This document shows, one piece after another, positions 1 through 64,000 of a stretch of 64,000 nucleotides of DNA; position 1 is the first letter of the stretch; each line of letters begins with the position of its first letter. A model generated the notes under the pieces. It saw only the letters and a list, made by a program, of their open reading frames with translations, did not search any database and had not been told where the DNA came from. Made by a program: the position numbers and the translations under genes. The stretch lies in contig NZ_BNEL01000001.1 in NCBI RefSeq assembly GCF_018327685.1, positions 992,001 to 1,056,000 on the forward strand, given 5' to 3'. Origin of the DNA: Streptomyces sp. TS71-3 (lineage in GTDB: Bacteria > Actinomycetota > Actinomycetes > Streptomycetales > Streptomycetaceae).

Positions 1-1
1 G

Positions 2-214
2 ATCGGGCCGCTGCGCTCGTCGCGCCGGCTGTTCCGGCTGGCCGACGCCGCCCAGTACCGCGCCAAGGCGGCCCGTGCCACGGGCCCCGTCGTCGCAGGG
101 CGCGAGGGCCCCGACGACCCCGTGGTCCGCCTCGCCGACGCCCCCGCACCCCCGCCGGGCGAGCGCCGCAGGATCCGCGGCCGCGGGTCACCGGGGGAAA
201 CGGGGCGGGGCTGA
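2..214 (+). CDS. C-terminal end of a GGDEF-type protein (partial)
   Basis: The gene enters from the left edge, so only about 70 codons are seen. The frame opens with RLADAAQYRAKAAR, which resembles the last helix of GGDEF (diguanylate cyclase) domains, where the pattern ADxALYxAK is usual. A Pro/Arg/Gly-rich low-complexity tail follows, ending in TGA at 212-214. The catalytic GGDEF motif lies outside the window, so activity cannot be judged. The family call rests on one short motif and is tentative. Confidence 0.45.
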   Translation: MGPLRSSRRLFRLADAAQYRAKAARATGPVVAGREGPDDPVVRLADAPAPPPGERRRIRGRGSPGETGRG

Positions 215-244
215 GCCCGGCCGGCCCGGCGACCGCCGGACGGA

Positions 245-577
245 TCAGACGAACTCCACCTGCCGCTCCAGCACGGCCGAGTGGACGCCGACCGACGTGT
301 CCCGCATGTACGCCTTCCGCATCCCGCTCGCCTTGCGGTACACGTCCGTGTCGAGCGCGTCCCGCATCGCCGCCTCGGAGTCGAAGCTGATCCGGACGAT
401 GGCGTCGACGGGCTCCTCCGCGCCGTCCTGGGCGAGGTCGGACACGTAGTACTGCACGTACTCCCGCACCTCGGGGAGGGCGGCGTTGACCGGGCCGTAC
501 TCCGTCTCCATGAAGCGGCGGAAGTCCTCCGTGGAGACCTCGGGCCGCTTGCGGACCACTGTGATCACCGTGTGCAT
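245..577 (-). CDS. EthD / ferredoxin-like fold small protein
   Basis: A 110-aa protein starting MHTVITVV. The start is chosen because ggatggg lies a few bases upstream of the ATG, whereas the longer frame adds only a Pro/Gly-rich leader. Alternating beta and alpha stretches, an EYGPVN segment and the length fit the dimeric alpha-beta barrel EthD/monooxygenase-like proteins, which often act on small aromatic or polyketide-like substrates. It is transcribed away from the TetR gene at 728 across an operator-rich gap, so it is probably that regulator's target. The substrate is unknown. Confidence 0.6.
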   Translation of the reverse strand: MHTVITVVRKRPEVSTEDFRRFMETEYGPVNAALPEVREYVQYYVSDLAQDGAEEPVDAIVRISFDSEAAMRDALDTDVYRKASGMRKAYMRDTSVGVHSAVLERQVEFV

Positions 578-678
578 CTCGTCCCATCCTTGCCGAAGAC
601 CCTGCCGGTTCCCCGCCGGACACCTGGCGGGTCCTCCGCCGGGCAGCCAGCCGGACACCTTTGCTGAACACCTTTGCT

Positions 679-718
679 GAACACCTGTTCAACTCGACCG
701 TACCATGAACGGGTGTTC
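679..718. promoter_or_regulatory. paired palindromic operators between EthD and TetR genes
   Basis: GAACACCTGTTC (679-690) is a perfect palindrome with 5-bp arms. GAACGGGTGTTC (707-718) is a near-perfect second copy, with centres 28 bp apart. Just upstream a 12-13-bp segment containing TTGCTGAACACC is directly repeated (about 659-686). The layout is typical of TetR auto-operators controlling a divergent pair. Confidence 0.7.
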
Positions 719-727
719 AATGGACGG

Positions 728-1384
728 GTGACGAATCCTGCGACCGGCTCCACCGGCTCCACCGGCTCCACCGGCTCCACCGGCGCCAGGGGCGGCAAAC
801 GCACCGGCCACAGCAAGGACGGCCGGGACCTGCGCGCCGAGCTCGTCTCGGCCGCCGTGGCGATGCTGGCGCAGCCGCAGGCGGTGGCCGTCCCGTCGCT
901 GCGCTCGATCGCCCGGGCCTGCGGGGTGGCGCCCTCGGCGGTCTACTGGCACTTCCCGTCCGAGGCGGAGCTGCGGTCCGCCGTGCTCGACGCCGAGTAC
1001 ACCTCGCTGATCGAGTCCGTCGAGGCGGCGCTCGCCGCGGCGGGGGAGGGCGCCGATCCGCTGGTGGCCGCCGGCGACGCCTACATCGCCTGGGCGCTGG
1101 ACCACCCCGGCGCCTATCAGCTGCTCTTCGAGAGCGGTGACGAGCTCCCGGCCACCAGGGCCGAGCACGGCCCGCGCCTCCAGCGGCGCATCGTGGACCT
1201 CGCCCGGCGCGTCGACCCGCAGGCGCCCTTCGGCGCGGCGCTCCTGCTCTGGTCGGCCTGGCACGGCATCGTCTCCCTGCGCCTGCACAAGACCGAGTGG
1301 GACTGGGGGATGACGGCGCAGCAGGCCAACCACCGGCTCGTCTCCGCCCTGACGGGGCGTCCGGTTCCGGTGGTCGGCGACTGA
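728..1384 (+). CDS. TetR/AcrR family transcriptional regulator
   Basis: A 218-aa DNA-binding repressor if read from GTG 728. A TTG start at 674 would place coding sequence over the operators. An N-terminal (STG)4 stretch from a 9-bp tandem repeat is followed by a helix-turn-helix (SLRSIARACGVAPSAVYWHF) and then an all-helical ligand domain ending in LVSALTGRP, as in TetR_C_33-type members. The divergent EthD-like gene and the palindromes at 679-718 suggest autoregulation. No clear ribosome-binding site precedes the GTG, so translation may be leaderless or the start may differ. Confidence 0.8.
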   Translation: MTNPATGSTGSTGSTGSTGARGGKRTGHSKDGRDLRAELVSAAVAMLAQPQAVAVPSLRSIARACGVAPSAVYWHFPSEAELRSAVLDAEYTSLIESVEAALAAAGEGADPLVAAGDAYIAWALDHPGAYQLLFESGDELPATRAEHGPRLQRRIVDLARRVDPQAPFGAALLLWSAWHGIVSLRLHKTEWDWGMTAQQANHRLVSALTGRPVPVVGD

Positions 1385-1466
1385 CGGACCGCCCGGTTCC
1401 GGTGGACGGCGACTGAAGGCGCCGATGCACGCGCCGATACGGGCGCCGGTGCGGGCGCCGATCCGG
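1359..1466. repeat. duplicated TetR 3' end and 4 x 12-bp repeat
   Basis: The last codons and stop of the TetR gene (ggttccggtggtcggcgac and TGA) are repeated once directly downstream. Four 12-bp units of the type gcgccgatgcac follow at 1419-1466. Confidence 0.8.
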
Positions 1467-1559
1467 GGCCGCCGACGACTCTCGCCGCTGCGTGACGTCG
1501 ACCGGACTCCCGCCCCGCGGCGCGGAGATGTAAGGACCCGTACCTGGCCCCGCCCGTGA

Positions 1560-1576
1560 CACTGATTGATTCAGTG
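1560..1576. promoter_or_regulatory. inverted repeat upstream of hutH
   Basis: CACTGA-N5-TCAGTG lies 15 bp before the likely hutH start. The position suits an operator, but no cognate regulator gene is adjacent. Confidence 0.35.
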
Positions 1577-1591
1577 CGTAGTCTCCTGAAT

Positions 1592-3136
1592 ATGACTATG
1601 CATACCGTGGTGGTGGAACCCGCCGGGACCCGTGCCGAGGACGTCCTGGCCGTCGCCCGGGGCGGCGCCGGAGTAGAGCTGTCGGCCGCGGCGCTCGCCG
1701 CGCTGGCCGGCGCCCGCGAGGTCATCGACGCGCTCGCCGCGAAGCCCGATCCGGTGTACGGCGTGTCGACGGGCTTCGGCGCCCTGGCCACCCGCCACAT
1801 CGGCCCGAGCCTGCGCGCGGCGCTGCAGCGCAACATCGTCCGCTCGCACGCGGCCGGCATGGGCCCGCGCGTGGAGCGCGAGGTGGTCAGGGCGCTGATG
1901 TTCCTGCGCCTGAAGACGCTCTGCTCCGGCCACACCGGCGCCCGGCCCGAGGTCGCGCAGGCCATGGCCGACGTGCTGAACGCCGGCATCACCCCCGTGG
2001 TCCACGAGTACGGCTCCCTCGGCTGCTCCGGCGACCTCGCGCCGCTCAGCCACTGCGCCCTCACGCTGATGGGGGAGGGCGACGCGGAGGGACCCGACGG
2101 CGCGGTGCGTCCCGCGGCCGAGCTGCTGGCCGAGCACGGCATCAGCCCCGTCGAGCTGCGCGAGAAGGAGGGCCTGGCCCTGCTGAACGGCACGGACGGC
2201 ATGCTCGGCATGCTGCTCATGGCCCTCGACGACCTGGAGACCCTCTACAAGTCCGCCGACATCACCGCCGCCCTCAGCCTGGAGGCGCTGCTCGGCACCG
2301 AGAAGGTCCTCGCGCCCGAGCTGCACGCCATCCGCCCGCACCCGGGGCAGGGCGCCGCCGCGGCCAACATGCTCGCCGTGCTCGCCGGGTCCGGCCTCAC
2401 CGGGCACCACATGGGGGACGCGCCGCGGGTGCAGGACGCGTACTCCGTGCGGTGCGCCCCGCAGGTCGCGGGCGCGGGCCGCGACACCCTCGCGCACGCC
2501 CGGCTGGTGGCGGGCCGCGAGCTGGCCGCGGCCGTCGACAATCCCGTGGTACTGGACGGCGGCCGGGTCGAGTCCAACGGGAACTTCCACGGCGCCCCGG
2601 TCGGCTACGTCCTGGACTTCCTCGCCGTCGCCGCCGCCGACCTCGCCTCCATCGCCGAGCGCCGCACCGACCGGCTGCTCGACAAGAACCGCTCCCACGG
2701 CCTGCCCGCGTTCCTCGCCGACGACCCCGGCGTGGACTCCGGGCTGATGATCGCCCAGTACACGCAGGCGGCGCTGGTCAGCGAGATGAAGCGGCTGGCC
2801 GTGCCGGCGTCCGTGGACTCCATCCCGTCGTCCGCGCTGCAGGAGGACCACGTCTCCATGGGGTGGTCCGCCGCGCGGAAGCTGCGCACGGCGGTGGGCA
2901 ACCTCGCGCGCGTGCTGGCGATCGAGATGTACGCGGCGACCCGTGCGGTGGAACTCCGCAAGGGGCTGCGGCCCGCCCCCGCCAGCCAGGCCGTGATCGA
3001 CGCGGTGCGGGAGGCGGGTATCGAGGGCCCCGGGCCCGACCGGTTCCTCGCGCCCGACCTCGCGGCGGCGGAGGAGTTCGTACGGGTCGGCGCGCTGGTC
3101 GACGCGGTGGAGGCGGTGACGGGGCCGCTGGCGTAG
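1592..3136 (+). CDS. hutH: histidine ammonia-lyase
   Basis: A 514-aa cytoplasmic enzyme that deaminates L-histidine to urocanate, the first step of histidine use. The MIO prosthetic-group loop reads GSLGCSGDLAPLSH, with Cys145-Ser146-Gly147. Most family members have Ala-Ser-Gly, while Streptomyces HutH carries Cys-Ser-Gly, so this is normal here. Other family blocks include VYGVSTGFG, RNIVRSHAAGMG and SNGNFHG. The start MTMHTVVV (1592) matches the family N-terminus; 1598 is an alternative. No Shine-Dalgarno sequence is evident. An inverted repeat sits directly upstream. hutU, hutI and hutG are not adjacent, as is usual in Streptomyces. Confidence 0.95.
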   Translation: MTMHTVVVEPAGTRAEDVLAVARGGAGVELSAAALAALAGAREVIDALAAKPDPVYGVSTGFGALATRHIGPSLRAALQRNIVRSHAAGMGPRVEREVVRALMFLRLKTLCSGHTGARPEVAQAMADVLNAGITPVVHEYGSLGCSGDLAPLSHCALTLMGEGDAEGPDGAVRPAAELLAEHGISPVELREKEGLALLNGTDGMLGMLLMALDDLETLYKSADITAALSLEALLGTEKVLAPELHAIRPHPGQGAAAANMLAVLAGSGLTGHHMGDAPRVQDAYSVRCAPQVAGAGRDTLAHARLVAGRELAAAVDNPVVLDGGRVESNGNFHGAPVGYVLDFLAVAAADLASIAERRTDRLLDKNRSHGLPAFLADDPGVDSGLMIAQYTQAALVSEMKRLAVPASVDSIPSSALQEDHVSMGWSAARKLRTAVGNLARVLAIEMYAATRAVELRKGLRPAPASQAVIDAVREAGIEGPGPDRFLAPDLAAAEEFVRVGALVDAVEAVTGPLA

Positions 3137-3233
3137 CGACCGTTCCGGGCGGGGCCCGGCCGGGAGCGGAGAGCCCGGTCCGGAGCCGGACCCGGGGCCC
3201 TTCGCCCGCCGGGCGGCGTGTCAGGCGCGGGGC

Positions 3234-3326
3234 GGCTGATCAGAAGCTCATGTCTACGGGCTGATCAGAAGCTCATGCCTGCGGCTGATCAGAAGCCCAT
3301 GCCTACGGCTGATCAGAGGCTCATGC
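3234..3326. repeat. about 4 x 23-bp tandem repeat downstream of the LAETG protein
   Basis: Four degenerate units of ctgatcagaagctcatg plus a short variable tail. The last unit overlaps the stop codon of the minus-strand gene at 3321, so the array appears to have grown from that gene's 3' end. Confidence 0.85.
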
Positions 3327-3692
3327 GCCGGCCAGCTCCGGGTCGGCCTCGTACTCGCCGTGGTCCCGGCGGACCGAGTAGGCGATGAAGGCCGCGCCGA
3401 CGCCGAGGAAGGCCGTGCCGGCGATGAGGTACGGGGTGGTGTCGAAGGCGCCCGTCTCGGCCAGGCGGCCGGCGCCGGCCGCCGCCCCGGCGCCGGCCGC
3501 CGCCCCGGAGGCGGTGCCGGAGGTGGCGGAGGACTCCAGGGCGGTCAGGGTCGCGGGCTCGGCCGCGGAGCGGCTGCCGTCCGCCGGGGCCGCCGTGCCC
3601 GTCGTCGCGTGGGCGGTCGGGACGAACCACAGGGCACCCAGCAGGGCCGCCGCCGCGACGGCGATGGGCAACGAACGGTGGGCGGCGGACAC
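3321..3692 (-). CDS. small secreted LAETG (sortase-type) surface protein
   Basis: A 123-aa protein with an N-terminal signal peptide (about residues 1-29, ending AHA) and an Ala/Gly-rich middle containing a repeated GAAAGAGAAAGA segment. It ends in a sorting signal: LAETG, a hydrophobic span (YLIAGTAFLGVGAAFIAYS) and a basic tail (VRRDHG). Streptomyces class E sortases accept LAxTG, so covalent attachment to peptidoglycan is likely. No sortase gene is nearby. There is no recognisable functional domain; it may be a spacer-type wall protein. Confidence 0.7.
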   Translation of the reverse strand: MSAAHRSLPIAVAAAALLGALWFVPTAHATTGTAAPADGSRSAAEPATLTALESSATSGTASGAAAGAGAAAGAGRLAETGAFDTTPYLIAGTAFLGVGAAFIAYSVRRDHGEYEADPELAGA

Positions 3693-3802
3693 GGAAGATC
3701 GATCCCCTTGCGGCGCTGGCGAATTGACCGTGCTGACCGATGCTAATGAAAGGGGCGGGTCGCAGGAAAGCCACGGGTCGATCGAGTCGTACCCTCCGTC
3801 CT

Positions 3803-4186
3803 ATGGGCACTTCTGAGACATCACGTTTTGTCCGGCTGCGGGTTGATCTGGTGGTCGAGATCGAGGATTCCGTCGCCCTCACCGGCGCCGCCCTCCAGCG
3901 CATCGAGGAGGAGGCCGGGGAGTCGGGGTCCGACGGCGGGTCCGGGGCGGGCGCACACGGCATGACCGCCGAGGAGCGCATCCACGCGATCACCGCCGTG
4001 CAGCAGGACGAGGCGGAGGCGCTGGCCTATCTCGTCGATCCGTTCGACCTGGTCCACGGTGTTCCGGGAGTGGACCTCGCACAGGCCTCGTGGAGCAGTG
4101 AGGAGATCGACTACGATCCGGATTCGCCTGATTGGCGCTTGGGCGTGGATGATGGCGGCGAAGACAACGGGACCGGAGAGGACTAG
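3803..4186 (+). CDS. conserved Streptomyces hypothetical protein
   Basis: A 127-aa acidic protein starting MGTSETSRFVRLRVDLVVEIED. It is chosen over the in-frame ATG 21 codons upstream because conserved-looking sequence begins here, although no strong ribosome site is visible. It has an N-terminal beta-alpha segment, a Gly/Ser linker and a C-terminal half ending in a very acidic tail (VDDGGEDNGTGED). There is no signal peptide or membrane span. Its place between hutH and the L,D-transpeptidase looks like stable synteny. The function is unknown. Confidence 0.65.
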   Translation: MGTSETSRFVRLRVDLVVEIEDSVALTGAALQRIEEEAGESGSDGGSGAGAHGMTAEERIHAITAVQQDEAEALAYLVDPFDLVHGVPGVDLAQASWSSEEIDYDPDSPDWRLGVDDGGEDNGTGED

Positions 4187-4497
4187 CGGACTCCGGGAGC
4201 CGTGCCGGACGGCCGAGGGATCGGCGCGGGACCGGCGCGGTGTCCGGCGGTCGTCACGCGGCGCGAGGATCGCGTGCCGGAGGCCGGACCGGGGGGCGAT
4301 TCCCGCTTCCTGGAACTGCAACCGCCTGACCGGTTTCCGACGTCTCCCCAGGCACAGAGCTTGACGACCGCGCCACATGAGTGGTGCGCGCCACAAATCT
4401 GCCGGACATGGAACGGGATGAAGCAGACGGGGCGTTGTTGACGGTCACGGGGACGTCTTGCTTCTTTCGGCATTCGGCGACGATGGAGATGCGTGTG
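4187..4497. other. intergenic stretch upstream of the L,D-transpeptidase
   Basis: About 310 bases without a convincing gene. Short frames exist but lack codon bias and ribosome sites. It presumably holds the promoter of the gene starting at 4498, but no clear -35/-10 pair or palindrome was recognised. Confidence 0.4.
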
Positions 4498-5754
4498 ATG
4501 ACGGACAGCAAGCGGCGCAGGCGCCTGACGGCGGTGGCCGCGCTGCTCGGAGGGGTGCTGGTGCTCTCCGCCTGCAACGACTCGAAGGGCGCTGACGGGA
4601 AGGCCTCGGGTGACGACGGCGGAAAGTCGCAGGCGCAGGTCGACGAGGCGGCAGCCAAGAAGGCCTCGCAGGCCGAGATCACTATTTCCCCGAAGGACGG
4701 CTCGAACAACGCGAGCATCAACAACGCCGCGCAGGTGACGGTCCAGAAGGGCACGCTCACCGACGTCTCGATGAAGTCCGCGAACGGCACCGAGGTCCCC
4801 GGCGACATATCGTCCGACAAGACCAGCTGGAAGCCGAGCGGCCAGCTCGAGCGCGCGACGCTCTACAAGGTCACCGCCACCGCCCAGGACTCCGAGGGCC
4901 GCATCGCCCACGAGAACGGCTCCTTCACCACGGTCTCCCCGGCCAACAGCTTCATCGGCAACTTCACCCCGGACGCCGGTTCCACCGTCGGCGTCGGCAT
5001 GCCCGTGACGTTCAACTTCGACAAGGCGATCACCAACAAGGCCGCCGTGCAGAAGGGGATCACCGTCACCTCCAGCAGCGGCCAGGAGGTCGTCGGGCAC
5101 TGGTTCGGTGCGAACCGCCTCGACTTCCGCCCGCAGAACTACTGGCAGGAGGGCTCCACGGTCACGTTCAAGCTGGCCCTCGACGGCGTCGAGGGCGCCT
5201 CGGGCGTCTACGGCGTGCAGCAGAAGACCGTGCAGTTCCACATCGGCCGCAACCAGGTCTCCTTCGTCGACGCCAAGTCGAAGGAGATGAAGGTCACCCA
5301 GGACGGCAAGGTCATCAAGACCATCCCGATCTCCGCGGGCGCGCCCGAGCACAAGACGTACCAGGGCCAGATGGTGATCTCCGAGAAGTTCACCCAGACC
5401 CGGATGAACGGCGCGACGGTCGGCTTCACCGACGACGACGGCAAGGGCGAGTACGACATCAAGGACGTGCCGCACGCCATGCGGCTGTCCAGCTCCGGCA
5501 CCTTCATCCACGGCAACTACTGGGGTGCGCCGTCGGTCTTCGGCAGCGTCAACACCAGCCACGGCTGCGTGGGCCTTCAGGACAAGAAGGGGGCGAAGGA
5601 CCCGAACACCCCGGCGGCCTGGTTCTACGCCCACTCGCTCATCGGTGACGTGGTCGTCGTCTCCAACACCGGCGACAAGACCGTCCAGCCGGACAACGGC
5701 CTGAACGGCTGGAACCTCGACTGGGCGCAGTGGAAGGCCGGCTCCGCGGTCTGA
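4498..5754 (+). CDS. lipoprotein L,D-transpeptidase (YkuD domain)
   Basis: A 418-aa protein, exported and lipid-anchored: MTDSKRRRR, a hydrophobic span and lipobox LSAC with the modified Cys at residue 26. Two Ig-like (Big) domains follow, then a C-terminal YkuD domain with His338 in HGNYW and the catalytic motif SHGCVGL (His355, Cys357). These enzymes form 3-3 peptidoglycan cross-links and are resistant to most penicillins. The start at 4498 is chosen because ggaga lies 8-9 bases upstream; 4489 is possible. It is closed by two hairpins downstream. Confidence 0.92.
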   Translation: MTDSKRRRRLTAVAALLGGVLVLSACNDSKGADGKASGDDGGKSQAQVDEAAAKKASQAEITISPKDGSNNASINNAAQVTVQKGTLTDVSMKSANGTEVPGDISSDKTSWKPSGQLERATLYKVTATAQDSEGRIAHENGSFTTVSPANSFIGNFTPDAGSTVGVGMPVTFNFDKAITNKAAVQKGITVTSSSGQEVVGHWFGANRLDFRPQNYWQEGSTVTFKLALDGVEGASGVYGVQQKTVQFHIGRNQVSFVDAKSKEMKVTQDGKVIKTIPISAGAPEHKTYQGQMVISEKFTQTRMNGATVGFTDDDGKGEYDIKDVPHAMRLSSSGTFIHGNYWGAPSVFGSVNTSHGCVGLQDKKGAKDPNTPAAWFYAHSLIGDVVVVSNTGDKTVQPDNGLNGWNLDWAQWKAGSAV

Positions 5755-5764
5755 GACACGGAAT

Positions 5765-5791
5765 CCGGGGTCTCGTGCCGCGAGGCCCCGG
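5765..5791 (+). terminator. stem-loop after the L,D-transpeptidase
   Basis: CCGGGGTCTCG / CGAGGCCCCGG, an 11-bp stem with one G-U pair and a 5-nt loop, 10 bases past the stop codon. Confidence 0.6.
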
Positions 5792-5832
5792 GATCCCGGG
5801 CCCGGGGCTGACGCCCCCGGTCGTATGAGCGA

Positions 5833-5872
5833 AAGGGTGCCGCGTCCGGAATCCTCCGGACGCGGCACCCTT
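5833..5872. terminator. perfect 18-bp bidirectional terminator
   Basis: An 18-bp perfect stem (AAGGGTGCCGCGTCCGGA and its complement) with a 4-nt loop ATCC, followed by ttctct. It separates the plus-strand transpeptidase from the minus-strand VOC gene and would serve both. Confidence 0.9.
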
Positions 5873-5931
5873 CTCTCGTGCCCAGGCGGCGTGCCCAGGC
5901 CGCGTGCCCGGTCGGTCCGCGGGCCGTGGCG

Positions 5932-6306
5932 TCACGCCGGGGACATCACCTCGTAGAGGTTGCGCGCGTCGTCGACGAAGAAGAGCCCGCGCGGGCAGAG
6001 CGGATGACCGATCCGGCCGTTGTCCGGCTCGGCCGGGTCGTTGCCGTAGGCGATGCCACGGGCCTGAAGGCGGGCAAGGACCGCGTCGAACTCCTCTGGT
6101 GCCACGTCGAACGCCAGGTGGTGGCCCTCGGGCCGGTCCACGGACATGAAGTCCAGCGTGAGCCCGCCATTGACCCGCACCGGGGCGAAATGCCCGCGCC
6201 GGCCCGCCGGGGGCAGCGCCTCAAGCCCCATCACGTACGCGAAGAACTCGGCCGCGGCCCGGTGGTCGGCGGCCGGCACGATGGTGTGGTTCAGGGTGAC
6301 GGTCAC
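5932..6306 (-). CDS. VOC (glyoxalase-fold) family protein
   Basis: A 124-aa single-chain glyoxalase/bleomycin-resistance fold protein starting VTVTLNHTIVPAADH and ending DPDDARNLYEV-like (FVDDARNLYEVMSPA). Paired beta-alpha-beta-beta-beta modules are visible (NHTIVPA...; HHLAFDV...). Its GTG start overlaps the TetR stop by four bases (GTGA), so it is translationally coupled to that regulator. Possible roles are drug sequestration or metal-dependent lyase or dioxygenase chemistry. Which of these applies cannot be read from sequence. Confidence 0.8.
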   Translation of the reverse strand: MTVTLNHTIVPAADHRAAAEFFAYVMGLEALPPAGRRGHFAPVRVNGGLTLDFMSVDRPEGHHLAFDVAPEEFDAVLARLQARGIAYGNDPAEPDNGRIGHPLCPRGLFFVDDARNLYEVMSPA

Positions 6307-7133
6307 GGGGTGCCCCTGGTTCCGGCCCCGGACGCGGAGTCCTTGGCTGTGTCCTGGGTGTCCTGGGTGTCCTGGGTGTCCTGGGTGTCCTGGGTGTCCT
6401 GGGTGTCCTGGGTGTCCTGGGTGTCCCTGGCGGACTCCGTCCCGTCCGCGGCCCCGGTGGTCCTCGCGGTCGGCGCCTGCGGGTCGTCGCCGTTGCCCGG
6501 GTGCACCGCCCCGTGCAGCAGCACGTCCACGAGTTCGGCGGCGTCCAGAGCCGTCTCGTCGGAGGCCTCGCGCAGGTGCATGTAGGCCATGCCGAGCAGC
6601 ACGCCCGCCACCGTCTCCGGGGTGATCCGCAGCGCCGCGCGGTCCGGCTCGATCAACTCCACCAGGCCCTCCTGCAGCGAGCGCAGCGACGACTCGCGGC
6701 CCTGTCCGCGGGGCGGCTCGGCGGCGGGGCGGCTGGGCCGGCGGCCCGAGGCGTACAGCGAGCCGACCACCGAGCCCATCCGGGCCAGATGGGCGCGCAT
6801 CGCCTCGGCGGCCTGGACGAGCCGGTCGTGCAGCGGGTCGTCCAGCGGGACCGAGGCGAGCTCCCGCAGCACGTGCCCGGGGCTGACCGCCTCCGCCACG
6901 CAGGCGTCCAGCAGCTCGTCCTTGTCCTTGAAGGCCCGGAAGATGGTGGCCTCGCCGATGCCCGCGGCGCGGGCGATCCGGCTGGTCGTGATCGCCGCTC
7001 CGTGCTCGGCGATCAGCGGCAGCGCGACGGTGACGATCATCGCCCGCCGCTCCTCGATGCTCATGCCCGGCGCCCGGCGGCGCGGGCCCGGAGGCGTGGG
7101 GGTGCCTGCGTCGGCACCCGTGGGGGAAGACAT
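6303..7133 (-). CDS. TetR family regulator with a (DTQ)n tail
   Basis: A 276-aa regulator with a HTH at about residues 45-68 (ITTSRIARAAGIGEATIFRAF), an ordinary TetR ligand domain and an unusual C-terminal tail of DTQ tripeptides. The tail is coded by about eight perfect 9-bp repeats (gtcctgggt on the plus strand, about 6351-6422). The repeat keeps frame whatever its copy number, so tail length may vary between strains. It forms an operon with the VOC gene. Two 18-bp palindromes lie just upstream of its start and are the likely auto-operators. Confidence 0.85.
   Translation of the reverse strand: MSSPTGADAGTPTPPGPRRRAPGMSIEERRAMIVTVALPLIAEHGAAITTSRIARAAGIGEATIFRAFKDKDELLDACVAEAVSPGHVLRELASVPLDDPLHDRLVQAAEAMRAHLARMGSVVGSLYASGRRPSRPAAEPPRGQGRESSLRSLQEGLVELIEPDRAALRITPETVAGVLLGMAYMHLREASDETALDAAELVDVLLHGAVHPGNGDDPQAPTARTTGAADGTESARDTQDTQDTQDTQDTQDTQDTQDTQDTAKDSASGAGTRGTP
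6349..6425. repeat. in-frame 9-bp tandem repeat coding (DTQ)n
   Basis: About eight near-identical copies of tcctgggtg inside the TetR coding region. They look unselected and recently expanded. Confidence 0.9.
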
Positions 7134-7146
7134 ACGGGGACTGTAC

Positions 7147-7190
7147 GGAGTGAGTGCTCACTCCGACAAGGGGGAGTGAGCACTCACTCC
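7147..7190. promoter_or_regulatory. two tandem 18-bp TetR operators
   Basis: GGAGTGAGTGCTCACTCC (7147-7164) and GGAGTGAGCACTCACTCC (7173-7190) are perfect 8-bp-arm palindromes with 2-bp centres, spaced 26 bp centre to centre. They lie 14-57 bases upstream of the TetR start at 7133. A second, weaker repeat ATTAC-N7-GTAAT is at 7241-7257. Otherwise 7191-7507 holds only direct repeats of gccgtcaggccggc type. Confidence 0.85.
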
Positions 7191-7507
7191 GCGGTCAGGG
7201 CGACCTCTGGCGCCCGCCCCACCGTTCGGGGTGCTCGGCCATTACCCCGGACGTAATCGACGTGTGCTCCGCCGCGGCGGAGGATCGGGGCATCGGACCG
7301 CGGGTCCGGAACGGATGGCCGAGGACGGTCGCACGGTCACGGTCGCAGGGGAGCTGCGCCGGCCGGTGACGAGCGCCGCGGACGGCCCGCACGCCCCGCA
7401 CGGCCACGAGCACCACACCGGCTGACCGTCAGGCCGGCAGACCGTCACATCGTCACGCAGGCAGGCCGTCAGGCCGGCAACCATCACGCCGACAAGGAGA
7501 ACCGCCG

Positions 7508-7849
7508 ATGACCGCATACGCCGTAGGACACCTTCGCCCGGGCGGGCCCCATGAGGACGTCTTCCGCTACATCGAGCTGATCCAGTCGACGCTCGACCCG
7601 TACAGAGGCCGCTTCCTCGTCCACGGGGCGAGCGTGGAGGTGAAGGAGGGGCAGTGGCCGGGTGCGATCGTCATCATCGCCTTCCCGGACCTGACCGCCG
7701 CCCGGGAGTGGTACGACTCCCCGGCCTACCGGGAGATCCTGCCGATGCGCACGGACCACATGCCCGGCGACGTGATCCTCGTCGACGGGGTACCGGTGGA
7801 CTACGACCCGTCCGCGACGGCGGCCCGGTTGCGGGAGGCGGCGGCGTGA
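7508..7849 (+). CDS. DUF1330 family protein
   Basis: A 113-aa cytoplasmic protein with an ideal ribosome site (aaggaga) before the ATG. The sequence MTAYAVGHL...GGRFLVHG-like...WPGAIVIIAFPDLTAAREWYDSPAYREI matches the DUF1330 ferredoxin-like fold, a dimeric family related to EthD and ABM proteins. No catalytic role is established for the family. It stands alone between a TetR operon and popR. Confidence 0.8.
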   Translation: MTAYAVGHLRPGGPHEDVFRYIELIQSTLDPYRGRFLVHGASVEVKEGQWPGAIVIIAFPDLTAAREWYDSPAYREILPMRTDHMPGDVILVDGVPVDYDPSATAARLREAAA

Positions 7850-7984
7850 CGGACGGCGGTGCGGGCCGGGCCCTCGCCGTGGCGCGGGCCGCGGACCGTG
7901 GGGACGGCGGAGGTGAGCGGCGATTTCGCGGGTGGCGGAACGCCGCCGGGTTCCGCCCCGGCGCAACCCTCCTAATCTGAGGGA

Positions 7985-8569
7985 GTGAGCAACGATGCGC
8001 CGAACCGAGCCCGTGTCATCCCGTTGCGCCCGGTGCGCCCCGCCCAGGCCGGGCACCCGGCCCGTTCCGCGCACCCCGCGCGGCCGGCACGTTCGGACGG
8101 CCCCGCGGGTCCGGCCACCGGGCCGGTGACGGCGCCGGGGACCGCTCTGCCGGGGCGGCCCGGCGGCCGGCCCGGCGAGCCCGGCAGGGAGCCGTTGTGG
8201 CGGGACGTGCTCGGCGACGTCCTGCGCCGCCGGCGCCTCGCGCAGCGGCGCACCCTGAAGGACGTGGCCGAGGCGGCGCGGATCTCGATGCCGTACCTCT
8301 CCGAGGTGGAGCGGGGCCGCAAGGAGGCCTCGTCCGAGGTCCTCGCCGCCGCCGCCCGCGCGCTCGGCCTCGGCCTGGCCGACCTGCTCGCGCTGGTCCA
8401 GGGCGAGTTGGCCCGCTCGGCGGGGCCCCGCCGGATCACCTCCGACGCCGCCCCCACGGCGCCCGCCGCCCCGCGGCGGGTACCGCCCGCGCACTCCCTC
8501 ACCACCGCGCCCCTCCGCCCGGCCCCCGGTCCGCGGTCGGGCGAGGTCCGGATGTCCGTCGCGGCCTGA
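7985..8569 (+). CDS. popR: PopR/ClgR-type XRE activator of clpP genes
   Basis: A 194-aa regulator with a Pro/Ala-rich N-terminal extension of about 65 residues and an XRE helix-turn-helix (LKDVAEAARISMPYLSEVERGRKEASSEVL). The C-terminus ends in Val-Ala-Ala. In S. lividans, PopR activates the clpP3-clpP4 operon and is degraded through its terminal Ala-Ala, so the tail and the neighbouring clpP pair support this identity. A -10-like taatct lies only about 8 bases before the GTG, suggesting a leaderless transcript. It is convergent with clpP4. ClgR is the alternative paralogue. Confidence 0.8.
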   Translation: MSNDAPNRARVIPLRPVRPAQAGHPARSAHPARPARSDGPAGPATGPVTAPGTALPGRPGGRPGEPGREPLWRDVLGDVLRRRRLAQRRTLKDVAEAARISMPYLSEVERGRKEASSEVLAAAARALGLGLADLLALVQGELARSAGPRRITSDAAPTAPAAPRRVPPAHSLTTAPLRPAPGPRSGEVRMSVAA

Positions 8570-8634
8570 TGGTCTGACGGCCTGGTGGTCTGACGGCCGA
8601 TGGTCTGACGGCCTGACGGCTGGAGGTTCGTGAG

Positions 8635-8669
8635 GGCGCTCCCCGACGGGTGACCCGCCGGGGAGCGCC
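8635..8669. terminator. terminator hairpin after popR
   Basis: GGCGCTCCCCG / CGGGGAGCGCC, an 11-bp perfect stem with an inner GGG-tga-CCC helix. It sits between the convergent popR and clpP4 genes. Confidence 0.8.
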
Positions 8670-8739
8670 TTCACGGCCGTCCCGGCACCGGAGACCGGGC
8701 CACCGGGGTGCGGCCTCACGCCGTTGCGCGGGCCATGGC

Positions 8740-8847
8740 CGTTACGCGGCCCCGCACCGTCACGCGGCCCCGCACCGTCACGCGGCCTCGGACCGTGACG
8801 TGACCTCAGACGGTGACGTGTCCCCACACCGCCAGGCCGTCTCACAC
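8740..8847. repeat. 6 x 18-bp degenerate tandem repeat at the clpP4 3' end
   Basis: Six 18-bp units of the cgtcacgcggccccgcac type decay progressively towards and into the last codons of clpP4. Confidence 0.8.
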
Positions 8848-9447
8848 CGCCGCGATCACGCGCCGGCCCAGCACCTCGTCCGCGAGCCCGTACGCCACCG
8901 CCTCCTGCGCGGTGAGGAACTTGTCGCGGTCCATGTCGGCGCGGAGCGTCGCGACGTCGTGGCCCGAGTGCCGTGCCAGCACCTCCTCCACCTGCGAACG
9001 GATCCGGAGCATCTCCTTCGCCTGGAGGCTGAGGTCGGCCGCCGTGCCCTGCCGCCCGCCGCTCGCGGGCTGGCCCAGCAGCACTCGGGCGTGCTCCAGC
9101 ACGAACCGCCGCCCCGGGTCCCCACCGGCCAGCAGTACCGCCGCGGTCGACGCCGCCTGTCCCACGCAGTACGTGTGGATGGGGGCGTGGACGAACGTCA
9201 TCGTGTCGTAGATGGCCATGAGCGAGGTGTACGAGCCGCCGGGCGAGTTGATGTAGATCGAGATCTCCCGCTCGGGATTGTCGGACTCCAGGTGGAGCAA
9301 CTGGGCGATGATCACGTTGGCCACGCCGTCGTCGATGTCCGTGCCGAGGAAGATGATCCGCTCCGACAGCAGCCGGCTGAACACGTCGTAGGAGCGCTCG
9401 CCGTGCGGGGTGCGCTCGACCACGTTGGGAATCGTGTACTGGCCCAT
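8842..9447 (-). CDS. clpP4: ClpP-family protease subunit with incomplete triad (ClpP4-like)
   Basis: A 201-aa ClpP fold protein. The nucleophile region GQAAS carries Ser100 and the acid Asp171 is kept (RADMDRDKF). The position of the catalytic His in the canonical MHQP motif is occupied by Gly125 (LLGQP), so this chain should be poorly active or inactive alone. It starts one base after the clpP3 stop and is surely co-transcribed and co-assembled with it. In Streptomyces, clpP3-clpP4 is the back-up pair induced by PopR when ClpP1P2 fails. The family is certain; the 4 numbering rests on gene order. Confidence 0.85.
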
Positions 9448-9448
9448 G

Positions 9449-10135
9449 TCAGACCCCCAGTCCGAGACGCCGGCGGGATCCGCCGGGCCGCACGTCGTCG
9501 AGCTTGTCGACCACGTGGTCGACCATGCCGTACTCCTTCGCCTGCTCGGCCGTGAACCAGCGGTCGCGGTCGCCGTCGCGGGCGATCGTCTCCTCGCTCT
9601 GGCCGGTGTGCTTGGCGCTCAGCCGCTCGATGGTCTTCTTGGTGAACTCCAGGTTCTCCGCCTGGATGGCGATGTCCGCGGTGGTGCCGCCGATGCCCCC
9701 GGACGGCTGGTGCATCATGATCCGCGCGTGCGGCAGCGCGTACCGCTTCCCCCGGGTCCCCACCGTCAGCAGGAACTGCCCCATGCTCGCGGCGAATCCC
9801 ATGGCGAGCGTCGCGACGTCGTTCGGGATGAGCTGCATGGTGTCGTAGATGGCGAGGCCCGCGTGCACGGAGCCGCCCGGGCTGTTGATGAACAGGCTGA
9901 TGTCGTTGCGCGGGTCCTCCGCGGACAGCAGCAGCATCTGGGCGCAGACGCGGTTCGCGGAGACCTCGTCGACCTGGGTGCCCAGGAAGACGATGCGCTG
10001 TGCGAGCAGATGCTCGGCGAGGGTGTCGTCGAAGCGGGTGGGCGCCGTGTCGCCCTCCTCCGCGCGCGGGGTCGTCAGGGCCGCCCGGGACGGTGATGCC
10101 GGGACCGGGTCGAAGCGTGTGCGGAACGAGTGCAT
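9449..10135 (-). CDS. clpP3: ATP-dependent Clp protease proteolytic subunit (ClpP3-like)
   Basis: A 228-aa protein with a complete catalytic triad: Ser117 (GFAASMG), His142 (MHQPSGG) and Asp187. About 35 N-terminal residues precede the conserved core. The start at 10135 is chosen for the gaggagg ribosome site on the minus strand; longer frames run into the arsR promoter. It degrades proteins together with a Clp ATPase encoded elsewhere. It is first in the clpP3-clpP4 operon and divergent from arsR across about 244 bp, with popR on the far side as probable activator. Confidence 0.9.
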
Positions 10136-10343
10136 GGGGCCTCCTCGGATGCGGCGCGGCCTCGGTGGCCGCGGCCGTCGTCTCCACTGTCGGCGGGGCC
10201 GGGCGAGCAGGGCAGGGATCTTGGCCGGGAGCAGATTCGCTGTGGGCAGAGGTGCGGGGGCGCGGCCGGCGTACGCGCGGCCGGGGTAGACGTGGCTGGG
10301 CCGCCGGGCCTCCCCGCGGGCGCACGTATGGTACACGTATGCC

Positions 10344-10373
10344 TTGACAGTTATATTCCCCGCGGGGAATATT
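10344..10373 (+). promoter_or_regulatory. arsR promoter with embedded 20-bp operator
   Basis: TTGACA (10344-10349) lies 18 bases before AATATT (10368-10373). The perfect palindrome ATATTCCCCGCGGGGAATAT (10353-10372) fills the spacer and -10. Transcription would begin at or near the ATG at 10380, giving a leaderless mRNA. Repressor bound here would block polymerase directly. Confidence 0.8.
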
Positions 10374-10379
10374 GCGAGC

Positions 10380-10811
10380 ATGGAAACCGTGCTGTGGAGC
10401 GCACTCGCCGATCCGAACCGGCGCGCGATCCTCGGCCAGCTGCTGGCGGGGCCGCGCCCCGTGGGCGAGCTGGCGGAGGTGTGCGGGCTCAGCCAGCCCA
10501 GCGCGTCCAAGCACCTGCGGGTGCTGCGGGACGCGGGTCTCGTGCGCGTCCATCCGGACGCCCAGCGCAGGCTCTACGCCATTGACCCGGCCCCCATGGC
10601 CGAACTGGACGCCTGGCTGGCGCCCTACCGCCGGCTGTGGAACGCAAGCCTCGACGCGTTGGGGCGGCGGCTGGACGCCGCGGCGGAGAAGAAGGCGGCG
10701 GGCGGCGCGGAGGCGGACTCCGTCGCGGAGGCGGACTCCGCCGCGAAGAAGAGCGGACACCGTGGGGAAGCGGACACCGTAGGGAAGAAGAAAGGCGCTG
10801 ATCACGCATGA
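10380..10811 (+). CDS. ArsR-family winged-helix repressor
   Basis: A 143-aa protein beginning [18 protein letters not shown], the standard ArsR/SmtB start, with recognition helix [19 protein letters not shown] and a wing ([11 protein letters not shown]). The C-terminal 40 residues are a Lys/Ala/Glu/Asp-rich tail with repeats (EADS-A). There are no metal-binding Cys pairs, so it belongs to the non-metal group that is paired with SRPBCC proteins. Its stop overlaps the next start (ATGA), and a perfect palindrome sits in its promoter, indicating autorepression. Confidence 0.9.
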
Positions 10812-11347
10812 CCACCACGAACCCCGGCAGCTACGTCGAACTCGACGACGGACGGCCCGCGGTCCGCTTCGAGCGCGTCTACGACCACCCGATCGCCGAT
10901 GTCTGGCCCCTGGTCAGCGACCCGGCCGAGCTGGCCCACTGGTTCCCGTTCCCCGAGATCACCGTGGACCTCACCGCGGGTGGCGAGATCACGTTCGCCG
11001 GCGACCCGAACATGCCCGACATGAAGATCACGGGCCGTGTCGTCGCCGTCGACGCGCCCCGGCACCTCTCGTTCACCTGGGGCGGCGACGAACTCCGCTT
11101 CGACCTGGAGCCGCTCGGCGACCGGCGCACCCGCCTCACCCTCACCAACGTCCTGGAGTCCGCCGACACCGCGGCCCGCAACGCCGCCGGCTGGGACGTC
11201 TGCCTCCTCGCCCTTGACGCCCGCGCGCAGGACGGCTCGTTCGACGCTCCGCACACCGGCGCGACCCCTCAGTGGGAGAAGCTCTACGAGGAGTACGTGG
11301 CGGCGGGCATGCCGTCGGGGGCACCGATCCCGGGGCGGGACGCGTAG
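10808..11347 (+). CDS. SRPBCC (AHSA1/START-like) domain protein
   Basis: A 179-aa helix-grip protein with the family pattern PAVRFERVYDHPIADVWPLVSDPAELAHWFPF and later HLSFTWGGDELRFDLEP. It has a hydrophobic ligand cavity and is probably cytoplasmic. It is co-translated with the ArsR gene through a 4-base overlap, the common ArsR-SRPBCC toxin/ligand-response pairing. The ligand is unknown. Confidence 0.88.
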   Translation: MTTTNPGSYVELDDGRPAVRFERVYDHPIADVWPLVSDPAELAHWFPFPEITVDLTAGGEITFAGDPNMPDMKITGRVVAVDAPRHLSFTWGGDELRFDLEPLGDRRTRLTLTNVLESADTAARNAAGWDVCLLALDARAQDGSFDAPHTGATPQWEKLYEEYVAAGMPSGAPIPGRDA

Positions 11348-11483
11348 CGCGGCGCCGGGCCTGCCCGGATGGCGAGGGGGCGCCCCCGGTGCATATGAGG
11401 ACCTCGCACCAGCCGCTCCTGAAACGAAGAGCGGCGGCTACAACCCGCCGAACGGGGGGACGGTGCCCAGCGCCAGTCCGTGT

Positions 11484-11846
11484 TCACCGGGCAGCGAGGC
11501 CGACGGCCGCGTGGGCCGCGTGGGCCGCGTCCAGAATCCGCCCGATCTCGGATGCGGCCCGCCGCGCCTGAGGACCCTCGCCCGACTCGGCGGTGTCTTC
11601 CCAGCGGCGGAGGTCCGCGGCCAGGTGGGGCTGGCGCTGGATGTGGACGTAGACGGCCCACTGGGCGATGAACCGCCGGAGCGGCGCCAGATCGGAGCCC
11701 TGCCGTGACTGGTCAGCGGCCTGGTCCAACTCCCGCGTGAAAGCAGGCAGCGCCGCCGGCGCGATCCGGCTGATGGCCTGCCGCAGCGCGGCAAGCGTGG
11801 CAGGGGGCTGGGGGATGAGCGGTTGCCCGGCTGCGGAGGTGGTCAT
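11484..11846 (-). CDS. Streptomyces DUF6247-like hypothetical protein
   Basis: A 120-aa mostly helical protein (LAALRQAISRIAPAALPAFTRELDQAADQ...LRRFIAQWAVYVHIQRQPHLAADLRRWEDTAE). The pattern recalls small Streptomyces proteins of the DUF6247 type, some of which sit next to toxin genes. No such partner is visible here. The start at 11846 has gggag 5 bases upstream. The C-terminus has a short Ala-His repeat (AAHAAHAA) from a tandem repeat. The function is not known and the family name is from memory. Confidence 0.6.
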   Translation of the reverse strand: MTTSAAGQPLIPQPPATLAALRQAISRIAPAALPAFTRELDQAADQSRQGSDLAPLRRFIAQWAVYVHIQRQPHLAADLRRWEDTAESGEGPQARRAASEIGRILDAAHAAHAAVGLAAR

Positions 11847-11935
11847 GGCTACTCCCATGGGCGTGATTCTGATCCCATGCCTCGGCGTATCGGCCCCGGG
11901 CGCCGTCCCAACGCTCGAACGAGTGGAGGAGAAGC

Positions 11936-12049
11936 GATACAGCGACCCGCCGGGGATACAGCGGTCCGCCTGGGATACAGCGACCCGCCGGGGATACGGC
12001 CGTCCGCCTGGGATACAGCGGTCCGCCTGAGATGCGGTGGCCCGCCGAG
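11936..12049. repeat. 6 x 19-bp tandem repeat
   Basis: Six units of gatacagcgacccgccggg with two alternating variants (gacccgccggg and gtccgcctggg). They fill most of the 325-base gap between the DUF6247-like gene and the hydrolase; nothing else is seen there. Confidence 0.9.
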
Positions 12050-12171
12050 GCCGGTGGCCGCCGACGCCCGCGCGGTGCCCCGCCGGAGCGCCCGGACCGA
12101 CGGCGTCCGGGTGCGCTGGCGAGGTCCGCACCGGTCTCCGCCGGGCGTCCGGTGCGGACCTCGCCGGGACC

Positions 12172-13401
12172 TCAGTCCACCAGCGCCTGCTGGACCAGCG
12201 ACCTGAGCTGGGCGCGTATCGGATACGTGCTGGACGGCAGGAGCTGGGTGAAGAACATGACGGTGAGCTGTTCGGCCGGGTCGACCCAGAAGACCGTGCT
12301 GGCCGCGCCGCCCCAGCCGTACTCGCCCCTGGACGCGAGCGAGCGCAGGGCCACCGGGTTCTCGACGACGGAGAAGCCGAGCCCGAAGCCGGTCCCCTCG
12401 AAGGGCGTCTCGCTGAACAGCGGCCGCCCGAACGACTCCAGGTCGGCCCCGCCGGGCAGGTGGTTGCAGGTCATGAAGTCGACCGTGCGGGAACCCAGCA
12501 GCCGCACCCCGTCGTAGGCGCCGCGCCCCAGCAGCATCTGGCTGAACCGGTGGTAGTCGCGGGCCGGCCCGAGCAGGCCCCCGCCCCCGGACAGGTAGCG
12601 GGGCGCGCGGGTGAGGTCCGTCGTCATCGACCTGGCCGGTGCGATGCCGTCCTGGCCCGGGACGTAGAGCGTCGCCAGCCGGTCCCCGGCGCCCTCGGGT
12701 ATGTGGAAGCCGGTCTCGGCCATCCCCAGCGGCTCGAATATCCGGTCGCGGAAGAACTCGTCGAGGGACTGCCCCGAGACCACCTCGATCACCCGGCCCA
12801 GCACGTCCGTGGCGAGCGAGTAGTTCCACTCGGTGCCCGGCTGGAAGAGCAGCGGCACCTTCGCCCACGTGTCCACGGACGCGGCGAGGTCGTACTCCGG
12901 GGGCTGCCCCCACTCGAAGCCGCGGGCCCGCAGCATCGCGTCGACCGGGTGGGCGCGCAGGAAGCCGTACGTCAGGCCGGAGGTGTGGGTGAGCAGGTGC
13001 CACAGGGAGACCGGCACGGTCGCCGGCTCCGTCACCGCCTTCAGGTCGCTGCCGCCGGTGAAGACCCTGAGGTCGGCGAACGAGGGTATGAAGCGGCTGA
13101 CCGGATCGGTGAGCTGGAACGCGCCCTCCTCGTGCAGCATCATCGCCGCCACCGAGGTGACGGGCTTGGTCATCGAGTACCAGCGCCACAGGGTGTCCGT
13201 CTCGACCGGCCGCCCCGAGGCCACGTCGCGGTGCCCGTACGAGGACAGGTGGACGACGCGGCCCGCACGGCTGACCGACACCAGCCATCCCGGGAGCCGC
13301 CCGTCGTCCACGTACCGCCGGAAGAACCCGTCCATCCGCGCCAGTCGCCCCGCGTCGAGGCCCAGCTCACCGGGCTCCGCCTCCACACCGAAATCGCTCA
13401 C
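12172..13401 (-). CDS. serine hydrolase of the beta-lactamase/class C esterase fold
   Basis: A 409-aa protein starting GTG 13401, with gaggaggag just upstream. It carries the SxxK nucleophile motif as SMTK (WYSMTKPVT), a YSL tyrosine motif (WNYSLATDVLG) and a late WGGAAS-type loop in place of KTG. These features fit family VIII esterases and D-aminopeptidase-like enzymes rather than true beta-lactamases. There is no signal peptide, so it is probably cytoplasmic. The substrate cannot be inferred. It stands alone, with repeat-filled gaps on both sides. Confidence 0.85.
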   Translation of the reverse strand: MSDFGVEAEPGELGLDAGRLARMDGFFRRYVDDGRLPGWLVSVSRAGRVVHLSSYGHRDVASGRPVETDTLWRWYSMTKPVTSVAAMMLHEEGAFQLTDPVSRFIPSFADLRVFTGGSDLKAVTEPATVPVSLWHLLTHTSGLTYGFLRAHPVDAMLRARGFEWGQPPEYDLAASVDTWAKVPLLFQPGTEWNYSLATDVLGRVIEVVSGQSLDEFFRDRIFEPLGMAETGFHIPEGAGDRLATLYVPGQDGIAPARSMTTDLTRAPRYLSGGGGLLGPARDYHRFSQMLLGRGAYDGVRLLGSRTVDFMTCNHLPGGADLESFGRPLFSETPFEGTGFGLGFSVVENPVALRSLASRGEYGWGGAASTVFWVDPAEQLTVMFFTQLLPSSTYPIRAQLRSLVQQALVD

Positions 13402-14304
13402 GGTCTCCTCCTCCGTTCCACCGCTCCACCGGTCCGGCCGGGTCGGCCAGGTCGGGCGGTCCGGTTGGCCCCGCGGGCCTTGCCTGCCCGGCCGGCTTCG
13501 CCGGACCGCCCATACCGTCCGGACGGTATCTCTGCGGGTGGACGACGGGAAGGAGGACGAGTAGGAGGACGGGAAGGAGGACGAGTAGGACGACGGGACG
13601 GGGGCGGGAAGGGGGACGGGCAGAACGACGGGAAGAACGACGGGAAGAACGAGCGTCACCGAGCCGGCCACCCCGGGTGCGGGCTTCGCGCGGCGGGGCG
13701 GTGAGCGGGACGAATAGCCGGTGAGCCCGGGCGACTCGCCGGTGGACCGGGGCCGTTCGTGCCGGGCTGACCGGCTCCGCGTGCCGTGCTCGATCGACGG
13801 CTCCGGAGCGTGTCCGTCCGGCCGCAACCGGTCACTTGACTACGGAGCAAATCGGTATAATCCTCGTAATCAGTCAGACCGTGACGGGGACTTCCCGCGG
13901 GGCCCCCGCCGCGGAGCTGGCAAGGCTCCCGGAGGAGTTCTGAGAAGCACGAAAGTGTGGATCGGGACCATCCGGGAGTCGATTGTGTGTGGGGTGCCCT
14001 ACCGATGCCCTTCCGGTCGATGCCGTTCCGGTCGATGCCCTTCCGGCGTCTCTCCGGTGCCCCACCGATTTCGGGCCCGGGTCGCTGACCTGGGCCTTCG
14101 CCGTGCCCGGGTGTCCGGGGGCACGGTCGTCCCGCGGTCCGGGTGTCGTGCCGATGCTGGCCGGAAGCCGTCCTCCCGCCGGCCGGGCGTCTGGGCGCGG
14201 GCGCCGGGCGGAACCGATACTGCTGGGCGGACCCGAAACCGAGGCCAGGACCGGGACTGCCGCCGTCGCCGGGACGGTCGTCAGCCACCGCCAGGGGAGG
14301 ACGT
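13402..14304. other. 900-bp non-coding, repeat-rich gap
   Basis: No convincing gene. It holds purine-rich direct repeats of gacgggaaggaggacgagta type (about 13545-13650) and three 15-bp units of gatgcccttccggtc (14004-14048). There is one unusually AT-rich patch with TATAAT at 13856-13861 and TTGACT at 13836, spaced only 14 bp, which might be a promoter. The gap is exceptionally long for this region. Confidence 0.5.
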
Positions 14305-15732
14305 ATGACGGCATGCGGCGCGGCACAGGCGGGCACGGCACCGGCGGGCGCGGTTCGTTTCGGACGCGCGCCGGGCGCATGGCCGTTGCTGGGACACCTG
14401 CCGCACCTCTACGCCAGGCCGCTCGCCTTCCTCGGCGGGCTCGCAGCCCACGGCGATCTGGTGGAGGTCCGCATCGGCGGGCGCCGCGCCTACATCCTCT
14501 GCCGACCGGACCTGGCCCGGCAGATGCTGGCGGACGAGCGCACGTTCGACCGCGTTGGGCCGGTGTTCGAGCGGATCCGGGCGGCGATGGGCAACGGCCT
14601 GGCGACCTGCGTGCACGCCGACCACGTCCGGCAGCGCCCGATGCTGCAACCGGCGTTCCGGCAGGAACGGGTGCGCGCGTACGCGCCCCTGATGTGCCAG
14701 GAGATCGCCGGGGCACTCGAGGGCTGGACGGACGGGCAGGTCGTCGACGTGGTGGACGAGATGTTCTCGCTGACCACCGCCGTCGCCGTGCGCACGCTCT
14801 TCTCGCGCGGGCTCGACGCGGAGTCCGCGGCGGCGCTGGGCGAGTCCCTGGACGTCTTCCTGCGCGGCTCGTACACCCGCGCCCTGTTTCCGTACGTGGA
14901 GAAGCTGCCCCTGCCCGCGAACCGCAGGTACGCCCGGGCGCTGCGGCACTGGGAGAGCGAGGTGAGCCGGATCGTCGCCGAGCGCCGCCGCGCCGGGACC
15001 CATGACGGGACCCATGACGGGACCCATGACGGGACCCATGACGGGACCCATGACGGGGACGACCTGCTGTCCGCGCTGCTCGCCGCCCGTGACGAGCAGG
15101 GCGGGGCGCTCACCGAGCAGGAGCTGCACGACCAGGTCGCCGTCCTCGTCCTCGCCGGCGCCGAGACCACCTCGGCCGTGCTGACCTGGTCCCTGCACCT
15201 GCTGGCGGCGGACCCGGAGGTACGGGCGGCGCTGGACGCCGAGGTGGACGAGGTGCTGGCCGGCCGGGTGGCGTCGTTCGAGGACCTGCCGCGGCTGGAG
15301 CACACGGCACGGGTGGTCCGGGAGACGCTGCGCCTGCTCCCGCCGGCCTGGGTGCTGCCCCGCACGGCGGTGCGGGACACGGAACTCGGCGGGCGGCGCA
15401 TCCCCGCGGGCAGCATGGTCGTCTACAGCCCGTATGTCGTGCACCGCCGAGCCGACCTGCACGCCGATCCGGACCGCTTCCTGCCCGACCGGTGGCGGCG
15501 CGGAGCGGACGGCGGCACGGGCATGCCCCGCAGCAGCTTCCTGGCGTTCGGTTCCGGCCCGACGAGGTGCGTGGGCGAGGGCTTCGGCCTCACGGAGGCG
15601 ACGCTGGCCCTCGCGTCCGTCGCCGGGCGCTGGGACCTCGTTCCGGTAGCCGGCCGGGTGCGGACCGCGCCGCGCAGCGTGCTGGCGCCACGGGCCCTGC
15701 CGATGCGCCTGCTGAAGCGTCCGAGCCCCTGA
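14305..15732 (+). CDS. cytochrome P450
   Basis: A 475-aa soluble haem monooxygenase with aggggagg before the ATG. It has the I-helix oxygen-binding motif AGAETTS, the ExxR motif (ETLR) and the haem loop FGSGPTRCVGEGF with Cys422 as axial ligand. The length and sequence style (PLLGHLPHLYARPLAFL) are those of P450s often beside terpene cyclases, but none is present here. A (GTHD)5 insert from a 12-bp tandem repeat sits between the E and I helix regions, probably a surface loop. Redox partners are not nearby. The substrate is unknown. Confidence 0.92.
   Translation: MTACGAAQAGTAPAGAVRFGRAPGAWPLLGHLPHLYARPLAFLGGLAAHGDLVEVRIGGRRAYILCRPDLARQMLADERTFDRVGPVFERIRAAMGNGLATCVHADHVRQRPMLQPAFRQERVRAYAPLMCQEIAGALEGWTDGQVVDVVDEMFSLTTAVAVRTLFSRGLDAESAAALGESLDVFLRGSYTRALFPYVEKLPLPANRRYARALRHWESEVSRIVAERRRAGTHDGTHDGTHDGTHDGTHDGDDLLSALLAARDEQGGALTEQELHDQVAVLVLAGAETTSAVLTWSLHLLAADPEVRAALDAEVDEVLAGRVASFEDLPRLEHTARVVRETLRLLPPAWVLPRTAVRDTELGGRRIPAGSMVVYSPYVVHRRADLHADPDRFLPDRWRRGADGGTGMPRSSFLAFGSGPTRCVGEGFGLTEATLALASVAGRWDLVPVAGRVRTAPRSVLAPRALPMRLLKRPSP
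14998..15057 (+). repeat. in-frame 5 x 12-bp repeat in the P450
   Basis: Five perfect copies of gggacccatgac encode GTHD repeats. Copy number can change without frameshift. Confidence 0.95.
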
Positions 15733-15818
15733 CCGAACGCGGGCAACTGACGGAACGCGGGTAATTGGCCGAGCACGGGCAACTGACGGAACGCGGGCTA
15801 CTGACCGAACACGGGCAA
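15729..15818. repeat. 5 x 18-bp tandem repeat at the P450 stop
   Basis: Units of ctgaccgaacgcgggcaa start on the P450 stop codon itself. Related 18-bp units (gaacgcggagcatcagga) recur in the first codons of the next gene. Confidence 0.9.
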
Positions 15819-15937
15819 CTGTTCGCCGTTCGCGGGGCGTCAGTCTGGGAAGAGCAGGCGGTGCGCGGCCGGCGGTCCACCATGCGTCACCCGGGACACA
15901 GCGCGGTCCGCGCCGACGGCACGACTGGGGAGGCGGC

Positions 15938-16558
15938 ATGGCCGACGTGGAGACGGCGACAGAGGGACGCGGAGCGTTAGGGGAACGCGGAGCATCAGGA
16001 GAACGCGGAGCACTGGACGGGGTGCTGAAGCTGGGCACCCAGCCGGTGGCGGCGGCGCTCATGACGGCGACGGTGGCGCTCTACATGGCGCTCGTCGCGT
16101 TCGGCAACATCACGGATTTCGACAACAACCAGCAGTTCGTCCGGCACGTCCTGGCCATGGACACCACCTTCCGGGACCAGGACCTGATGTGGCGGGCCAT
16201 CACGTCCCGCACGCTTCAGGACACGGCGTACGTCGCCATCATCGTCTGGGAGGTGCTCACCGCCCTCGTCCTGATCGCCGCCACGGTCTGGTGGGTTCCC
16301 GCGCTTCGGAGCCGGAGCCGGAGCCGGAGCCGGTCCGACGAACGCGCCCGGCGCGCCAGCACCCTCGGCCTGGTGATGGTGCTGCTGCTGTTCGGCGCCG
16401 GTTTCATCGCCATCGGCGGCGAGTGGTTCGCCATGTGGGAGTCCAAGGACTGGAACGGCCTCGACTCCGCCCTGCGCAACGTCGTCCTCGGGGGACTCGC
16501 GCTCGTCGTGGTCAACCTGTCCTCTTCCCGGGGCGCCTTGCCGCGTTCGCGGTCGTGA
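15938..16558 (+). CDS. DUF2165 integral membrane protein
   Basis: A 206-aa protein with a ggggagg ribosome site. The first 25 residues are repeat-derived (GERGASGERGA). Four hydrophobic helices follow, with the family signature segments NITDFDNNQQFVRHVLAMDTTF and GGEWFAMWESKDWNGLDSA. An SRSRSRSRS stretch separates helices 2 and 3. DUF2165 proteins are predicted small inner-membrane proteins without known function. The N-terminal repeat suggests the true start could vary. Confidence 0.82.
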   Translation: MADVETATEGRGALGERGASGERGALDGVLKLGTQPVAAALMTATVALYMALVAFGNITDFDNNQQFVRHVLAMDTTFRDQDLMWRAITSRTLQDTAYVAIIVWEVLTALVLIAATVWWVPALRSRSRSRSRSDERARRASTLGLVMVLLLFGAGFIAIGGEWFAMWESKDWNGLDSALRNVVLGGLALVVVNLSSSRGALPRSRS

Positions 16559-16647
16559 CGGATCGCATGGGCGGAACGATCATCGGTCGTGGGGTGCGCG
16601 GCCGGCGCCGCCGGCGTGGCACGGGATCCTCAAGCCGAAGCGGGCGA

Positions 16648-16735
16648 CCATCGCCATCGCCATCGCCATCGCCATCGCCATCGCCATCGCCATCGCCATC
16701 GCCATCGCCATCGCCGGCGATGGCGATGGCGATGG
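16648..16735. repeat. 11 x hexamer run ending in a 40-bp perfect palindrome
   Basis: Eleven copies of ccatcg (16648-16713) run directly into their own reverse complement (16716-16735). The last 20 bases of one strand fold back without a loop, so a cruciform or long hairpin is possible. Confidence 0.95.
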
Positions 16736-16819
16736 GGGAGCGGCGTGCCCACGACGCGGCAATCCGCCCCTCGGTCATTGGAGCGTTTCAATCCCAAGAT
16801 GCCGGGGAATGCAGGGAAA

Positions 16820-16833
16820 TGGGAGCGCTCCCA
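16820..16833. promoter_or_regulatory. CebR-type operator upstream of the LPMO
   Basis: TGGGAGCGCTCCCA is a perfect 14-bp palindrome identical to the operator of CebR, the LacI-type repressor of cellulose utilisation in Streptomyces, which releases DNA on binding cellobiose. It lies 45 bases before the LPMO start, a normal position for control of that promoter. Confidence 0.9.
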
Positions 16834-16878
16834 CTCGGACCACTCGGACCATCCACCCCCTCCGGACGAGGAGTCGCA

Positions 16879-17556
16879 GTGTTAACGCTTCATCACGCAC
16901 GCACTGACGCACGCAGATGGCCCCTCCGCGCCCTCCTGGCGGTCCTGGCCGCGGCCGCTCTCCTGGCCACGCCCTTCCTCAGCCCGACCGCCTCGGCTCA
17001 CGGCTCGACCGCGGACCCGGTCTCCCGCAACTACGGCTGCTGGCAGCGCTGGGGGAGCGACTTCCAGAACCCGGCCATGCAGCAGGAAGACCCCATGTGC
17101 TGGCAGGCGTGGCAGTACAACACCAACGGCATGTGGAACTGGAACGGTCTGTACCGCGAGGGCACCGGCGGCGACTTCCAGAAGTACATCCCGGACAACC
17201 AGCTGTGCAGCGCCGGCCACACCCAGGACGGCAGGTACAACTCCATGGACACCCCTGGCCCGTGGAAGACCTCCAAGAAGAGCAGCAGCTTCACGGTCGA
17301 CGTGCTGGACCAGGCCCTGCACGGCGCCGACTACCTCCTGGTCTACGTGACCAAGCAGGGCTACAACGCCGAGACGGACGCCCTGGACTGGGGTGACCTG
17401 GAGCAGGTGGCGAAGACCGGCAAATACGCGCCCGCCAGCCACTACGCTGTCGGCGTCAACGCGCCCGGCCGCAGCGGGCACCACGTCGTCTACACGATCT
17501 GGAAGGCCTCGCACGCCGACCAGATCTACTTCTTCTGCAGCGACGTGACGTTCTGA
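16879..17556 (+). CDS. secreted AA10 lytic polysaccharide monooxygenase
   Basis: A 225-aa copper enzyme that oxidatively cleaves cellulose or chitin. The GTG start has gaggag upstream. The signal peptide ends TASA so that His41 becomes the mature N-terminus (HGSTADPVSRNYGCW), the first half of the copper histidine brace. His148 (ALHGADY) is the likely second ligand. Paired Cys residues (54/74, 110, and one near the end) would form disulfides. The sequence style matches Streptomyces two-substrate LPMOs such as ScLPMO10B. There is no carbohydrate-binding module. A CebR box upstream ties it to cellulose sensing. Confidence 0.93.
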   Translation: MLTLHHARTDARRWPLRALLAVLAAAALLATPFLSPTASAHGSTADPVSRNYGCWQRWGSDFQNPAMQQEDPMCWQAWQYNTNGMWNWNGLYREGTGGDFQKYIPDNQLCSAGHTQDGRYNSMDTPGPWKTSKKSSSFTVDVLDQALHGADYLLVYVTKQGYNAETDALDWGDLEQVAKTGKYAPASHYAVGVNAPGRSGHHVVYTIWKASHADQIYFFCSDVTF

Positions 17557-17561
17557 GCGCT

Positions 17562-17663
17562 CTGAGTTTCTGGGCGCCCTGAGTTTCTGGGCGTTCTGAG
17601 TTTCCGGGCGTTCTGAGTTTCCGGGTGCCCTGAGTTGCTGGGCGTTCTGGGTTTCCGGGCTTT
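17562..17663. repeat. 6 x 17-bp tandem repeat after the LPMO
   Basis: Six units of ctgagtttctgggcgcc start five bases past the stop codon. The rest of the gap to 17843 is Gly/Pro-codon-like GC-rich sequence with no gene. Confidence 0.9.
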
Positions 17664-17843
17664 CCGCGGTGGCGTGACCCTCTGGGCGCTGTGGCCATCC
17701 TGCCCTGCCCTGCCGTGCGTGCGCCCGGATGCCGGCGGCGTCCGGGCGCACGCACTTCCCGCTGGACGGCCCGAGGGCTGGAGGCGGGAGGGTCGCGGCA
17801 GGGGCCGCGGGATGAGCCCGCGAGGCCGGGGAGGCGCCTGAGG

Positions 17844-18596
17844 TCAGGCGCCTCCGTTGGTGTGGAGGTCGGCCCCGGCGATCCACTGCGCCCGGTCGGA
17901 GGCGAGGAACGCTATGGCCTCGGCCGCGTCCCGGGGGTCGCCGCCGCGGCCCAGCGGAACGGCCGAGTACGCCTGTTGAGCACTGCCTCCCATGGCTTGG
18001 GCCACGGACTGCAGCAGTTCCGTCCCGCCGGGCGTCTCGACCATGCCGAGGGTGACGGTGTTGACCCGGACGCCGGCCGGGGCGAGCTGGGTGGCGAGGC
18101 CCTTCGACCAGCTGGCCAGCGCGGCCTTGGCCGACCCGTAGTGCAGCATCGGCGCGGGCGGATCGGCGGCCACGCCCGACGAGACGTTGACGATGGCGGC
18201 CCGGTCGGCCTGCTGCAACGCAGGCAGAGCCGCGTTCGTCACGCGCACCGCGGACAGGAAGTTGATGGCGAGGGAGTCCTCCCACTCCACGTCCGGGATC
18301 TCGCCGAAGTGCGCGCGGGCGGCCCCCGCGTTGTTCACCAGGATGTCCAGCCCGCCGAGCGCCGCGACCGCGGCGTCGACCAACTGGCGTGCGCCGTCGG
18401 CCGTCCGGATGTCCGCGCTGATGAACTCGGCGTCCTTGGGGGTCTCGTCGGCCCTGGTCCTGGCGCTGGTGACCACGGTGGCACCGCCGCTGATCAGGCG
18501 CTGTGCAACGGCAGCCCCGACGCCTCGCGAGCCGCCGGTGACGAGCGCGCGGCGGCCGGCGAACTCACCGGGAACGGGGATGGTTGGGATGTACAT
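17844..18596 (-). CDS. short-chain dehydrogenase/reductase
   Basis: A 250-aa NAD(P)-dependent oxidoreductase. The cofactor motif TGGSRGVG is at residues 20-27, NNAG near 88-91, catalytic Ser140, and Tyr153/Lys157 in YGSAK. The C-terminus HTNGGA is the usual SDR ending. The ATG is preceded by cggagag. It is divergent from a TetR gene whose start is 301 bases away, so regulation by that TetR is likely. The substrate is unknown. Confidence 0.92.
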   Translation of the reverse strand: MYIPTIPVPGEFAGRRALVTGGSRGVGAAVAQRLISGGATVVTSARTRADETPKDAEFISADIRTADGARQLVDAAVAALGGLDILVNNAGAARAHFGEIPDVEWEDSLAINFLSAVRVTNAALPALQQADRAAIVNVSSGVAADPPAPMLHYGSAKAALASWSKGLATQLAPAGVRVNTVTLGMVETPGGTELLQSVAQAMGGSAQQAYSAVPLGRGGDPRDAAEAIAFLASDRAQWIAGADLHTNGGA

Positions 18597-18897
18597 GAAG
18601 ATGCCTCTCCGAAGCGAAAACGATCAAGCGCTCTTGCCGTTCTTGTTGAACTGTAAATAACCATACTCTCAGTCTGATGAAAGTCTATCGCCATGCTCGG
18701 CATGCCCGGCGAGCCCGACGTGTGAGGTGTGCGGGGCGTACGGGGACGTGCGGGGCGCCCCTTGTCGGGCCGCACCCTCGTGGAGCCGGGCCCGGCTCGG
18801 GCTGGACAATGGGCATCCGGAGGCCGATCCGGCGGTCCGGACAAGCAGCCCGCAGCGGAGACTTCCGCACGCCGGGTGGCCGGGAGGATGAGGCAAC
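18597..18897. promoter_or_regulatory. SDR/TetR divergent control region
   Basis: A 301-base gap with an AT-rich patch (18645-18700) just upstream of the SDR. It contains loosely repeated TGAA/TTCA words but no clean palindrome. The remainder is GC-rich with no feature. Confidence 0.4.
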
Positions 18898-19545
18898 GTG
18901 CCGGGAAAGCCGGGGAGCAGGGCGCCGTACCGCTCGAACATCAGAGCTCGGCAGGCGGCCAACACGCGCCGTGCGGTCCTCGAAGCGGCGGCAGAGCTGT
19001 TCACCACGCGTGGCTACGCGGCGACCTCGGTGGACGCCATCGCCGAGGCCGCGAGGGTCAGCCGCTCCACCGTCTTCACGGCGGCGGGCGGTAAGCCGTG
19101 GCTGCTCAAGACGGCCTACGACGAGGCGATCGTGGGCGATGACCGCCCCGAGAGCCTCGCGGAACGGCCCGCGTCACGGGCGATGCAGTCCCTCACCGAC
19201 GGCGCCGGGATCGTCGCCGCCTACGCCGCCATCCTGGCCGGCGCGGTGGCACGCGTGTCGGCTCTGTACCACGTCGTGCGGATGGCGTCGGACGCCGATC
19301 CGGACGTCGCCGCCCTCTGGCAGGACATCCAGCGGCAGCGGAGAGCCGGAGCCGAGCAGATCGTCGCCCTCCTGGTCGCCGCGGGCGCCCTGCCGGAGCA
19401 CCTCGACGCCGACCGCGCCGCGGACGTGATCACGGTCTACAACGACCCCGGCATCTACCACCACCTGGTAGGCACCAGGGGCTGGACCCACGAAGCGTTC
19501 CAGGAATGGCTGGCTCGGGCTCTGGCCCGGGAGCTCCTGGACTGA
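18898..19545 (+). CDS. TetR family regulator
   Basis: A 215-aa protein from GTG 18898. A basic N-terminus is followed by the HTH (ATSVDAIAEAARVSRSTVFTAAGGK) and a TetR ligand domain. The recognition helix ends TAAGG where most members have YxYFxxK. The divergent SDR is the likely target. The C-terminal segment WLARALARELLD closes the dimer interface. No inducer can be named. Confidence 0.85.
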   Translation: MPGKPGSRAPYRSNIRARQAANTRRAVLEAAAELFTTRGYAATSVDAIAEAARVSRSTVFTAAGGKPWLLKTAYDEAIVGDDRPESLAERPASRAMQSLTDGAGIVAAYAAILAGAVARVSALYHVVRMASDADPDVAALWQDIQRQRRAGAEQIVALLVAAGALPEHLDADRAADVITVYNDPGIYHHLVGTRGWTHEAFQEWLARALARELLD

Positions 19546-19900
19546 GAACAACGGGGGCCTTCCGCGCGCCCCTTCAGGCCCCTTCACGCCCTCTCGACGC
19601 CCACCGGGCAGAACACGGTTACGGAACGCGGTTTCTTGCTGAATCCGCAAATGAGCTTGTCCCCGCGGCGCGGCCTCCGCATGATCGCAACGGAGGGAGC
19701 CGGCGGAACAAAGGGAGCCGGCGGAACAGCAGCGGGGCGCCGTCGGGCGCACAGCGGACCGTTGACCCCGAAGGATCCCAAGGGCCATGAAGGATCCCGA
19801 TGGTTCTGCAAGAAGCACGAAAGCCCACGAAAGCCCACGAATGCCCGCGAAGAGCCATGAAGGACCACAACGGATGCCGAAGGACCCCGGAGGAGAACGC
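19546..19900. other. non-coding gap with short direct repeats
   Basis: It holds duplicated words (ggagccggcggaac twice near 19700; gcccacgaa three times near 19825) and no persuasive gene or palindrome. Confidence 0.4.
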
Positions 19901-20881
19901 ATGCCTCAGCCCGCATCAGAGATCACGCACCGGATGGTCTCGTCACCGGCAGGCCGGACCCATCTCGCGGAGCAGGGCACCGGACCGCTGGTGCTGCTGG
20001 TCCACGGCTTTCCGGAATCCTGGTACTCCTGGCGCCGCCAGTTGCCGGTACTCGCGGCGGCGGGATACCGCGCGGTCGCGATGGACGTCCGCGGCTACGG
20101 CCGCTCCTCCAGGCCGGCGGCGGCGGACGCGTACCGGATGCTCGACCTGATGGAGGACACCGTCTCGGTGGTGCACGCCCTGGGCGAGGAGTCGGCCGTG
20201 ATCATCGGCCACGACTGGGGCGCGACCATCGCCGCGAACTCCGCCCTGCTCAAGCCGGACGTCTTCAGCGCGGTGGGACTGCTCAGCGTCCCCTACACCC
20301 CGCCCGGCGGGCCCCGACCCAGCGACGTCTTCGCCCAGATGGGCGGGGACGAGGAGTTCTACGTCTCGTACTTCCAGGAGCCGGGCCGCGCCGAGGCCGA
20401 GATCGAACCCGATGTGCGCGGCTGGCTCGCAGGCTTCTACGCGGCCTTCTCCGCCGACACCATGCCCGCGCCCGGCGCCCCCGACCCGCACTTCGTCGGC
20501 AAGGGCGGGACGCTGCGTGACCGGTTCCCCGAGGACCGGCGGCCCGCATGGCTCAGCGAGGGGGACCTCGACGCCTACGCCGGGGAGTTCGAACGGACCG
20601 GCATGACCGGAGCGCTCAACCGCTACCGGAACATGGACCGCGACTGGGAGGACCTGGCCGACCTCAGCGGCGCTCCGCTCACCCAGCCGTCCCTGTTCGC
20701 GGGCGGGAACCAGGATGCCTCGACGACCTGGCTGGCCTACGCGATCAAGGCGTACCCGGTCACGCTGCCGGGCCTCGTCTCCTCCCACCTCCTCGACGGC
20801 TGCGGCCACTGGATCCAGCAGGAACGCCCCGACCAGATCAACCAGCTCCTGACCGAGTGGCTCGCCACCGTCTCCGCCTGA
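19901..20881 (+). CDS. alpha/beta-hydrolase, epoxide-hydrolase type
   Basis: A 326-aa protein with ggaggag before the ATG. HGFPES (35-40) supplies the oxyanion hole, the nucleophile is Asp105 in GHDWGA and the catalytic His is near 303 (GCGHW). A helical cap follows residue 135. An Asp nucleophile with HGxP and a cap is characteristic of soluble epoxide hydrolases (EphA-like) and haloalkane dehalogenases, and the cap tyrosines favour the former. It is monocistronic. Confidence 0.88.
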   Translation: MPQPASEITHRMVSSPAGRTHLAEQGTGPLVLLVHGFPESWYSWRRQLPVLAAAGYRAVAMDVRGYGRSSRPAAADAYRMLDLMEDTVSVVHALGEESAVIIGHDWGATIAANSALLKPDVFSAVGLLSVPYTPPGGPRPSDVFAQMGGDEEFYVSYFQEPGRAEAEIEPDVRGWLAGFYAAFSADTMPAPGAPDPHFVGKGGTLRDRFPEDRRPAWLSEGDLDAYAGEFERTGMTGALNRYRNMDRDWEDLADLSGAPLTQPSLFAGGNQDASTTWLAYAIKAYPVTLPGLVSSHLLDGCGHWIQQERPDQINQLLTEWLATVSA

Positions 20882-21051
20882 CGCACTCACGGGTGCCTGA
20901 CTGAGGAACTGGTGCACGGCTGCATTGATCCTGCGCAGGTGAACGTGATCCAGTTGCGGCCGAATTTGGCTCCCCTAAGCTGAGGCTGATCGCCTCACGT
21001 TTCCTGGCCCACGTTTCATGTCTCATGGCTCACCTTCCGTCGGAGGCTTCC

Positions 21052-21267
21052 GTGTCACTGATCCAGGTCAAGGCCATCGAAGGTGTTTACGACGACCGCC
21101 AGAAGCGGGAAATCATCGCCAAACTCACCGACGTCCTTGTGGGGGTGGCGGGCGAGCATCTCCGGAGCGGCATCGTCGTCACCTTCGAGGAGGTGCCGAG
21201 CGGCGCCTGGGGAATTGCAGGAAATCCGGTGACGACGGAGGACGTCCGGTCGATGGCGAAGGGGTGA
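21052..21267 (+). CDS. tautomerase-fold small protein lacking the catalytic proline
   Basis: A 71-aa protein in the 4-oxalocrotonate tautomerase family (SLIQVKAIEGVYDDRQKREIIAKLTDVLVGVAGEHLRSGIVVTFEEV). GTG 21052 has ggagg at the ideal distance, which fixes the N-terminus as Met-Ser-Leu-Ile. The family's catalytic base is Pro immediately after the initiator Met, and here that residue is Ser. Hence true tautomerase activity is doubtful, and a structural or different catalytic role is likely. An upstream ATG at 21025 would hide residue 2 altogether. Confidence 0.8.
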   Translation: MSLIQVKAIEGVYDDRQKREIIAKLTDVLVGVAGEHLRSGIVVTFEEVPSGAWGIAGNPVTTEDVRSMAKG

Positions 21268-21474
21268 GGCGTCGCGCGTCGCTGGGCCGGCACCAGTCGG
21301 CACCAGTGGGCACCGGTCGGCCCTGCGCCGACGCGATCTCCAGCCCGCCGCCGGAGCCGGCTCCGGAGCCTGGCCATGGGCATAGCCGGAGTCGGCGCCG
21401 GAGCAGGGATCACGGAGCACGGCGTCGAACGGGTCGAGTGCGTCGAGCGGGTTGAGCGCGTCGACCTGCCCGTA

Positions 21475-23853
21475 TCACTCGCTCTGGAGGCCGTCCGGAC
21501 GCATCAGCCGGAAGAGCGGCGGCATCGTGCACAGCGTGATCCCGAGCACCGCCAGGGCTCCGGTGGCCGCCAACGGGGCGAAGGCGGACCACTGCTGTAC
21601 GGGTTTCGCGACCACCCGGAGGATGAGTGCCCCGAGGGCCAGGCCGCCGGCGGTGGCCAGTGCGGTGCCGAGGACGACGGGAATCGCGGTCTGCCACAGG
21701 ACCGACAGGGCCAGGGTCCGCCGCCGTGTGCCGAACGCCACGAGCATCGACAGCATGCGCCTGCGTGCGCGGAGCTGTTCGATCTGCGACACGAGCATGC
21801 TGGCAGCGATGACGGCGAGAGTGGCCGCGCCGCCGACCAGAATCCCTGTTTTGACGCTGGTGTACTGCTTGTCCCGCGTGGCCTTCATCAGGGTGCTGAC
21901 CATGACGGAGGGGCTGGCCTGCGCCGCGGTGTTGCGGACGTACTCCACGGCGTCGGCGACGCGGCTGTCCGTGGTGACGGAGACCGTCGTCGAGGCCTGC
22001 GGCAGCCGCGTCGGGTTCAGGGCTCCCGGCGTGGCCAGGACGCCGTGGTGGTACTCGCCCATGGGATCGAGGTGGGAGGTCACCTGCGGGATGGAGGCCG
22101 GAAGGCGCCACAACGGGCCGTGCTCCGAACCTGCGTGACCCGGATCCAGATCCACCTGTTCGCCCGGCACGGCCGTGGCGGTGACCTGCTGGTCCTCCGG
22201 ACGATGGCCCGGCGCCCGGGCGACGAAGGAATCGCCGTTCCGGCAGGAGGGCAGGGTCGCGAGCTTGCGCAGCGTGGCGCAGTCCGCCACCGTCAGGGTG
22301 GTCAGGGCGGGCATGCCGTCGGCAGGGCCCGGTTTGCCGATGTACGTCTCCGTGACGCCCAGGACGCCCGTGACGCCTTTCGTGTGCTCCAGGCCGCTGG
22401 TGAGCCGCTGTGCCGTCTGCTGGCTGCCGAAGGGCAGTAACAGTGTCATGTCGGCGTGCCTGACCGGCGATCCCGCCGACCCCGAGAGGTGGCGGAAGTC
22501 CTCCTGCATCCCGCCCAGGGTCATCTGAAGCGCGATGGCGCCCGCCACCGCGACGGTGACGCCCGTGAGCGGGCGTGTCGCGAAGCCGCTCTCGAGTTGC
22601 AGCCGGCGGATGGCGAGCTGCCAGGAGACCGGGCCGGCGTGCAGGCGGTTGACGACGACTTCGACCAGCCAGGGGAGGAGTCCGGTGAGGCCGATCAGGA
22701 TGCACGCGGCCCCCACCGCGACGGGAATGGGGCTCACGGACGCGTCCTCGGGGCTGACGGCGTGCTGCATGGCGAGCAGCAGCCCCGCTCCGAGGACCGG
22801 CAGCACCAGACGCCACCCCAGGCGGCGGGTGCGGGGTTTGGCCAGCCGTACGACGCTCAGCGGTTCCATCGTCACGGAACGCAGGGCGATCTGGGTGGCG
22901 AAGACGGCGGCCGCGGGAACGGCCAGGACGATCGCCGCGGCCAGTGCCGGCGCGGGGACCACGTCGGAGGGGAAGGCGCTCACGCCCCACAGCTGGAGCC
23001 CTCCCGCGTACATCCGCACCACCGAGAAGAGGACGGCGCCCACCGCGAGCCCGCCGGCGGCGGCGAGCAGCGACTCCCCGGACGCGACGCGCCGTACCGC
23101 GCGGGCGTCCATGCCGAGCAGCCGCAAGGTCGCCAGCCGCCGGTCCTGGCGTTCGCCGCCGAAGCGGACGGCGGTGGCGATGAAGATGACCACCGGCACC
23201 AGCAGGACCACGCACACGAGAGCGATCAGCACGAGGAGCATCGGGTTGAGCGGCTGCTCGGCTCCGGCGTGCCCGTAGGCGTCCGACCGTATGGCGCCGC
23301 GGTCCGTGGACAGGGACGAGCTTCCGGCGTAGTAGAGCAGCTCGCCGGGTTGCACCAGCCCGGCCTGGGCCACGGTGCCGGCGTCCCGGTATCCGATGCG
23401 GTCCCTGAGGAGTGCTCCGGCGTCGGAGTGCAGGAGGTCGCGCAGGGCCGGGGAGACGATCATCTCGCCGGGCGCCGGAGCCTTCCGCAGTCCGGGCGGG
23501 GGCGGTGTCCTGTCCCCGTCGGGCTGGATCAGCTCCCCGGTCACGGTGTCGCCGCGGAAGACGGTCGAGGTGTCCAGGCGCAGAAAACTGTGGGCGCTGC
23601 GGCTCACGTTGACTTCGGACGACGCGTTGGCCGGCTGGCGCGCCTGTTCGCGGGCCGTCCGGGCGTCAAGCAGGGATGGGACCGACGCGGCACACAGCAT
23701 CAGGAGAACGCCGAGCCCGACCCCGACGGCTGTGAGCAGGGTACGTGTCCACCCTTCGCGCCCACCCGCACAGGCAAGGCGCACGCCGAAGGCGAGGTCG
23801 CGCAACCGTGCGTGGGGACGCGGGACGGCACTGTGGCCGTGTCGGCTTGTCAT
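21475..23853 (-). CDS. FtsX-type ABC transporter permease (MacB/LolE-like)
   Basis: A 792-aa membrane protein. One N-terminal helix (LLTAVGVGLGVLLMLCAAS) is followed by a large extracytoplasmic domain, three helices with the FtsX segment (ERQDRRLATLRLLGMDARAV), a second large external domain and a second FtsX core (RARRRMLSMLVAFGTRRRTLAL). It is therefore a duplicated permease of the kind that works with a separate MacB/LolD-like ATPase to export peptides or lipids or to signal antibiotic stress. No ATPase gene is adjacent, which is unusual. A 31-bp palindrome lies upstream. Confidence 0.88.
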   Translation of the reverse strand: MTSRHGHSAVPRPHARLRDLAFGVRLACAGGREGWTRTLLTAVGVGLGVLLMLCAASVPSLLDARTAREQARQPANASSEVNVSRSAHSFLRLDTSTVFRGDTVTGELIQPDGDRTPPPPGLRKAPAPGEMIVSPALRDLLHSDAGALLRDRIGYRDAGTVAQAGLVQPGELLYYAGSSSLSTDRGAIRSDAYGHAGAEQPLNPMLLVLIALVCVVLLVPVVIFIATAVRFGGERQDRRLATLRLLGMDARAVRRVASGESLLAAAGGLAVGAVLFSVVRMYAGGLQLWGVSAFPSDVVPAPALAAAIVLAVPAAAVFATQIALRSVTMEPLSVVRLAKPRTRRLGWRLVLPVLGAGLLLAMQHAVSPEDASVSPIPVAVGAACILIGLTGLLPWLVEVVVNRLHAGPVSWQLAIRRLQLESGFATRPLTGVTVAVAGAIALQMTLGGMQEDFRHLSGSAGSPVRHADMTLLLPFGSQQTAQRLTSGLEHTKGVTGVLGVTETYIGKPGPADGMPALTTLTVADCATLRKLATLPSCRNGDSFVARAPGHRPEDQQVTATAVPGEQVDLDPGHAGSEHGPLWRLPASIPQVTSHLDPMGEYHHGVLATPGALNPTRLPQASTTVSVTTDSRVADAVEYVRNTAAQASPSVMVSTLMKATRDKQYTSVKTGILVGGAATLAVIAASMLVSQIEQLRARRRMLSMLVAFGTRRRTLALSVLWQTAIPVVLGTALATAGGLALGALILRVVAKPVQQWSAFAPLAATGALAVLGITLCTMPPLFRLMRPDGLQSE

Positions 23854-23948
23854 GGGGGGAACCCCGGCTTTCCTCGTATGGGCGGGCGGCGTGCGCGGTG
23901 CGGCGTGCGGCAATCGGTGGCAGTGGGTCGCGGTGGGTGGACTCCGGA

Positions 23949-23979
23949 ACCCCACTATACACACTGTGTATAGTGGGGT
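23949..23979. promoter_or_regulatory. 31-bp perfect palindrome upstream of the permease
   Basis: Two 15-bp arms (ACCCCACTATACACA and its complement) around a single C, embedding -10-like TATACA and TATAGT words, 96-126 bases upstream of the start. It looks like a strong operator of the PadR or GntR/YtrA kind, yet no such regulator gene is nearby. Confidence 0.8.
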
Positions 23980-24314
23980 GTTTGTGCTAGTTTTCGCAGG
24001 TCCTGGCGGTCCTGCGAATATTGAGAGAGTGCAGGCTGAGGCCTCACTGGCGGGTCTCGCCGGCCGCGAACGTGCCGCCTCGGCCCCTGAGGGGAATCCC
24101 GGAGCTATATGAGTCGGCATCGGCGTGGTCCGGATGCTCACGTGTCGGCATGCACGACGTCCACGTGATCAGAGAAGCCGCGGGGACCTCGGTGGCGGTG
24201 CCGTATGACGCAGTACCCAGCGTCGCATCGTGACTCGCATCGAGGATCGGAAGCACTTCGTGCCGGAAGCGGGCCGAGCCACCCCGCACTTGACCGCCTG
24301 GATGAGGACGGCTA

Positions 24315-24477
24315 GGCCGTGTCCGGCGGATCTTCGTGGATCAGCCTGCGGCGTCTGGTGCCGTGCATCGCAAGGCGGAGGATCGTCCTCGTACTGGGCG
24401 TACTCGGATGACTCCGACAACGCGGCGAGGTGCGGTGCCAGGCGTCGCGGGCCCACGAAGATCCGCCGGACACGGCC
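24315..24477. mobile_element. 163-bp MITE with 25-bp perfect terminal inverted repeats
   Basis: Left end GGCCGTGTCCGGCGGATCTT... (24315-24339) and its exact complement (24453-24477) bound a GC-rich, non-coding core. A TA, within CTAG, flanks both sides as target duplication. The ends resemble those of Streptomyces IS5-family (IS427-like) elements, so it is probably mobilised by their transposase in trans. It sits downstream of the GNAT gene. Confidence 0.85.
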
Positions 24478-24524
24478 TAGTGCCGCATCAGGCAACGTTC
24501 GCCCTGTCGACCACGGCTCATGTG

Positions 24525-25031
24525 TCACAGCGCCCGGCGCATGCAGACCCGCGGCCACCGGTCCAGGCCATGCACCGCTTCGCGCTCGCGGATCTTCCTC
24601 AGACCGGGAGCGAGACTGCTGTCGTCCATGAGCTGAAAACCACACCGTGCGTAGTAGGGCGCGTTCCATGGGACCTGGGCGAACGTGGTGAGAGTGAGGG
24701 CGGGCACACCTTCGCTCGTGGCGTGTGCTGCCAGATGGTCCAGTAGCGACCGGCCCAGACCGCGGTGCGCGCTGTCCGGGTGCACTGAGACCTGCTCGAT
24801 GTGGAGGTTGCCGTCGACGCGGTCGGCGATCAGGTAGGCGACCGGGGCGTCAGCCTCGTCGGCCACGATCCAGGCCAGCCCGGCGCGGTGGTAGCGGGCG
24901 AGCTCACCGAGTGGGAGCGGCTCGTCTTCGGCGATCTCCGTCATGCTGACGTCCCGGAAGCACTGCCCGGCGGCCCTCTCGATGTCCTGGAGAACGGGCA
25001 GTTCGTCCAGGTGCACGGCTCGGATGCGCAT
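24525..25031 (-). CDS. GNAT family N-acetyltransferase
   Basis: A 168-aa protein starting MRIRAVHLDELPVLQDIE, with gtggag upstream. The acetyl-CoA motif A is HPDSAHRGLGRSLLDHL (R-G-x-G-R/K), preceded by strand IEQVSV and followed by LTLTTFAQVPWNAPYYARCGF. The substrate is unknown. The GNAT fold covers antibiotic, protein and polyamine acetylation. Its 3' end faces the MITE. Confidence 0.88.
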   Translation of the reverse strand: MRIRAVHLDELPVLQDIERAAGQCFRDVSMTEIAEDEPLPLGELARYHRAGLAWIVADEADAPVAYLIADRVDGNLHIEQVSVHPDSAHRGLGRSLLDHLAAHATSEGVPALTLTTFAQVPWNAPYYARCGFQLMDDSSLAPGLRKIREREAVHGLDRWPRVCMRRAL

Positions 25032-25234
25032 GGACGCATTCTCCACGACACTCCGGATGACATCACCGATCAACCGGATGACGCCACCGGTCAAGAAGGC
25101 GTCCCGGCCGGGCTTGGCCTGCCGGCGCAGCGCCGCTGGACCGCCATCGCCGGCGTCACCTGAGCCGCCTTCGCCACCAACCTCAAGTCCCACAGCCGCT
25201 CATGGGAAGGCGCGCGCTCCGAGCAGGGGCGGCT

Positions 25235-26167
25235 TCAGGAGATGCAATACCCGCTGCGCGGTCCCAGCCACAGTGGGCCGCAGCCGTAGGCGGTCCAGTT
25301 GCAATACGGTTCGCCGTAGCACACGGTGTCGCAGCTTGCGCCTGTTCCGCACTGGGAATTGCAGTCGAGGACCTGGATGCTCTGATCGCTCCGAGCCGCG
25401 CTCTGCGTGTCGGCAGGGCCCAGCGTCATGAGAATCGCGCGCGCCCCGCTCTCGCCGAACGCCGCCACGGCCGCTGTCTCCAGCCCTTCGACGGCTGTTC
25501 GCTGCTGGCGCCCCGCGATGATCTGCGGTGCCAGCCGCATCGCGTCGTCCAGGACGGCGGACTGCTCGGCCGACAGGCCGGGATGCGTCTTCCGGTAGTT
25601 CGCGAAGTGCGCCACCCACAGATCACTTCGGACCGAAGCGGACAGCGCGCCGTAAACGGCGCGCCGACAGTCCGCGGGGTAGGAGGCGAACTCGGAGTAG
25701 CCGGAGGGCAACCGGTCGAGATTGGCCTTCACCCATCGCGACGCCTTACTGCCCTTGGCGCGGGTCAGGGCCTGCGCGGGTGAGGCTGCCAGGCCACCGG
25801 TGATCAGAAACGTTCCCAGGGCCAGCCCCGGCACGGCCTTGAGGATTCCGCGGCGGCCCGGGGACCGCAGCACATCGAGGTCGCCGAGCGCACGCACCAC
25901 CCGCAGTGAGTCCGATGGGCCCAACAGCCGCGCCAGGCGGAGGGACAGCGCGGTCCCGGTCCAGGCCCGCACCTGGTCGCCGTCGACCGCCAACAGGGTC
26001 GGGGCCCACTCGGCCCCTTCCCTCAGGGCACGCGCACGCAGGCCTCGAATACGGGGTTCCGTGAGGCCCGCGGTGGTCAACGTGCCGTCGACGGACACGC
26101 GAACCCGATTCACTACTTCTTCACAGAATCGGCAGTCGGTGTCGAATGCCAATATCCACTCGGTCAC
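25235..26167 (-). CDS. DCC thiol-redox domain fused to a fulvocin-C-like Cys-rich domain
   Basis: A 310-aa protein from GTG 26167 (gggggaag upstream). Residues 1-95 look like the DCC/DUF393 thioredoxin-like family (WILAFDTDCRFCEEVV, Cys12 and Cys15). A hydrophobic span at about 112-134 (VPGLALGTFLITGGLAASPAQA) resembles a membrane anchor or internal signal ending AQA. Residues 155-250 resemble the part of proteins annotated as bacteriocin fulvocin C-related (SEFASYPADCRRAVYGAL...). The last 42 residues carry seven Cys (269, 273, 279, 283, 289, 296, 308). This suggests a secreted disulfide-rich peptide region made with its own redox domain. The bacteriocin role is inferred only. Confidence 0.6.
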   Translation of the reverse strand: MTEWILAFDTDCRFCEEVVNRVRVSVDGTLTTAGLTEPRIRGLRARALREGAEWAPTLLAVDGDQVRAWTGTALSLRLARLLGPSDSLRVVRALGDLDVLRSPGRRGILKAVPGLALGTFLITGGLAASPAQALTRAKGSKASRWVKANLDRLPSGYSEFASYPADCRRAVYGALSASVRSDLWVAHFANYRKTHPGLSAEQSAVLDDAMRLAPQIIAGRQQRTAVEGLETAAVAAFGESGARAILMTLGPADTQSAARSDQSIQVLDCNSQCGTGASCDTVCYGEPYCNWTAYGCGPLWLGPRSGYCIS

Positions 26168-26316
26168 GAGCTTCCCCCACGTTGGTGTGACAACCCGCCC
26201 CATGGTGCCCGTCCAGTGTGTTTTTTCACGCAGATCGTAGCGCGCCGTTCAGTAGTCCTGCGGACCTCGATCTTTCGTGATGGGCCGTCGACGAAATCTG
26301 AGTCCCATTTCCTCGC

Positions 26317-26351
26317 CGATACCCGATACCCGATACCCAATACCCGATACC
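26317..26351. repeat. 5 x 7-bp repeat (cgatacc)
   Basis: Five heptamers, one with a single change (caatacc), in the gap upstream of the fulvocin-like gene. Confidence 0.9.
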
Positions 26352-26422
26352 GCGCAGGCCGTGGGCCCGGGTGCCGTCTGGAGTGAACGCCGGTTTCCAC
26401 TGCTTCGGGTGAGAGGCAAGGA

Positions 26423-26535
26423 CAGTTCGTTGCCGCAGGGCCACTTGGGTTGACGCCCGTTTCGCCGATGCCGCAGTAGCCCGCCGGGTTCTTGTCCAGG
26501 TACTGCTGGTGGTTACGGTCACTGTAGGGACTGCA
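26423..26535 (-). pseudogene. displaced fragment of the msrA 3' end (probable attL)
   Basis: Bases 26423-26512 match the 3' part of the intact msrA (about 42934-43023) in the same orientation, with about six differences, all transitions. Read on the minus strand it gives [16 protein letters not shown] and TGVN, the conserved MsrA C-terminus, then diverges on both sides. No 5' part of the gene is here. It is best explained as the original gene end pushed away when the integrative element entered msrA and supplied a new 3' end. Confidence 0.8.
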
Positions 26536-26579
26536 TGCTCCCATTCGCATCCCGGCACGTGTTCCTGACCCGCGTCACC

Positions 26580-27215
26580 TCAAAGCATGGTCATGACGGT
26601 GCCGTCGACAGTCACGACTTGGCCATCCCGAAGACAGCGGTGTTCCAGGCCGGTACGTGCGAGCCATGCTGCGGCCCGCTCTGCCGCCGGAGCCTCCTGG
26701 TGATCGGATCGCCAGTGCGGCACGATGCGGAAAGGCACAAGACCGAGGCCGATAGGCTGTGACTCCGGGGGGTAGCCTGCGGGGAGGACTCCAGGGTCAT
26801 CCATCAGATGGATGCCCCGGAGATCGGGCCCGGCCACACAAGCTCCTGCCGAGTAGCCGCCGTAGGTGAATTGCGCTGTGCTCGTGCGTTGTCGAAGAGC
26901 GGGCCCGAAGCCACAGGCGTTCATGGCGCGGGCGAGTACGAATGCGTTGCCGCCGAGGGCCCAGACCATGTCGAGGGTGGCCAGCCGAGTGCTCAGAGTG
27001 GCGGGGGCTGAAAAGTAGTCTCGAAGATCGAGCTCTTCGCACTGATACCCCCACGACGCCAGGGTCCTGTCCTCACGGCTGAAATCACGATTCCGCGAGC
27101 TGCCGTACTGATCGAGTGCGTTCAAGATGACGCCTGCCCGACCGGTGACAGGTGGTGGCAGCACCGTGGGGCGCCTTACACCGTCGAGCACATAGGAACT
27201 GAGCAACAGTTCCAA
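26580..27215 (-). CDS. peptidase E-like (S51, dipeptidase E family) protein
   Basis: A 211-aa protein starting TTG 27215 with aagggg upstream. The start is chosen because the family begins at LLLSS and the longer frame is uncharacteristic. The nucleophile elbow is GGYSAGACVAGPDL, and an earlier GGNAFVLARAM segment matches the class-I-glutaminase-like fold of S51 peptidases. These enzymes cleave Asp-X dipeptides or act as cyanophycinase relatives. It is the first gene inside the putative left end of the element, ahead of the integrase. Confidence 0.75.
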   Translation of the reverse strand: MELLLSSYVLDGVRRPTVLPPPVTGRAGVILNALDQYGSSRNRDFSREDRTLASWGYQCEELDLRDYFSAPATLSTRLATLDMVWALGGNAFVLARAMNACGFGPALRQRTSTAQFTYGGYSAGACVAGPDLRGIHLMDDPGVLPAGYPPESQPIGLGLVPFRIVPHWRSDHQEAPAAERAAAWLARTGLEHRCLRDGQVVTVDGTVMTML

Positions 27216-27394
27216 CGAACACCCCTTGGCGTCGGCTGGGCGAAAGTCGTCTCTCGGTAACCCGAGCGGCGCCTCCCCATTCTCCAAGGTGTTGCCTGGG
27301 CGGGATCGGCGTACCGATCTCTGGCTTGGGGGCCGGGATGGGGCACCGCGGACAGGCGTCCCGGCCTGAAGCCTAAGCCCCGCGGGCAACGGCA

Positions 27395-27428
27395 GCCTGA
27401 CGGCCCACCTTCACGTGAGCCGTCAGGC
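27395..27428. terminator. hairpin upstream of the integrase
   Basis: GCCTGACGGC and GCCGTCAGGC, 10-bp perfect arms with a 14-nt loop. It could insulate the integrase from the left or belong to the recombination region. The remaining 27216-27542 shows nothing else. Confidence 0.6.
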
Positions 27429-27542
27429 AACAGGAACTCAGGGCATTGGTTCCGCTAGCCCGCGGTGACGTCAGCCCTGTGAGGGAGCGATGCCGATCGG
27501 GCACGAAAGCCCCGTCCCTACGAGGGTGTATCCATGTGACCC

Positions 27543-29003
27543 ATGGCGAACTTAACGGGAACGCGACGAGCAGCGATCTACTGCCGGATCAGCCAGGACC
27601 GGGGCGGCGCGGGACTCGGTGTAGCACGGCAGGAGGAAGACTGCCGGGCACTGTGCACCCGCCTGGGGTGGGAGGTCGTAGCCGTTCACACGGACAACGA
27701 CGTGAGCGCCTATTCGGGGGCGCCGCGTCCAGAGTGGACGGAACTCCTCGCGGCAGTGCGCCGGGGTGAGATCGACGCGATAGCGGTGTGGCACGTGGAC
27801 AGGATGACCCGCTCACCGCGCGAGCTGGAAGACGTCATTGACCTTGCCGACCGGCACGGCGTCGAGCTGGCCACGGTGAGCGGTGAGATCGATCTTGCAA
27901 CACCGACCGGCCGCATGGTCGCCCGCATGCTCGGGGCGGCAGCTCGCCACGAGGCGGAGCACAAGGCCGAGCGTCAGAAGCGGCAGCGCCGCCAGGCGGC
28001 GGAGGCTGGCCGGATAGCCGGGGGAGGGAAGCGCCCGTTCGGCTACGAGGACGACCGCATGACCGTGCGGAGTACCGAGGCGGAGGTGATCCGGGAAGGA
28101 GTCCGGCGGGTACTGGCGAATGAGAGTCTGGCGAGCATCTGCCGGGACTGGCAGGCGCGAGGCATCCTGAGCCCGGCGGGCAAGCCGTGGAAGCCGAGCG
28201 GACTGCGCCGTCTGCTGGCATCGGCCCGGATCAGCGGTCGCCGTGAGCACACACCGCGTGGGTCGTGGGAGAGCACCCGTCCGCTGCTCGGCGAGATCGT
28301 TGCGGATGGCGTGTGGCCCGGCATCATCAGCCACGAGGATTCGGACCGTGTACGGAGAATCCTCAGCGACCCGGCGCGACGCCAAAGGGTCGAGGGCACG
28401 ACGAAGCGGAGCTACCTTCTTTCCGGCATTCTGCGGTGCGGGAAGCCGAAGGAGAACGGGGAGCCGTGCAGGTGGCCCATGAACGGACGCCCCCGAAGCG
28501 GCGTACCGCGCTACGTCTGTCCCAACGTCCCCGGAACGGACGCGTGCGCAGGTACGGCTACCAATGCCGAGCGGACTGACGAGCACGTGCGCGACATGGT
28601 GTTGGCTGCCCTGGAGTCGCCTGCCTTCATGGAACGTCTGCGCGGGCAGGATGACGCCGGGAACGAGCTGTATGAGGAGATCCGGGGAGACGAAGAGGAG
28701 CTTGAAGCCCTTGCTCGGGACATGGGGGAGCGGAGGATCAGCCGCAAAGAATGGATGGTCGCCCGCCAGCCCATCGAGGAGCGTCTGAATCTGAACCGCG
28801 CCAAGCTGTCGAAGGTCTCACGGGCTGCCGTCCTCAGCGGGTTCGTCGGCACGTTCGAGGACATGCAGGAGCGGTGGAAGCAGATGAACAACTCGCAGCG
28901 GCGGGCAATCGTCACCGCGTGCGTGCGGTCGGTTGAGGTGCGTCCCGCGAATCCGCGGAAGCGGTGGGACCCTGACCGGTTCGTCTTCGATTGGGTCGCG
29001 TAG
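27543..29003 (+). CDS. large serine integrase
   Basis: A 486-aa site-specific recombinase. The N-terminal resolvase domain has its nucleophile Ser17 in AAIYCRISQDR, then WHVDRMTRSPRELEDV. The recombinase domain (KRPFGYEDD...SGLRRLLASARISG) is followed by a zinc ribbon (LRCGK...PCRW...YVCPN...DACAG) and a coiled-coil region (GDEEELEALARDMGERRISRKEW). It should integrate and, with a directionality factor, excise the element. No excisionase gene is evident. It is convergent with the Rep gene. The start codon lacks a clear ribosome site. Confidence 0.93.
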   Translation: MANLTGTRRAAIYCRISQDRGGAGLGVARQEEDCRALCTRLGWEVVAVHTDNDVSAYSGAPRPEWTELLAAVRRGEIDAIAVWHVDRMTRSPRELEDVIDLADRHGVELATVSGEIDLATPTGRMVARMLGAAARHEAEHKAERQKRQRRQAAEAGRIAGGGKRPFGYEDDRMTVRSTEAEVIREGVRRVLANESLASICRDWQARGILSPAGKPWKPSGLRRLLASARISGRREHTPRGSWESTRPLLGEIVADGVWPGIISHEDSDRVRRILSDPARRQRVEGTTKRSYLLSGILRCGKPKENGEPCRWPMNGRPRSGVPRYVCPNVPGTDACAGTATNAERTDEHVRDMVLAALESPAFMERLRGQDDAGNELYEEIRGDEEELEALARDMGERRISRKEWMVARQPIEERLNLNRAKLSKVSRAAVLSGFVGTFEDMQERWKQMNNSQRRAIVTACVRSVEVRPANPRKRWDPDRFVFDWVA

Positions 29004-29134
29004 CTCCGATCCGGGAGGAGTGCGCTGGTTCGAACAACTCGAATACTCGGGCTATCTGCTCGATCACGGCGAAATCCTCTATGACCGGGGGCAGCCCTTG
29101 ACGTGCCCGAGAGGCAGCGACTCTTTGCCGCAGT

Positions 29135-30627
29135 TCACTGGGCACCAATGGCGCCCCCGGAAGTCCTGAGTGCTTCTCTGATGGCCTCCCGATGCGCCGC
29201 CGCATCTGTTGCTATGCCGAAGGCGATGAGCGCTCCGGCGGGGGAGTGGCCGGAGCCGACGTAACGCCAATAGGCATCCGTGACCGTGCCGAGCGTGTCC
29301 GTGTGGCCGGCATGCTCCGCACGCTGGGCGCGGAGCGCGGCATACGTCGTCGAGTACGCCCGGGATTTCGTGAGGATGTGGCCTCGATAGCCGAGGGTGT
29401 GAGCCCAGTCCCGTAGGCGCAGGGGCGCGTATTCGGGCAGGCCGCCCAAGCGCCAGCAGGCGCGCATGAGGGCACGCACATGAGGGCTCACGGCAGCAGC
29501 GTCTATCTCGTCTGAAGACGAGATCCGGTGGTCGAGGCCAGCCCCGGTTTCGCTGGCTCCCTTGGTGACGTACTTGGCCACGTACGCTGCTACGGCGTCA
29601 TCTTCCGGCCCATCGTCGCTCGTACGGATCGGGCGGACATCAATCTGGGCGCCCCAGGAGAGGACGGGTTCGCCGACCGCGGGACTGTAAGGCGTAGGCA
29701 CCGTGACTCGGCGAACGGCAGTGCGCACGGCTTCGGTGAGCCGATCCACTGTTGCCCAAGCCGGAGCTCCATCGTCGGGGCCGTCCGGGCCGTCGAGGCG
29801 AACCACGGCGTGAATGTGTACGGCGCCGCGCCGCTGGTACTCCGCGACCCGGGCGAATGAGAGCCGTGCGTGTGCGGCGAATTCGGATTGGGCGAGGCCT
29901 GCCGCGGAGGCGAGCTGCCGCCGGACGCCGAGGGTGAAACGGTCCCAGAGCTTGCCGGCGTGCGCGTGCCACAGGGCGTGGGTCACGTAGTCGTAACAGT
30001 CCGGGCAGATGGGTTGGCCGACCGCGGTGTCAGAAGGGCCGTGGGTGAAGCCGCAGCCGAGCGGGCGGCCGTGTTCGCAGGTGCCGCCGTCACGGCGGGG
30101 TCGGCAGATGTCTCCGGTGCGGTGGACGGGGCCGAAGGACGGTGCGGTCAGGGTGACGAAGAGCCGGGGATGGTCGCGGACGTCTGCGGGGACGCCTTTG
30201 CCGCCGAGGAGGCCTGCGCGGACCAGGTGGAAGGTGTCGCCTGCGTGGAGTCGTGAGCAGGGTGCGCAGACGGTTGCGCGGCGGTTGCGGCAGCGGATGA
30301 GGAGGCGTTCGCCGGGTTCGCCGTGGGTGTCGTAGTGGTGCAGGACCTCGCCGGTGTCCGGGTCCAGGGTCGTGGTGTGGCCGGAGAGGTGGACCGGGTG
30401 GGCGCATCCGCCTGTGGCAGTGACCTGTTGGAGCCAGCGGGGGAATTTCGGGTCTTGGGCGAGGCGTATGGCGTCGCGGTCGATCTCGGAGAGGTGGCGC
30501 AGGCGCGCCGCGGAGTTGAGGGCAGCGCGCCTGTCGCCGGCATTGGCATCGAGTCTGATGGAGGTGCCCTTTCGGGGTGAGCCGCCGAAGCGGCACGGGT
30601 AGTGGGGGCTGGCGCGCGGTGGGTCAT
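29135..30627 (-). pseudogene. RepSA-type replication initiator with an N-terminal frameshift
   Basis: Read on the minus strand, one open frame from about 30560 to 29135 encodes a typical AICE RepSA protein: a Cys-rich N-terminal half (ATGGCAHPVHLSG; LIRCRNRRATVCAPC; GQPICPDCYDY), then HARLSFARVAEYQRRGAVHIHAV with the HxH of rolling-circle initiators. This frame has no ATG, GTG or TTG upstream. The only good start (ATG 30627, aaggagatccc ribosome site) is in another frame. The two join only with a one-base shift near 30560-30590. It is either a real mutation or a sequence error. It would start replication of the excised element. Confidence 0.75.
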
Positions 30628-30662
30628 GGGGATCTCCTTCACTCGGATCGGGTGGGGGTGGG

Positions 30663-30770
30663 TCAGCGGATGGTGCCGGTGCCTCGGCAGATGCGGCAGC
30701 GGCGGCGCCGTCCGGTCCAGGTGGTGCGGGCGCCCTCTCCCTTGCAGTGGGGGCACCTCACGCGGCTCAT
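30663..30770 (-). CDS. 35-aa double zinc-knuckle protein
   Basis: A tiny protein beginning MSRVRCPHCKGEG, with a second pair CRICRGTG and a basic linker between. Two CxxCxGxG motifs are as in the DnaJ zinc domain. ATG at 30776 (two residues longer) is equally possible. It lies between the Spd-like gene and repSA in the transfer-replication operon, where pSAM2-type elements often carry such short zinc-binding proteins. It is probably real although too short for routine gene calling. Confidence 0.7.
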   Translation of the reverse strand: MSRVRCPHCKGEGARTTWTGRRRRCRICRGTGTIR

Positions 30771-30798
30771 GGGCATGTGGTGGGGGTTTCCTTCCTGC

Positions 30799-30996
30799 TC
30801 AGAAGTGGGAGAAGCCGCTGAAGATCCAGGTCACGAAGCCGTCGATGGTGGCCACCGCGGGTGTGTGGCCGAGGTAGACGCCGAAGAGGGCGATGCACAC
30901 GGCTTCCCAGACGCGGACGTCGCGGGAGCGGACCAGGAGGACGGTGATGATCCCGAAGAGCACCACGAGGGACACGGCAACACCAGTGCTGATCAC
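30799..30996 (-). CDS. Spd-like small membrane protein
   Basis: A 65-aa protein from GTG 30996, overlapping the traB-like stop by four bases (GTGA), with ggagg upstream. Two hydrophobic segments (VAVSLVVLFGIITVLLV and VCIALFGVYLGHTPAVATI) make it an integral membrane protein. Its place after the translocase fits Spd (spread) proteins, which help the element move between mycelial compartments. The sequence itself carries no diagnostic motif. Confidence 0.65.
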   Translation of the reverse strand: MISTGVAVSLVVLFGIITVLLVRSRDVRVWEAVCIALFGVYLGHTPAVATIDGFVTWIFSGFSHF

Positions 30997-32294
30997 TTCT
31001 CGCCTCCTGCAAGGGCTGAAAGGGCACGGTCGACGGCGGGCATGTCGGGGGTGACGTCGGCGTACTGGCGGGCGATGGCCGCCGCGTGTTTCGTGGTGGT
31101 GAGATGAGAGCGGGCGCGGCTCCAGCCGCCTTCCGGGCCCGTGCACACGGCCACGCCCTTCTCCTCCGAGGTGATGGACTGCGCGACGGCCACGGCGTCT
31201 TTGTTGAGGTCGCCGAGGGTCATCTCCGCGGTGCCGGGGTCGTTGACCCGGTGGCAGATGCGGCCGCCGAGTTGCGCACGTAGCGCGGTGACGCCGGGGC
31301 CGAGGTCGGAGCCGACGCGTTGGCCGGCCACGACCAGGTGCATGCCGAGTGCGGCACCGAGCTGGGCCAGGCGCAGCAGGAGCGTGGAGCACTGATCGGC
31401 TTCTGCCTTGCCCTCGCGGGTGCCGTCCGACAGGTACAGCTCCGCCAGTTCATCGACGATCACGACGACGGGTACGGGCCGTAGCTTCTCGGGCAGTTCC
31501 CAGATGGAGCGGACGCCTGCTGCGCGGCATTCGTGCATGCGGTCGTGCATGTCGACGACGAGCGCGGACAGCACTGCCACGGCCTCCCGCCGGCAGGTCG
31601 TCAGGGCGCTGAGTCGGTCCGCGAAGAGGCCGAGTTCCATGCCGCCCTTGCAGTCGATGCCGATCAGCGCGACCGGCTGTGGTGCGAGTTGGGTGATCAG
31701 TCGGGCCAGCAGGGTGGACTTCCCGGAGCGGGTGGCACCGGCTATCAGCCAGTGCGGGACCATCAGCAGATCCATCACCCACGCCGTGCCGTTCTCCAGC
31801 ACGCCGACGAGTGCGGACAGCAGTTGCACGGGGGCGGTGATCAGGCCCGGACGTTCGAGCGGGTCACTGCCCGTCGCCGTCAGTACCACGAGCCCGCGGT
31901 TCGGGGAGGTCACCCGTACGGCGTGCACTTTCCAGGCGTGCGCGAGCGCATCGGCCGCCGCCGCGAAGGTATGCGGAACCTGGCCCGGGTGCAGCCTCAC
32001 CGTCACGGTCAAGCCGGTCCGGTTGGGCCAGGGGAAGGAGATGCGCGGCGCGATGGGCCGCAGCGGCTCGCCCTTGACGAGGAGGTCACCGATCAGGCCG
32101 CGGGGCGGGCGTCGGGAGATGGCGAGGTCGTTGAGGATGGCGACCTTGCGCCAGGTGCTCAGCACCCGCCACGCGGTGGGCAGGTAGCCGCTGAGGTACC
32201 AGTGCCAGGCTGGACGCTTGCAGCGCAGCAGGTCACCGAGGAACAGCGACCAGGCGATGACCACTAACGCGGCGACGAGCACGAACGTGGTCAT
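30993..32294 (-). CDS. FtsK/TraB-type conjugative DNA translocase (TraSA-like)
   Basis: A 433-aa protein. An N-terminal membrane helix (TFVLVAALVVIAWSLFL) and a basic region precede the FtsK-like ATPase with Walker A GATRSGKS (186-193) and Walker B VVVIVDELAELY (about 273-284). In Streptomyces a single such hexameric pump moves double-stranded DNA between cells, needing only a cis-acting clt site. It is in an operon, overlapping the 114-aa gene upstream by one base and the Spd-like gene downstream by four. Probably repressed by the divergent GntR protein. Confidence 0.92.
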   Translation of the reverse strand: MTTFVLVAALVVIAWSLFLGDLLRCKRPAWHWYLSGYLPTAWRVLSTWRKVAILNDLAISRRPPRGLIGDLLVKGEPLRPIAPRISFPWPNRTGLTVTVRLHPGQVPHTFAAAADALAHAWKVHAVRVTSPNRGLVVLTATGSDPLERPGLITAPVQLLSALVGVLENGTAWVMDLLMVPHWLIAGATRSGKSTLLARLITQLAPQPVALIGIDCKGGMELGLFADRLSALTTCRREAVAVLSALVVDMHDRMHECRAAGVRSIWELPEKLRPVPVVVIVDELAELYLSDGTREGKAEADQCSTLLLRLAQLGAALGMHLVVAGQRVGSDLGPGVTALRAQLGGRICHRVNDPGTAEMTLGDLNKDAVAVAQSITSEEKGVAVCTGPEGGWSRARSHLTTTKHAAAIARQYADVTPDMPAVDRALSALAGGEK

Positions 32295-32638
32295 CAGGCC
32301 GCACCACCCTTCGGCGCGGCACTGCCGTGCACGGGCGTGATGGCGTCCGCGCGGAAGCTGATTCCGTGTCGGTCGCCCATCGCCCAGGCGAACGCCACCA
32401 GCCCGGTGACCTTGACGACCTGTCCCTCTTCGAGCCCCTTGGGTTCGCCGGGAACGGCGATCTCGATGACGGAGATACGCCGCCTGTCCTGCCGCACGGT
32501 CACCGCCACGGTGTAGACGGTCTTACCGTCGCGATCCTTCTTGACTTCCCCGGTCTCGGCGTTGCTGATCTTCGCTTCCGGCGGGATGGCGCATCGCAGT
32601 ACGCCGAGCCGGGTGGTGTCCACGGGAATGGACTGCAT
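32294..32638 (-). CDS. conserved AICE protein ahead of the translocase
   Basis: A 114-aa, beta-rich protein (MQSIPVDTTRLGVLRCAIPPEAKISNAETGEVKKDRDGKTVYTVAV...GQVVKVTGLVAFAWAMGDRHGISFRADAI). The pattern suggests an OB-fold-like single-strand DNA binder, but no decisive motif is seen. It is the first gene of the transfer operon, directly facing the GntR gene. Homologous small genes commonly precede traB in pSAM2-like elements. The function is unknown. Confidence 0.7.
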   Translation of the reverse strand: MQSIPVDTTRLGVLRCAIPPEAKISNAETGEVKKDRDGKTVYTVAVTVRQDRRRISVIEIAVPGEPKGLEEGQVVKVTGLVAFAWAMGDRHGISFRADAITPVHGSAAPKGGAA

Positions 32639-32664
32639 GCTGTTCGGCCTCCTTGGCCATCTGC

Positions 32665-32688
32665 GTCAGCCAAGACAATCTGGCTGAC
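32665..32688. promoter_or_regulatory. inverted repeat in the tra/korA divergent promoter
   Basis: GTCAGCCA-N8-TGGCTGAC, perfect 8-bp arms, 27 bases upstream of the transfer operon. Further short words (ACTTGTCCTTACGAGTTAC, about 32692-32711; CAAGTACTTATG near 32740) lie between it and the GntR gene. These are candidate repressor sites. Confidence 0.6.
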
Positions 32689-32821
32689 GTCACTTGTCCT
32701 TACGAGTTACAACTATGGAGGACTGTACGACGTGGATGCAAGTACTTATGCTGACGAGTGACGCCGCGCGTGCGACGTCCCTACAACCGGGCTACGACTA
32801 CGACGACACGAAGGTGCCGAG

Positions 32822-33601
32822 ATGACGGAGATCCAGCGCCCCGGCGCCCTGTATCAGCAGGTGGCCGCAGCCATTCGCGAAGCGATCCTGGCCGGCGAGT
32901 TCGCCCCCGAGACGCTGTTGCCGTCCGAAGCGCAGCTCATGGCCCGGTACAAGGTCTCGCGCCCCACCGTCCGCAACGCGATTGCCGCACTGCGCGCCGA
33001 AGGACTCATCGAGGTCCGCCACGGCAAAGGCAGCTTCGTCCGCTCCGACGGCCAGCCAACCGTCACCCTGGAACGCCGCGTGAGCCGGACCCCGGAGGGC
33101 AGGTTTGCCATGCCCAACGGCACCGTCTGGGACGAGGCCGAAGAGCCCAGCGTCTACCGCACCCACACCACCAAGGACACGGCCCCGCTGCTCGCCCTGA
33201 ACGAGGACGAAGCCCTCTTCGGCTGTGACCGCTTCCTGGTCGACCCGGCCACCGGCGCCCGCACCATGCAGCGCACCCTGATCCCCTTCGAGGTCGCCGA
33301 GTCCGTTCCGCGCCTTGCCGAGGCACCGGACCGCGCGCCCGCGTCGATCTACGTACTGCTCGCCGAGGCCGGCCACGAACTGTGGTGGTCGGAGACGGTA
33401 CGAGCCCGCATGCCCCTGCCCGACGAACGCGCGGCCCTCCGCCTGCCGGACGCGACCCCGCTGCTGCACCTGGCCCGCGTCACCCACGGCACCGACGACC
33501 GCCCCCTGATCCTCGAAGAGCTGCGCGTCGGTGCGGACCGTGCCGAACTCGCCTACCGCATCAGCCCCGACGACCCCACCACCGGCCGCACCTCGGCCTG
33601 A
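32822..33601 (+). CDS. GntR-family repressor (KorSA-like, UTRA domain)
   Basis: A 259-aa protein. The winged HTH (ALYQQVAAAIREAILAGEFAPETLLPSEAQLMARYKVSRPTVRNAIAALRAEGLI) is at residues 10-65. A UTRA/chorismate-lyase-like effector domain follows (about 95-250), as in HutC-type regulators. It is divergent from the transfer operon. In pSAM2, KorSA in this position represses transfer and replication genes and keeps the element integrated, so the same role is inferred. There is a moderate ribosome site (gaaggtg). Confidence 0.88.
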   Translation: MTEIQRPGALYQQVAAAIREAILAGEFAPETLLPSEAQLMARYKVSRPTVRNAIAALRAEGLIEVRHGKGSFVRSDGQPTVTLERRVSRTPEGRFAMPNGTVWDEAEEPSVYRTHTTKDTAPLLALNEDEALFGCDRFLVDPATGARTMQRTLIPFEVAESVPRLAEAPDRAPASIYVLLAEAGHELWWSETVRARMPLPDERAALRLPDATPLLHLARVTHGTDDRPLILEELRVGADRAELAYRISPDDPTTGRTSA

Positions 33602-33802
33602 GCGTCGAGGTCGATCTGTCGAAACTTTCTCTACTTCCTCAAGGGCGCGCCTGCGGCGCGCCGGGGCGCCCGGCCGCCCCGGCCGGGCGTGCGGCGTGGC
33701 CGCCGGTCCCGTCCGGTCGCCCGACGCCCCGCACCACGCACTGAGGAACGAGAAGCGCCGACCGGCGGTTCCCAACCGGGGGCCGAGTGGCTGGGGGTCG
33801 GC

Positions 33803-33965
33803 GGCCTCCGAGGCTTTAGACAGCTCCCATGGGGCGAGCCTCGAAGAGCAGGGGGCTAATCGGGCACTACAGCGGGCAGGGCAGGTGCCTGCCCGATTCG
33901 CCGGGCCAGCGTAAGGCCCCCTGCTCACTCGCCCCATGGCAGCTACCGTCCAAAGCCTCGGAGAC
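33803..33965. repeat. long imperfect inverted repeat (candidate clt or origin)
   Basis: Two arms of about 50 bp (left 33805-33856, right 33914-33963) sharing CTCCGAGGCTTT, CCATGGGGCGAG and AGCAGGGGGC, around a centre holding GGGCA...TGCCC repeats (AATCGGGCA / TGCCCGATT). It lies in a 419-base gap without genes, downstream of the repressor. In an AICE this could be the cis-acting transfer locus or a single-strand origin. It might instead be a large terminator. Confidence 0.6.
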
Positions 33966-34020
33966 CGCCGACGTGCCCACCTGACCCGCTCCCAGGGCAC
34001 CCCACCTGGCAGAACGCGCA

Positions 34021-34326
34021 TCACGCGGCACCGCCCCCCTGGCCGTCGACCGCCTCCAAGACCTCAGCGAGCCGCATCACCGCACTCGGCCAACCGGCCA
34101 GCCGCACGACGCCGCGCCCGTCCATGTCCGTCGAGGCCGCCGCCCTCACCTCCGACAGCTCAAACCCCGCACCCAGAAGCGCCCGGTTCAGCCGATCAGC
34201 CGCCCGCCGGGCTTCCTGCCACCCGGCTACGTAGTCGACCCCGGCAACCCACAGACCCGCGTCCGAACCCTCAAGATCAAGACCATCCCGCAGCCAGTCC
34301 TCACCCGAGCCCATCACCTTGTTCAC
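34021..34326 (-). CDS. AICE-associated hypothetical protein
   Basis: A 101-aa protein read from GTG 34326; ATG 34314 is an alternative. The sequence VNKVMGSGEDWLRDGLDLEGSDAGLWVAGVDYVAGWQEARRAADRLNRALLGAGFE is a mixed alpha-beta fold without recognised family. Preceding bases give agaggcaggg as ribosome site. It stands alone between the long inverted repeat and three hairpins. The function is unknown. Confidence 0.6.
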   Translation of the reverse strand: MNKVMGSGEDWLRDGLDLEGSDAGLWVAGVDYVAGWQEARRAADRLNRALLGAGFELSEVRAAASTDMDGRGVVRLAGWPSAVMRLAEVLEAVDGQGGGAA

Positions 34327-34385
34327 CCCTGCCTCTGAGCTATGTAACGGATCATCAACTTCATGTGCCCGAGGCAAAAACGCAG

Positions 34386-34557
34386 CGCGACGGCCCCGGT
34401 ACCATCAGGCACCGGGAACCGTCGCGTTCCCAGCCGGGCCACCCTTCGCTTTCCTAGGGCAGATGGGGTGGCCCGGTCTCGGTATGAGTTGGTGAGGCGC
34501 GGCTCCACAAGCGCGGAGGACGAAGGGTCCCCCAGGGGAGCCGGGGAACCGCGCCTC
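34386..34557. terminator. three consecutive perfect-stem hairpins
   Basis: CGCGACGG/CCGTCGCG (34386-34426, with an inner CCGGT/ACCGG), CCGGGCCACCC/GGGTGGCCCGG (34434-34476) and GAGGCGCGG/CCGCGCCTC (34494-34557). They fill the gap after the 3' end of the HATPase gene. One would suffice as terminator, so an added role is possible. Confidence 0.7.
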
Positions 34558-34648
34558 TGGCCGGAGAGGTCAGCCTCCGACCATGGACCGGGCCGCTGCT
34601 CACGTGCGGTGGCAATGGACGAGAGCAGCGCCCCGGGGTCTGTCAGGC

Positions 34649-35194
34649 CTAGAAGGCCCTCAATCGGTCGAGGTCGAAGCGGCACCACACGCTCTTGCCG
34701 CCCTTGATTCCTGGTGACCACCACACCGACTCGGCCAGCCGCTGAGTGATCAGCAACCCGCGCCCCCGGTCCGGCAGCATCGCTTCGAGCAGGCCGCCTG
34801 CCAGATTCGGCGAGACGAAGTCACCGGGTGGAAGATCAGGGGGAGTCGAATCCTCATCCGAGACCGCGAGGATCAGCACCTCGGGCCACGTCATCACAGT
34901 CACGTCGATGCGCCGCCCTGCACCGGGCTCTGCCAGGTGGTTGTCAGGCACGGCGTGATGCACGACGTTGCCGACCAGTTCCGAGACGACGAGCTGAGCA
35001 GCGTCAACCGCATGCGGCAGCTTCCAGCTCTGGAGCGAGGAACGGATCATGTCCCGCGCCGCTTTCGCACAGTCCGGCGACTCGGCGTAGACCGTCAGCG
35101 AACGGAAATGCCCGGTCGCCGGATCATGCACCGAGCGAGGGGAAGCGCCCACCGTCGAGGCGTTCGCTGCATGTTTGCTCTCCTTTGCCACCAC
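34649..35194 (-). CDS. HATPase (RsbW/anti-sigma-like) regulatory protein
   Basis: A 181-aa protein with the N box ELVGNVVHHA and G box GRGLLITQRLAE of histidine-kinase-like ATPases (HATPase_c_2), as in SpoIIAB/RsbW anti-sigma factors. It lacks kinase dimerisation and sensor parts. Streptomyces has many such orphan proteins beside XRE regulators, as here. It starts GTG 35194 with ggaggg upstream. It is divergent from the XRE/TPR gene through shared operators. Confidence 0.85.
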   Translation of the reverse strand: MVAKESKHAANASTVGASPRSVHDPATGHFRSLTVYAESPDCAKAARDMIRSSLQSWKLPHAVDAAQLVVSELVGNVVHHAVPDNHLAEPGAGRRIDVTVMTWPEVLILAVSDEDSTPPDLPPGDFVSPNLAGGLLEAMLPDRGRGLLITQRLAESVWWSPGIKGGKSVWCRFDLDRLRAF

Positions 35195-35291
35195 CGCGTT
35201 CCCTCCAGAGCACTGACGGGTTCCGTAGTCCGTTGATCTGCGGCGACCAGTGAACGACGCAGGAGGTCAAGGCGGGAGCGTTCACAAGGGG

Positions 35292-35339
35292 GTTCACATG
35301 AACACCAGCGAGGGCAAGGGGGTTCACCAGTGAACCCCC
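35292..35339. promoter_or_regulatory. TTCAC-type palindromic operators
   Basis: GTTCACATGAAC (35292-35303) and GGGGGTTCACCAGTGAACCCCC (35318-35339, perfect 10-bp arms) are both preceded by the direct repeat CAAGGGGGTTCAC or its part. Their location in the HATPase/XRE divergent gap suggests binding by the XRE protein. Confidence 0.8.
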
Positions 35340-35397
35340 GGGTTCAAAAGCTGTGACACCATGGACACTCGCCGTCATTCTCGGATGGGCAGGGAGC

Positions 35398-36762
35398 ATG
35401 AGCCGAGAGCCGAACGAACCGTTGATCTCCCTCATGGACGAGGCCGCGTTCTCGAACAAGGGCCTGGCCAAGCGCATGCGTGATCTCGCTCAGCAACGCG
35501 GCGAAGACTTGAAGACAACCCACGTCGCCGTACAGCGCTGGCGCGACGGGAGCGGCATCCGGCCGCAGGCAGCCTTGATCATGGCGGAGATCTTCAGCTC
35601 GAAACTGAAACGTCGTATCACGCCAGGTGATCTAGGCCTGTTCGGCGAGCCGGAGTCACGCACGCCCCAACCAGTGGCCTATGCCGCCTCCTTACCCGAA
35701 GCGTTGTCCGCGCTGAGCGTCCTTACCGAGGAACAAACCGAGGCCACGACGAGCAGCAAACTAGTCATCCCGGACGCGGATCTCAGTTCCGCCGTCCTGT
35801 CATGGATGGTGACGCGGACGAATGAGGTTCAGGCAGACCGCCCAGCCTCTCAGCATGTCGGCATGCGCGATGTACGCGCGATTCGCACCGCCACCGAGAT
35901 GTTCATGCGACTGGATTTCCTGTACGGCGGCGGCCACGGCCACAAGGCCTTACGGCACTACTTCCGCGAAGAAGTGCTACCTCTACTCAACGCCAGTTAC
36001 ACAGCGAAGGTCGGCCAAGCTCTCTTCACCGTAGCCGCGGAGACCGCCGAAGTGCTGGGTTGGATGGCGTACGACATTGGAAATCACGGTCTAGCGAACC
36101 GCTACCTACTTCACGCCCTACGCCTCACCCAGGTCACCGGGGACCGTATGTTCGGCGCGTCCATCCTGGCCAATCTCAGCCACCAGGCAAACTACCTGGG
36201 ACAGACATCACGCGCCCTGCAACTAGCCCGGTCCGCCGTCGAAGGAGCCAAGGACAGCGCCACGCCACGTGCCAAGGCCATGTACACGATCCACGAAGCC
36301 CGCGCTCTGTCCAGCGTCGGCGATCGCTCCGGCGCGGAACGCGCCATGAATGAGGCAGAACGCCACCTAGAGAAGGCCACACCTGATGGCCCGGAGTGGC
36401 TTTCCTATTTCGATGAGGAAGAACTCATCGGCGAGTTCTCGCACTGCTTCCGCGACCTCAGGCGACCCGCCGAATCACTTCACTTCGCCGAAGAAGCCGT
36501 AGCCAGAACCGACCCGCAATATGCACGTACACTCGGCTTCTGCCGCATGGTACTCGCCGAAAGCTATCTCTTGAACGGTGAACTGGAGAGTGCGATTGGC
36601 GCGGCAACTCAGGCAGTCGAGAAAGGCGAGTCACTACAATCGACTCGCTTTGTACGCTACGTGACCGACTTCCAGCAGAAAATCGGCGGTAACGCCGGAA
36701 TGCCGATCGTGGCTGACTTCAATCGTCAAGTCACCGAGGCTCTGTCCAGCTTGGAGGAGTAG
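35398..36762 (+). CDS. XRE-type regulator with C-terminal TPR region (NsdA-like)
   Basis: A 454-aa protein. It starts MSREPNEPLISLMDEAAFSNKGLAKRM with ggag upstream. An N-terminal helix-turn-helix-like region (KTTHVAVQRWRDGSGIRP) is followed by about 300 residues of helical TPR-like repeats (ANLSHQANYLGQTSRALQLARSAVEGA; DLRRPAESLHFAEEAV). Streptomyces NsdA and related proteins with this layout control sporulation and antibiotic production. The GC content is lower than in core genes. It probably acts with the divergent HATPase gene. Confidence 0.8.
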   Translation: MSREPNEPLISLMDEAAFSNKGLAKRMRDLAQQRGEDLKTTHVAVQRWRDGSGIRPQAALIMAEIFSSKLKRRITPGDLGLFGEPESRTPQPVAYAASLPEALSALSVLTEEQTEATTSSKLVIPDADLSSAVLSWMVTRTNEVQADRPASQHVGMRDVRAIRTATEMFMRLDFLYGGGHGHKALRHYFREEVLPLLNASYTAKVGQALFTVAAETAEVLGWMAYDIGNHGLANRYLLHALRLTQVTGDRMFGASILANLSHQANYLGQTSRALQLARSAVEGAKDSATPRAKAMYTIHEARALSSVGDRSGAERAMNEAERHLEKATPDGPEWLSYFDEEELIGEFSHCFRDLRRPAESLHFAEEAVARTDPQYARTLGFCRMVLAESYLLNGELESAIGAATQAVEKGESLQSTRFVRYVTDFQQKIGGNAGMPIVADFNRQVTEALSSLEE

Positions 36763-36775
36763 ACGACCAATCCGG

Positions 36776-37693
36776 TCAGTACGGAAGCCACCGACGCGGC
36801 GCACGCTCATCACGCAGCGACACCATCCGCCGGCCGAACTCCGCAGCCACGTCCTCCCCCTCGGCCACGTTCTGCATGAGCCAGGTCGTCATCTTGAACT
36901 CCTGAATGGCACACAGCGTTTGGAACCCTGACCAGTCCCTCAGGTCCCGCCCGTAGGCCCCCACGAAGTCGGCGTAATGCTCGTCCGTCACCCACCCGAG
37001 CCGGTCGTACTCGTGCGCAGCCACCTCAAGATCCCACTCAGGGTGATCAACACAGAAGTTCTCGAAGTCGATCAGATACACGACTCCATCGCGCCCCACC
37101 ATCAGGTTGTCGGTGTGGGCGTCGCCGTGCACCGGCCCAAGCGGCGACTCGAACCGCAACTCCTCCAGCTTCTCCTTCAGCTCCTGCCTCCGCTTACGCA
37201 AGAACTGAAGATCGTCACTCGGTATCCCCACAGCACGCTCAAGCCTCAGATCAGCACGCCCGAATGCGTCGTACCGAGGCAGCTCCAGACCCTCCGGAAG
37301 CGCCAGCGCATGAAGGTCACGAAGGACTGCACCCAACTCCCCGTACGTAGCTCCCCGGCCCTCTTCAACGATCAAGTGCCAGAAGGTCACCGGATGACCA
37401 TCGATCACAAACGGCTGCTCAAGATCGTCAACGACGCGAGCCGCCGGGAACCCCTCCCGCGCCAGCCACCGTGAGACGGCGACCTCTCGACGCACCGAGG
37501 ACAGATACTCGACCGACCGAGCGACGCGCACGATCACCTGCGCCGAACGCAACCTGAATAGAGCGTTCTCCCCCAGACGGATCAGCTCTGCCTCTCCGGC
37601 ATCGAGTCCCGCAGTTCGGCACGCGGCGGCCAGCACCCGCGCAGCCCTCGCCGACGTGAACCCCGCTTGCGCTCGAGCAGCGTCAGCCGCCAT
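36776..37693 (-). CDS. aminoglycoside phosphotransferase (APH) family kinase
   Basis: A 305-aa protein. A kinase-like N-lobe (IRLGENALFRL...VIVRVARS) is followed by the APH catalytic loop GPVHGDAHTDNLMV (His-Gly-Asp...Asn) and metal motif YLIDFENFCVDHPEWDL. The start at 37693 (MAADAARAQAG) is chosen over a longer frame of low-complexity sequence. APH-fold kinases modify antibiotics or small metabolites, and the substrate is not predictable. A fragment of a related gene lies at 51936-52083. Confidence 0.85.
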   Translation of the reverse strand: MAADAARAQAGFTSARAARVLAAACRTAGLDAGEAELIRLGENALFRLRSAQVIVRVARSVEYLSSVRREVAVSRWLAREGFPAARVVDDLEQPFVIDGHPVTFWHLIVEEGRGATYGELGAVLRDLHALALPEGLELPRYDAFGRADLRLERAVGIPSDDLQFLRKRRQELKEKLEELRFESPLGPVHGDAHTDNLMVGRDGVVYLIDFENFCVDHPEWDLEVAAHEYDRLGWVTDEHYADFVGAYGRDLRDWSGFQTLCAIQEFKMTTWLMQNVAEGEDVAAEFGRRMVSLRDERAPRRWLPY

Positions 37694-37881
37694 GCCCGCA
37701 CCAGCTCCCCTAGTCGCGCGACCAACCAGCGCACGTCTACGGGTGACCAAACCCGACGCACGCCGGACACGACGTAGACGCTACCCAGCAATCGCTGCCA
37801 TCGGCGAGGGTGCCTGACACACAACCACGCGCCGAGGCAAAGCCACTCCAGATCCGCTAAAGGTGAGGCAGAATCAGGTCC

Positions 37882-39789
37882 ATGAGATTGCCAATCGTTG
37901 CGGGATGGCCGGCCTGTACTGTGATGAATTGCGAGGCGGACCAAGCGGGCTATGGTGAGGATAAGTGTGTAACCCATCTTTCTGAGGGGGAGTTGGGAGG
38001 ATGGTTGTCGCGACTTGGGCCGGAGGCGGAGATTCATCTAGCTCGCACTCAACTCGCCAAGGGTACCCTGGACCAAATTAAAGGAGCTGTCACGGGACAG
38101 GACGACGTTCCTCAATTTGGCTATCTATCGCTCAGGAGGGCCGAAATCGAGGGCGGTGTTGATCTTTGTTATTCGCGATTTTCTAAAGAGGTAGATCTCT
38201 ATGGATTGAAAGTTTCTAAATATCTGGATTTTGAAGGAGTCCAGGTATCGGGAGGGCTCGATGCAAACTTCATTGAGGCGCCCCAGGGGGTCGACTTCTA
38301 TCGAGCTAAGATAGGGGGAAGTCTAAACCTTGAGGGTTCGAAAGTTGGTGAACAGGTTAGGGTCGCGCGATGTGATATAGATGGGTCTTTCCTGCTTAGG
38401 GGATGTCAGGTAAGTGGCAATGTGGAGTGTTACGAAGTCAAGGTATCTGGGCCCGCTTACCTATCTAATATGCAAGTCGTTGGAGATATTTCTTTTCGTA
38501 ATTCATCATTCTCTGATGGGGTTCAGTTTTTCTATACAGAAACTTCCGGGTATTTTAACGTATCGGACTCCGAGTTCTCTGGGTTCGTGGAGTTTGAGGG
38601 GTTGCGAATCGCCCACGACTTGATATGGGAACGTGCATCCTTCCGAGATGACGTGACTTTCGACAAGGCAGACCTGTCGGGTTTGGTGCAGGGCTCATGT
38701 CTTTTTTATAAGGGTGTAAATTTTATACGTACTATTTTTCGATCTGCTGTTATAATCCAGGCTTGCGCACGCCGAGTGGACTTCTGGGGAGCGAGATTCG
38801 AGGTAGGGGGCACGCTGCTGCTTCGCTATGCCATGGTGCGCATGACCGGTGCAATCCTTGCAGGTCCCACAAGCCTCGTTGCCTTCAATCGCAACTTCGT
38901 AGATATATTTGGCGACCCTATGGATGAGTTCGTGATTCCGCATGAAGACCCAAACGTGAAACTGCTGGATATGGGCAGTGTAAATGCGGGGAACTTGACG
39001 CTTGTAGACATCGATCTCACGCCGTGTCGTTTCGCCGGAGCTTTTAATCTTGATCAGCTCCGGCTCGAAGGGGAGTGGAATTTCGGAACTCCACCAAGTG
39101 GGCGCGTCGGTATTACTCCATTTACTTGGGCGAAGCGTAAGATCATCGAAGAGGAACGACAGTGGCGCGCACTTCGTAGCCATCCACTAGTGCTGAGAAG
39201 CGGATGGGGGGATCCACCGGACAATCCGCGTGATGTTCCTGGAGTTGCCGCACTGATGACTACCTACCGGCAACTTCGCAAAGGGCGCGAGGACGCGAAG
39301 GACGAGCCAGGGGCGAACGATTTCTATTATGGCGAGATGGAAATGCGCCGCCATAATCAAAGCTGGGGAAAGGGCGAGCGGTGGCTCCTGCAGTTCTATT
39401 GGCTGTTGTCGGGCTATGGCATCCGTGCCTCGCGCGCCTTCGGATGGCTCATTATCTCAATGATCCTTACGATACTACTGATGATGGGATTCGGCCTTCC
39501 TCAAGATTCCCCGAAACAGGAAGCTGCAGGGACTGTACCGCCCGGCGGTGGGAAGGTAACTTTCGAGATCGACAAGGAGGACCCGAGAAATCCCATCGGT
39601 GACCGTTTTACCAGCAAGCGATTCGAGAGAGCGCTTAACGTGACGCTCAATTCAGTGGTGTTCCACTCCAGCGATCAAGATCTAACGACGACTGGTACGT
39701 ATATCGAGATGGCCTCACGATTCTCCGAGCCGGTTCTGCTAGGACTTGGCATTCTGGCGATCCGTGGCCGGCTCAAGCGTGGAAGCTGA
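37882..39789 (+). CDS. low-GC membrane protein with pentapeptide-like beta-helix repeats
   Basis: A 635-aa protein. After an N-terminal region (HLSEGELGGWLSRLGPEAEIHLARTQL), repeats of about 20 residues (VDLYGLKVSKYLDFEGVQVSG; SLNLEGSKVGEQVRVARCDIDG) run from about 80 to 390 and should form a right-handed beta-helix. A helical part and one clear membrane span (AFGWLIISMILTILLMMGFGL) follow, then a conserved end (VVFHSSDQDLTTTGTYIEMASRFSEPVLLGLGILAIRGRLKR). Codon use is strikingly AT-rich for Streptomyces, a mark of foreign origin. Similar proteins are sometimes annotated as membrane-associated oxidoreductase without evidence. The function is unknown. Confidence 0.8.
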   Translation: MRLPIVAGWPACTVMNCEADQAGYGEDKCVTHLSEGELGGWLSRLGPEAEIHLARTQLAKGTLDQIKGAVTGQDDVPQFGYLSLRRAEIEGGVDLCYSRFSKEVDLYGLKVSKYLDFEGVQVSGGLDANFIEAPQGVDFYRAKIGGSLNLEGSKVGEQVRVARCDIDGSFLLRGCQVSGNVECYEVKVSGPAYLSNMQVVGDISFRNSSFSDGVQFFYTETSGYFNVSDSEFSGFVEFEGLRIAHDLIWERASFRDDVTFDKADLSGLVQGSCLFYKGVNFIRTIFRSAVIIQACARRVDFWGARFEVGGTLLLRYAMVRMTGAILAGPTSLVAFNRNFVDIFGDPMDEFVIPHEDPNVKLLDMGSVNAGNLTLVDIDLTPCRFAGAFNLDQLRLEGEWNFGTPPSGRVGITPFTWAKRKIIEEERQWRALRSHPLVLRSGWGDPPDNPRDVPGVAALMTTYRQLRKGREDAKDEPGANDFYYGEMEMRRHNQSWGKGERWLLQFYWLLSGYGIRASRAFGWLIISMILTILLMMGFGLPQDSPKQEAAGTVPPGGGKVTFEIDKEDPRNPIGDRFTSKRFERALNVTLNSVVFHSSDQDLTTTGTYIEMASRFSEPVLLGLGILAIRGRLKRGS

Positions 39790-39915
39790 GGGGTGGCTGC
39801 ATTGCATGTCATGGGAAATACGAGGGGGCCCCGGCGCCTGCGATCGAGCATAGTCGCTTTCGCCTGCGGGTTGCAGTACCCGGGGTATTGCAGCCTATGT
39901 GACCTGCCTGTGGGC

Positions 39916-41205
39916 TCACGGGCGAGTGATACGCATGCTTGGTATGTTCCCCTTACCGGTGCATGAGGTCTTGCCCTCTCGATGCAACCCTTTGATGGCA
40001 GCCCGTATGTGCATCTGCCGTGCTTCACCAAGGGCAAGTCCCATGATCTCGGCATGGTAGCGATTCACGCTTACGGCAGCGTGCTCCTGCAGCAAGCCGA
40101 GAATGTTCTTCTTGATCTCTTCGACCCAGCCGCGTTCTCGTTGGTTTTCTTCTTGCTCAAAAATGTCTTCCTCATTGAAGAGCATCCCGTCAGCAGGCGG
40201 TGGGAGAATTTCACGGCGCCACTGCGCTTGAGCGTGGCTGATTGCCTCGCCGAAGAGCCAAAGTCCATCTGTGTGGCGACTGAAAAGTACCAGATGATAG
40301 GCCGGTTGGTGATGCTCACGATTGCGCACCGGGATAGTCCATGAGTGTGCCCTCACGGCGGCACCGACTCGTTTCGCGAATCCGTTTGCTATACGTTCGA
40401 CTGCCTCCCGGTTGTCTTCTGAGTTCTGGTACTCGCCACGCCACCAGTCCCCTCCACAGGCAGCGTCCATCGCCTCCAGCGTCGCCTGCTTCCCCTTTGG
40501 TGTCTTGGTGCTTACCAGTAGCCCGCCAATTCGGCGCACTGCGTTGGCGTTGAAGTTCAGCAGCACCTCGGTTGCATCGCGACCGGTGGCTCCGGCTGGT
40601 TCACGCGACCCGAACAGCTGAGTGGTTAACGCATCGAAGCTGAGTCCCAGGCCGAAGGGGTCGATGAACGCAAGCAGTGGTGATCCTTTCGCTTGCTCCA
40701 AGACGTAACCTAAGTGCTTCTCGACCTTGCCCTTGAGCGCTTCTGCAGTCAGGCCGCGTTCACGGGCTTCCGCGACGAGCTGGTCGAGGCGTTTGAAGTC
40801 TGCAGGACGACGCTCGATGAAGTAGCAGTCGAGCTGACGGATGCTGGCCACGTCGGCCGCTGAGTCCAGAATCAGAGCCGGTGACCCGGGCGTTCCGTCT
40901 TCGTAGCGGCCAGGGCCAGCGTAGCCGTCCAGGTAGACGACGCGGCCGCCTGGCGCCCACCTACCCACCTTCGCCACGAACGGCTTGACGTACCGCTGAA
41001 GGATTTCGTGTTTCAAGAGGGCGGCGGCCTTCTTGCTCACGAAGAACTGACGTGTGGCGTCAGTGACTTCCTCGCCGGCTTCTTCGCCACTGAGTAGGAG
41101 TTCTTCGTCCTCTACGTGCTCTGGCTCGACCAAGATTCCGCCCCCTCTGTCTTGGATGCAGTTGCATTTGACATTTTGGGCCGGATCGCGAGCAAGCGCA
41201 TCCAC
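39916..41205 (-). CDS. TcmP (three-Cys-motif partner protein)
   Basis: A 429-aa protein from GTG 41205; the start is uncertain and a TTG about 25 codons in has a better ribosome site. TRQFFVSKKAAALLKHEILQRYVKPFVAK leads into a Rossmann-like LDGYAGPGRYEDGTPGSPALIL, and later AFIDPFGLGLSFDAL. This is the TcmP family, named because its gene sits beside the three-Cys DUF5131 protein, exactly as here (45-base gap). The fold suggests S-adenosylmethionine binding, but no reaction is known to me. The codon bias is relaxed. Confidence 0.85.
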   Translation of the reverse strand: MDALARDPAQNVKCNCIQDRGGGILVEPEHVEDEELLLSGEEAGEEVTDATRQFFVSKKAAALLKHEILQRYVKPFVAKVGRWAPGGRVVYLDGYAGPGRYEDGTPGSPALILDSAADVASIRQLDCYFIERRPADFKRLDQLVAEARERGLTAEALKGKVEKHLGYVLEQAKGSPLLAFIDPFGLGLSFDALTTQLFGSREPAGATGRDATEVLLNFNANAVRRIGGLLVSTKTPKGKQATLEAMDAACGGDWWRGEYQNSEDNREAVERIANGFAKRVGAAVRAHSWTIPVRNREHHQPAYHLVLFSRHTDGLWLFGEAISHAQAQWRREILPPPADGMLFNEEDIFEQEENQRERGWVEEIKKNILGLLQEHAAVSVNRYHAEIMGLALGEARQMHIRAAIKGLHREGKTSCTGKGNIPSMRITRP

Positions 41206-41250
41206 CTTGATGCGATTACTTAGCTGACTTGTCCTGCTGCTGGGTAGCCC

Positions 41251-41997
41251 TCAGGCCGTGACAGGCGTGGGCAGTTCGTCCCATGTGCGGCCTTGGAGGA
41301 GGCGACCGTTGGCTTTGGGAGTACGTCCTCCCCACTGCTTGAAGAAGAACGCCACATCGCTGTCCTGGCATGCATCGCGAATTGATGTTGCCCAAGCCTC
41401 ATCCATCGGTCGGTGGCGGGGCCCGGACTCGCCGCCAGCGATGACCCAGTGGATCCCGTCCAGACGCAAGTCATCTAGCGGGCCGAGTAGTGGCTCACAA
41501 GACAAGAAGCGGACTGCGGCTGGCACTTGGCGTAGGTCATCGATTCGCGGCAGCTCTTGGACCGTCTCGACCGATACACCCATCCACAAGTTGGTTGGCC
41601 ACTCCAGGCTGTCCGCAACCTGGCGCAGGCGCCGGGCCCTCTTGGTTAGCACCTGGTACGTGTGTTGAGGGGTGTCGGCGATGACGTGGAACACGCGTCG
41701 CACGTACTCAAGAGGTACACGGGCGTGGAAAAGGTCAGACATGGAGTTGACGAAGACCGTTCGAGGACTGCGCCACTGGTAGGGGACTTGGAGGACGTCT
41801 GGGTGTAGAGCGACGCCGAACCCCGGGCCAGATGTCCGAGGGTCTCCGTCTTTCTGGTACTTGTCCGAGCCCATTGCCTTGAGCCGCTTGGACAGTGCTA
41901 GGGCGTAGCAGTTGTCGCACCCAGGGGAGACCCGGTCACATCCGGTTGTGGGGTTCCATGTGGCTTCGGTCCACTCGATGCTGCTGCGATCGCTCAC
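41251..41997 (-). CDS. DUF5131 (phage Gp37/Gp68-like) three-Cys protein
   Basis: A 248-aa protein from GTG 41997 with ggggagg upstream. The defining cluster is WNPTTGCDRVSPGCDNCYA: Cys20, Cys27, Cys30 (C-x6-C-x2-C). It probably holds an iron-sulfur cluster in a radical-SAM-like barrel, with later motifs SCEPLLGP and VIAGGESGPRHRP. Homologues occur in phages and mobile elements and pair with TcmP. The two genes are in one operon. No substrate is known. Confidence 0.85.
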   Translation of the reverse strand: MSDRSSIEWTEATWNPTTGCDRVSPGCDNCYALALSKRLKAMGSDKYQKDGDPRTSGPGFGVALHPDVLQVPYQWRSPRTVFVNSMSDLFHARVPLEYVRRVFHVIADTPQHTYQVLTKRARRLRQVADSLEWPTNLWMGVSVETVQELPRIDDLRQVPAAVRFLSCEPLLGPLDDLRLDGIHWVIAGGESGPRHRPMDEAWATSIRDACQDSDVAFFFKQWGGRTPKANGRLLQGRTWDELPTPVTA

Positions 41998-42173
41998 CGG
42001 TTGCCTCCCCTTCTCGCACCACACGGACTGCACGCAACCGTATGCGACGACACAACGACCTCGTGCGGGAACAGACACCGCCCTCCAACCACCGGACCTC
42101 TTCATCATTCAGGCCTCTTCAGCCCCTAGGAGGCGTCAGGGAGTGTCACACCTTGGCGGCGCACGGGAGGGTG

Positions 42174-42345
42174 CCTGAAAGCGGCACCGGGCCAATCAAC
42201 ACCGCTGGACCGGCTGCCCTGTTGATCCAGGCAGCAAGTAGGAGGGCACCAGAATGCCCCACTGACCGAGACCGTCCAACGCCGACTTGGCTTGACCTCC
42301 GTCCCGCCGAGTCCGCGGCGCTCGTTGCTGTCACTTGATCGCTGC
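42174..42345 (-). pseudogene. partial duplicate of the adjacent small membrane gene
   Basis: Stretches such as ctgccctgttgatcca and actgaccgagaccg repeat the 5' part of the neighbouring gene (42640-42740). Minus-strand reading gives AAWINRAAGPAVLIG, matching AAWINRAAGPAGVIA there, but the frame is not sustained. It is a decayed tandem duplication between DUF5131 and that gene. Confidence 0.65.
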
Positions 42346-42753
42346 ACCTGGTACCAGTGCGACCAGGGCTGAGATGAAGCTGCCTATGCCGGCGAGGGTG
42401 ACGATGGTGGCCTTGCCGTCGGAGAACAGGCCGGAGCAGAAGGCGCGGACCTGGCGGCGGAGGATCAGCATCCGGAGTTTCTGGAAGCGGTGCTGTCGGA
42501 TGTGGCAGCCGAGGAGGAGTCCGTGGGCGTTGTTGCGGCACCCGTCCAGTCCGCCTCTGATGCGTACCTCTGCGCCACATGTGACGGGGGCCTGGAACAG
42601 GCACCAGATCAGCAGAGCAGCCGAGAGGGCGATCACCCCCGCCGGTCCGGCTGCCCTGTTGATCCACGCAGCGATCAGGAGGGCGCCGACAAGCACCCCC
42701 CACCACTGACCGAGACCGCCCAACGCCTTGCTCTTGGTTCTCGAAGTCGCCAT
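42331..42753 (-). CDS. small integral membrane protein of integrative elements
   Basis: A 140-aa protein. Two N-terminal membrane helices (GVLVGALLIAAWINRAAGPAGVIALSAALLIWCLF) are followed by a Cys/His-rich segment (CRNNAHGLLLGCHIRQHRFQKLRML) and a final membrane helix (ATIVTLAGIGSFISALVALVPGA). The Cys-His region may bind metal. Such proteins recur as cargo of Streptomyces integrative elements, but I know no function. It is the last gene before msrA. Confidence 0.65.
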   Translation of the reverse strand: MATSRTKSKALGGLGQWWGVLVGALLIAAWINRAAGPAGVIALSAALLIWCLFQAPVTCGAEVRIRGGLDGCRNNAHGLLLGCHIRQHRFQKLRMLILRRQVRAFCSGLFSDGKATIVTLAGIGSFISALVALVPGAAIK

Positions 42754-42878
42754 GCCGGGATACGTCCCGAGGCGAACGACGCTTCATGCTCCAAGAGGTC
42801 AGCGTGTCTGGAACCCAGTGCTGAACGGCTCACTTTCGATGACACGCTGTGGTTGGACGCTCCCTGTACGGAATCGGG

Positions 42879-43589
42879 TTAGTTGGCTTCGGGCGTAGGA
42901 GCCGGGGCGATCCCGATCGCGCAGGCCGCCCCCCAGTTCGTCGCCGTAGGGTCACTTAGGTTGACGCCCGTCCCGCCGATGCCGCAGTAGCCCGCCGGGT
43001 TCTTGTCCAGGTACTGCTGGTGGTACGCCTCGGCCGGGTAGAAGGTGCGGCCCTCCGACGGGAGGAGTTCCGTGGTGATGGTGCCGTGGCCGGCCGACGT
43101 GAGGACCTTCTGGTAGGCATCGCGGGACGCCTCCGCCGCGGCTGCCTGCTCGGGGGTGTGGGTGTAGATCGCCGAGCGGTACTGCGTACCCACGTCGTTG
43201 CCCTGGCGGAAGCCCTGGGTGGGGTCGTGTGCCTCCCAGAACACCTTCAGGAGGGTGGCGTACGAGACCTTCCGCGGGTCGTAGACCACGCGTACCGCTT
43301 CCGTGTGGCCCGTCAGACCGGAGCAGACCTCCTCGTACGTGGGGTTCTGCGTCTCGCCACCCTGGTAGCCGACCAGGGTGGTCCACACGCCTTCCGTCTG
43401 CCAGAAGATGCGTTCCGCACCCCAGAAGCAGCCCAGGCCGAAGTCGGCGATCTCCAGACCCTCGGGGTAGGGGCCCAGGAGGGGGTTGCCGAGGACGGTG
43501 TGGCGCTCGGGAACCTGGAACGACAGCTCCGGGCGGCCGCGCAGGGCCTCGCCGGGGGCGGGGAGGACGGGGGTTCGACCGAAGATCAT
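42879..43589 (-). CDS. msrA: peptide-methionine (S)-S-oxide reductase
   Basis: A 236-aa protein. It repairs oxidised methionine; catalytic Cys54 lies in GCFWGAER. The start at 43589 ([20 protein letters not shown]) has ggagacaag upstream and matches the usual Streptomyces N-terminus; 43613 is a longer alternative. The C-terminal region [20 protein letters not shown] carries the recycling Cys. After that the end ([27 protein letters not shown]) is longer than usual, consistent with a 3' end supplied by the integrated element, whose left edge holds the displaced fragment. Confidence 0.93.
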
Positions 43590-43647
43590 CTTGTCTCCTA
43601 CAGAGGTGGGCATGTAAGGGAACGTCCCGTCGGCGCCGTGGATTCCC

Positions 43648-43685
43648 GGTCCGCTTCCCGGTCCGCTTCCCGGTCCGCTTCCTGT
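43648..43685. repeat. 3 x 12-bp tandem repeat
   Basis: cccggtccgctt three times, in the gap between msrA and the next gene. Confidence 0.85.
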
Positions 43686-43724
43686 GCCGTTTCCTGTGCG
43701 TTACGGCCGGTTCCCCGGGGTGCC

Positions 43725-44846
43725 TCACCCCTGCCGCAGCGTCGCCGGACTCCCGCCGTTCGCCTCGTATCCCGCCACCGCCAGGGCGCGGTAGATCGCG
43801 TAGTCCGCCGCGGGGTCCCCGGAGAGGGTCCAGGGGAGGGCGCCCACGTGGCCGTCCACCAGGACGAGCTGGTGCATGGCCTCCGACCAGCGCTCGGCGC
43901 GGACCAGGAAGAACAGGAGCATGTGGCGGACGTGGGCGAGCATCGGGTCGTCCGGCAGGGCGGAGTGCACCGCGTAGAGGGCGCCCTCCACCGCCTTGGT
44001 GACCACCTCGCTCCGGTAGAACTCGCGGACCAGGTTGACCTCGGGGAGGTGCTCGTAGACCGCGAACAGCGGCAGCGCGGCGAGCAGCGAGCCCTGGGGC
44101 GCCCGCGCGGCGGCGGCCTCCGCGAACGCGTGCGCGAGCTCGCGCGAGCCGTGCCACTTCTCGCACCAGTAGTGCAGCGCCGCCAGGTGCGCCCCCATGT
44201 GGGTGGGCGCGCGGTCCAGGATCTTCAGCCAGAGCTGCTCGAACTCCTCGCGGGGATACGCGAGTCCACGCGCGATGGACAGCTCGATGATGTACGGGAC
44301 GGGGTCGCCCGGCGCGAGCAGCGCCGCCTCCCCGCACGCCGCTCTGGCCTCCTCCAGGATGATGCGGTGCTCGTCCGTCCCCGCGGTCGACGAGCGCCAG
44401 GCCTGCTGGACCAGGAACTCCGCGTGCACCGCCGCACCGCCCGCGTCCTTGGGCGCCTCGGCCCGCCACACCCGCAGCCACTGCCCCCCGGGGGTCTCGC
44501 TCACCCCGCCCGGGCGCTGCTGGAGCTCCAGCGACGCGGCACCCGCGAACGCCTGCACCCGCTGCCAGCGGGCCTCGTCCGCCTTTGCCGTGCCGGCCAG
44601 CAGCTGGCCCGCCGGGCGCCAGTCCTGGGTGCGCTGCACCAGGTCCAGGACGTTCATCAGGTCCTCGTCGGGTCCCGGGACGCGGACGTCCAGGTTCTCC
44701 TGGCGGACGAAGCCGTAGTTCGCCGGGTCGGCCGCATCCGGATCGCCGGGATGGGTGAGCCGGATACCGCCGCCCCTGCGCCGCAGAAAGGAGCTGGTGA
44801 CAGCCCCGAGGATGACCGCCGCCACCAGGACCCAGAGAATCTCCAT
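43725..44846 (-). CDS. conserved Streptomyces hypothetical protein, membrane anchored
   Basis: A 373-aa protein. MEILWVLVAAVILGAVTSSFL is a single N-terminal membrane anchor. The rest is soluble and helical with tandem motifs (LQRTQDWRPAGQLLA; AAALHYWCEKWHGSRELAHAFAEAAAARA) resembling degenerate TPR repeats. The gene lies between msrA and the PLP enzyme gene, a place it seems to hold in other Streptomyces. The function is unknown. Confidence 0.75.
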   Translation of the reverse strand: MEILWVLVAAVILGAVTSSFLRRRGGGIRLTHPGDPDAADPANYGFVRQENLDVRVPGPDEDLMNVLDLVQRTQDWRPAGQLLAGTAKADEARWQRVQAFAGAASLELQQRPGGVSETPGGQWLRVWRAEAPKDAGGAAVHAEFLVQQAWRSSTAGTDEHRIILEEARAACGEAALLAPGDPVPYIIELSIARGLAYPREEFEQLWLKILDRAPTHMGAHLAALHYWCEKWHGSRELAHAFAEAAAARAPQGSLLAALPLFAVYEHLPEVNLVREFYRSEVVTKAVEGALYAVHSALPDDPMLAHVRHMLLFFLVRAERWSEAMHQLVLVDGHVGALPWTLSGDPAADYAIYRALAVAGYEANGGSPATLRQG

Positions 44847-44973
44847 GCACCAAGCGAACCAGACGGGTCCGACAATTGGCCAACCACTGCGGCCGGCCGC
44901 TCCGGCCAACCCGTCACACCTCTCCGCTCGTCGGCGCCGACGAGCGGCCTCCGGCGGCATTACGCTCGGGCCC

Positions 44974-46167
44974 ATGAACGACGCGCACAGCAGTTCCACG
45001 ACGCACCCCAGCCCCACCGGCCGCCGGCACGGGCACGGCTTCGAGACCGTGGCGATCCACGCCGGCAACACCCCCGACCCCGTGACCGGCGCGGTGGTGC
45101 CCCCGATCCACCAGGTCTCGACGTACAAGCAGGACGGCGTGGGCGGCCTGCGCGGCGGCTACGAGTACAGCCGCAGCGGCAACCCGACCAGGGCCGCCCT
45201 GGAGGAGAACCTCGCCGCTCTGGAGGGCGGCCGCCGCGGGCTCGCCTTCGCCTCCGGCCTCGCCGCCGAGGACTGCCTGCTGAGGACGCTCCTCAGCCCC
45301 GGCGACCACGTCGTGATCCCGGCCGACGCCTACGGCGGGACGTTCCGGCTGTTCTCCAAGGTCGTCAGCCGGTGGGGCGTGACCTGGTCCGTCGCCGACA
45401 CCTCCGACCCGGCGGCGGTCCGCGCGGCGATCACTCCCCAGACCAGGATCGTCTGGGTGGAGACGCCCTCGAACCCCCTGCTCGGCATCACAGACATCGC
45501 CGCCGTCGCCGCCGTGGCCCGCTCGGCGGGCGCGCGCCTCGTCGTCGACAACACCTTCGCCAGCCCCTACCTCCAGCAGCCGCTCGCGCTCGGGGCGGAC
45601 ATCGTGGTGCACTCCACGACCAAGTACATGGGCGGCCACTCGGACGTCGTCGGCGGCGCCCTCGTCGTGGACGACGACGCGCTCGGTGACGAACTCGCCT
45701 TCCACCAGAACTCCATGGGCGCCATCGCCGGGCCCTTCGACTCCTGGCTGGTGCTGCGCGGCATCAAGACCCTCGCCGTGCGGATGGACCGCCACAGCGA
45801 GAACGCCACCCGCATCGCGGAGATGCTCGGCAGGCACGCGCGCGTCACCAAGGTGCTCTATCCGGGGCTCGCGGACCACCCCGGGCACGAGACCGCGGCC
45901 AAGCAGATGAAGGCCTTCGGCGGCATGGTGTCGTTCCAGGTGGACGGCGGCGAGGAGGCGGCCGTCGAGGTCTGCAACAGGGCCGAGGTGTTCACCCTGG
46001 GGGAGTCCCTGGGCGGCGTCGAGTCGCTGATCGAGCACCCCGGGCGGATGACGCACGCCTCCGCCGCCGGCTCGGCCCTGGAGGTCCCCGCGGACCTGGT
46101 ACGCCTCTCCGTGGGCATCGAGTCCGCCGACGACCTGATCAGCGACCTGAAGCAGGCCCTGGGTTAG
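44974..46167 (+). CDS. cystathionine gamma-synthase/gamma-lyase family enzyme
   Basis: A 397-aa PLP enzyme of transsulfuration. The Cys/Met metabolism PLP fold has its Schiff-base Lys217 in VVHSTTKYMGGHSD, YEYSRSGNPTR binding the phosphate, and the late motif GESLGGVESLIEHP. Synthase (metB) and lyase (cth) cannot be told apart by eye. The start at 44974 (MNDAHSSS) has no strong ribosome site. It is monocistronic, closed by a 17-bp terminator, and divergent from the 373-aa gene. Confidence 0.92.
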   Translation: MNDAHSSSTTHPSPTGRRHGHGFETVAIHAGNTPDPVTGAVVPPIHQVSTYKQDGVGGLRGGYEYSRSGNPTRAALEENLAALEGGRRGLAFASGLAAEDCLLRTLLSPGDHVVIPADAYGGTFRLFSKVVSRWGVTWSVADTSDPAAVRAAITPQTRIVWVETPSNPLLGITDIAAVAAVARSAGARLVVDNTFASPYLQQPLALGADIVVHSTTKYMGGHSDVVGGALVVDDDALGDELAFHQNSMGAIAGPFDSWLVLRGIKTLAVRMDRHSENATRIAEMLGRHARVTKVLYPGLADHPGHETAAKQMKAFGGMVSFQVDGGEEAAVEVCNRAEVFTLGESLGGVESLIEHPGRMTHASAAGSALEVPADLVRLSVGIESADDLISDLKQALG

Positions 46168-46261
46168 TCCTTAAGCAGGCCCTGGCCAGCCACGGCCCGC
46201 GCCGCGGCAGGCAGGAACGGCAGGCAGGAACGGCAAGCACGGACGGCAGGTACGAATTGCG

Positions 46262-46303
46262 CCAGGACCCTGGCCCGGTCAAGGCCCCGGGCCAGGGTCC
46301 TGG
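46262..46303. terminator. 17-bp perfect bidirectional terminator
   Basis: CCAGGACCCTGGCCCGG / CCGGGCCAGGGTCCTGG with an 8-nt loop, between the convergent PLP-enzyme gene and the sigma-like operon. Confidence 0.9.
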
Positions 46304-46433
46304 TCGGCTCCGGTAGGCTCCTGCGAGCCGTCCTGGCCGGCCCTTCCGAGGCTCTGACCAGGCATGGAGTCCGCGACGCCTCGCCGGCGGCGCGGGGCGG
46401 CGGCCGTCCGAAGCGCCCGTCGAGCCGGTGGGT

Positions 46434-46685
46434 TCACCACCCGGTGACCGGCGGCGTCGTGTCCGAGGGCGGCTGGTCCCAGGGCCGTACCGTCAGCGCC
46501 CACACGGTGAAGGCCACCACAGCCGCGCCCAGCAGCACCCACAGCACCCGGCGGGCGGCTGCCCTGCGGCGCAGCATCCGGCTGCCGCGCGCCAGGGCGT
46601 CCGCGTAGAGGTCGGGCGGTACGACGGGCGGCGTGCTCTCCAGGATCTCCCGGACGGCCGCCTCCCTGCGGGCGAAACGGGTCAC
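46434..46685 (-). CDS. single-span membrane protein (anti-sigma-like)
   Basis: An 83-aa protein from GTG 46685. The cytoplasmic N-terminus VTRFARREAAVREILESTPPVVPPDLYADALARGSRMLRRR is followed by one membrane helix (VLWVLLGAAVVAFTVWAL) and a short Pro-rich outside tail. It overlaps the 31-aa gene upstream by four bases. Size, topology and position after a sigma-like gene suggest an anti-sigma-like partner, but the zinc motif HxxxCxxC is absent. Confidence 0.7.
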   Translation of the reverse strand: MTRFARREAAVREILESTPPVVPPDLYADALARGSRMLRRRAAARRVLWVLLGAAVVAFTVWALTVRPWDQPPSDTTPPVTGW

Positions 46686-46777
46686 GGGGCGCCTCCGGGG
46701 ACGGTGCCGGCGTTGGACCAGGGCAGGTGGTCGGTCACGTCGTACCGGACCGGCCCGTCCGCCGGCCGGGCCGTCAT
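46682..46777 (-). CDS. 31-aa linker gene in the sigma-like operon
   Basis: MTARPADGPVRYDVTDHLPWSNAGTVPGGAP, overlapping the sigma-like stop (ATGA) and the next start (GTGA). The tight overlaps on both sides argue that it is translated. The function is unknown. Confidence 0.55.
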   Translation of the reverse strand: MTARPADGPVRYDVTDHLPWSNAGTVPGGAP

Positions 46778-47367
46778 GACGGCACCACCTTCGGCAGTGA
46801 CGCCGGGCGTTCGGACGGCGGATGCAGCAGGTTCGACATGGCCCGCGCGCAGATCGAGTACACGCGCTCCGTGGAGAGCCCGAGCAGCGCCGCGGTCTGC
46901 TCCTCCGCCACGCCCTCGTACATCCGCAGGACGAGCACGAGACGCTCCTGGGGAGTGAGCCCGTGCAGTACTCCCTCGGACCGCTCGGCCCCGGTGCGCT
47001 CCGGACGGCCGCGCCAGGGCCCCGCCCAGGCCTGGGCCGCCCAGGTCCGGAGCGGACCGGACCACCCGCTGGGCGAGTCGGCGTCCGGGCGGGGAGCGGT
47101 CCTGCGGTGGTGCCAGACGCCGCGGGCGAAGCGCACGGCGAGCTGCTGTCTGGCGCGCTCGTAGGGGTCCTCGCCGCGCAGCCCGTCCCAGGTGGCGTAG
47201 GTGTGCGCGAGGACGGAGACGAGCAGGCGACGCGCGCGTGGGTTGTCGTCCGGGGGCTCCGCGGTGAGCAGGGTGGCGGCATGCAGCAGCCGCCCTGCCG
47301 CGCCCGCGACGAACGACTCGAACTCCCGGGCCCGACGGGTGTCTCGCGACACGTGCCCTTGGTGCAC
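46774..47367 (-). CDS. ECF-sigma-like (region 4) regulator
   Basis: A 197-aa protein from GTG 47367 with gggagg upstream. The C-terminal half contains a sigma region-4 type HTH (LTPQERLVLVLRMYEGVAEEQTAALLGLSTERVYSICARAMSNLL). The N-terminal half (FVAGAAGRLLHAATLLTAEPPDD...LLVSVLAHTYATWDGL) resembles region 2 of SigE-like Streptomyces factors but is degenerate. It is first of three overlapping genes, the last encoding a membrane protein. Whether it binds polymerase is uncertain. Confidence 0.75.
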   Translation of the reverse strand: MHQGHVSRDTRRAREFESFVAGAAGRLLHAATLLTAEPPDDNPRARRLLVSVLAHTYATWDGLRGEDPYERARQQLAVRFARGVWHHRRTAPRPDADSPSGWSGPLRTWAAQAWAGPWRGRPERTGAERSEGVLHGLTPQERLVLVLRMYEGVAEEQTAALLGLSTERVYSICARAMSNLLHPPSERPASLPKVVPS

Positions 47368-47715
47368 CCTGCCTCCCGTCCGACGCACGGTCCGGGGTGG
47401 ACCGTGCGGCACGGAAAACCGCGATCTCAGGGGAAACGGATTCTGGGTCTCATATCAGGCCACGCGCGCGTCCAGGTCAAGAGTCCGGCGGCATGCGGAC
47501 GAGGGTGTGCGCTCGGCGGAGGCCGTACGCGGCACGCAGCGGCCCGCGGATCGGTGGGGGCACATGGCACGGAGCCGCACGTGGTGCGGCGTGGGCAGCC
47601 GGGCCCCGCCAGGGTGGAAGCACACGGGCCCCGCCAGGACCGAACCGTACCGGCCCCCAGGACGGAACCGCACCGACCGAAAGGGCGAAACCGCACCGGC
47701 CCCCAGCCGGGACGC
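47368..47715. other. non-coding gap with short direct repeats
   Basis: It is GC-rich, with three copies of an aaccgnaccggcccccag-like word near 47645-47705. It presumably holds the sigma-like operon promoter. No gene is seen. Confidence 0.4.
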
Positions 47716-48243
47716 TCAGGTAGCCGCGGCGCCCTCGGCCGGCGGTGTGCCCTGCGCGGCCGCCTGGCGGGCGGAAAGGGCGGTGTTGAAACGGGTGAGC
47801 AGCGTGCAGAACTGCTCGCGCTCCTCAGCGTCCCAGCCGTCGGTGAGCTGCGCCATCAGTTCCCGGCGCGAGGAGCGGACCTCGTCGAGGCGCGCGTGCC
47901 CGCGCGGTGACAGCTCCAGGACGACCGCGCGACCGTCCTCCGGATGCGACGTGCGCTTGACCAGGCCGGTGTCGACGAGGGGCGCCACCTGCCGGGTGAC
48001 CGTCGAGGAGTCGATGCCCATGCTCGCCGCGAGCGCCTTGACGCCCATCGGGCCCTCGTTGTCGAGCCGGTTGAGCAGCAGGTAGGCGGCGCGGTCCATG
48101 GAGTTGCGGACCTGCCCGACCCCGCCGAGCCGGGTCTGTTCCGCGCGGCGCGCGAAGACGGCCACCTGGTGCTGAAGGGCGTCGAGAAGGCCGGTGTCTC
48201 CGGCGGTCGTCATGTCCATCGACATTTCCGGTGTTGTGGGCAT
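47716..48243 (-). CDS. MarR family transcriptional regulator
   Basis: A 175-aa protein. The winged HTH (MGVKALAASMGIDSSTVTRQVAPLVDTGLVKRTSHPEDGRAVVLELSPRG) includes the DxR wing (EDGRA). The start at 48243 or at internal ATGs (48213) is undecided. It is divergent from ilvA with a 183-base gap. Its target may be ilvA, itself or the ABC exporter genes further on. No palindrome of MarR type was recognised in the gap. Confidence 0.88.
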   Translation of the reverse strand: MPTTPEMSMDMTTAGDTGLLDALQHQVAVFARRAEQTRLGGVGQVRNSMDRAAYLLLNRLDNEGPMGVKALAASMGIDSSTVTRQVAPLVDTGLVKRTSHPEDGRAVVLELSPRGHARLDEVRSSRRELMAQLTDGWDAEEREQFCTLLTRFNTALSARQAAAQGTPPAEGAAAT

Positions 48244-48426
48244 GGCCGGGGGCTCACTTCATGGAGAACGTGTGGGTGGGGACAGGGTACGCGGCCGTGG
48301 CCCGGGTCGTACCGGTGGCGCGCAAACCCGGCGACGCCGCACGTCGGGACGGCACCCGGGTGCGCCATGCGGCCCCGCGGCCGTGCCGCCCGAGCCGGTG
48401 CGCGGCCAACTGCAAGACTGGCGGTC

Positions 48427-49656
48427 ATGAGCTATGGCACAACCGATTCCGTGCCGTCGGTGACTCTGGACGACGTGCGTGGCGCCCAGAAGATGCTCAC
48501 CGGTGTGGCACGGGTGACTCCGATGGAAGGCAGCAGGCACCTGTCCCGCCTGGTGGGTGCCCCTGTCCACTTCAAGTGCGAGAACCTCCAGCGCACGGGA
48601 TCGTTCAAGCTCCGCGGTGCCTACGTGCGGATCGCCGGCCTGCTGCCGGAGCAGCGTGCCGCGGGCGTGGTGGCGGCGAGCGCGGGCAACCACGCCCAGG
48701 GGGTGGCCCACGCGTCGTACCTGCTCGGCGTGCGTTCCACCGTCTTCATGCCGGTGGGCGCGCCGCTGCCGAAGGTGGCCGCGACGCGCGAGTACGGCGC
48801 GGAGGTCCGGCTGCACGGGCAGGTCGTCGACGAGACGCTGGCCGCCGCCCAGGAGTACGCCACCGAGACGGGCGCGGTGTTCATCCACCCCTTCGACCAC
48901 CCCGACATCGTCGCCGGCCAGGGCACCGTGGGCCTGGAGATCCTGGAGCAGTGCCCGGAGGTGCGCACCATCGTGGTGGGCGTGGGCGGCGGCGGGCTCG
49001 CGGCGGGCATCGCGGTCGCCGTGAAGTCGCTGCGGCCCGACGTGCGGGTGATCGGAGTCCAGGCGGCGGGCGCGGCGGCGTATCCGCCCTCGCTGTCGGC
49101 GGGCCGGCCGGTGGCGATAGAGCCGCAGGCGACGATGGCGGACGGCATCAAGGTGGGGCGGCCCGGCGACGTGCCGTTCCGGCTGGTCAGAAAACTGGTC
49201 GACGAGGTGCGCACCGTCACCGAGGATGAGCTGTCCCGGGGCCTGCTGCACTGCCTGGAGCGGGCCAAGATGGTCGTCGAGCCGGCCGGCGCGAGCCCTG
49301 TGGGCGCGCTGCTGAGCGATCCGGAGTCCTTCGAGGGGCCGGTCGTCGCGGTGCTGTCCGGCGGCAACGTCGACCCGCTGCTGATGCAGCGGATCCTGCG
49401 GCACGGCATGGCGGCGGCGGGGCGCTACCTCGCGGTGCGGCTGCGGCTGACGGACCGGCCCGGGGCCCTGGCGACGCTTCTCGGGGTGTTGTCAGTGGTG
49501 GATGCGAACGTGTTGGACGTGAGCCATGTACGGACCGATCCACGGCTCGGGCTCACGGAGGTGGAGGTCGAACTGCACCTGGAGACGAAGGGCCCTGCGC
49601 ACTGCGCGGAGGTCCGCACCGCGCTGCGGGACGCGGGTTACGTGATCACGGCCTGA
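48427..49656 (+). CDS. ilvA: threonine ammonia-lyase
   Basis: A 409-aa PLP enzyme converting threonine to 2-oxobutanoate and ammonia for isoleucine synthesis (or threonine catabolism). Lys61 binds PLP in GSFKLRGAY, and the Gly loop is VGVGGGGLAAG. A single C-terminal ACT domain (LAVRLRLTDRPGALATLLGVLSVVDANVLDVSHVR) is expected for allosteric control. The length suits the short one-ACT type. There is no evident ribosome site, so it may be leaderless. Confidence 0.93.
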   Translation: MSYGTTDSVPSVTLDDVRGAQKMLTGVARVTPMEGSRHLSRLVGAPVHFKCENLQRTGSFKLRGAYVRIAGLLPEQRAAGVVAASAGNHAQGVAHASYLLGVRSTVFMPVGAPLPKVAATREYGAEVRLHGQVVDETLAAAQEYATETGAVFIHPFDHPDIVAGQGTVGLEILEQCPEVRTIVVGVGGGGLAAGIAVAVKSLRPDVRVIGVQAAGAAAYPPSLSAGRPVAIEPQATMADGIKVGRPGDVPFRLVRKLVDEVRTVTEDELSRGLLHCLERAKMVVEPAGASPVGALLSDPESFEGPVVAVLSGGNVDPLLMQRILRHGMAAAGRYLAVRLRLTDRPGALATLLGVLSVVDANVLDVSHVRTDPRLGLTEVEVELHLETKGPAHCAEVRTALRDAGYVITA

Positions 49657-49711
49657 GGGCGGGCCGACCGGCGGAGGCCGGCGGTGCCGGGAGTCGCGAA
49701 ACCCGTTGAGA

Positions 49712-49729
49712 AACGCGATGTATCGCGTT
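49712..49729. promoter_or_regulatory. palindrome upstream of the ABC exporter genes
   Basis: AACGCGATGTATCGCGTT, perfect 8-bp arms with a GT centre, 138 bases before the ATPase start. The sequence style resembles TetR/PadR operators of drug exporters. Confidence 0.7.
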
Positions 49730-49866
49730 ATGGTGTGTGGACCCGCCCCCCGTGGGCCCTCCTGGCCCCTTTTCCTGCCTGCTCCGCGTCCGTGGCGGCG
49801 CCGGCGGGAAGCCGAGCTTTCCGTTGGAAGTCGCCCGCCGGGCGACCCGAACTTTGGAGAAAACCC

Positions 49867-50916
49867 ATGCCAGGCGCCATCTACGCAGAAGGTCTGGTCA
49901 AGACCTTCGGCGACGTAAGGGCTCTGGACGGCGTCGATCTCGATGTCCCCGAAGGCACCGTGCTGGGCCTGCTCGGGCCGAACGGTGCGGGCAAGACCAC
50001 GGCGGTGCGCTGCCTGACGACGCTGCTCCGGCCGGACAGCGGCAAGGCGATCGTGGCCGGTATCGACGTCCTGAAGAATCCCAACGAGGTGCGGCGCTCC
50101 ATCGGCCTGTCCGGCCAGTTCGCCGCCGTCGACGAGTACCTGACGGGCCGCGAGAACCTCCAGATGGTGGGCGAGCTGTACCAGATGCGCTCGAAGGCGG
50201 CCAAGGCGCGCGCGGTCGAGCTGCTGGAGCGGTTCAATCTCGTGGACGCCGCGGACCGCACCGCCAAGACCTACTCCGGCGGTATGCGCCGCCGGCTCGA
50301 CCTCGCGGCGGCGCTCGTGGTCTCCCCGCCGGTGATGTTCATGGACGAGCCGACCACCGGCCTCGACCCGCGCAACCGCCAGGGCCTGTGGGAGGTCATA
50401 CAGGAGCTGGTCTCCGGCGGCACCACCCTGCTGCTCACCACCCAGTACCTGGAGGAGGCCGACCGCCTCGCGCACGACATCGCCGTGGTCGACCACGGCC
50501 GTGTCATCGCCCGCGGCACCTCCGACCAGCTCAAGGCCCAGACCGGCGGCGAGCGCGTCGAGGTCGTGGTGCACGAGCGCGAGCACATCACGACCGCCGC
50601 CGAGCTGATGGAGAGCTTCGGCAAGGGCGCCACCACGGTCGAGGAGCACACCCGCAAGATCACCGTCCCCGTCACCGGCGGCGCCAAGCTACTCGCCGAG
50701 ATCATCCGCGAGCTGGACACCCGCGGCATCGAGATCGACGACATCGGCCTGCGCAGGCCCACCCTCGACGACGTCTTCATCTCCCTGACGGGACACGCCG
50801 CCGAGGAGGCCGAGGAGGGCGCGAAGGACGGGGCCGAGGGCGCCGGCCGAGGCAAGGGAAGCGGCGCCCGCGGCAGGAAGACCGAGAAGAACCCCAACAA
50901 GGAGGCCGTGAAGTGA
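49867..50916 (+). CDS. ABC-2 exporter ATPase (DrrA-like)
   Basis: A 349-aa protein with ggagaaaaccc before the ATG. Walker A GPNGAGKTT (37-45), signature YSGGM (136-140), Walker B MFMDEPTTGLD (157-167) and a DrrA-type C-terminal domain are present. The tail after about 305 is a low-complexity Glu/Lys/Gly extension. It powers the DrrB-like permease whose start overlaps its stop (GTGA). Drug or lipid export is likely. A palindrome at 49712 suggests repression by a TetR/PadR regulator. Confidence 0.92.
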   Translation: MPGAIYAEGLVKTFGDVRALDGVDLDVPEGTVLGLLGPNGAGKTTAVRCLTTLLRPDSGKAIVAGIDVLKNPNEVRRSIGLSGQFAAVDEYLTGRENLQMVGELYQMRSKAAKARAVELLERFNLVDAADRTAKTYSGGMRRRLDLAAALVVSPPVMFMDEPTTGLDPRNRQGLWEVIQELVSGGTTLLLTTQYLEEADRLAHDIAVVDHGRVIARGTSDQLKAQTGGERVEVVVHEREHITTAAELMESFGKGATTVEEHTRKITVPVTGGAKLLAEIIRELDTRGIEIDDIGLRRPTLDDVFISLTGHAAEEAEEGAKDGAEGAGRGKGSGARGRKTEKNPNKEAVK

Positions 50917-51770
50917 CCGCCGTGACCGAGACCCCGGCAGCCGGGGCACCCGTGGGAGCCGGCGGTATCGGCCAGTCCGTCAGGGACTCCTTGGTTCTTG
51001 CGCGGCGGAATATGATTCGAATGCGCCGGATTCCTGAGATACTCCTTTTTGGGCTTATCCAGCCCATCATGTTCGTGGTGCTCTTCACCTACGTCTTCGG
51101 CGGTTCGATCCAGGTCGGCGGCTCGCTCTCTCAGCAGGACTACCGCGAGTTCCTGATGGCGGGGATCTTCGCTCAAACCGTCACCTTCGCGACGGCTGGC
51201 GCGGGCGCGGGGATTGCCGACGACATGCACAAGGGCCTGATCGACCGGTTCCGCTCGCTGCCGATGGCACGCGGAGCGGTCCTCACCGGCCGCACCCTGG
51301 CCGACCTGGTGCAGACCGCGCTCACCCTGGTTGTGCTCGCCCTCGTCGCACTCCTCATCGGCTGGCGCACGCACGACAACTTCGGCAAGGTGCTCGCGGG
51401 CTTCGGCCTGCTGCTCCTGCTCGGCTATGCCTTCTCGTGGATCGGGGCCCTGATCGGGCTGTCCGTGCGGACCCCGGAGGCCGCGACCTCCGGCGGGCTG
51501 ATCTGGCTCTTCCCGCTGACGTTCATCTCGAACGCCTTCGTGGACTCCAACAACCTGCCGACGTTCTTCCGGCACATCGCCGAGTGGAACCCGTTCAGCA
51601 CCACGGTCCAGGCCAGCCGTGAGCTGTTCGGCAACCTGCCCCCCGGCTTCAAGACCCCGGATGCCTGGCCCATGCAACACCCGGTCTGGGCGTCGGTGCT
51701 GTGGTCCGTGCTGATACTCGTGGTGTTCCGAACGCTGGCAGTCCGCAAGTATCGCCGGGCGGCTGGTTGA
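50913..51770 (+). CDS. ABC-2 exporter permease (DrrB-like)
   Basis: A 285-aa protein with six membrane helices and the ABC-2 segments FAQTVTFATAGAGAGIADDMHKGLIDRFRSLPMARGAVLTGR and SVRTPEAATSGGLIWLFP. Codons 25-55 (about 50985-51070) are strikingly AT-rich (cctgagatactcctttttgggctt) compared with the rest. This gene probably is a repaired hybrid: a homologous, 5'-truncated permease remains beyond the recombinase scar at 53726, starting at the matching residue (PE-V-V-I-F-G-L vs PE-I-L-L-F-G-L). Confidence 0.9.
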   Translation: MTAVTETPAAGAPVGAGGIGQSVRDSLVLARRNMIRMRRIPEILLFGLIQPIMFVVLFTYVFGGSIQVGGSLSQQDYREFLMAGIFAQTVTFATAGAGAGIADDMHKGLIDRFRSLPMARGAVLTGRTLADLVQTALTLVVLALVALLIGWRTHDNFGKVLAGFGLLLLLGYAFSWIGALIGLSVRTPEAATSGGLIWLFPLTFISNAFVDSNNLPTFFRHIAEWNPFSTTVQASRELFGNLPPGFKTPDAWPMQHPVWASVLWSVLILVVFRTLAVRKYRRAAG

Positions 51771-51867
51771 TCACGCTTCTTTGCTGCGCATCCTGCGTGC
51801 CTTCGACTGCCGACTCCATCGTCGAACAGCATCGATGATGCCCGTAATGGGGTTGGCGGCCAGTCGT

Positions 51868-51932
51868 TAGCCTCGAACTTTCGTGACGGTCCACCGACTC
51901 CGTCGGTGGACCGTCACGAAAGTTCGAGGCTA
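51868..51932. mobile_element. 65-bp perfect hairpin element (mini-MITE?)
   Basis: 31-bp arms starting TAGCCTCGAACTTTCGTGAC, with a 3-nt loop TCC and TA at both outer ends. It is too perfect and too long for a typical terminator. TA ends are like a target duplication of an IS630/IS5-type element. It lies in the scar region after the permease. Confidence 0.65.
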
Positions 51933-51935
51933 GTC

Positions 51936-52083
51936 CATTTCTACGTTGCCTTCTGCTTCGACCACCCTGAGTGGGATCTCATGGTTACGGCTGTGGAGCA
52001 TCACAGCCTTGGCTGGCAGACCGATGAGCAGTACGCCGACTTTGTAGCCGCGTACGGGCGCGATCTGTACGACTGGCAGTGAT
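51936..52083 (+). pseudogene. fragment of an APH-family kinase
   Basis: In-frame residues FCFDHPEWDLMVTAVEHHSLGWQTDEQYADFVAAYGRDLYDWQ, then a stop. This aligns with the intact APH gene (FCVDHPEWDLEVAAHEYDRLGWVTDEHYADFVGAYGRDLRDW). Only the post-catalytic part remains, without a start. The right end coincides with the truncated recombinase. Confidence 0.85.
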
Positions 52084-52086
52084 CAT

Positions 52087-53725
52087 GTGACTGGTGGTTC
52101 TGCTGATGAGTCTGACTCGCCCTCTGACAGTGATGACGAACTGTTCGGAATCATGTTGAGCCTGATTTCCTACATGGCAGAACTCGAACATACGTTGATC
52201 CTTGAGCGCACCATGGGCGGCCGGGACCAGAAGCTGGCTGCTGGCGGTTGGCCTCTTGGGCACCCTCCGTACGGTGTGACACTCAGCGGTAAGGGAAGCG
52301 AGGCTGTTCCGGTCCTCTGTGAGGACGAAGTACACGTGATCAATACCGTGGCAGGTTTGATTGTGGACCTCGGCTACTCGCGAGATGAAGCCGCTGAGCA
52401 CCTGAACAACCTCGGCTCCCGCACTCGTAAGGGTCTGACCTGGACTGGTGCGAACCTTGCCAAGCGCCTCGACTCCACCGCACTTGACGGATACGTGGAG
52501 TTCCGCATTGAGCGCACCACCGAGGATGACGAACAGGAGACCTTTGAGGTCTTCCGGATCGAGGTTCCTCGGCCGATCAGTGATCCGAAGCTGGTGGAAG
52601 CTCTTCGAAAATCCCTCAACAGGCGGTCATTCCAGAAGAATAACCTCAACCACTACCTGTTCACGGGTCGCCTGCACGCACTGTGCGGCGGTTACTACAC
52701 AGGTGGAAAGTCCGCCGAATCCCCCATCGGCTACTACCGGTGCATGGGAAAGCGGCTGGGCCTGAACTGTGACTGTGCGGAACTCCCCGCACCCGACGTC
52801 GAAAAGGCCGTCTGGGCTGCGATTGAGGCCCTGCTCTCCCACGTGGGCAAGTTCAGGACGCTTGCGGAAAAGTGGTTGGGGGCGATTCCGGAGCGAGCTG
52901 AGACGTACCGGAAACGCCTCGCTGAGTTGGATGCCCAGATTGAGAAGAAGAGGGCCAGCCGCAAGGGACGACTCCTCGCAAAGCTCACCCAGCTCTTCGA
53001 AGACGAGCTGGGTGAGGGTGCAGGAGACGAGATCGACGAGGACACGATTCGAGAGGTGAAGCAGGCCCTCCAAGCGAAGGAGGACGAACTGATCACTGAG
53101 CATGAGCGTCTGGCTCGCTGGCTTCGGGAGGCCGAAGAGCAGCAACAGCGGGCGGACGAGATCGTTGCCCTGGTGGCGGGACAGGCAACCACGATGGACT
53201 CCTTCACCGTCGCGCAGCGTCGGGACCTGCTCGACCTGCTGGATGTACGTGTACAGGTGACCGGCAAGGGACAGCCGCGCCGAAAGGGGATCGCCGACCC
53301 CCTCACGGAGTGGCACAGGGAGACAGGCACGCTGGTGCCTCTCAAGATCAGCGAAGAGGGGTGGAGGGCGGTTGATGCCGTCCTTCCCGACTCTCGCCAG
53401 AGCTGGACGCCGAAGCGGGAGATCTTCGACGCGATCTTGTGGAAGCTCCGGACTGCTGCACGGTGGAGCGATGTGGAGGTTTCTGGGAGCTCGTGGAGCG
53501 CTGTGAGGCGGCGCGCGGAGGCATGGCGTACCTCTGGGGCTTGGCAGGCTGCCATGGAGGCGCTGAAGGGCGCTGGCGGGGTCCCTGTGCCTCCGCTCAT
53601 GGTCCTCCCGCCCATGGAGGTCACGGGCAGCATTGATCCGAAATTTGCCGCACTGGAGATGGAGACGCTGGCCTGTGAGGGTGACGTGGGCTGCTGTAAC
53701 CAGAACCACATCCACGTACACCCTT
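52087..53725 (+). pseudogene. large serine recombinase, catalytic N-terminus deleted
   Basis: The frame begins inside the resolvase domain (TGGSADESDSPSDSDDELFGIMLSLISYMAELEHTLILER), so the nucleophilic Ser and about 100 residues are missing. The recombinase domain (PPYGVTL), zinc ribbon (LHALCGGYY...YRCMGKRLGLNCDC) and coiled coil (ETYRKRLAELDAQIEKKRASRK) are intact. At the 3' end the frame has no stop of its own and runs out of frame into the permease remnant until 54558. This is a dead integrase left at the right junction of a deleted element. Confidence 0.88.
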
Positions 53726-54457
53726 CCCCGAAGTGGTCATCTTCGGCCTCATCCAGCCGATCATGTTCGTGTGCTGTTCAGCTACGTCTTCGGCGGCTCG
53801 ATGAGCATCGGCGGGACGACCAACGCCGGGGTCTACCGGGAGTTCCTGATGTCCGGGATCTTCGCGCAGACCGTGACGTTCGCCACCGCCGGAGCCGGCG
53901 CCGGCATAGCGGACGACATGCACAAGGGCCTCATCGACCGCTTCCGTTCGCTGCCCATGTCAAGGGGTGCGGTGCTCACCGGCCGTACCCTCGCGGACCT
54001 CGTGCAGACCGCGCTGACGCTGCTGGTGCTGGCGATAGTGGCCCTGCTGGTGGGCTGGCGCACGCACACGAACATCGGCGAGGTGCTGGGCGCCTTCGGC
54101 CTGCTGCTCCTCCTGGGCTATGCATTCACCTGGATCGGTGCGCTGATCGGCCTGTCGGTGCGCACCCCGGAGGCGGCGACCTCGGGCGGCCTGGTCTGGC
54201 TCTTCCCGGTGACCTTCGTCTCCAACGCGTTCGTGCCCACCGACAACATGACGCCCTGGCTGCGGCACATCGCGGAGTGGAACCCCTTCAGCGCCATCGT
54301 GCAGGCCGCGAGGAAGCTCTTCGGCAATCTCGGAGTGGTCGACTCCTCGGCTTGGCCGATGCAGCACCCCGTGTGGGCGTCGCTGATCTGGTCGGTACTG
54401 ATCATCGCCGTCTTCCGCACTCTGGCGGTGCGCAAGTACCGCAACGCCACGGCGTGA
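53726..54457 (+). pseudogene. displaced, 5'-truncated ABC permease copy
   Basis: Homologous to the intact permease from its residue about 40 to the end (PEVVIFGLIQPIMFV ... FRTLAVRKYRNATA) but only about 80-85 percent alike. It lacks the first 40 codons and carries a one-base deletion near 53770 (gtgtgctgttc for gtggtgctgttc). It is probably the original chromosomal 3' end, replaced upstream by the element's version. Confidence 0.85.
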
Positions 54458-54477
54458 GGTCGGGCGCCCTGACCATG

Positions 54478-54512
54478 ACGAAGCCCCCGTGTGAGGTCGC
54501 CGGGGGCTTCGT
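54478..54512. terminator. terminator between the permease remnant and greA
   Basis: ACGAAGCCCCCG / CGGGGGCTTCGT, a 12-bp perfect stem with an 11-nt loop, between convergent genes. Confidence 0.85.
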
Positions 54513-54529
54513 CGGGTCCGGGGCGGTGC

Positions 54530-55024
54530 TCAGCCCTGGTACGGCTTGGCGGAAATGATCTTTACGGAGGCCATCTTGCCGTTCGGCAGCTCGTACTCGG
54601 CGTCCTCGCCGACCTTCTTGCCGTTCACGCCCGTGCCCAGCGGGGACTGGGGCGAGTAGGTCTCGATGTCGGCGCTCGCGTACTCGCGTGACGCCATCAG
54701 GAAGGTCAGGGTGTCGTCCTCGTCGCCGTCGAAGGCGATGGTGACGACCATGCCGGGCTTTACCACGCCGTTGTCAGCAGGGGCCTCGCCGACCTGGGCA
54801 TTCTCCAGAAGCTGAGTCAGCTGGCGGACGCGGAGTTCCTGCTTGCCCTGCTCCTCCTTGGCTGCGTGGTACCCGCCGTTCTCGCGCAGATCGCCCTCCT
54901 CGCGCGCCGCCTCGATCTTCTTCGCGATCTCGGTGCGCGCGGGACCAGACAGGTACTCCAGCTCCGCCTTGAGCTGGTTGTACGCCTCCTGGGTAAGCCA
55001 GGTGACGTTCTCGCTGGTCTGGGT
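54530..55024 (-). CDS. greA: transcription elongation factor GreA
   Basis: A 164-aa protein from GTG 55024 with gaggag upstream. The N-terminal coiled coil (LTQEAYNQLKAELEYLSGPARTEIAKKIEAAREEGDLRENGGYHAAKEEQG) bears the acidic tip (EEGDLREN) that enters the polymerase secondary channel to stimulate transcript cleavage. The C-terminal FKBP-like domain includes SPLGTGVNGKKVGD-like SPLGTGVNGKKVGE. It is monocistronic. Confidence 0.95.
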   Translation of the reverse strand, partial: TQTSENVTWLTQEAYNQLKAELEYLSGPARTEIAKKIEAAREEGDLRENGGYHAAKEEQGKQELRVRQLTQLLENAQVGEAPADNGVVKPGMVVTIAFDGDEDDTLTFLMASREYASADIETYSPQSPLGTGVNGKKVGEDAEYELPNGKMASVKIISAKPYQG

Positions 55025-55382
55025 CACAGGTGCTCCTCGTAGGTACTGGGAATACAAAGCATCGCCCTACCCATGAAGCTTGTTCCTCGGCGGGTGGGCG
55101 AAACCACGAGCGTAACAATTCCCTCGGCGAAGAGGGAGGACATAACACATCAGAATACCGTTAACCCAGCTCACATGCGGTTCGGGAGCAGTTGGCCCGG
55201 TCGTGGCCCTCGGGTGAACGGAGGTGTACCAGTGCTGCCCATGTCGGGGGCCCGCGTAAACCAGCGGGCGGGTCCGATGCTGTAAGCGGGCGTGAACGCC
55301 GGGTGAAACCGAGCCCGGTTCTCCGGGCATGCGCCCCGCGTGCGGGGTGCGTGTGGTGCAGGATACGGGAGGGGCGGGCCGG
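55025..55382. promoter_or_regulatory. greA upstream region
   Basis: A 358-base gap. An AT-richer patch (55105-55175) with TAACA and ATAACACAT words probably holds the greA promoter. No clear consensus pair or palindrome. There is no gene. Confidence 0.4.
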
Positions 55383-55835
55383 TCAGCCGGTGTGGCAGCC
55401 GAGCAGTTCCGCGTCGGTGCCGCGGGCCGTGGTACGCAGCGTGACGACCTTGTCGAGGCGGCCCGTGTGCTCGTCGAAGCGGAAATCGGCGCGGCCGACC
55501 TCGGCGCCGTCCGCGGAGCGCGAACGCAGCGTGCAGTAGCCCTTGGCGCCCGCGTCCTTGTGCACCTCCAGGTGCACCTGCACGGCACTGTCCGAGACGA
55601 CCTGGAACGTGACGAGCTGGGCGCTGATCTTCTGCCCGGCGATGTAGTCGTAGCCGGCCCAGCCGACCACGCCCAGCAGGACCACACCCAGCACCGCGCC
55701 AACGGTCCGCAGCCGGCGGTCCGCACGCCGGTCGCCGGCCGCGCTGTACCTGCCCGGGGGCACCCCGACGGCCCGCGCACCGGTGGAGCCGAGGGCCGGA
55801 CGGCCGTTCTTCGGCTGCTCACCGACCGTGCTCAT
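55383..55835 (-). CDS. DUF4307 membrane protein
   Basis: A 150-aa protein. A Pro/Arg-rich cytoplasmic N-terminus and one membrane helix (TVGAVLGVVLLGVVGWAGYDYI) precede an extracytoplasmic beta-rich domain with two Cys (YCTLRSRS; ELLGCHTG). This is the actinobacterial DUF4307 family, usually next to mca, as here (divergent). The function is not known. Confidence 0.88.
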   Translation of the reverse strand: MSTVGEQPKNGRPALGSTGARAVGVPPGRYSAAGDRRADRRLRTVGAVLGVVLLGVVGWAGYDYIAGQKISAQLVTFQVVSDSAVQVHLEVHKDAGAKGYCTLRSRSADGAEVGRADFRFDEHTGRLDKVVTLRTTARGTDAELLGCHTG

Positions 55836-56043
55836 TGATCGTCCTCCAGGGCCAGAGACGGGATTCCGGAATTATCCATCCCCCGATTCCGTCACTATAG
55901 AAGCGCGTGTCCGTCACCGGACCACCGCCCCGAGGCGACGACCCTCGGGGTGCCGCGCACAGTTCTCCGCACTGCCGCCCGCAGGACATCCTCCGGGAAA
56001 CCCATGCATCACGACGAATCGACTAATCAACGAGGATCGAGTC

Positions 56044-56925
56044 TTGACTGAGCAGCTTCGACTGATGGCCGTGCACGCCCACCCCGACGACGAGTCGAGC
56101 AAGGGCGCGGCCACGATGGCCAAGTACGTGTCCGAGGGGGTGGACGTGCTGGTCGTGACCTGCACGGGCGGCGAGCGCGGCTCCATCCTCAATCCGAAGC
56201 TCCAGGGCGACGCATACGTCGAGGAGCACATCCACGAGGTCCGCAAGAAGGAGATGGACGAGGCCAGGGAGATCCTCGGCGTCCGCCAGGAGTGGCTGGG
56301 CTTCGTGGACTCCGGCCTGCCCGAGGGCGACCCGCTGCCCCCGCTGCCCGAGGGCTGCTTCGCGCTGGAGGACGTCGACAAGGCCGCGGGGCGGCTGGTC
56401 GGACACATCCGCGCGTTCCGCCCGCAGGTGATCACCACGTACGACGAGAACGGCGGCTACCCGCACCCCGACCACATCATGACCCACAAGATCTCGGTGG
56501 TCGCCTTCGACGGCGCCGCGGACCCCGAGAAGTACCCGGAGGAGGAGTTCGGTCCCGTCCACCGGCCGCAGAAGCTCTACTACAACCAGGGTTTCAACCG
56601 GGCCCGGACGCAGGCCCTGCACGACGCGATGCTGGCGCGCGGGCTGGAGTCGCCGTACACGGAGTGGCTGGAGCGGCGGGACAAGTACGACCGCCTCGAG
56701 CGGACGGTGACCACGAACGTTCCGTGCGGGGAGTTCTTCGAGATCCGCGACAAGGCGCTCATCGCGCATGCGACGCAGATCGACCCCGACGGCGGGTGGT
56801 TCCGGGTTCCGCTGGAGGTGCAGGAGGAGGTGTGGCCGACCGAGGGGTTCGAGCTCGTGAAGTCCCTCGTCGATACCTCCCTCCCCGAGGACGACCTGTT
56901 CGCCGGCATCCGCGACAATGCCTGA
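56044..56925 (+). CDS. mca: mycothiol S-conjugate amidase
   Basis: A 293-aa zinc enzyme that cleaves mycothiol-toxin conjugates so the mercapturic acid can be exported. The zinc site is HAHPDDES (His13, Asp16) plus HPDH (His141-His144). TTG 56044 is chosen as start because LTEQLRLMAVHAHPDDES matches the family N-terminus and gaggat lies upstream. Mycothiol marks an actinomycete. The small membrane gene follows one base after the stop. Confidence 0.95.
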   Translation: MTEQLRLMAVHAHPDDESSKGAATMAKYVSEGVDVLVVTCTGGERGSILNPKLQGDAYVEEHIHEVRKKEMDEAREILGVRQEWLGFVDSGLPEGDPLPPLPEGCFALEDVDKAAGRLVGHIRAFRPQVITTYDENGGYPHPDHIMTHKISVVAFDGAADPEKYPEEEFGPVHRPQKLYYNQGFNRARTQALHDAMLARGLESPYTEWLERRDKYDRLERTVTTNVPCGEFFEIRDKALIAHATQIDPDGGWFRVPLEVQEEVWPTEGFELVKSLVDTSLPEDDLFAGIRDNA

Positions 56926-56926
56926 T

Positions 56927-57145
56927 ATGAGCGCAAGCGCAGGCGTGGCCGTAACACATCTCGTGACCCTTGCCGAGGTCGACGAGAACAAGGTGACCCC
57001 CGGGGTCCTCGGCTTCATCGTGTTCGCGGTGATGGCCCTGGCCGTGTGGGGTCTGATGAAGTCCATGAGCCGGCACATGGGGAAGGTGGACTTCAAGGAG
57101 GCCCCCGAAGAGGATCCCCGGGGCTCGCGCCCCGGGCGGGACTGA
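56927..57145 (+). CDS. small single-span membrane protein
   Basis: A 72-aa protein starting one base after the mca stop, hence co-translated. The N-terminus lies outside and one helix (VLGFIVFAVMALAVWGLM) precedes a charged tail (KSMSRHMGKVDFKEAPEED). A similar gene follows mca in many Streptomyces. The function is unknown. Confidence 0.75.
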   Translation: MSASAGVAVTHLVTLAEVDENKVTPGVLGFIVFAVMALAVWGLMKSMSRHMGKVDFKEAPEEDPRGSRPGRD

Positions 57146-57578
57146 CCCTGCGGGTTCGCCGGCGGGGAGCCTTGCGGCTCGGGTGAGCCCCTTTGGGGGC
57201 GACCTGGCGGTCGCCCCCTGCCCCCCGGGTCGGGTGGCTTCTGTGGCCTTCGGGCCATCCGGTGGTGCGTGGCTGGTCGCGCAGTTCCCCGCGCCCCTTC
57301 GGGGAGGCGACCTGGCGGTCGCCATCCTTCGCGAGGTGCGGTTTACGTTGAGTTCCAGCCATCGCGCCATCGTGGTTGGTCGCGCGGTTCCCCGCGCCCC
57401 TTCAGCGGGGCGGCCTGGCGGTCGCCCACCCCTCCCCGGGGGGTGGCTTCTCTCGTGTTCGGGCCGGGCCGCGGGTGGTTGCTCGCGCCCACGCGGCGGA
57501 GCCTCCCGCACTGCCTGAAGGGCGTGGGAGGTACCCCCGGGACACAGCCCCGCGCCCCTTTCGTGGTGGCCCGTGCGT
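57146..57578. repeat. Streptomyces-type dispersed repeats, cluster A
   Basis: Two good copies of TGGTCGCGCAGTTCCCCGCG followed by CCCCTTCGGGG (57273-57304 and 57375-57410), plus degenerate relatives and repeated CTGGCGGTCGCC words. No gene. Related copies flank the other side of the NTPase gene. Confidence 0.8.
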
Positions 57579-60500
57579 TCAGGTGCCCGTCACGCCCATG
57601 ACGTCCCGGGCGCTGCGGCCCGGGACCATGCGCAGGCGCCAGGCCTGCCAGCCCGCCGTCAGGTCGACGCCCCGTTCGAGGAACAGTGCGTAGGCCGGAA
57701 TGCAGTCCTCCAGCTGGGGGTCGCGGGCGGCGTGTCCGGCGCGGTCGAGTTGGGCGAGTTCCTCCTCAGCGACGGCCGTGCCGATCTCCACCCCGCCCGG
57801 CGAGGCGTACGGCAACAGCGTGCAGCGCAGGAAGCGCGCCCAGTCACCGCCGCGCCGGTCGCCGTACGAGGCGAAGAGCTCCGTGGCCTGGTCGCAGAGT
57901 GCGAGCGCCTGCGGGGCGCGGGCGTTGCCGGCCTCCACCACCGCCAGCTCCAGGCAGGTCCACGCCTCGCCGTGCGCGACCCCGATGCGCTTGAAGTCGG
58001 CACGCGCGTCCACGAGCAGCTGGCGGGCGAAGCCGCTGTTGCGCAGCGAACCGGTCTGGGCCGCCCGCTGGTCGCGCGTGGCCCGTGCCGAGTGGTGCCG
58101 GGCGCAGGCGAGCCCGTAGACATCGCGCATCCGCGAGAACACCGTCCTGGCGCGTTCCAGCTCGCGCACCGCCTGATCCAGACTGCCGGTGTCCTCCAGG
58201 GCCAGGCCCAGGTAGTACGCGCTCCAGGCCGCACCGCGCGCGTCCTCGTTGTCCCGGTGCCGGGACGCCGCGCCGCGCAGTTGCTCGGCCGCGGCCTGCC
58301 CGTCGCCGTCGACGAGCCGGGCCCGGGCGAGCTGCGTCAGCGCCCACGCCTCCCCGCGCGGGTCGTGGGTGCGCCCGTACAGCTCCAGGGCCGTGCGCAG
58401 CTCCGCCTCGGCGCGCGGTACCTCACCGAGCCGCAGGCAGGTCTGCCCGAGCTGGAAGTGCGCCCACGCCTCGCCCTGCACGGACTCGTTGGCCCGGTGC
58501 AGCCCCAGCGCCTCGTCGAGCAGCTCCAGCGCCTCGCGGGGCCGGGCGAGGTCGCGCAGCACGGCGCCCAGCGCGTGCAGGGTCCAGCCCCGGTCACCCG
58601 CCAGCGCCTCGGACCCCTGGAGCGCCAGGGCCTCCCGCAGCTTCTCCTCGGCGCCGGCCAGGTTGCCCTGGTGGTGCAGGGTGATGCCGAGGGAGCCCAG
58701 CGCGCGGGCGGCGCCCGCCTCGTGGTGGGCCTCGAAGTACAGGTCGACCACCGACGACAGCGTGGTGCGCGAGGTGTCCAGCTCGCCGACCTGGCGGGCC
58801 GCGATGCCGGTGCGCCACTGCACGCTGCGGCCCAGCAGGCCCTGGTCCACGGACTGCGTCAGCTCGCTGATCTCGCCGAGCCGGTACAGGTCGCCGCGGA
58901 GCAGGCAGTAGTCGCACAGCGCGCCCAGCAGGTGCAGCACCGCGGCCTCGTTCACGCCCTCCGCGTGCCGCAGCGCCGCCGTGATGAAGCTGGTCTCGTC
59001 GTCCAGCCAGCGCAGCGCCGCCTCCAGCGAGGTGAAGCCGTGCGGGCCCACCGCCTCCGCGTGGAACGCGGCGTCCGCGCGGGTGGACGTCTTGCCCTCC
59101 ACCAGCCGGATGACCGAGTCCGCCAGCTCGGCGTAGTTCACGATCAGCCGTTCCTGCGCGGCCGTGCGGTCGGCCGGGGCCTCCTCGTCCGCGAGCCGGG
59201 CCCGGGCGAACGCGCGCACGGTCGAGTGCAGGCGGTAGCGGCTGCCGCGGACGTGGTCGAGCAGGCCCGCCGCGGCCAGCGCCGTCAGCTCCTTCTCCGC
59301 GCCCGCCTCATCGGTGGCCAGCAGCGCCGCGGCGGCCGCGGCGCCCAGCGACGCGCGGCCCGCCAGCGCGAGCCGCCGCAGCAGCCGCCGGGCGTTCTCC
59401 GGCTGCTCCGCGTACCGTAGCCACAGCGCACGCTCGACGGGCCCCACCGGGCCGTAGTCCGCCAGCGAGACCGCCAGATCGCGGGCGGAACGGGTGCCGA
59501 GCGACGAGGCGACGACGCGCAGCGCCAGCGGCAGGCCGCCGCACAGCTCGCGCACGCGCTCGGCCGCGTCGGCGTCGTACGGTCCCGGCTCGTCGGCCGC
59601 CCACGCCCTCAGCAGCTCCTCGGCGCCGGCCGCGTCCAGCGGCGTGACGGGCATCCTGTGCACCCAGGCATGGAGGTCCTCGGGGAGGGCGAGCGGCTCG
59701 CGGGAGGTCACCAGGACCAGGCTCTCCGAGCGCTCGGGGACCAGGGTGCGCACCTGCTCCGCGTCGCTCGCGTCGTCGAGCAGGATCACCACCGGCAGGC
59801 CCGCCAGGTGCTTCTGGTACAGCTCGGCCAGCCGCCGTACGTGCTGCCGGCGCTGCTCCTCGGAGGCGCGCTCGCGGAAGAGCAGCTGCTCGCGGGGCGC
59901 ACCGAGCCGGTTCAGCAGGTGCAGCAGGGCGTCCCGGGTGGCCAGCGGCGGCTCGTCGGGCCCGGCCCCGCGCAGGTCCACCACGCACGCGCCCCGGAAC
60001 TGCTCCTTCAACGCGGCCGCCGCCCGCACCGCCAGCGTGGTGCGCCCGGCGCCCGGCTCACCGTGCAGCAGCACCACCACGGGACGGGTCTGGGGCGCGG
60101 CCCGCGCCGCGTGCACCCACTGCGCGATCCGCGTCATCTCCTGCCGGCGGCCCGTGAAGGGTCCCTGGGCCTCGGGGAGCTGCGCGAACGACTGCTGGAG
60201 CACGGTGCGCCGGCGGGCCGCCGCGCTCTTGTCGGTACGGCGCCGCTGGGGCGCCGGCTGCCCCGCGGTGCCGGAGGCGGCGGACAGCATCCGCTGCTGG
60301 TCGAGGAACGGGCGGATGCCGCGTACCTCCAGGGCGGTCAGCCACTGCAACCGCAGTTGCTCCACGCCGCCCGGCTGGTTGCGGGCCGCCGCGTGCTTGC
60401 TCGACTCCGGCAGATGGGCCGCGGTCACCTTGACGACGGTGGCCGCGGCGCCCACCACCAGGGCGGCGGCGCCGGCGCCGAGGGCGGTGCCGGTGCCCGT

Positions 60501-60800
60501 GCCCGCGGCCAGGTCGGCGACGCAGGCGGCGAGCGCTGCCGCGGCGGTGGCCGCGAGCGGTGCCGCGGGCTTCTCCCGGGCGAAGCGGCGCCCGAACGTC
60601 AGCCGGCCCGCCTCCGCCGAATCGAGTGCGCGGGTGTAGGCCGCGTACTCCTCGGCGGCCGGCGCGGCCAGCGTCTCCAGCGCCGCGCGCGCCCGGTTCA
60701 GCAGCACGGTCCGGTCGACGCGGTCCCCCGAACGGCGCGCCTCCTCGTCCACGGCTTGTACCAACAACCGTTCAGCATCGGCCCGATGGCCCTCACGCAT
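57579..60800 (-). CDS. STAND-type NTPase with C-terminal TPR array
   Basis: A 1073-aa protein. An N-terminal region with two hydrophobic stretches (about 81-100 and 106-125, probably membrane spans) is followed by an NB-ARC-like NTPase with Walker A GEPGAGRTT (247-255) and Walker B VVILLDDASD, then a winged-helix region. TPR-like helical repeats start near residue 600 (ARALGSLGITLHHQGNLAGAEEKLREALAL; AWAHFQLGQTCLRLGEVPRAEAELRTALELYG). There is no SARP or LuxR output domain. STAND proteins act as ligand-triggered switches, and the trigger is unknown. It is flanked by repeat clusters on both sides. Confidence 0.85.
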   Translation of the reverse strand: MREGHRADAERLLVQAVDEEARRSGDRVDRTVLLNRARAALETLAAPAAEEYAAYTRALDSAEAGRLTFGRRFAREKPAAPLAATAAAALAACVADLAAGTGTGTALGAGAAALVVGAAATVVKVTAAHLPESSKHAAARNQPGGVEQLRLQWLTALEVRGIRPFLDQQRMLSAASGTAGQPAPQRRRTDKSAAARRRTVLQQSFAQLPEAQGPFTGRRQEMTRIAQWVHAARAAPQTRPVVVLLHGEPGAGRTTLAVRAAAALKEQFRGACVVDLRGAGPDEPPLATRDALLHLLNRLGAPREQLLFRERASEEQRRQHVRRLAELYQKHLAGLPVVILLDDASDAEQVRTLVPERSESLVLVTSREPLALPEDLHAWVHRMPVTPLDAAGAEELLRAWAADEPGPYDADAAERVRELCGGLPLALRVVASSLGTRSARDLAVSLADYGPVGPVERALWLRYAEQPENARRLLRRLALAGRASLGAAAAAALLATDEAGAEKELTALAAAGLLDHVRGSRYRLHSTVRAFARARLADEEAPADRTAAQERLIVNYAELADSVIRLVEGKTSTRADAAFHAEAVGPHGFTSLEAALRWLDDETSFITAALRHAEGVNEAAVLHLLGALCDYCLLRGDLYRLGEISELTQSVDQGLLGRSVQWRTGIAARQVGELDTSRTTLSSVVDLYFEAHHEAGAARALGSLGITLHHQGNLAGAEEKLREALALQGSEALAGDRGWTLHALGAVLRDLARPREALELLDEALGLHRANESVQGEAWAHFQLGQTCLRLGEVPRAEAELRTALELYGRTHDPRGEAWALTQLARARLVDGDGQAAAEQLRGAASRHRDNEDARGAAWSAYYLGLALEDTGSLDQAVRELERARTVFSRMRDVYGLACARHHSARATRDQRAAQTGSLRNSGFARQLLVDARADFKRIGVAHGEAWTCLELAVVEAGNARAPQALALCDQATELFASYGDRRGGDWARFLRCTLLPYASPGGVEIGTAVAEEELAQLDRAGHAARDPQLEDCIPAYALFLERGVDLTAGWQAWRLRMVPGRSARDVMGVTGT

Positions 60801-61553
60801 GTCGTGCCCCCCTTGGCCGTCTCAGCTACCGGACAAGTGTGGGGGGTGAGGGCGCGCGGCGCGAGACCCCGCCGGTTCCTGCCGGGGGCACGCCGTTGTC
60901 GGGGCTCACGTGGTCCTGGCCCCGGCCCGGTCCCGGGGGCCCCGCGGGCGGCTGCGGCGATCGTCAGCGATCACCTGCCGGTGGCACGGGCGGCAGGGGG
61001 TGCCCCCTTCGGGTTGGCGGCGGTCTGGCGGCCTCGTCGTGGCTGGTCGCGCCCGCCGCGGCGGAGCCGCACATCGATGCAGCCCCGCGCCCCTTCGGGT
61101 CCGTATGTTCCGGGCGCACCCCGGCAGGGGCGCGGGGAACTGCGCGACCAGCCCACCACCGGCAGGTGGTCGCGAGACGACAGGAGGTGCCCTTCCAGGG
61201 GCGGGGGGTGTCCGTACGTCTCGCGTGACCCCGATAGGGGCGCGGGGAACTGCGCGAGCAACCACCCATCCACCGGTGGTCCGGATACGGCCGAGACTGC
61301 CTCTTCGGGTCGGTGGCGGTCTGGCGGTTTCGTCGTGGCTGGTCGCGCCCACGCGGCGGAGCCGCACATCGACACAGCCCCGCGCCCCTATCGGGGCGCG
61401 CCCCCACCGGCAGGTGGTGGTCCACAGGAGCGAGCAACACCCCCTCCAGGCCGGTGGCGCCCCCGCAGGGGCGCATGACCTGGGGCGACGGCCCGCCGCA
61501 GGCGGCCCCGGCCGACCCGGGCGCCCCCGCGGCCGATGCGGGAGGATTGACGT
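60801..61553. repeat. dispersed repeats, cluster B
   Basis: A 753-base gap without genes. GGGGCGCGGGGAACTGCGCG occurs twice (61128-61147 and 61237-61256). A block of about 70 bp beginning tcgtggctggtcgcgcccgc is directly repeated at about 61032-61101 and 61331-61400, with inverted relatives. Same family as cluster A. Confidence 0.85.
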
Positions 61554-63620
61554 ATGCCTAACCGACTCGCCCACGAGACCTCCCCCTACCTCCTCCAGCA
61601 CGCCGAGAACCCCGTCGACTGGTGGCCCTGGTCGCCGGAGGCGTTCGAGGAGGCGCGGCGCAGAGGCGTGCCGGTGCTGTTGAGCGTGGGGTACTCCAGC
61701 TGTCACTGGTGCCACGTGATGGCCGTGGAGTCCTTCGAGGACGAGGAGACCGCCGCGTTGATGAACGAGCACTTCGTCAACGTCAAGGTGGACCGCGAGG
61801 AGCGCCCCGACGTGGACGCCGTCTACATGGAGGCCGTGCAGGCGGCGACCGGGCAGGGCGGCTGGCCGATGACCGTCTTCCTCACCGGGGGCGGCGAGCC
61901 CTTCTACTTCGGCACGTACTTCCCGCCCGCACCGCGGCACGGCATGCCCGCGTTCCGCCAGGTGCTGGACGGCGTGGCGCAGGCGTGGGCCGAACGGCGC
62001 GACGAGGTGACCGACGTCGCCGCGCGGATCGTGCAGGACCTGGCCGGACGCGAGGCGGCCTTCGGCGCGACGGGCGAGGGGGCGCCGCCCGGCGAGGAGG
62101 AGCTTGCCCAGGCGCTGCTCGGCCTGACCCGCGACTACGACCCGCAGAACGGCGGATTCGGCGCGGCGCCCAAGTTCCCGCCGTCGATGGTGCTGGAGTT
62201 CCTGCTGCGGCACCACGCCCGCACCGGCTCCGAGGGCGCGCTCCAGATGGTCGCGGACACCTGCGCGCACATGGCCCGCGGCGGCATCCACGACCAGCTC
62301 GGCGGCGGCTTCGCCCGGTACTCGGTGGACGCCCGGTGGGGGGTGCCGCACTTCGAGAAGATGCTCTACGACAACGCCCTGCTCTGCCGCGTCTACGCGC
62401 ACCTGTGGCGGGCCACCGGATCCGACCTCGCACGCCGCACGGCGCTCGGGACGGCGGACTTCATGGTCCGCGAACTCTCCACCGAGCAGGGCGGCCTCGC
62501 CTCGGCGCTCGACGCGGACAGCGACGACGGCACCGGCCGGCACGTGGAGGGCGCCTACTACATCTGGACCACGGAGCAGCTCATCGAGGTGCTGGGCGAG
62601 GACGACGCGCAGGTCGCCGCCGGCTACTTCGGGGTGACCGAGCAGGGCACCTTCACGGAGGGCCCGCCCGGCACGTCCGTGCTGCGACTCGCCGAGAAGG
62701 AGGGCGTGTTCGACGCCGGCCGGATCGAGTCGATCCGGGGGCGGATGCTGGCCGCCCGGGGCACGCGGCCCGCGCCGGGCCGGGACGACAAGGTGGTCGC
62801 GGCCTGGAACGGCCTCGCGATCGCGGCGCTCGCCGAGACCGGCGCGTACTTCGACCGCCCCGACCTCGTCGGCGCCGCGGTGGCCGCCGCCGACCTCCTG
62901 GTCTCCGTGCACATGGGCGAGGGGGACGACGAGGGGCGGCTGGTGCGCACCTCCAAGGACGGCCGGCCGGGGCCGAGCACGGGCGTGCTGGAGGACTACG
63001 CGGACGTCGCCGAGGGCTTCCTCGCGCTGGCGTCGGTGACCGGCGAGGGCGTCTGGCTGCGCCGCGCCGGGCTGCTGCTCGACCAGGTGCTGACCCGGTT
63101 CCCCGGCGCGCAGGGGGAGCTGTACGACACGGCGGACGACGCCGAGCGGCTGATCCGCCGCCCGCAGGACCCCACCGACAACGCCGTGCCGTCGGGCTGG
63201 ACCGCCGCCGCCGGCTCGCTGCTCGGCTACGCCGCGCACACCGGCTCGGAGCGGCACCGTACGGCGGCGGAGCGCGCGTTGAGCGTGGTGCGGGCGATCG
63301 GTCCGCGGGTGCCGCGGTTCGTCGGCTGGGGGCTCGCGGTGGCGGAGGCCGCCCTCGACGGGCCGCGGGAGATCGTCGTGGTGGGCCCGGACGGCGACCC
63401 GGCCACCGAGGTGCTGCGGCGGGCCGCTCTGCTGGGCACGGCGCCGGGTGCGGTGGTCGCGGCCGGTTCCCCGGACGCCGCGGGCTTCCCGCTCCTGGCC
63501 GACCGTCCCCTCGTCCAGGGCCGCCCCACCGCGTTCGTCTGCCACAACTTCACCTGCGACGCGCCGACGACCGAGGTCGACGTGCTGCGGGAGGCCGTGG
63601 GGGTGAGGGTGCTGGACTGA
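61554..63620 (+). CDS. thioredoxin-domain protein of the YyaL/SPATA20 (DUF255) family
   Basis: A 688-aa protein. The N-terminal thioredoxin-like domain is typical ([21 protein letters not shown]...[11 protein letters not shown], Cys50 and Cys53). A long (alpha/alpha)6-barrel-like region follows, as in N-acylglucosamine epimerase folds ([35 protein letters not shown]). The family is widely conserved but its reaction is unsettled. It starts ATG 61554 with ggagg upstream. Confidence 0.93.
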
Positions 63621-63719
63621 GGGCTTCCCGCCACGCCCCGGGGACTTGTCGGGCCCTGGGCACCTGTCAGGCCCCGGCACCCGTCAGGCCCCCGGCCCGG
63701 GTGACGCCCCCGGCGCCCC

Positions 63720-64000
63720 TCACGCCGTCCCGAACTCCGCCACCGCGTCGTCCACGATGCGTTCCAGGCGGTCGTGGTGGGCGCCGCGCCAGTAGACGCG
63801 GCCGCAGGCCGTGCACTGCGCGAACACCTCGTACGTCCGGCGGGTGCCGCCCTCCAGCAGCGCGGCGACGTCCGCCTTGCGGGTCTCGGTGAGCACGCCG
63901 TTGCAGGCGGTGCAGCGGGTCCAGGGGCGCAGGACGGGGGCGAAGCGGGTGAGGACGTCCCGGAGCTGCTCGTCGGGCCGGTCGCTGTAGACGAAGGCGC
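63720..64000 (-). CDS. Mut7-C domain protein (partial)
   Basis: The C-terminal 93 residues of a gene that continues past the right edge. Two CxxC pairs (TRCTACNGVL and AQCTACGRVYW) form a zinc ribbon, then RGAHHDRLERIVDDA. This is the end of the Mut7-C (DUF82) family, PIN-like nucleases that often carry an N-terminal ubiquitin-like domain. The catalytic acidic residues lie outside the window. Confidence 0.85.
   Translation of the reverse strand, partial: AFVYSDRPDEQLRDVLTRFAPVLRPWTRCTACNGVLTETRKADVAALLEGGTRRTYEVFAQCTACGRVYWRGAHHDRLERIVDDAVAEFGTA

Follow-up and report, generated by a model that had tools for sequence, protein, structure and literature searches.

What, if anything, do three neighbouring cargo genes of a Streptomyces integrative element do together? 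The genes lie in a 64,000-nucleotide stretch of DNA from Streptomyces sp. TS71-3 (the window, taken at its full length), and a preliminary description saw in them a candidate conflict or modification cassette made of a membrane protein, TcmP, and a DUF5131 protein. All three open reading frames are present where that description placed them:

37882..39789, plus strand: 635-aa pentapeptide-repeat protein (PF13576, E 8.9e-13) with a hydrophobic C-terminal segment, assessed further by neighbourhood counts
39916..41205, minus strand: tcmP, 429 aa (TIGR04474, E 9.9e-42; model pLDDT 88.5), a predicted RlmJ-like class I SAM methyltransferase
41251..41997, minus strand: DUF5131 gene, 248 aa (PF07505, E 1.3e-101; model pLDDT 91.4), a predicted radical SAM enzyme resembling spore photoproduct lyase (SPL)

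The DUF5131 frame opens at 42108 (41251-42108, 285 aa), a reading that is probably too long because 110 of the 120 listed homologues are 248–252 aa; translation probably begins at the GTG at 41997, which gives 248 aa. The DUF5131 and TcmP genes follow each other in this order on the same strand with 45 nt between them, whereas the 635-aa gene is read from the other strand and converges on tcmP. An operon, as first described for this locus, is possible for TcmP and DUF5131 only. The ‘beta-helix’ formerly read in the 635-aa protein is the pentapeptide repeat, and its C-terminal hydrophobic stretch is visible by reading the sequence. The AT-rich codons ascribed to this gene are evident from its composition (GC 52.4%, GC3 0.53), to be compared with 59.3% for the TcmP gene, 62.1% for the DUF5131 gene, 64.2% for the whole element, and 71.6 and 72.5% for the chromosome flanks.

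The three genes are indeed inside an integrative element, bounded by a 91-nt direct repeat with 93% identical copies. Its landmarks are:

26423..26513: left copy of the att-like direct repeat, a remnant of the msrA 3' end
27543..29003, plus strand: large serine recombinase (PF00239, E 5.7e-34; PF07508, E 1.1e-12)
29135..29986, minus strand: RepSA-type replication initiator (PF20199, E 2.6e-87)
30993..32294, minus strand: FtsK/SpoIIIE-type ATPase, TraB-like, for transfer (PF01580, E 1.3e-25)
35353..36762, plus strand: NsdA-family regulator, bordering the cargo slot (NF053720, E 5.9e-115)
36776..37750, minus strand: APH-family kinase-like gene, bordering the cargo slot (PF01636, E 3.4e-24)
37771..42330: cargo slot, a block absent from the G045 sister element, which has other genes in its place
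42879..43613, minus strand: msrA, the host gene with the integration site (PF01625, E 2.1e-62)
42934..43024: right copy of the att-like direct repeat, within msrA

Judged by gene content, the layout is that of a pSAM2-like actinomycete integrative element (AICE), combining RepSA and an FtsK-type transfer ATPase with site-specific integration. A GntR regulator is also encoded; together with RepSA and the FtsK-type ATPase, such a regulator is a feature of the pSAM2-like family. Unlike pSAM2, which has a tyrosine integrase and a tRNA target, the element uses a large serine recombinase and msrA, and no tRNA genes were found in the 64-kb window.

The claim that TcmP and DUF5131 travel as a pair is amply borne out. 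A search of genome contigs that used 74 aligned TcmP sequences found 92 relatives; among the best 80 loci, which were kept, DUF5131 is present at 76 and lies within 500 nt at 74 (59 convergent, 11 DUF5131-then-TcmP, and 4 TcmP-then-DUF5131). In the best 80 of 330 viral DUF5131 loci, TcmP is adjacent in 49 (21 convergent, 20 and 7 in the two tandem orders, and 1 divergent), and seven of the other 31 records contain a TcmP match. DUF5131 may also act alone because 24 of these 80 viral records, some of them fragments, have no TcmP match. A few viral DUF5131 genes without TcmP adjoin or lie near ORFs with DNA-methyltransferase motifs, identified by motif only. Besides TcmP and DUF5131, every family within 6 kb is confined to 14 or fewer of the 160 loci. 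It is near certain that TcmP and DUF5131 form a paired module, and the pair is widespread. At least 8,000 DUF5131 proteins scored as homologues, and DUF5131 is found in 159 of 50,697 phage records (51 Mycobacterium and 49 Gordonia phages, the latter including phages with neighbouring, convergent DUF5131 and TcmP genes), in 400 of 72,556 plasmid records, and, patchily, in 22 of 150 Streptomyces genomes.

The two partners have diverged to very different extents. Over 123 pairs, two TcmP proteins share a median identity of 22.6% and two DUF5131 proteins one of 61.2%, with DUF5131 the higher in 99.75% of 7,503 comparisons; a conserved radical-SAM-type partner accompanies a fast-diverging methyltransferase-type partner. 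The identities of the two proteins correlate (r 0.758; best of 500 permutations 0.168). This holds in the genome subset of 75 pairs chosen by TcmP (medians 31.6 and 68.7%, r 0.752, permutation maximum 0.135) and, weakly, in the viral subset of 48 pairs chosen by DUF5131 (medians 19.8 and 55.5%, r 0.336, permutation maximum 0.211). In 17 of the 123 cases, the nearest TcmP relative has a different gene arrangement. TcmP and DUF5131 have thus largely been inherited together, with their linkage kept through rearrangement. Gene calls in the fetched loci were mechanical, by GC at codon positions. The TcmP alignment (A1) leaves out 47 of the 120 listed homologues, A2 uses 63 of the 80 viral loci, and A3 and A4 use 15 and 13 of 30 loci, the mis-framed L276 and L283 being left out of A4; L164, whose two genes are more than 3 kb apart, stands outside the divergence analysis.

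The TcmP of the window scores 143.7 bits against TIGR04474, above the cut-off of 53, although the name of that NCBI model specifies no reaction. The best fold match of its model is RlmJ by VIA and Trm1 by Foldseek. The features of a class I SAM methyltransferase of the nucleic-acid type are all found: the fold (model strands 88-93, 124-131, and 177-181), the SAM-binding loop noted earlier (DGYAGPGRY, D93-Y101), an acidic residue after strand 2 (E131), and a motif IV after strand 4 (DPFG, D182-P183-F/C/Y-G185). TcmP is thus predicted, from fold and motifs, to be an RlmJ-like class I SAM methyltransferase. It differs from RlmJ (the 23S rRNA A2030 N6-methyltransferase) and Trm1 in having DP[F/C/Y]G, a C-terminal extension whose helical part could be a winged helix, and carriage on mobile elements. 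Motif IV of RlmJ is DPPY, in place of which the window has DPFG; across 74 sequences, residue 184 is F in 54, C in 12, and Y in 8, and residue 185 is always G. Because residue 184 varies, a firm choice of target atom is weakened.

In DUF5131, the C-x6-C-x2-C motif (C20/C27/C30 in 248-aa numbering) is invariant in 64 of 64 aligned sequences. With a predicted (beta/alpha) barrel and these three cysteines for a [4Fe-4S] cluster, the protein has the features of the radical SAM superfamily, in keeping with the identity first suspected for it, and the closest fold match of its model is SPL, at a modest Foldseek E of 1.4e-3. We predict a minimal SPL-like radical SAM enzyme. Differences from SPL/SplB-like enzymes include 10% identity, the cysteine spacing (the usual radical SAM motif being C-x3-C-x2-C), and the lack of any invariant cysteine outside the cluster: C210 occurs in 61 of 64 sequences and C167 in 25 of 64. 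The catalytic residue of SPL is Cys140, and Cys140 mutants occur among the PDB titles of the SPL fold matches. Against TIGR04471 (radical SAM mobile pair protein A), whose name likewise specifies no reaction, DUF5131 scores 69 bits, below the cut-off of 355, and is no member. PDB sequence searches with single proteins and with profiles gave chance matches only, and nothing is concluded from folds missing from the VIA lists. For both proteins, a shared fold is not proof of a reaction, and no relative of either was found to have an assigned one; the folds and motifs make it likely that they are two nucleic-acid-modifying enzymes.

The 635-aa protein tells another story, and here the neighbourhood counts go against the cassette. 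Its family is present in 54 of 150 Streptomyces genomes, including its own, where several relatives are fragmentary or contain stop codons. Among 72,556 plasmid records, 92 have it, and Streptomyces accounts for 82 of the 92. It was found at none of the 80 TcmP genome loci (best 80 of 92) and none of the 80 viral DUF5131 loci (best 80 of 330), in flanks of up to 10 kb. By coordinates in the 150 Streptomyces genomes, it lies near TcmP/DUF5131 solely in the window's own genome; the next closest case with the genes on a single contig has them 93 kb apart (G096), and some drafts, such as G020, G115, and G144, have the genes on different contigs, where distance is not readable. At 20 loci of pentapeptide homologues, no neighbour family recurs except one, in two loci, that is transposase-like by eye. 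On these comparisons, the 635-aa protein appears to be a separate passenger and no part of the TcmP-DUF5131 pair.

What else occupies the slot can be seen in sister elements. Searching 392 Streptomyces genomes for the recombinase (E 1e-100 or better) found it in nine, including the window's own, and in five of 246 in a subset. The recombinase of G045 is 97% identical, its element occupies the same msrA site, and its DNA (locus L239) is colinear with window positions 27484-37770 and 42331-43650. The intervening block of the window (pentapeptide gene, TcmP, DUF5131, and a decayed end copy) is swapped in G045 for an Abi_C protein (PF14355, E 1.3e-5), DUF4297 (PADLOC, E 6.9e-26), and HerA (E 3.4e-222). 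The msrA-APH interval of G331 holds an NsnA-like protein (E 1.4e-57), an MTase_II match (E 1.4e-19), and a 225-aa ORF without a match; that of G386 is empty, with Hachiman elsewhere in the element (HamA, E 3.7e-83; HamB, E 0). Between recombinase and msrA, G055 encodes a 1694-aa caspase/iHD-CE/wHTH-HSP90 protein and a PIN_12 protein, called from Pfam domains alone since PADLOC gives no match for either. No clear defence gene was found in the elements of G289 (a TPR protein, weak PDC-M71B, E 1.1e-9), G105 (no match), G018 (DUF7019, weak RmrA, E 2.9e-4), or G400 (transposases, decayed). Conflict genes thus occur in four of the eight sister elements (three catalogued, one domain-predicted), two of the four in the same slot, in a comparison that is a small sample and has no matched control. 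The content of this AICE slot is exchangeable, and we propose that it often includes defence genes. For the cargo of the window, near DNA matches were none in plasmids and two, both partial, in phages.

The pair itself is already catalogued. DUF5131 matches PDC-M41B (E 7.3e-111) and PDC-M30B (E 1.9e-106), and TcmP, modestly, PDC-M41A (E 4.4e-12) and PDC-M30A (E 1.6e-07). PDC-M30 and PDC-M41 are the same gene pair, with both components present and adjacent in the window, and are listed in PADLOC-DB 2.0 as candidates by guilt-by-embedding. PMC10855318 gives a correlation for 100 P. aeruginosa strains: 32 were predicted to carry PDC-M30, and 68.8% of these 32 were resistant. PMC11878078 mentions PDC-M30 once. 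One table places the TcmP gene SMa2243 with hna among regulated genes (PMC12445080), and another has TcmP among prophage ORFs (PMC12429752). Among the literature matches listed, no title or abstract opening gave a function for TcmP or DUF5131, and no plating assay of anti-phage activity was found for the pair.

Enrichment of PADLOC matches among neighbouring genes (cut-off E 1e-10) was considered as proof of defence and rejected. The 120 pair neighbours, from a set of 148 made up of the nearest gene on either side, match 26 PADLOC families, including a type IIG enzyme, a type I REase, HamC, and a type IV enzyme, and 118 random genes give two matches. The latter come from 168 genes of 20 random Streptomyces stretches, 120 being drawn and two long genes of one stretch left out (A7). 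All 116 genes lying up to three on each side of the 20 pentapeptide loci give 89 matches; the 25 listed include 15 PD-T4-6 kinase models, Cas3e, a type I MTase, and PDC-S14. These counts are of models, several of which may match one protein, and each of the three samples was drawn by a different rule. Because pentapeptide neighbours are also rich in matches, the test fails to single out the pair; both the pair and the pentapeptide gene tend to lie in accessory regions.

The reading we favour, at about even confidence, is that TcmP and DUF5131 form a self-contained two-enzyme nucleic-acid-modifying module, an interchangeable cargo of a slot in which defence genes are frequent. TcmP, whose C-terminal part probably binds nucleic acid, would recognise and methylate a base, with an exocyclic amine as the best guess, and DUF5131 would act by radical chemistry on that base or on one next to it. 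The outcome may be that own DNA or RNA is marked against attack, or that invading or host nucleic acid is altered on infection. The 635-aa protein would remain outside this mechanism. Of the defence or modification layout proposed earlier, the tight pair, its predicted folds, and the slot with catalogued defence genes in two sister elements hold, and the membrane gene drops out as apparently unrelated. The slot and the pair's PADLOC candidacy make a defence role plausible, and protection of the host, which would extend to the element, seems somewhat more likely than self-protection alone. A bolder version, which we consider unlikely, is an unrecognised immunity class based on radical base chemistry: the conserved SPL-like enzyme (median identity 61%) would work with the fast-diverging RlmJ-like methyltransferase (23%) as targeting subunit, a new DNA or RNA base modification would block or mark invaders, and viperin would be the nearest antiviral relative by fold.

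Self-protection rivals defence because phages carry the pair; carriage by phages is as compatible with self-protection or repair as with defence. The pair might shield its carrier, be it mobile element or phage, and not the host, by modifying the carrier's DNA against host restriction. Many phages carry DNA methyltransferases, and the phage and plasmid records above, like the methyltransferase-motif ORFs near some viral DUF5131 genes, are consistent with such anti-restriction; two sister elements, however, have defence genes in this slot, and the fold neighbours RlmJ and SPL are not known to act in anti-restriction. We consider this account rather unlikely. A nucleic-acid repair pair, in which DUF5131 would reverse a base lesion as SPL does and TcmP would restore or mark RNA or DNA after damage, draws on SPL as the closest fold and on SplB-like radical SAM photolyases, linked to SOS gene neighbourhoods in an excerpt of PMC3765255. 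We judge it quite improbable: DUF5131 has no invariant cysteine beyond those of the cluster, whereas SPL works through its Cys140, and patchy spread and mobile-element carriage suit housekeeping repair poorly. Farthest from the data is a single conflict cassette of all three genes, in which the pentapeptide protein would be the membrane effector. The genes do sit side by side in a block replaced whole in G045, and each has a lower GC content than the chromosome on either side of the element, but the neighbourhood counts largely refute a common system: the pentapeptide gene is missing from all 160 loci, lies on the opposite strand, has no common partner at 20 homologue loci apart from the transposase-like family, and shows the association in none of the other 53 Streptomyces genomes bearing it, at contig-readable distances. 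We regard this cassette as very improbable.

If the favoured two-enzyme module does serve defence, SPL-type radical chemistry would enter bacterial immunity beside the viperins, which are antiviral radical SAM enzymes. The predicted folds and named catalytic residues make the chemistry of the pair testable in a tractable Streptomyces element, and further defence genes may be sought in the exchangeable slot at msrA.

As for the base composition of the passenger, low GC was considered as a trait of the pentapeptide family and rejected, the median over 28 homologue loci being 0.689 vs 0.690 in their flanks. The gene is somewhat below its flanks in GC at 17 of these 28 loci; that of L071 (0.527) is as AT-rich as the window's own, and that of L044 (0.596) comes next.

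Between the DUF5131 gene and ORF 42331 lies a decayed extra copy of the element's right end (window 42190-42316), which matches 42627-42727 over 78 nt at 76% and a further 25 nt at 96%, and the att repeat of msrA over 32 nt at 81%. Because of this degenerate second right end, the sequence suggests that the cargo may have come by tandem insertion at msrA. In the sister element of G045, another Streptomyces genome, ORF 42331 likewise occurs in a second, partial copy at the element's other end (locus L239, 18132-18406).

Elements sited at msrA appear, as a family, to act as vehicles for defence genes, with the following found in its members (L numbers are fetched loci):

L244 6683-11060, Hachiman
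L240 13932-19016, caspase/iHD-CE/wHTH-HSP90 protein
L239 3351-7590, HerA-DUF4297 and Abi_C
L268 12166-15461, NsnA-like/MTase cassette

The exchangeable slot is adjoined by genes for a HATPase, an NsdA-family regulator, and an APH-like kinase (window 34649-37750), a set found jointly in several sister elements (G045, G331, and G386).

Most homologues of the 635-aa pentapeptide-repeat gene have a GC content close to that of their own flanks, unlike those at L071 (0.527 versus 0.634 in the flanks) and L044 (0.596 versus 0.642), which are clearly AT-rich.

In a few loci where viral DUF5131 occurs without TcmP, ORFs with DNA-methyltransferase motifs, assigned by motif only, adjoin it or lie at most a few kb away, as if another methyltransferase could take the place of TcmP in these loci:

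L105 7960-9969
L115 10881-11948
L145 2444-3652

Elsewhere in the window, an 823-aa ORF (52087-54558), in a stretch of low GC, combines domains of a serine recombinase with DUF4096, a transposase domain of the IS4/5 type, and is probably the leftover of a different element with an IS insertion.
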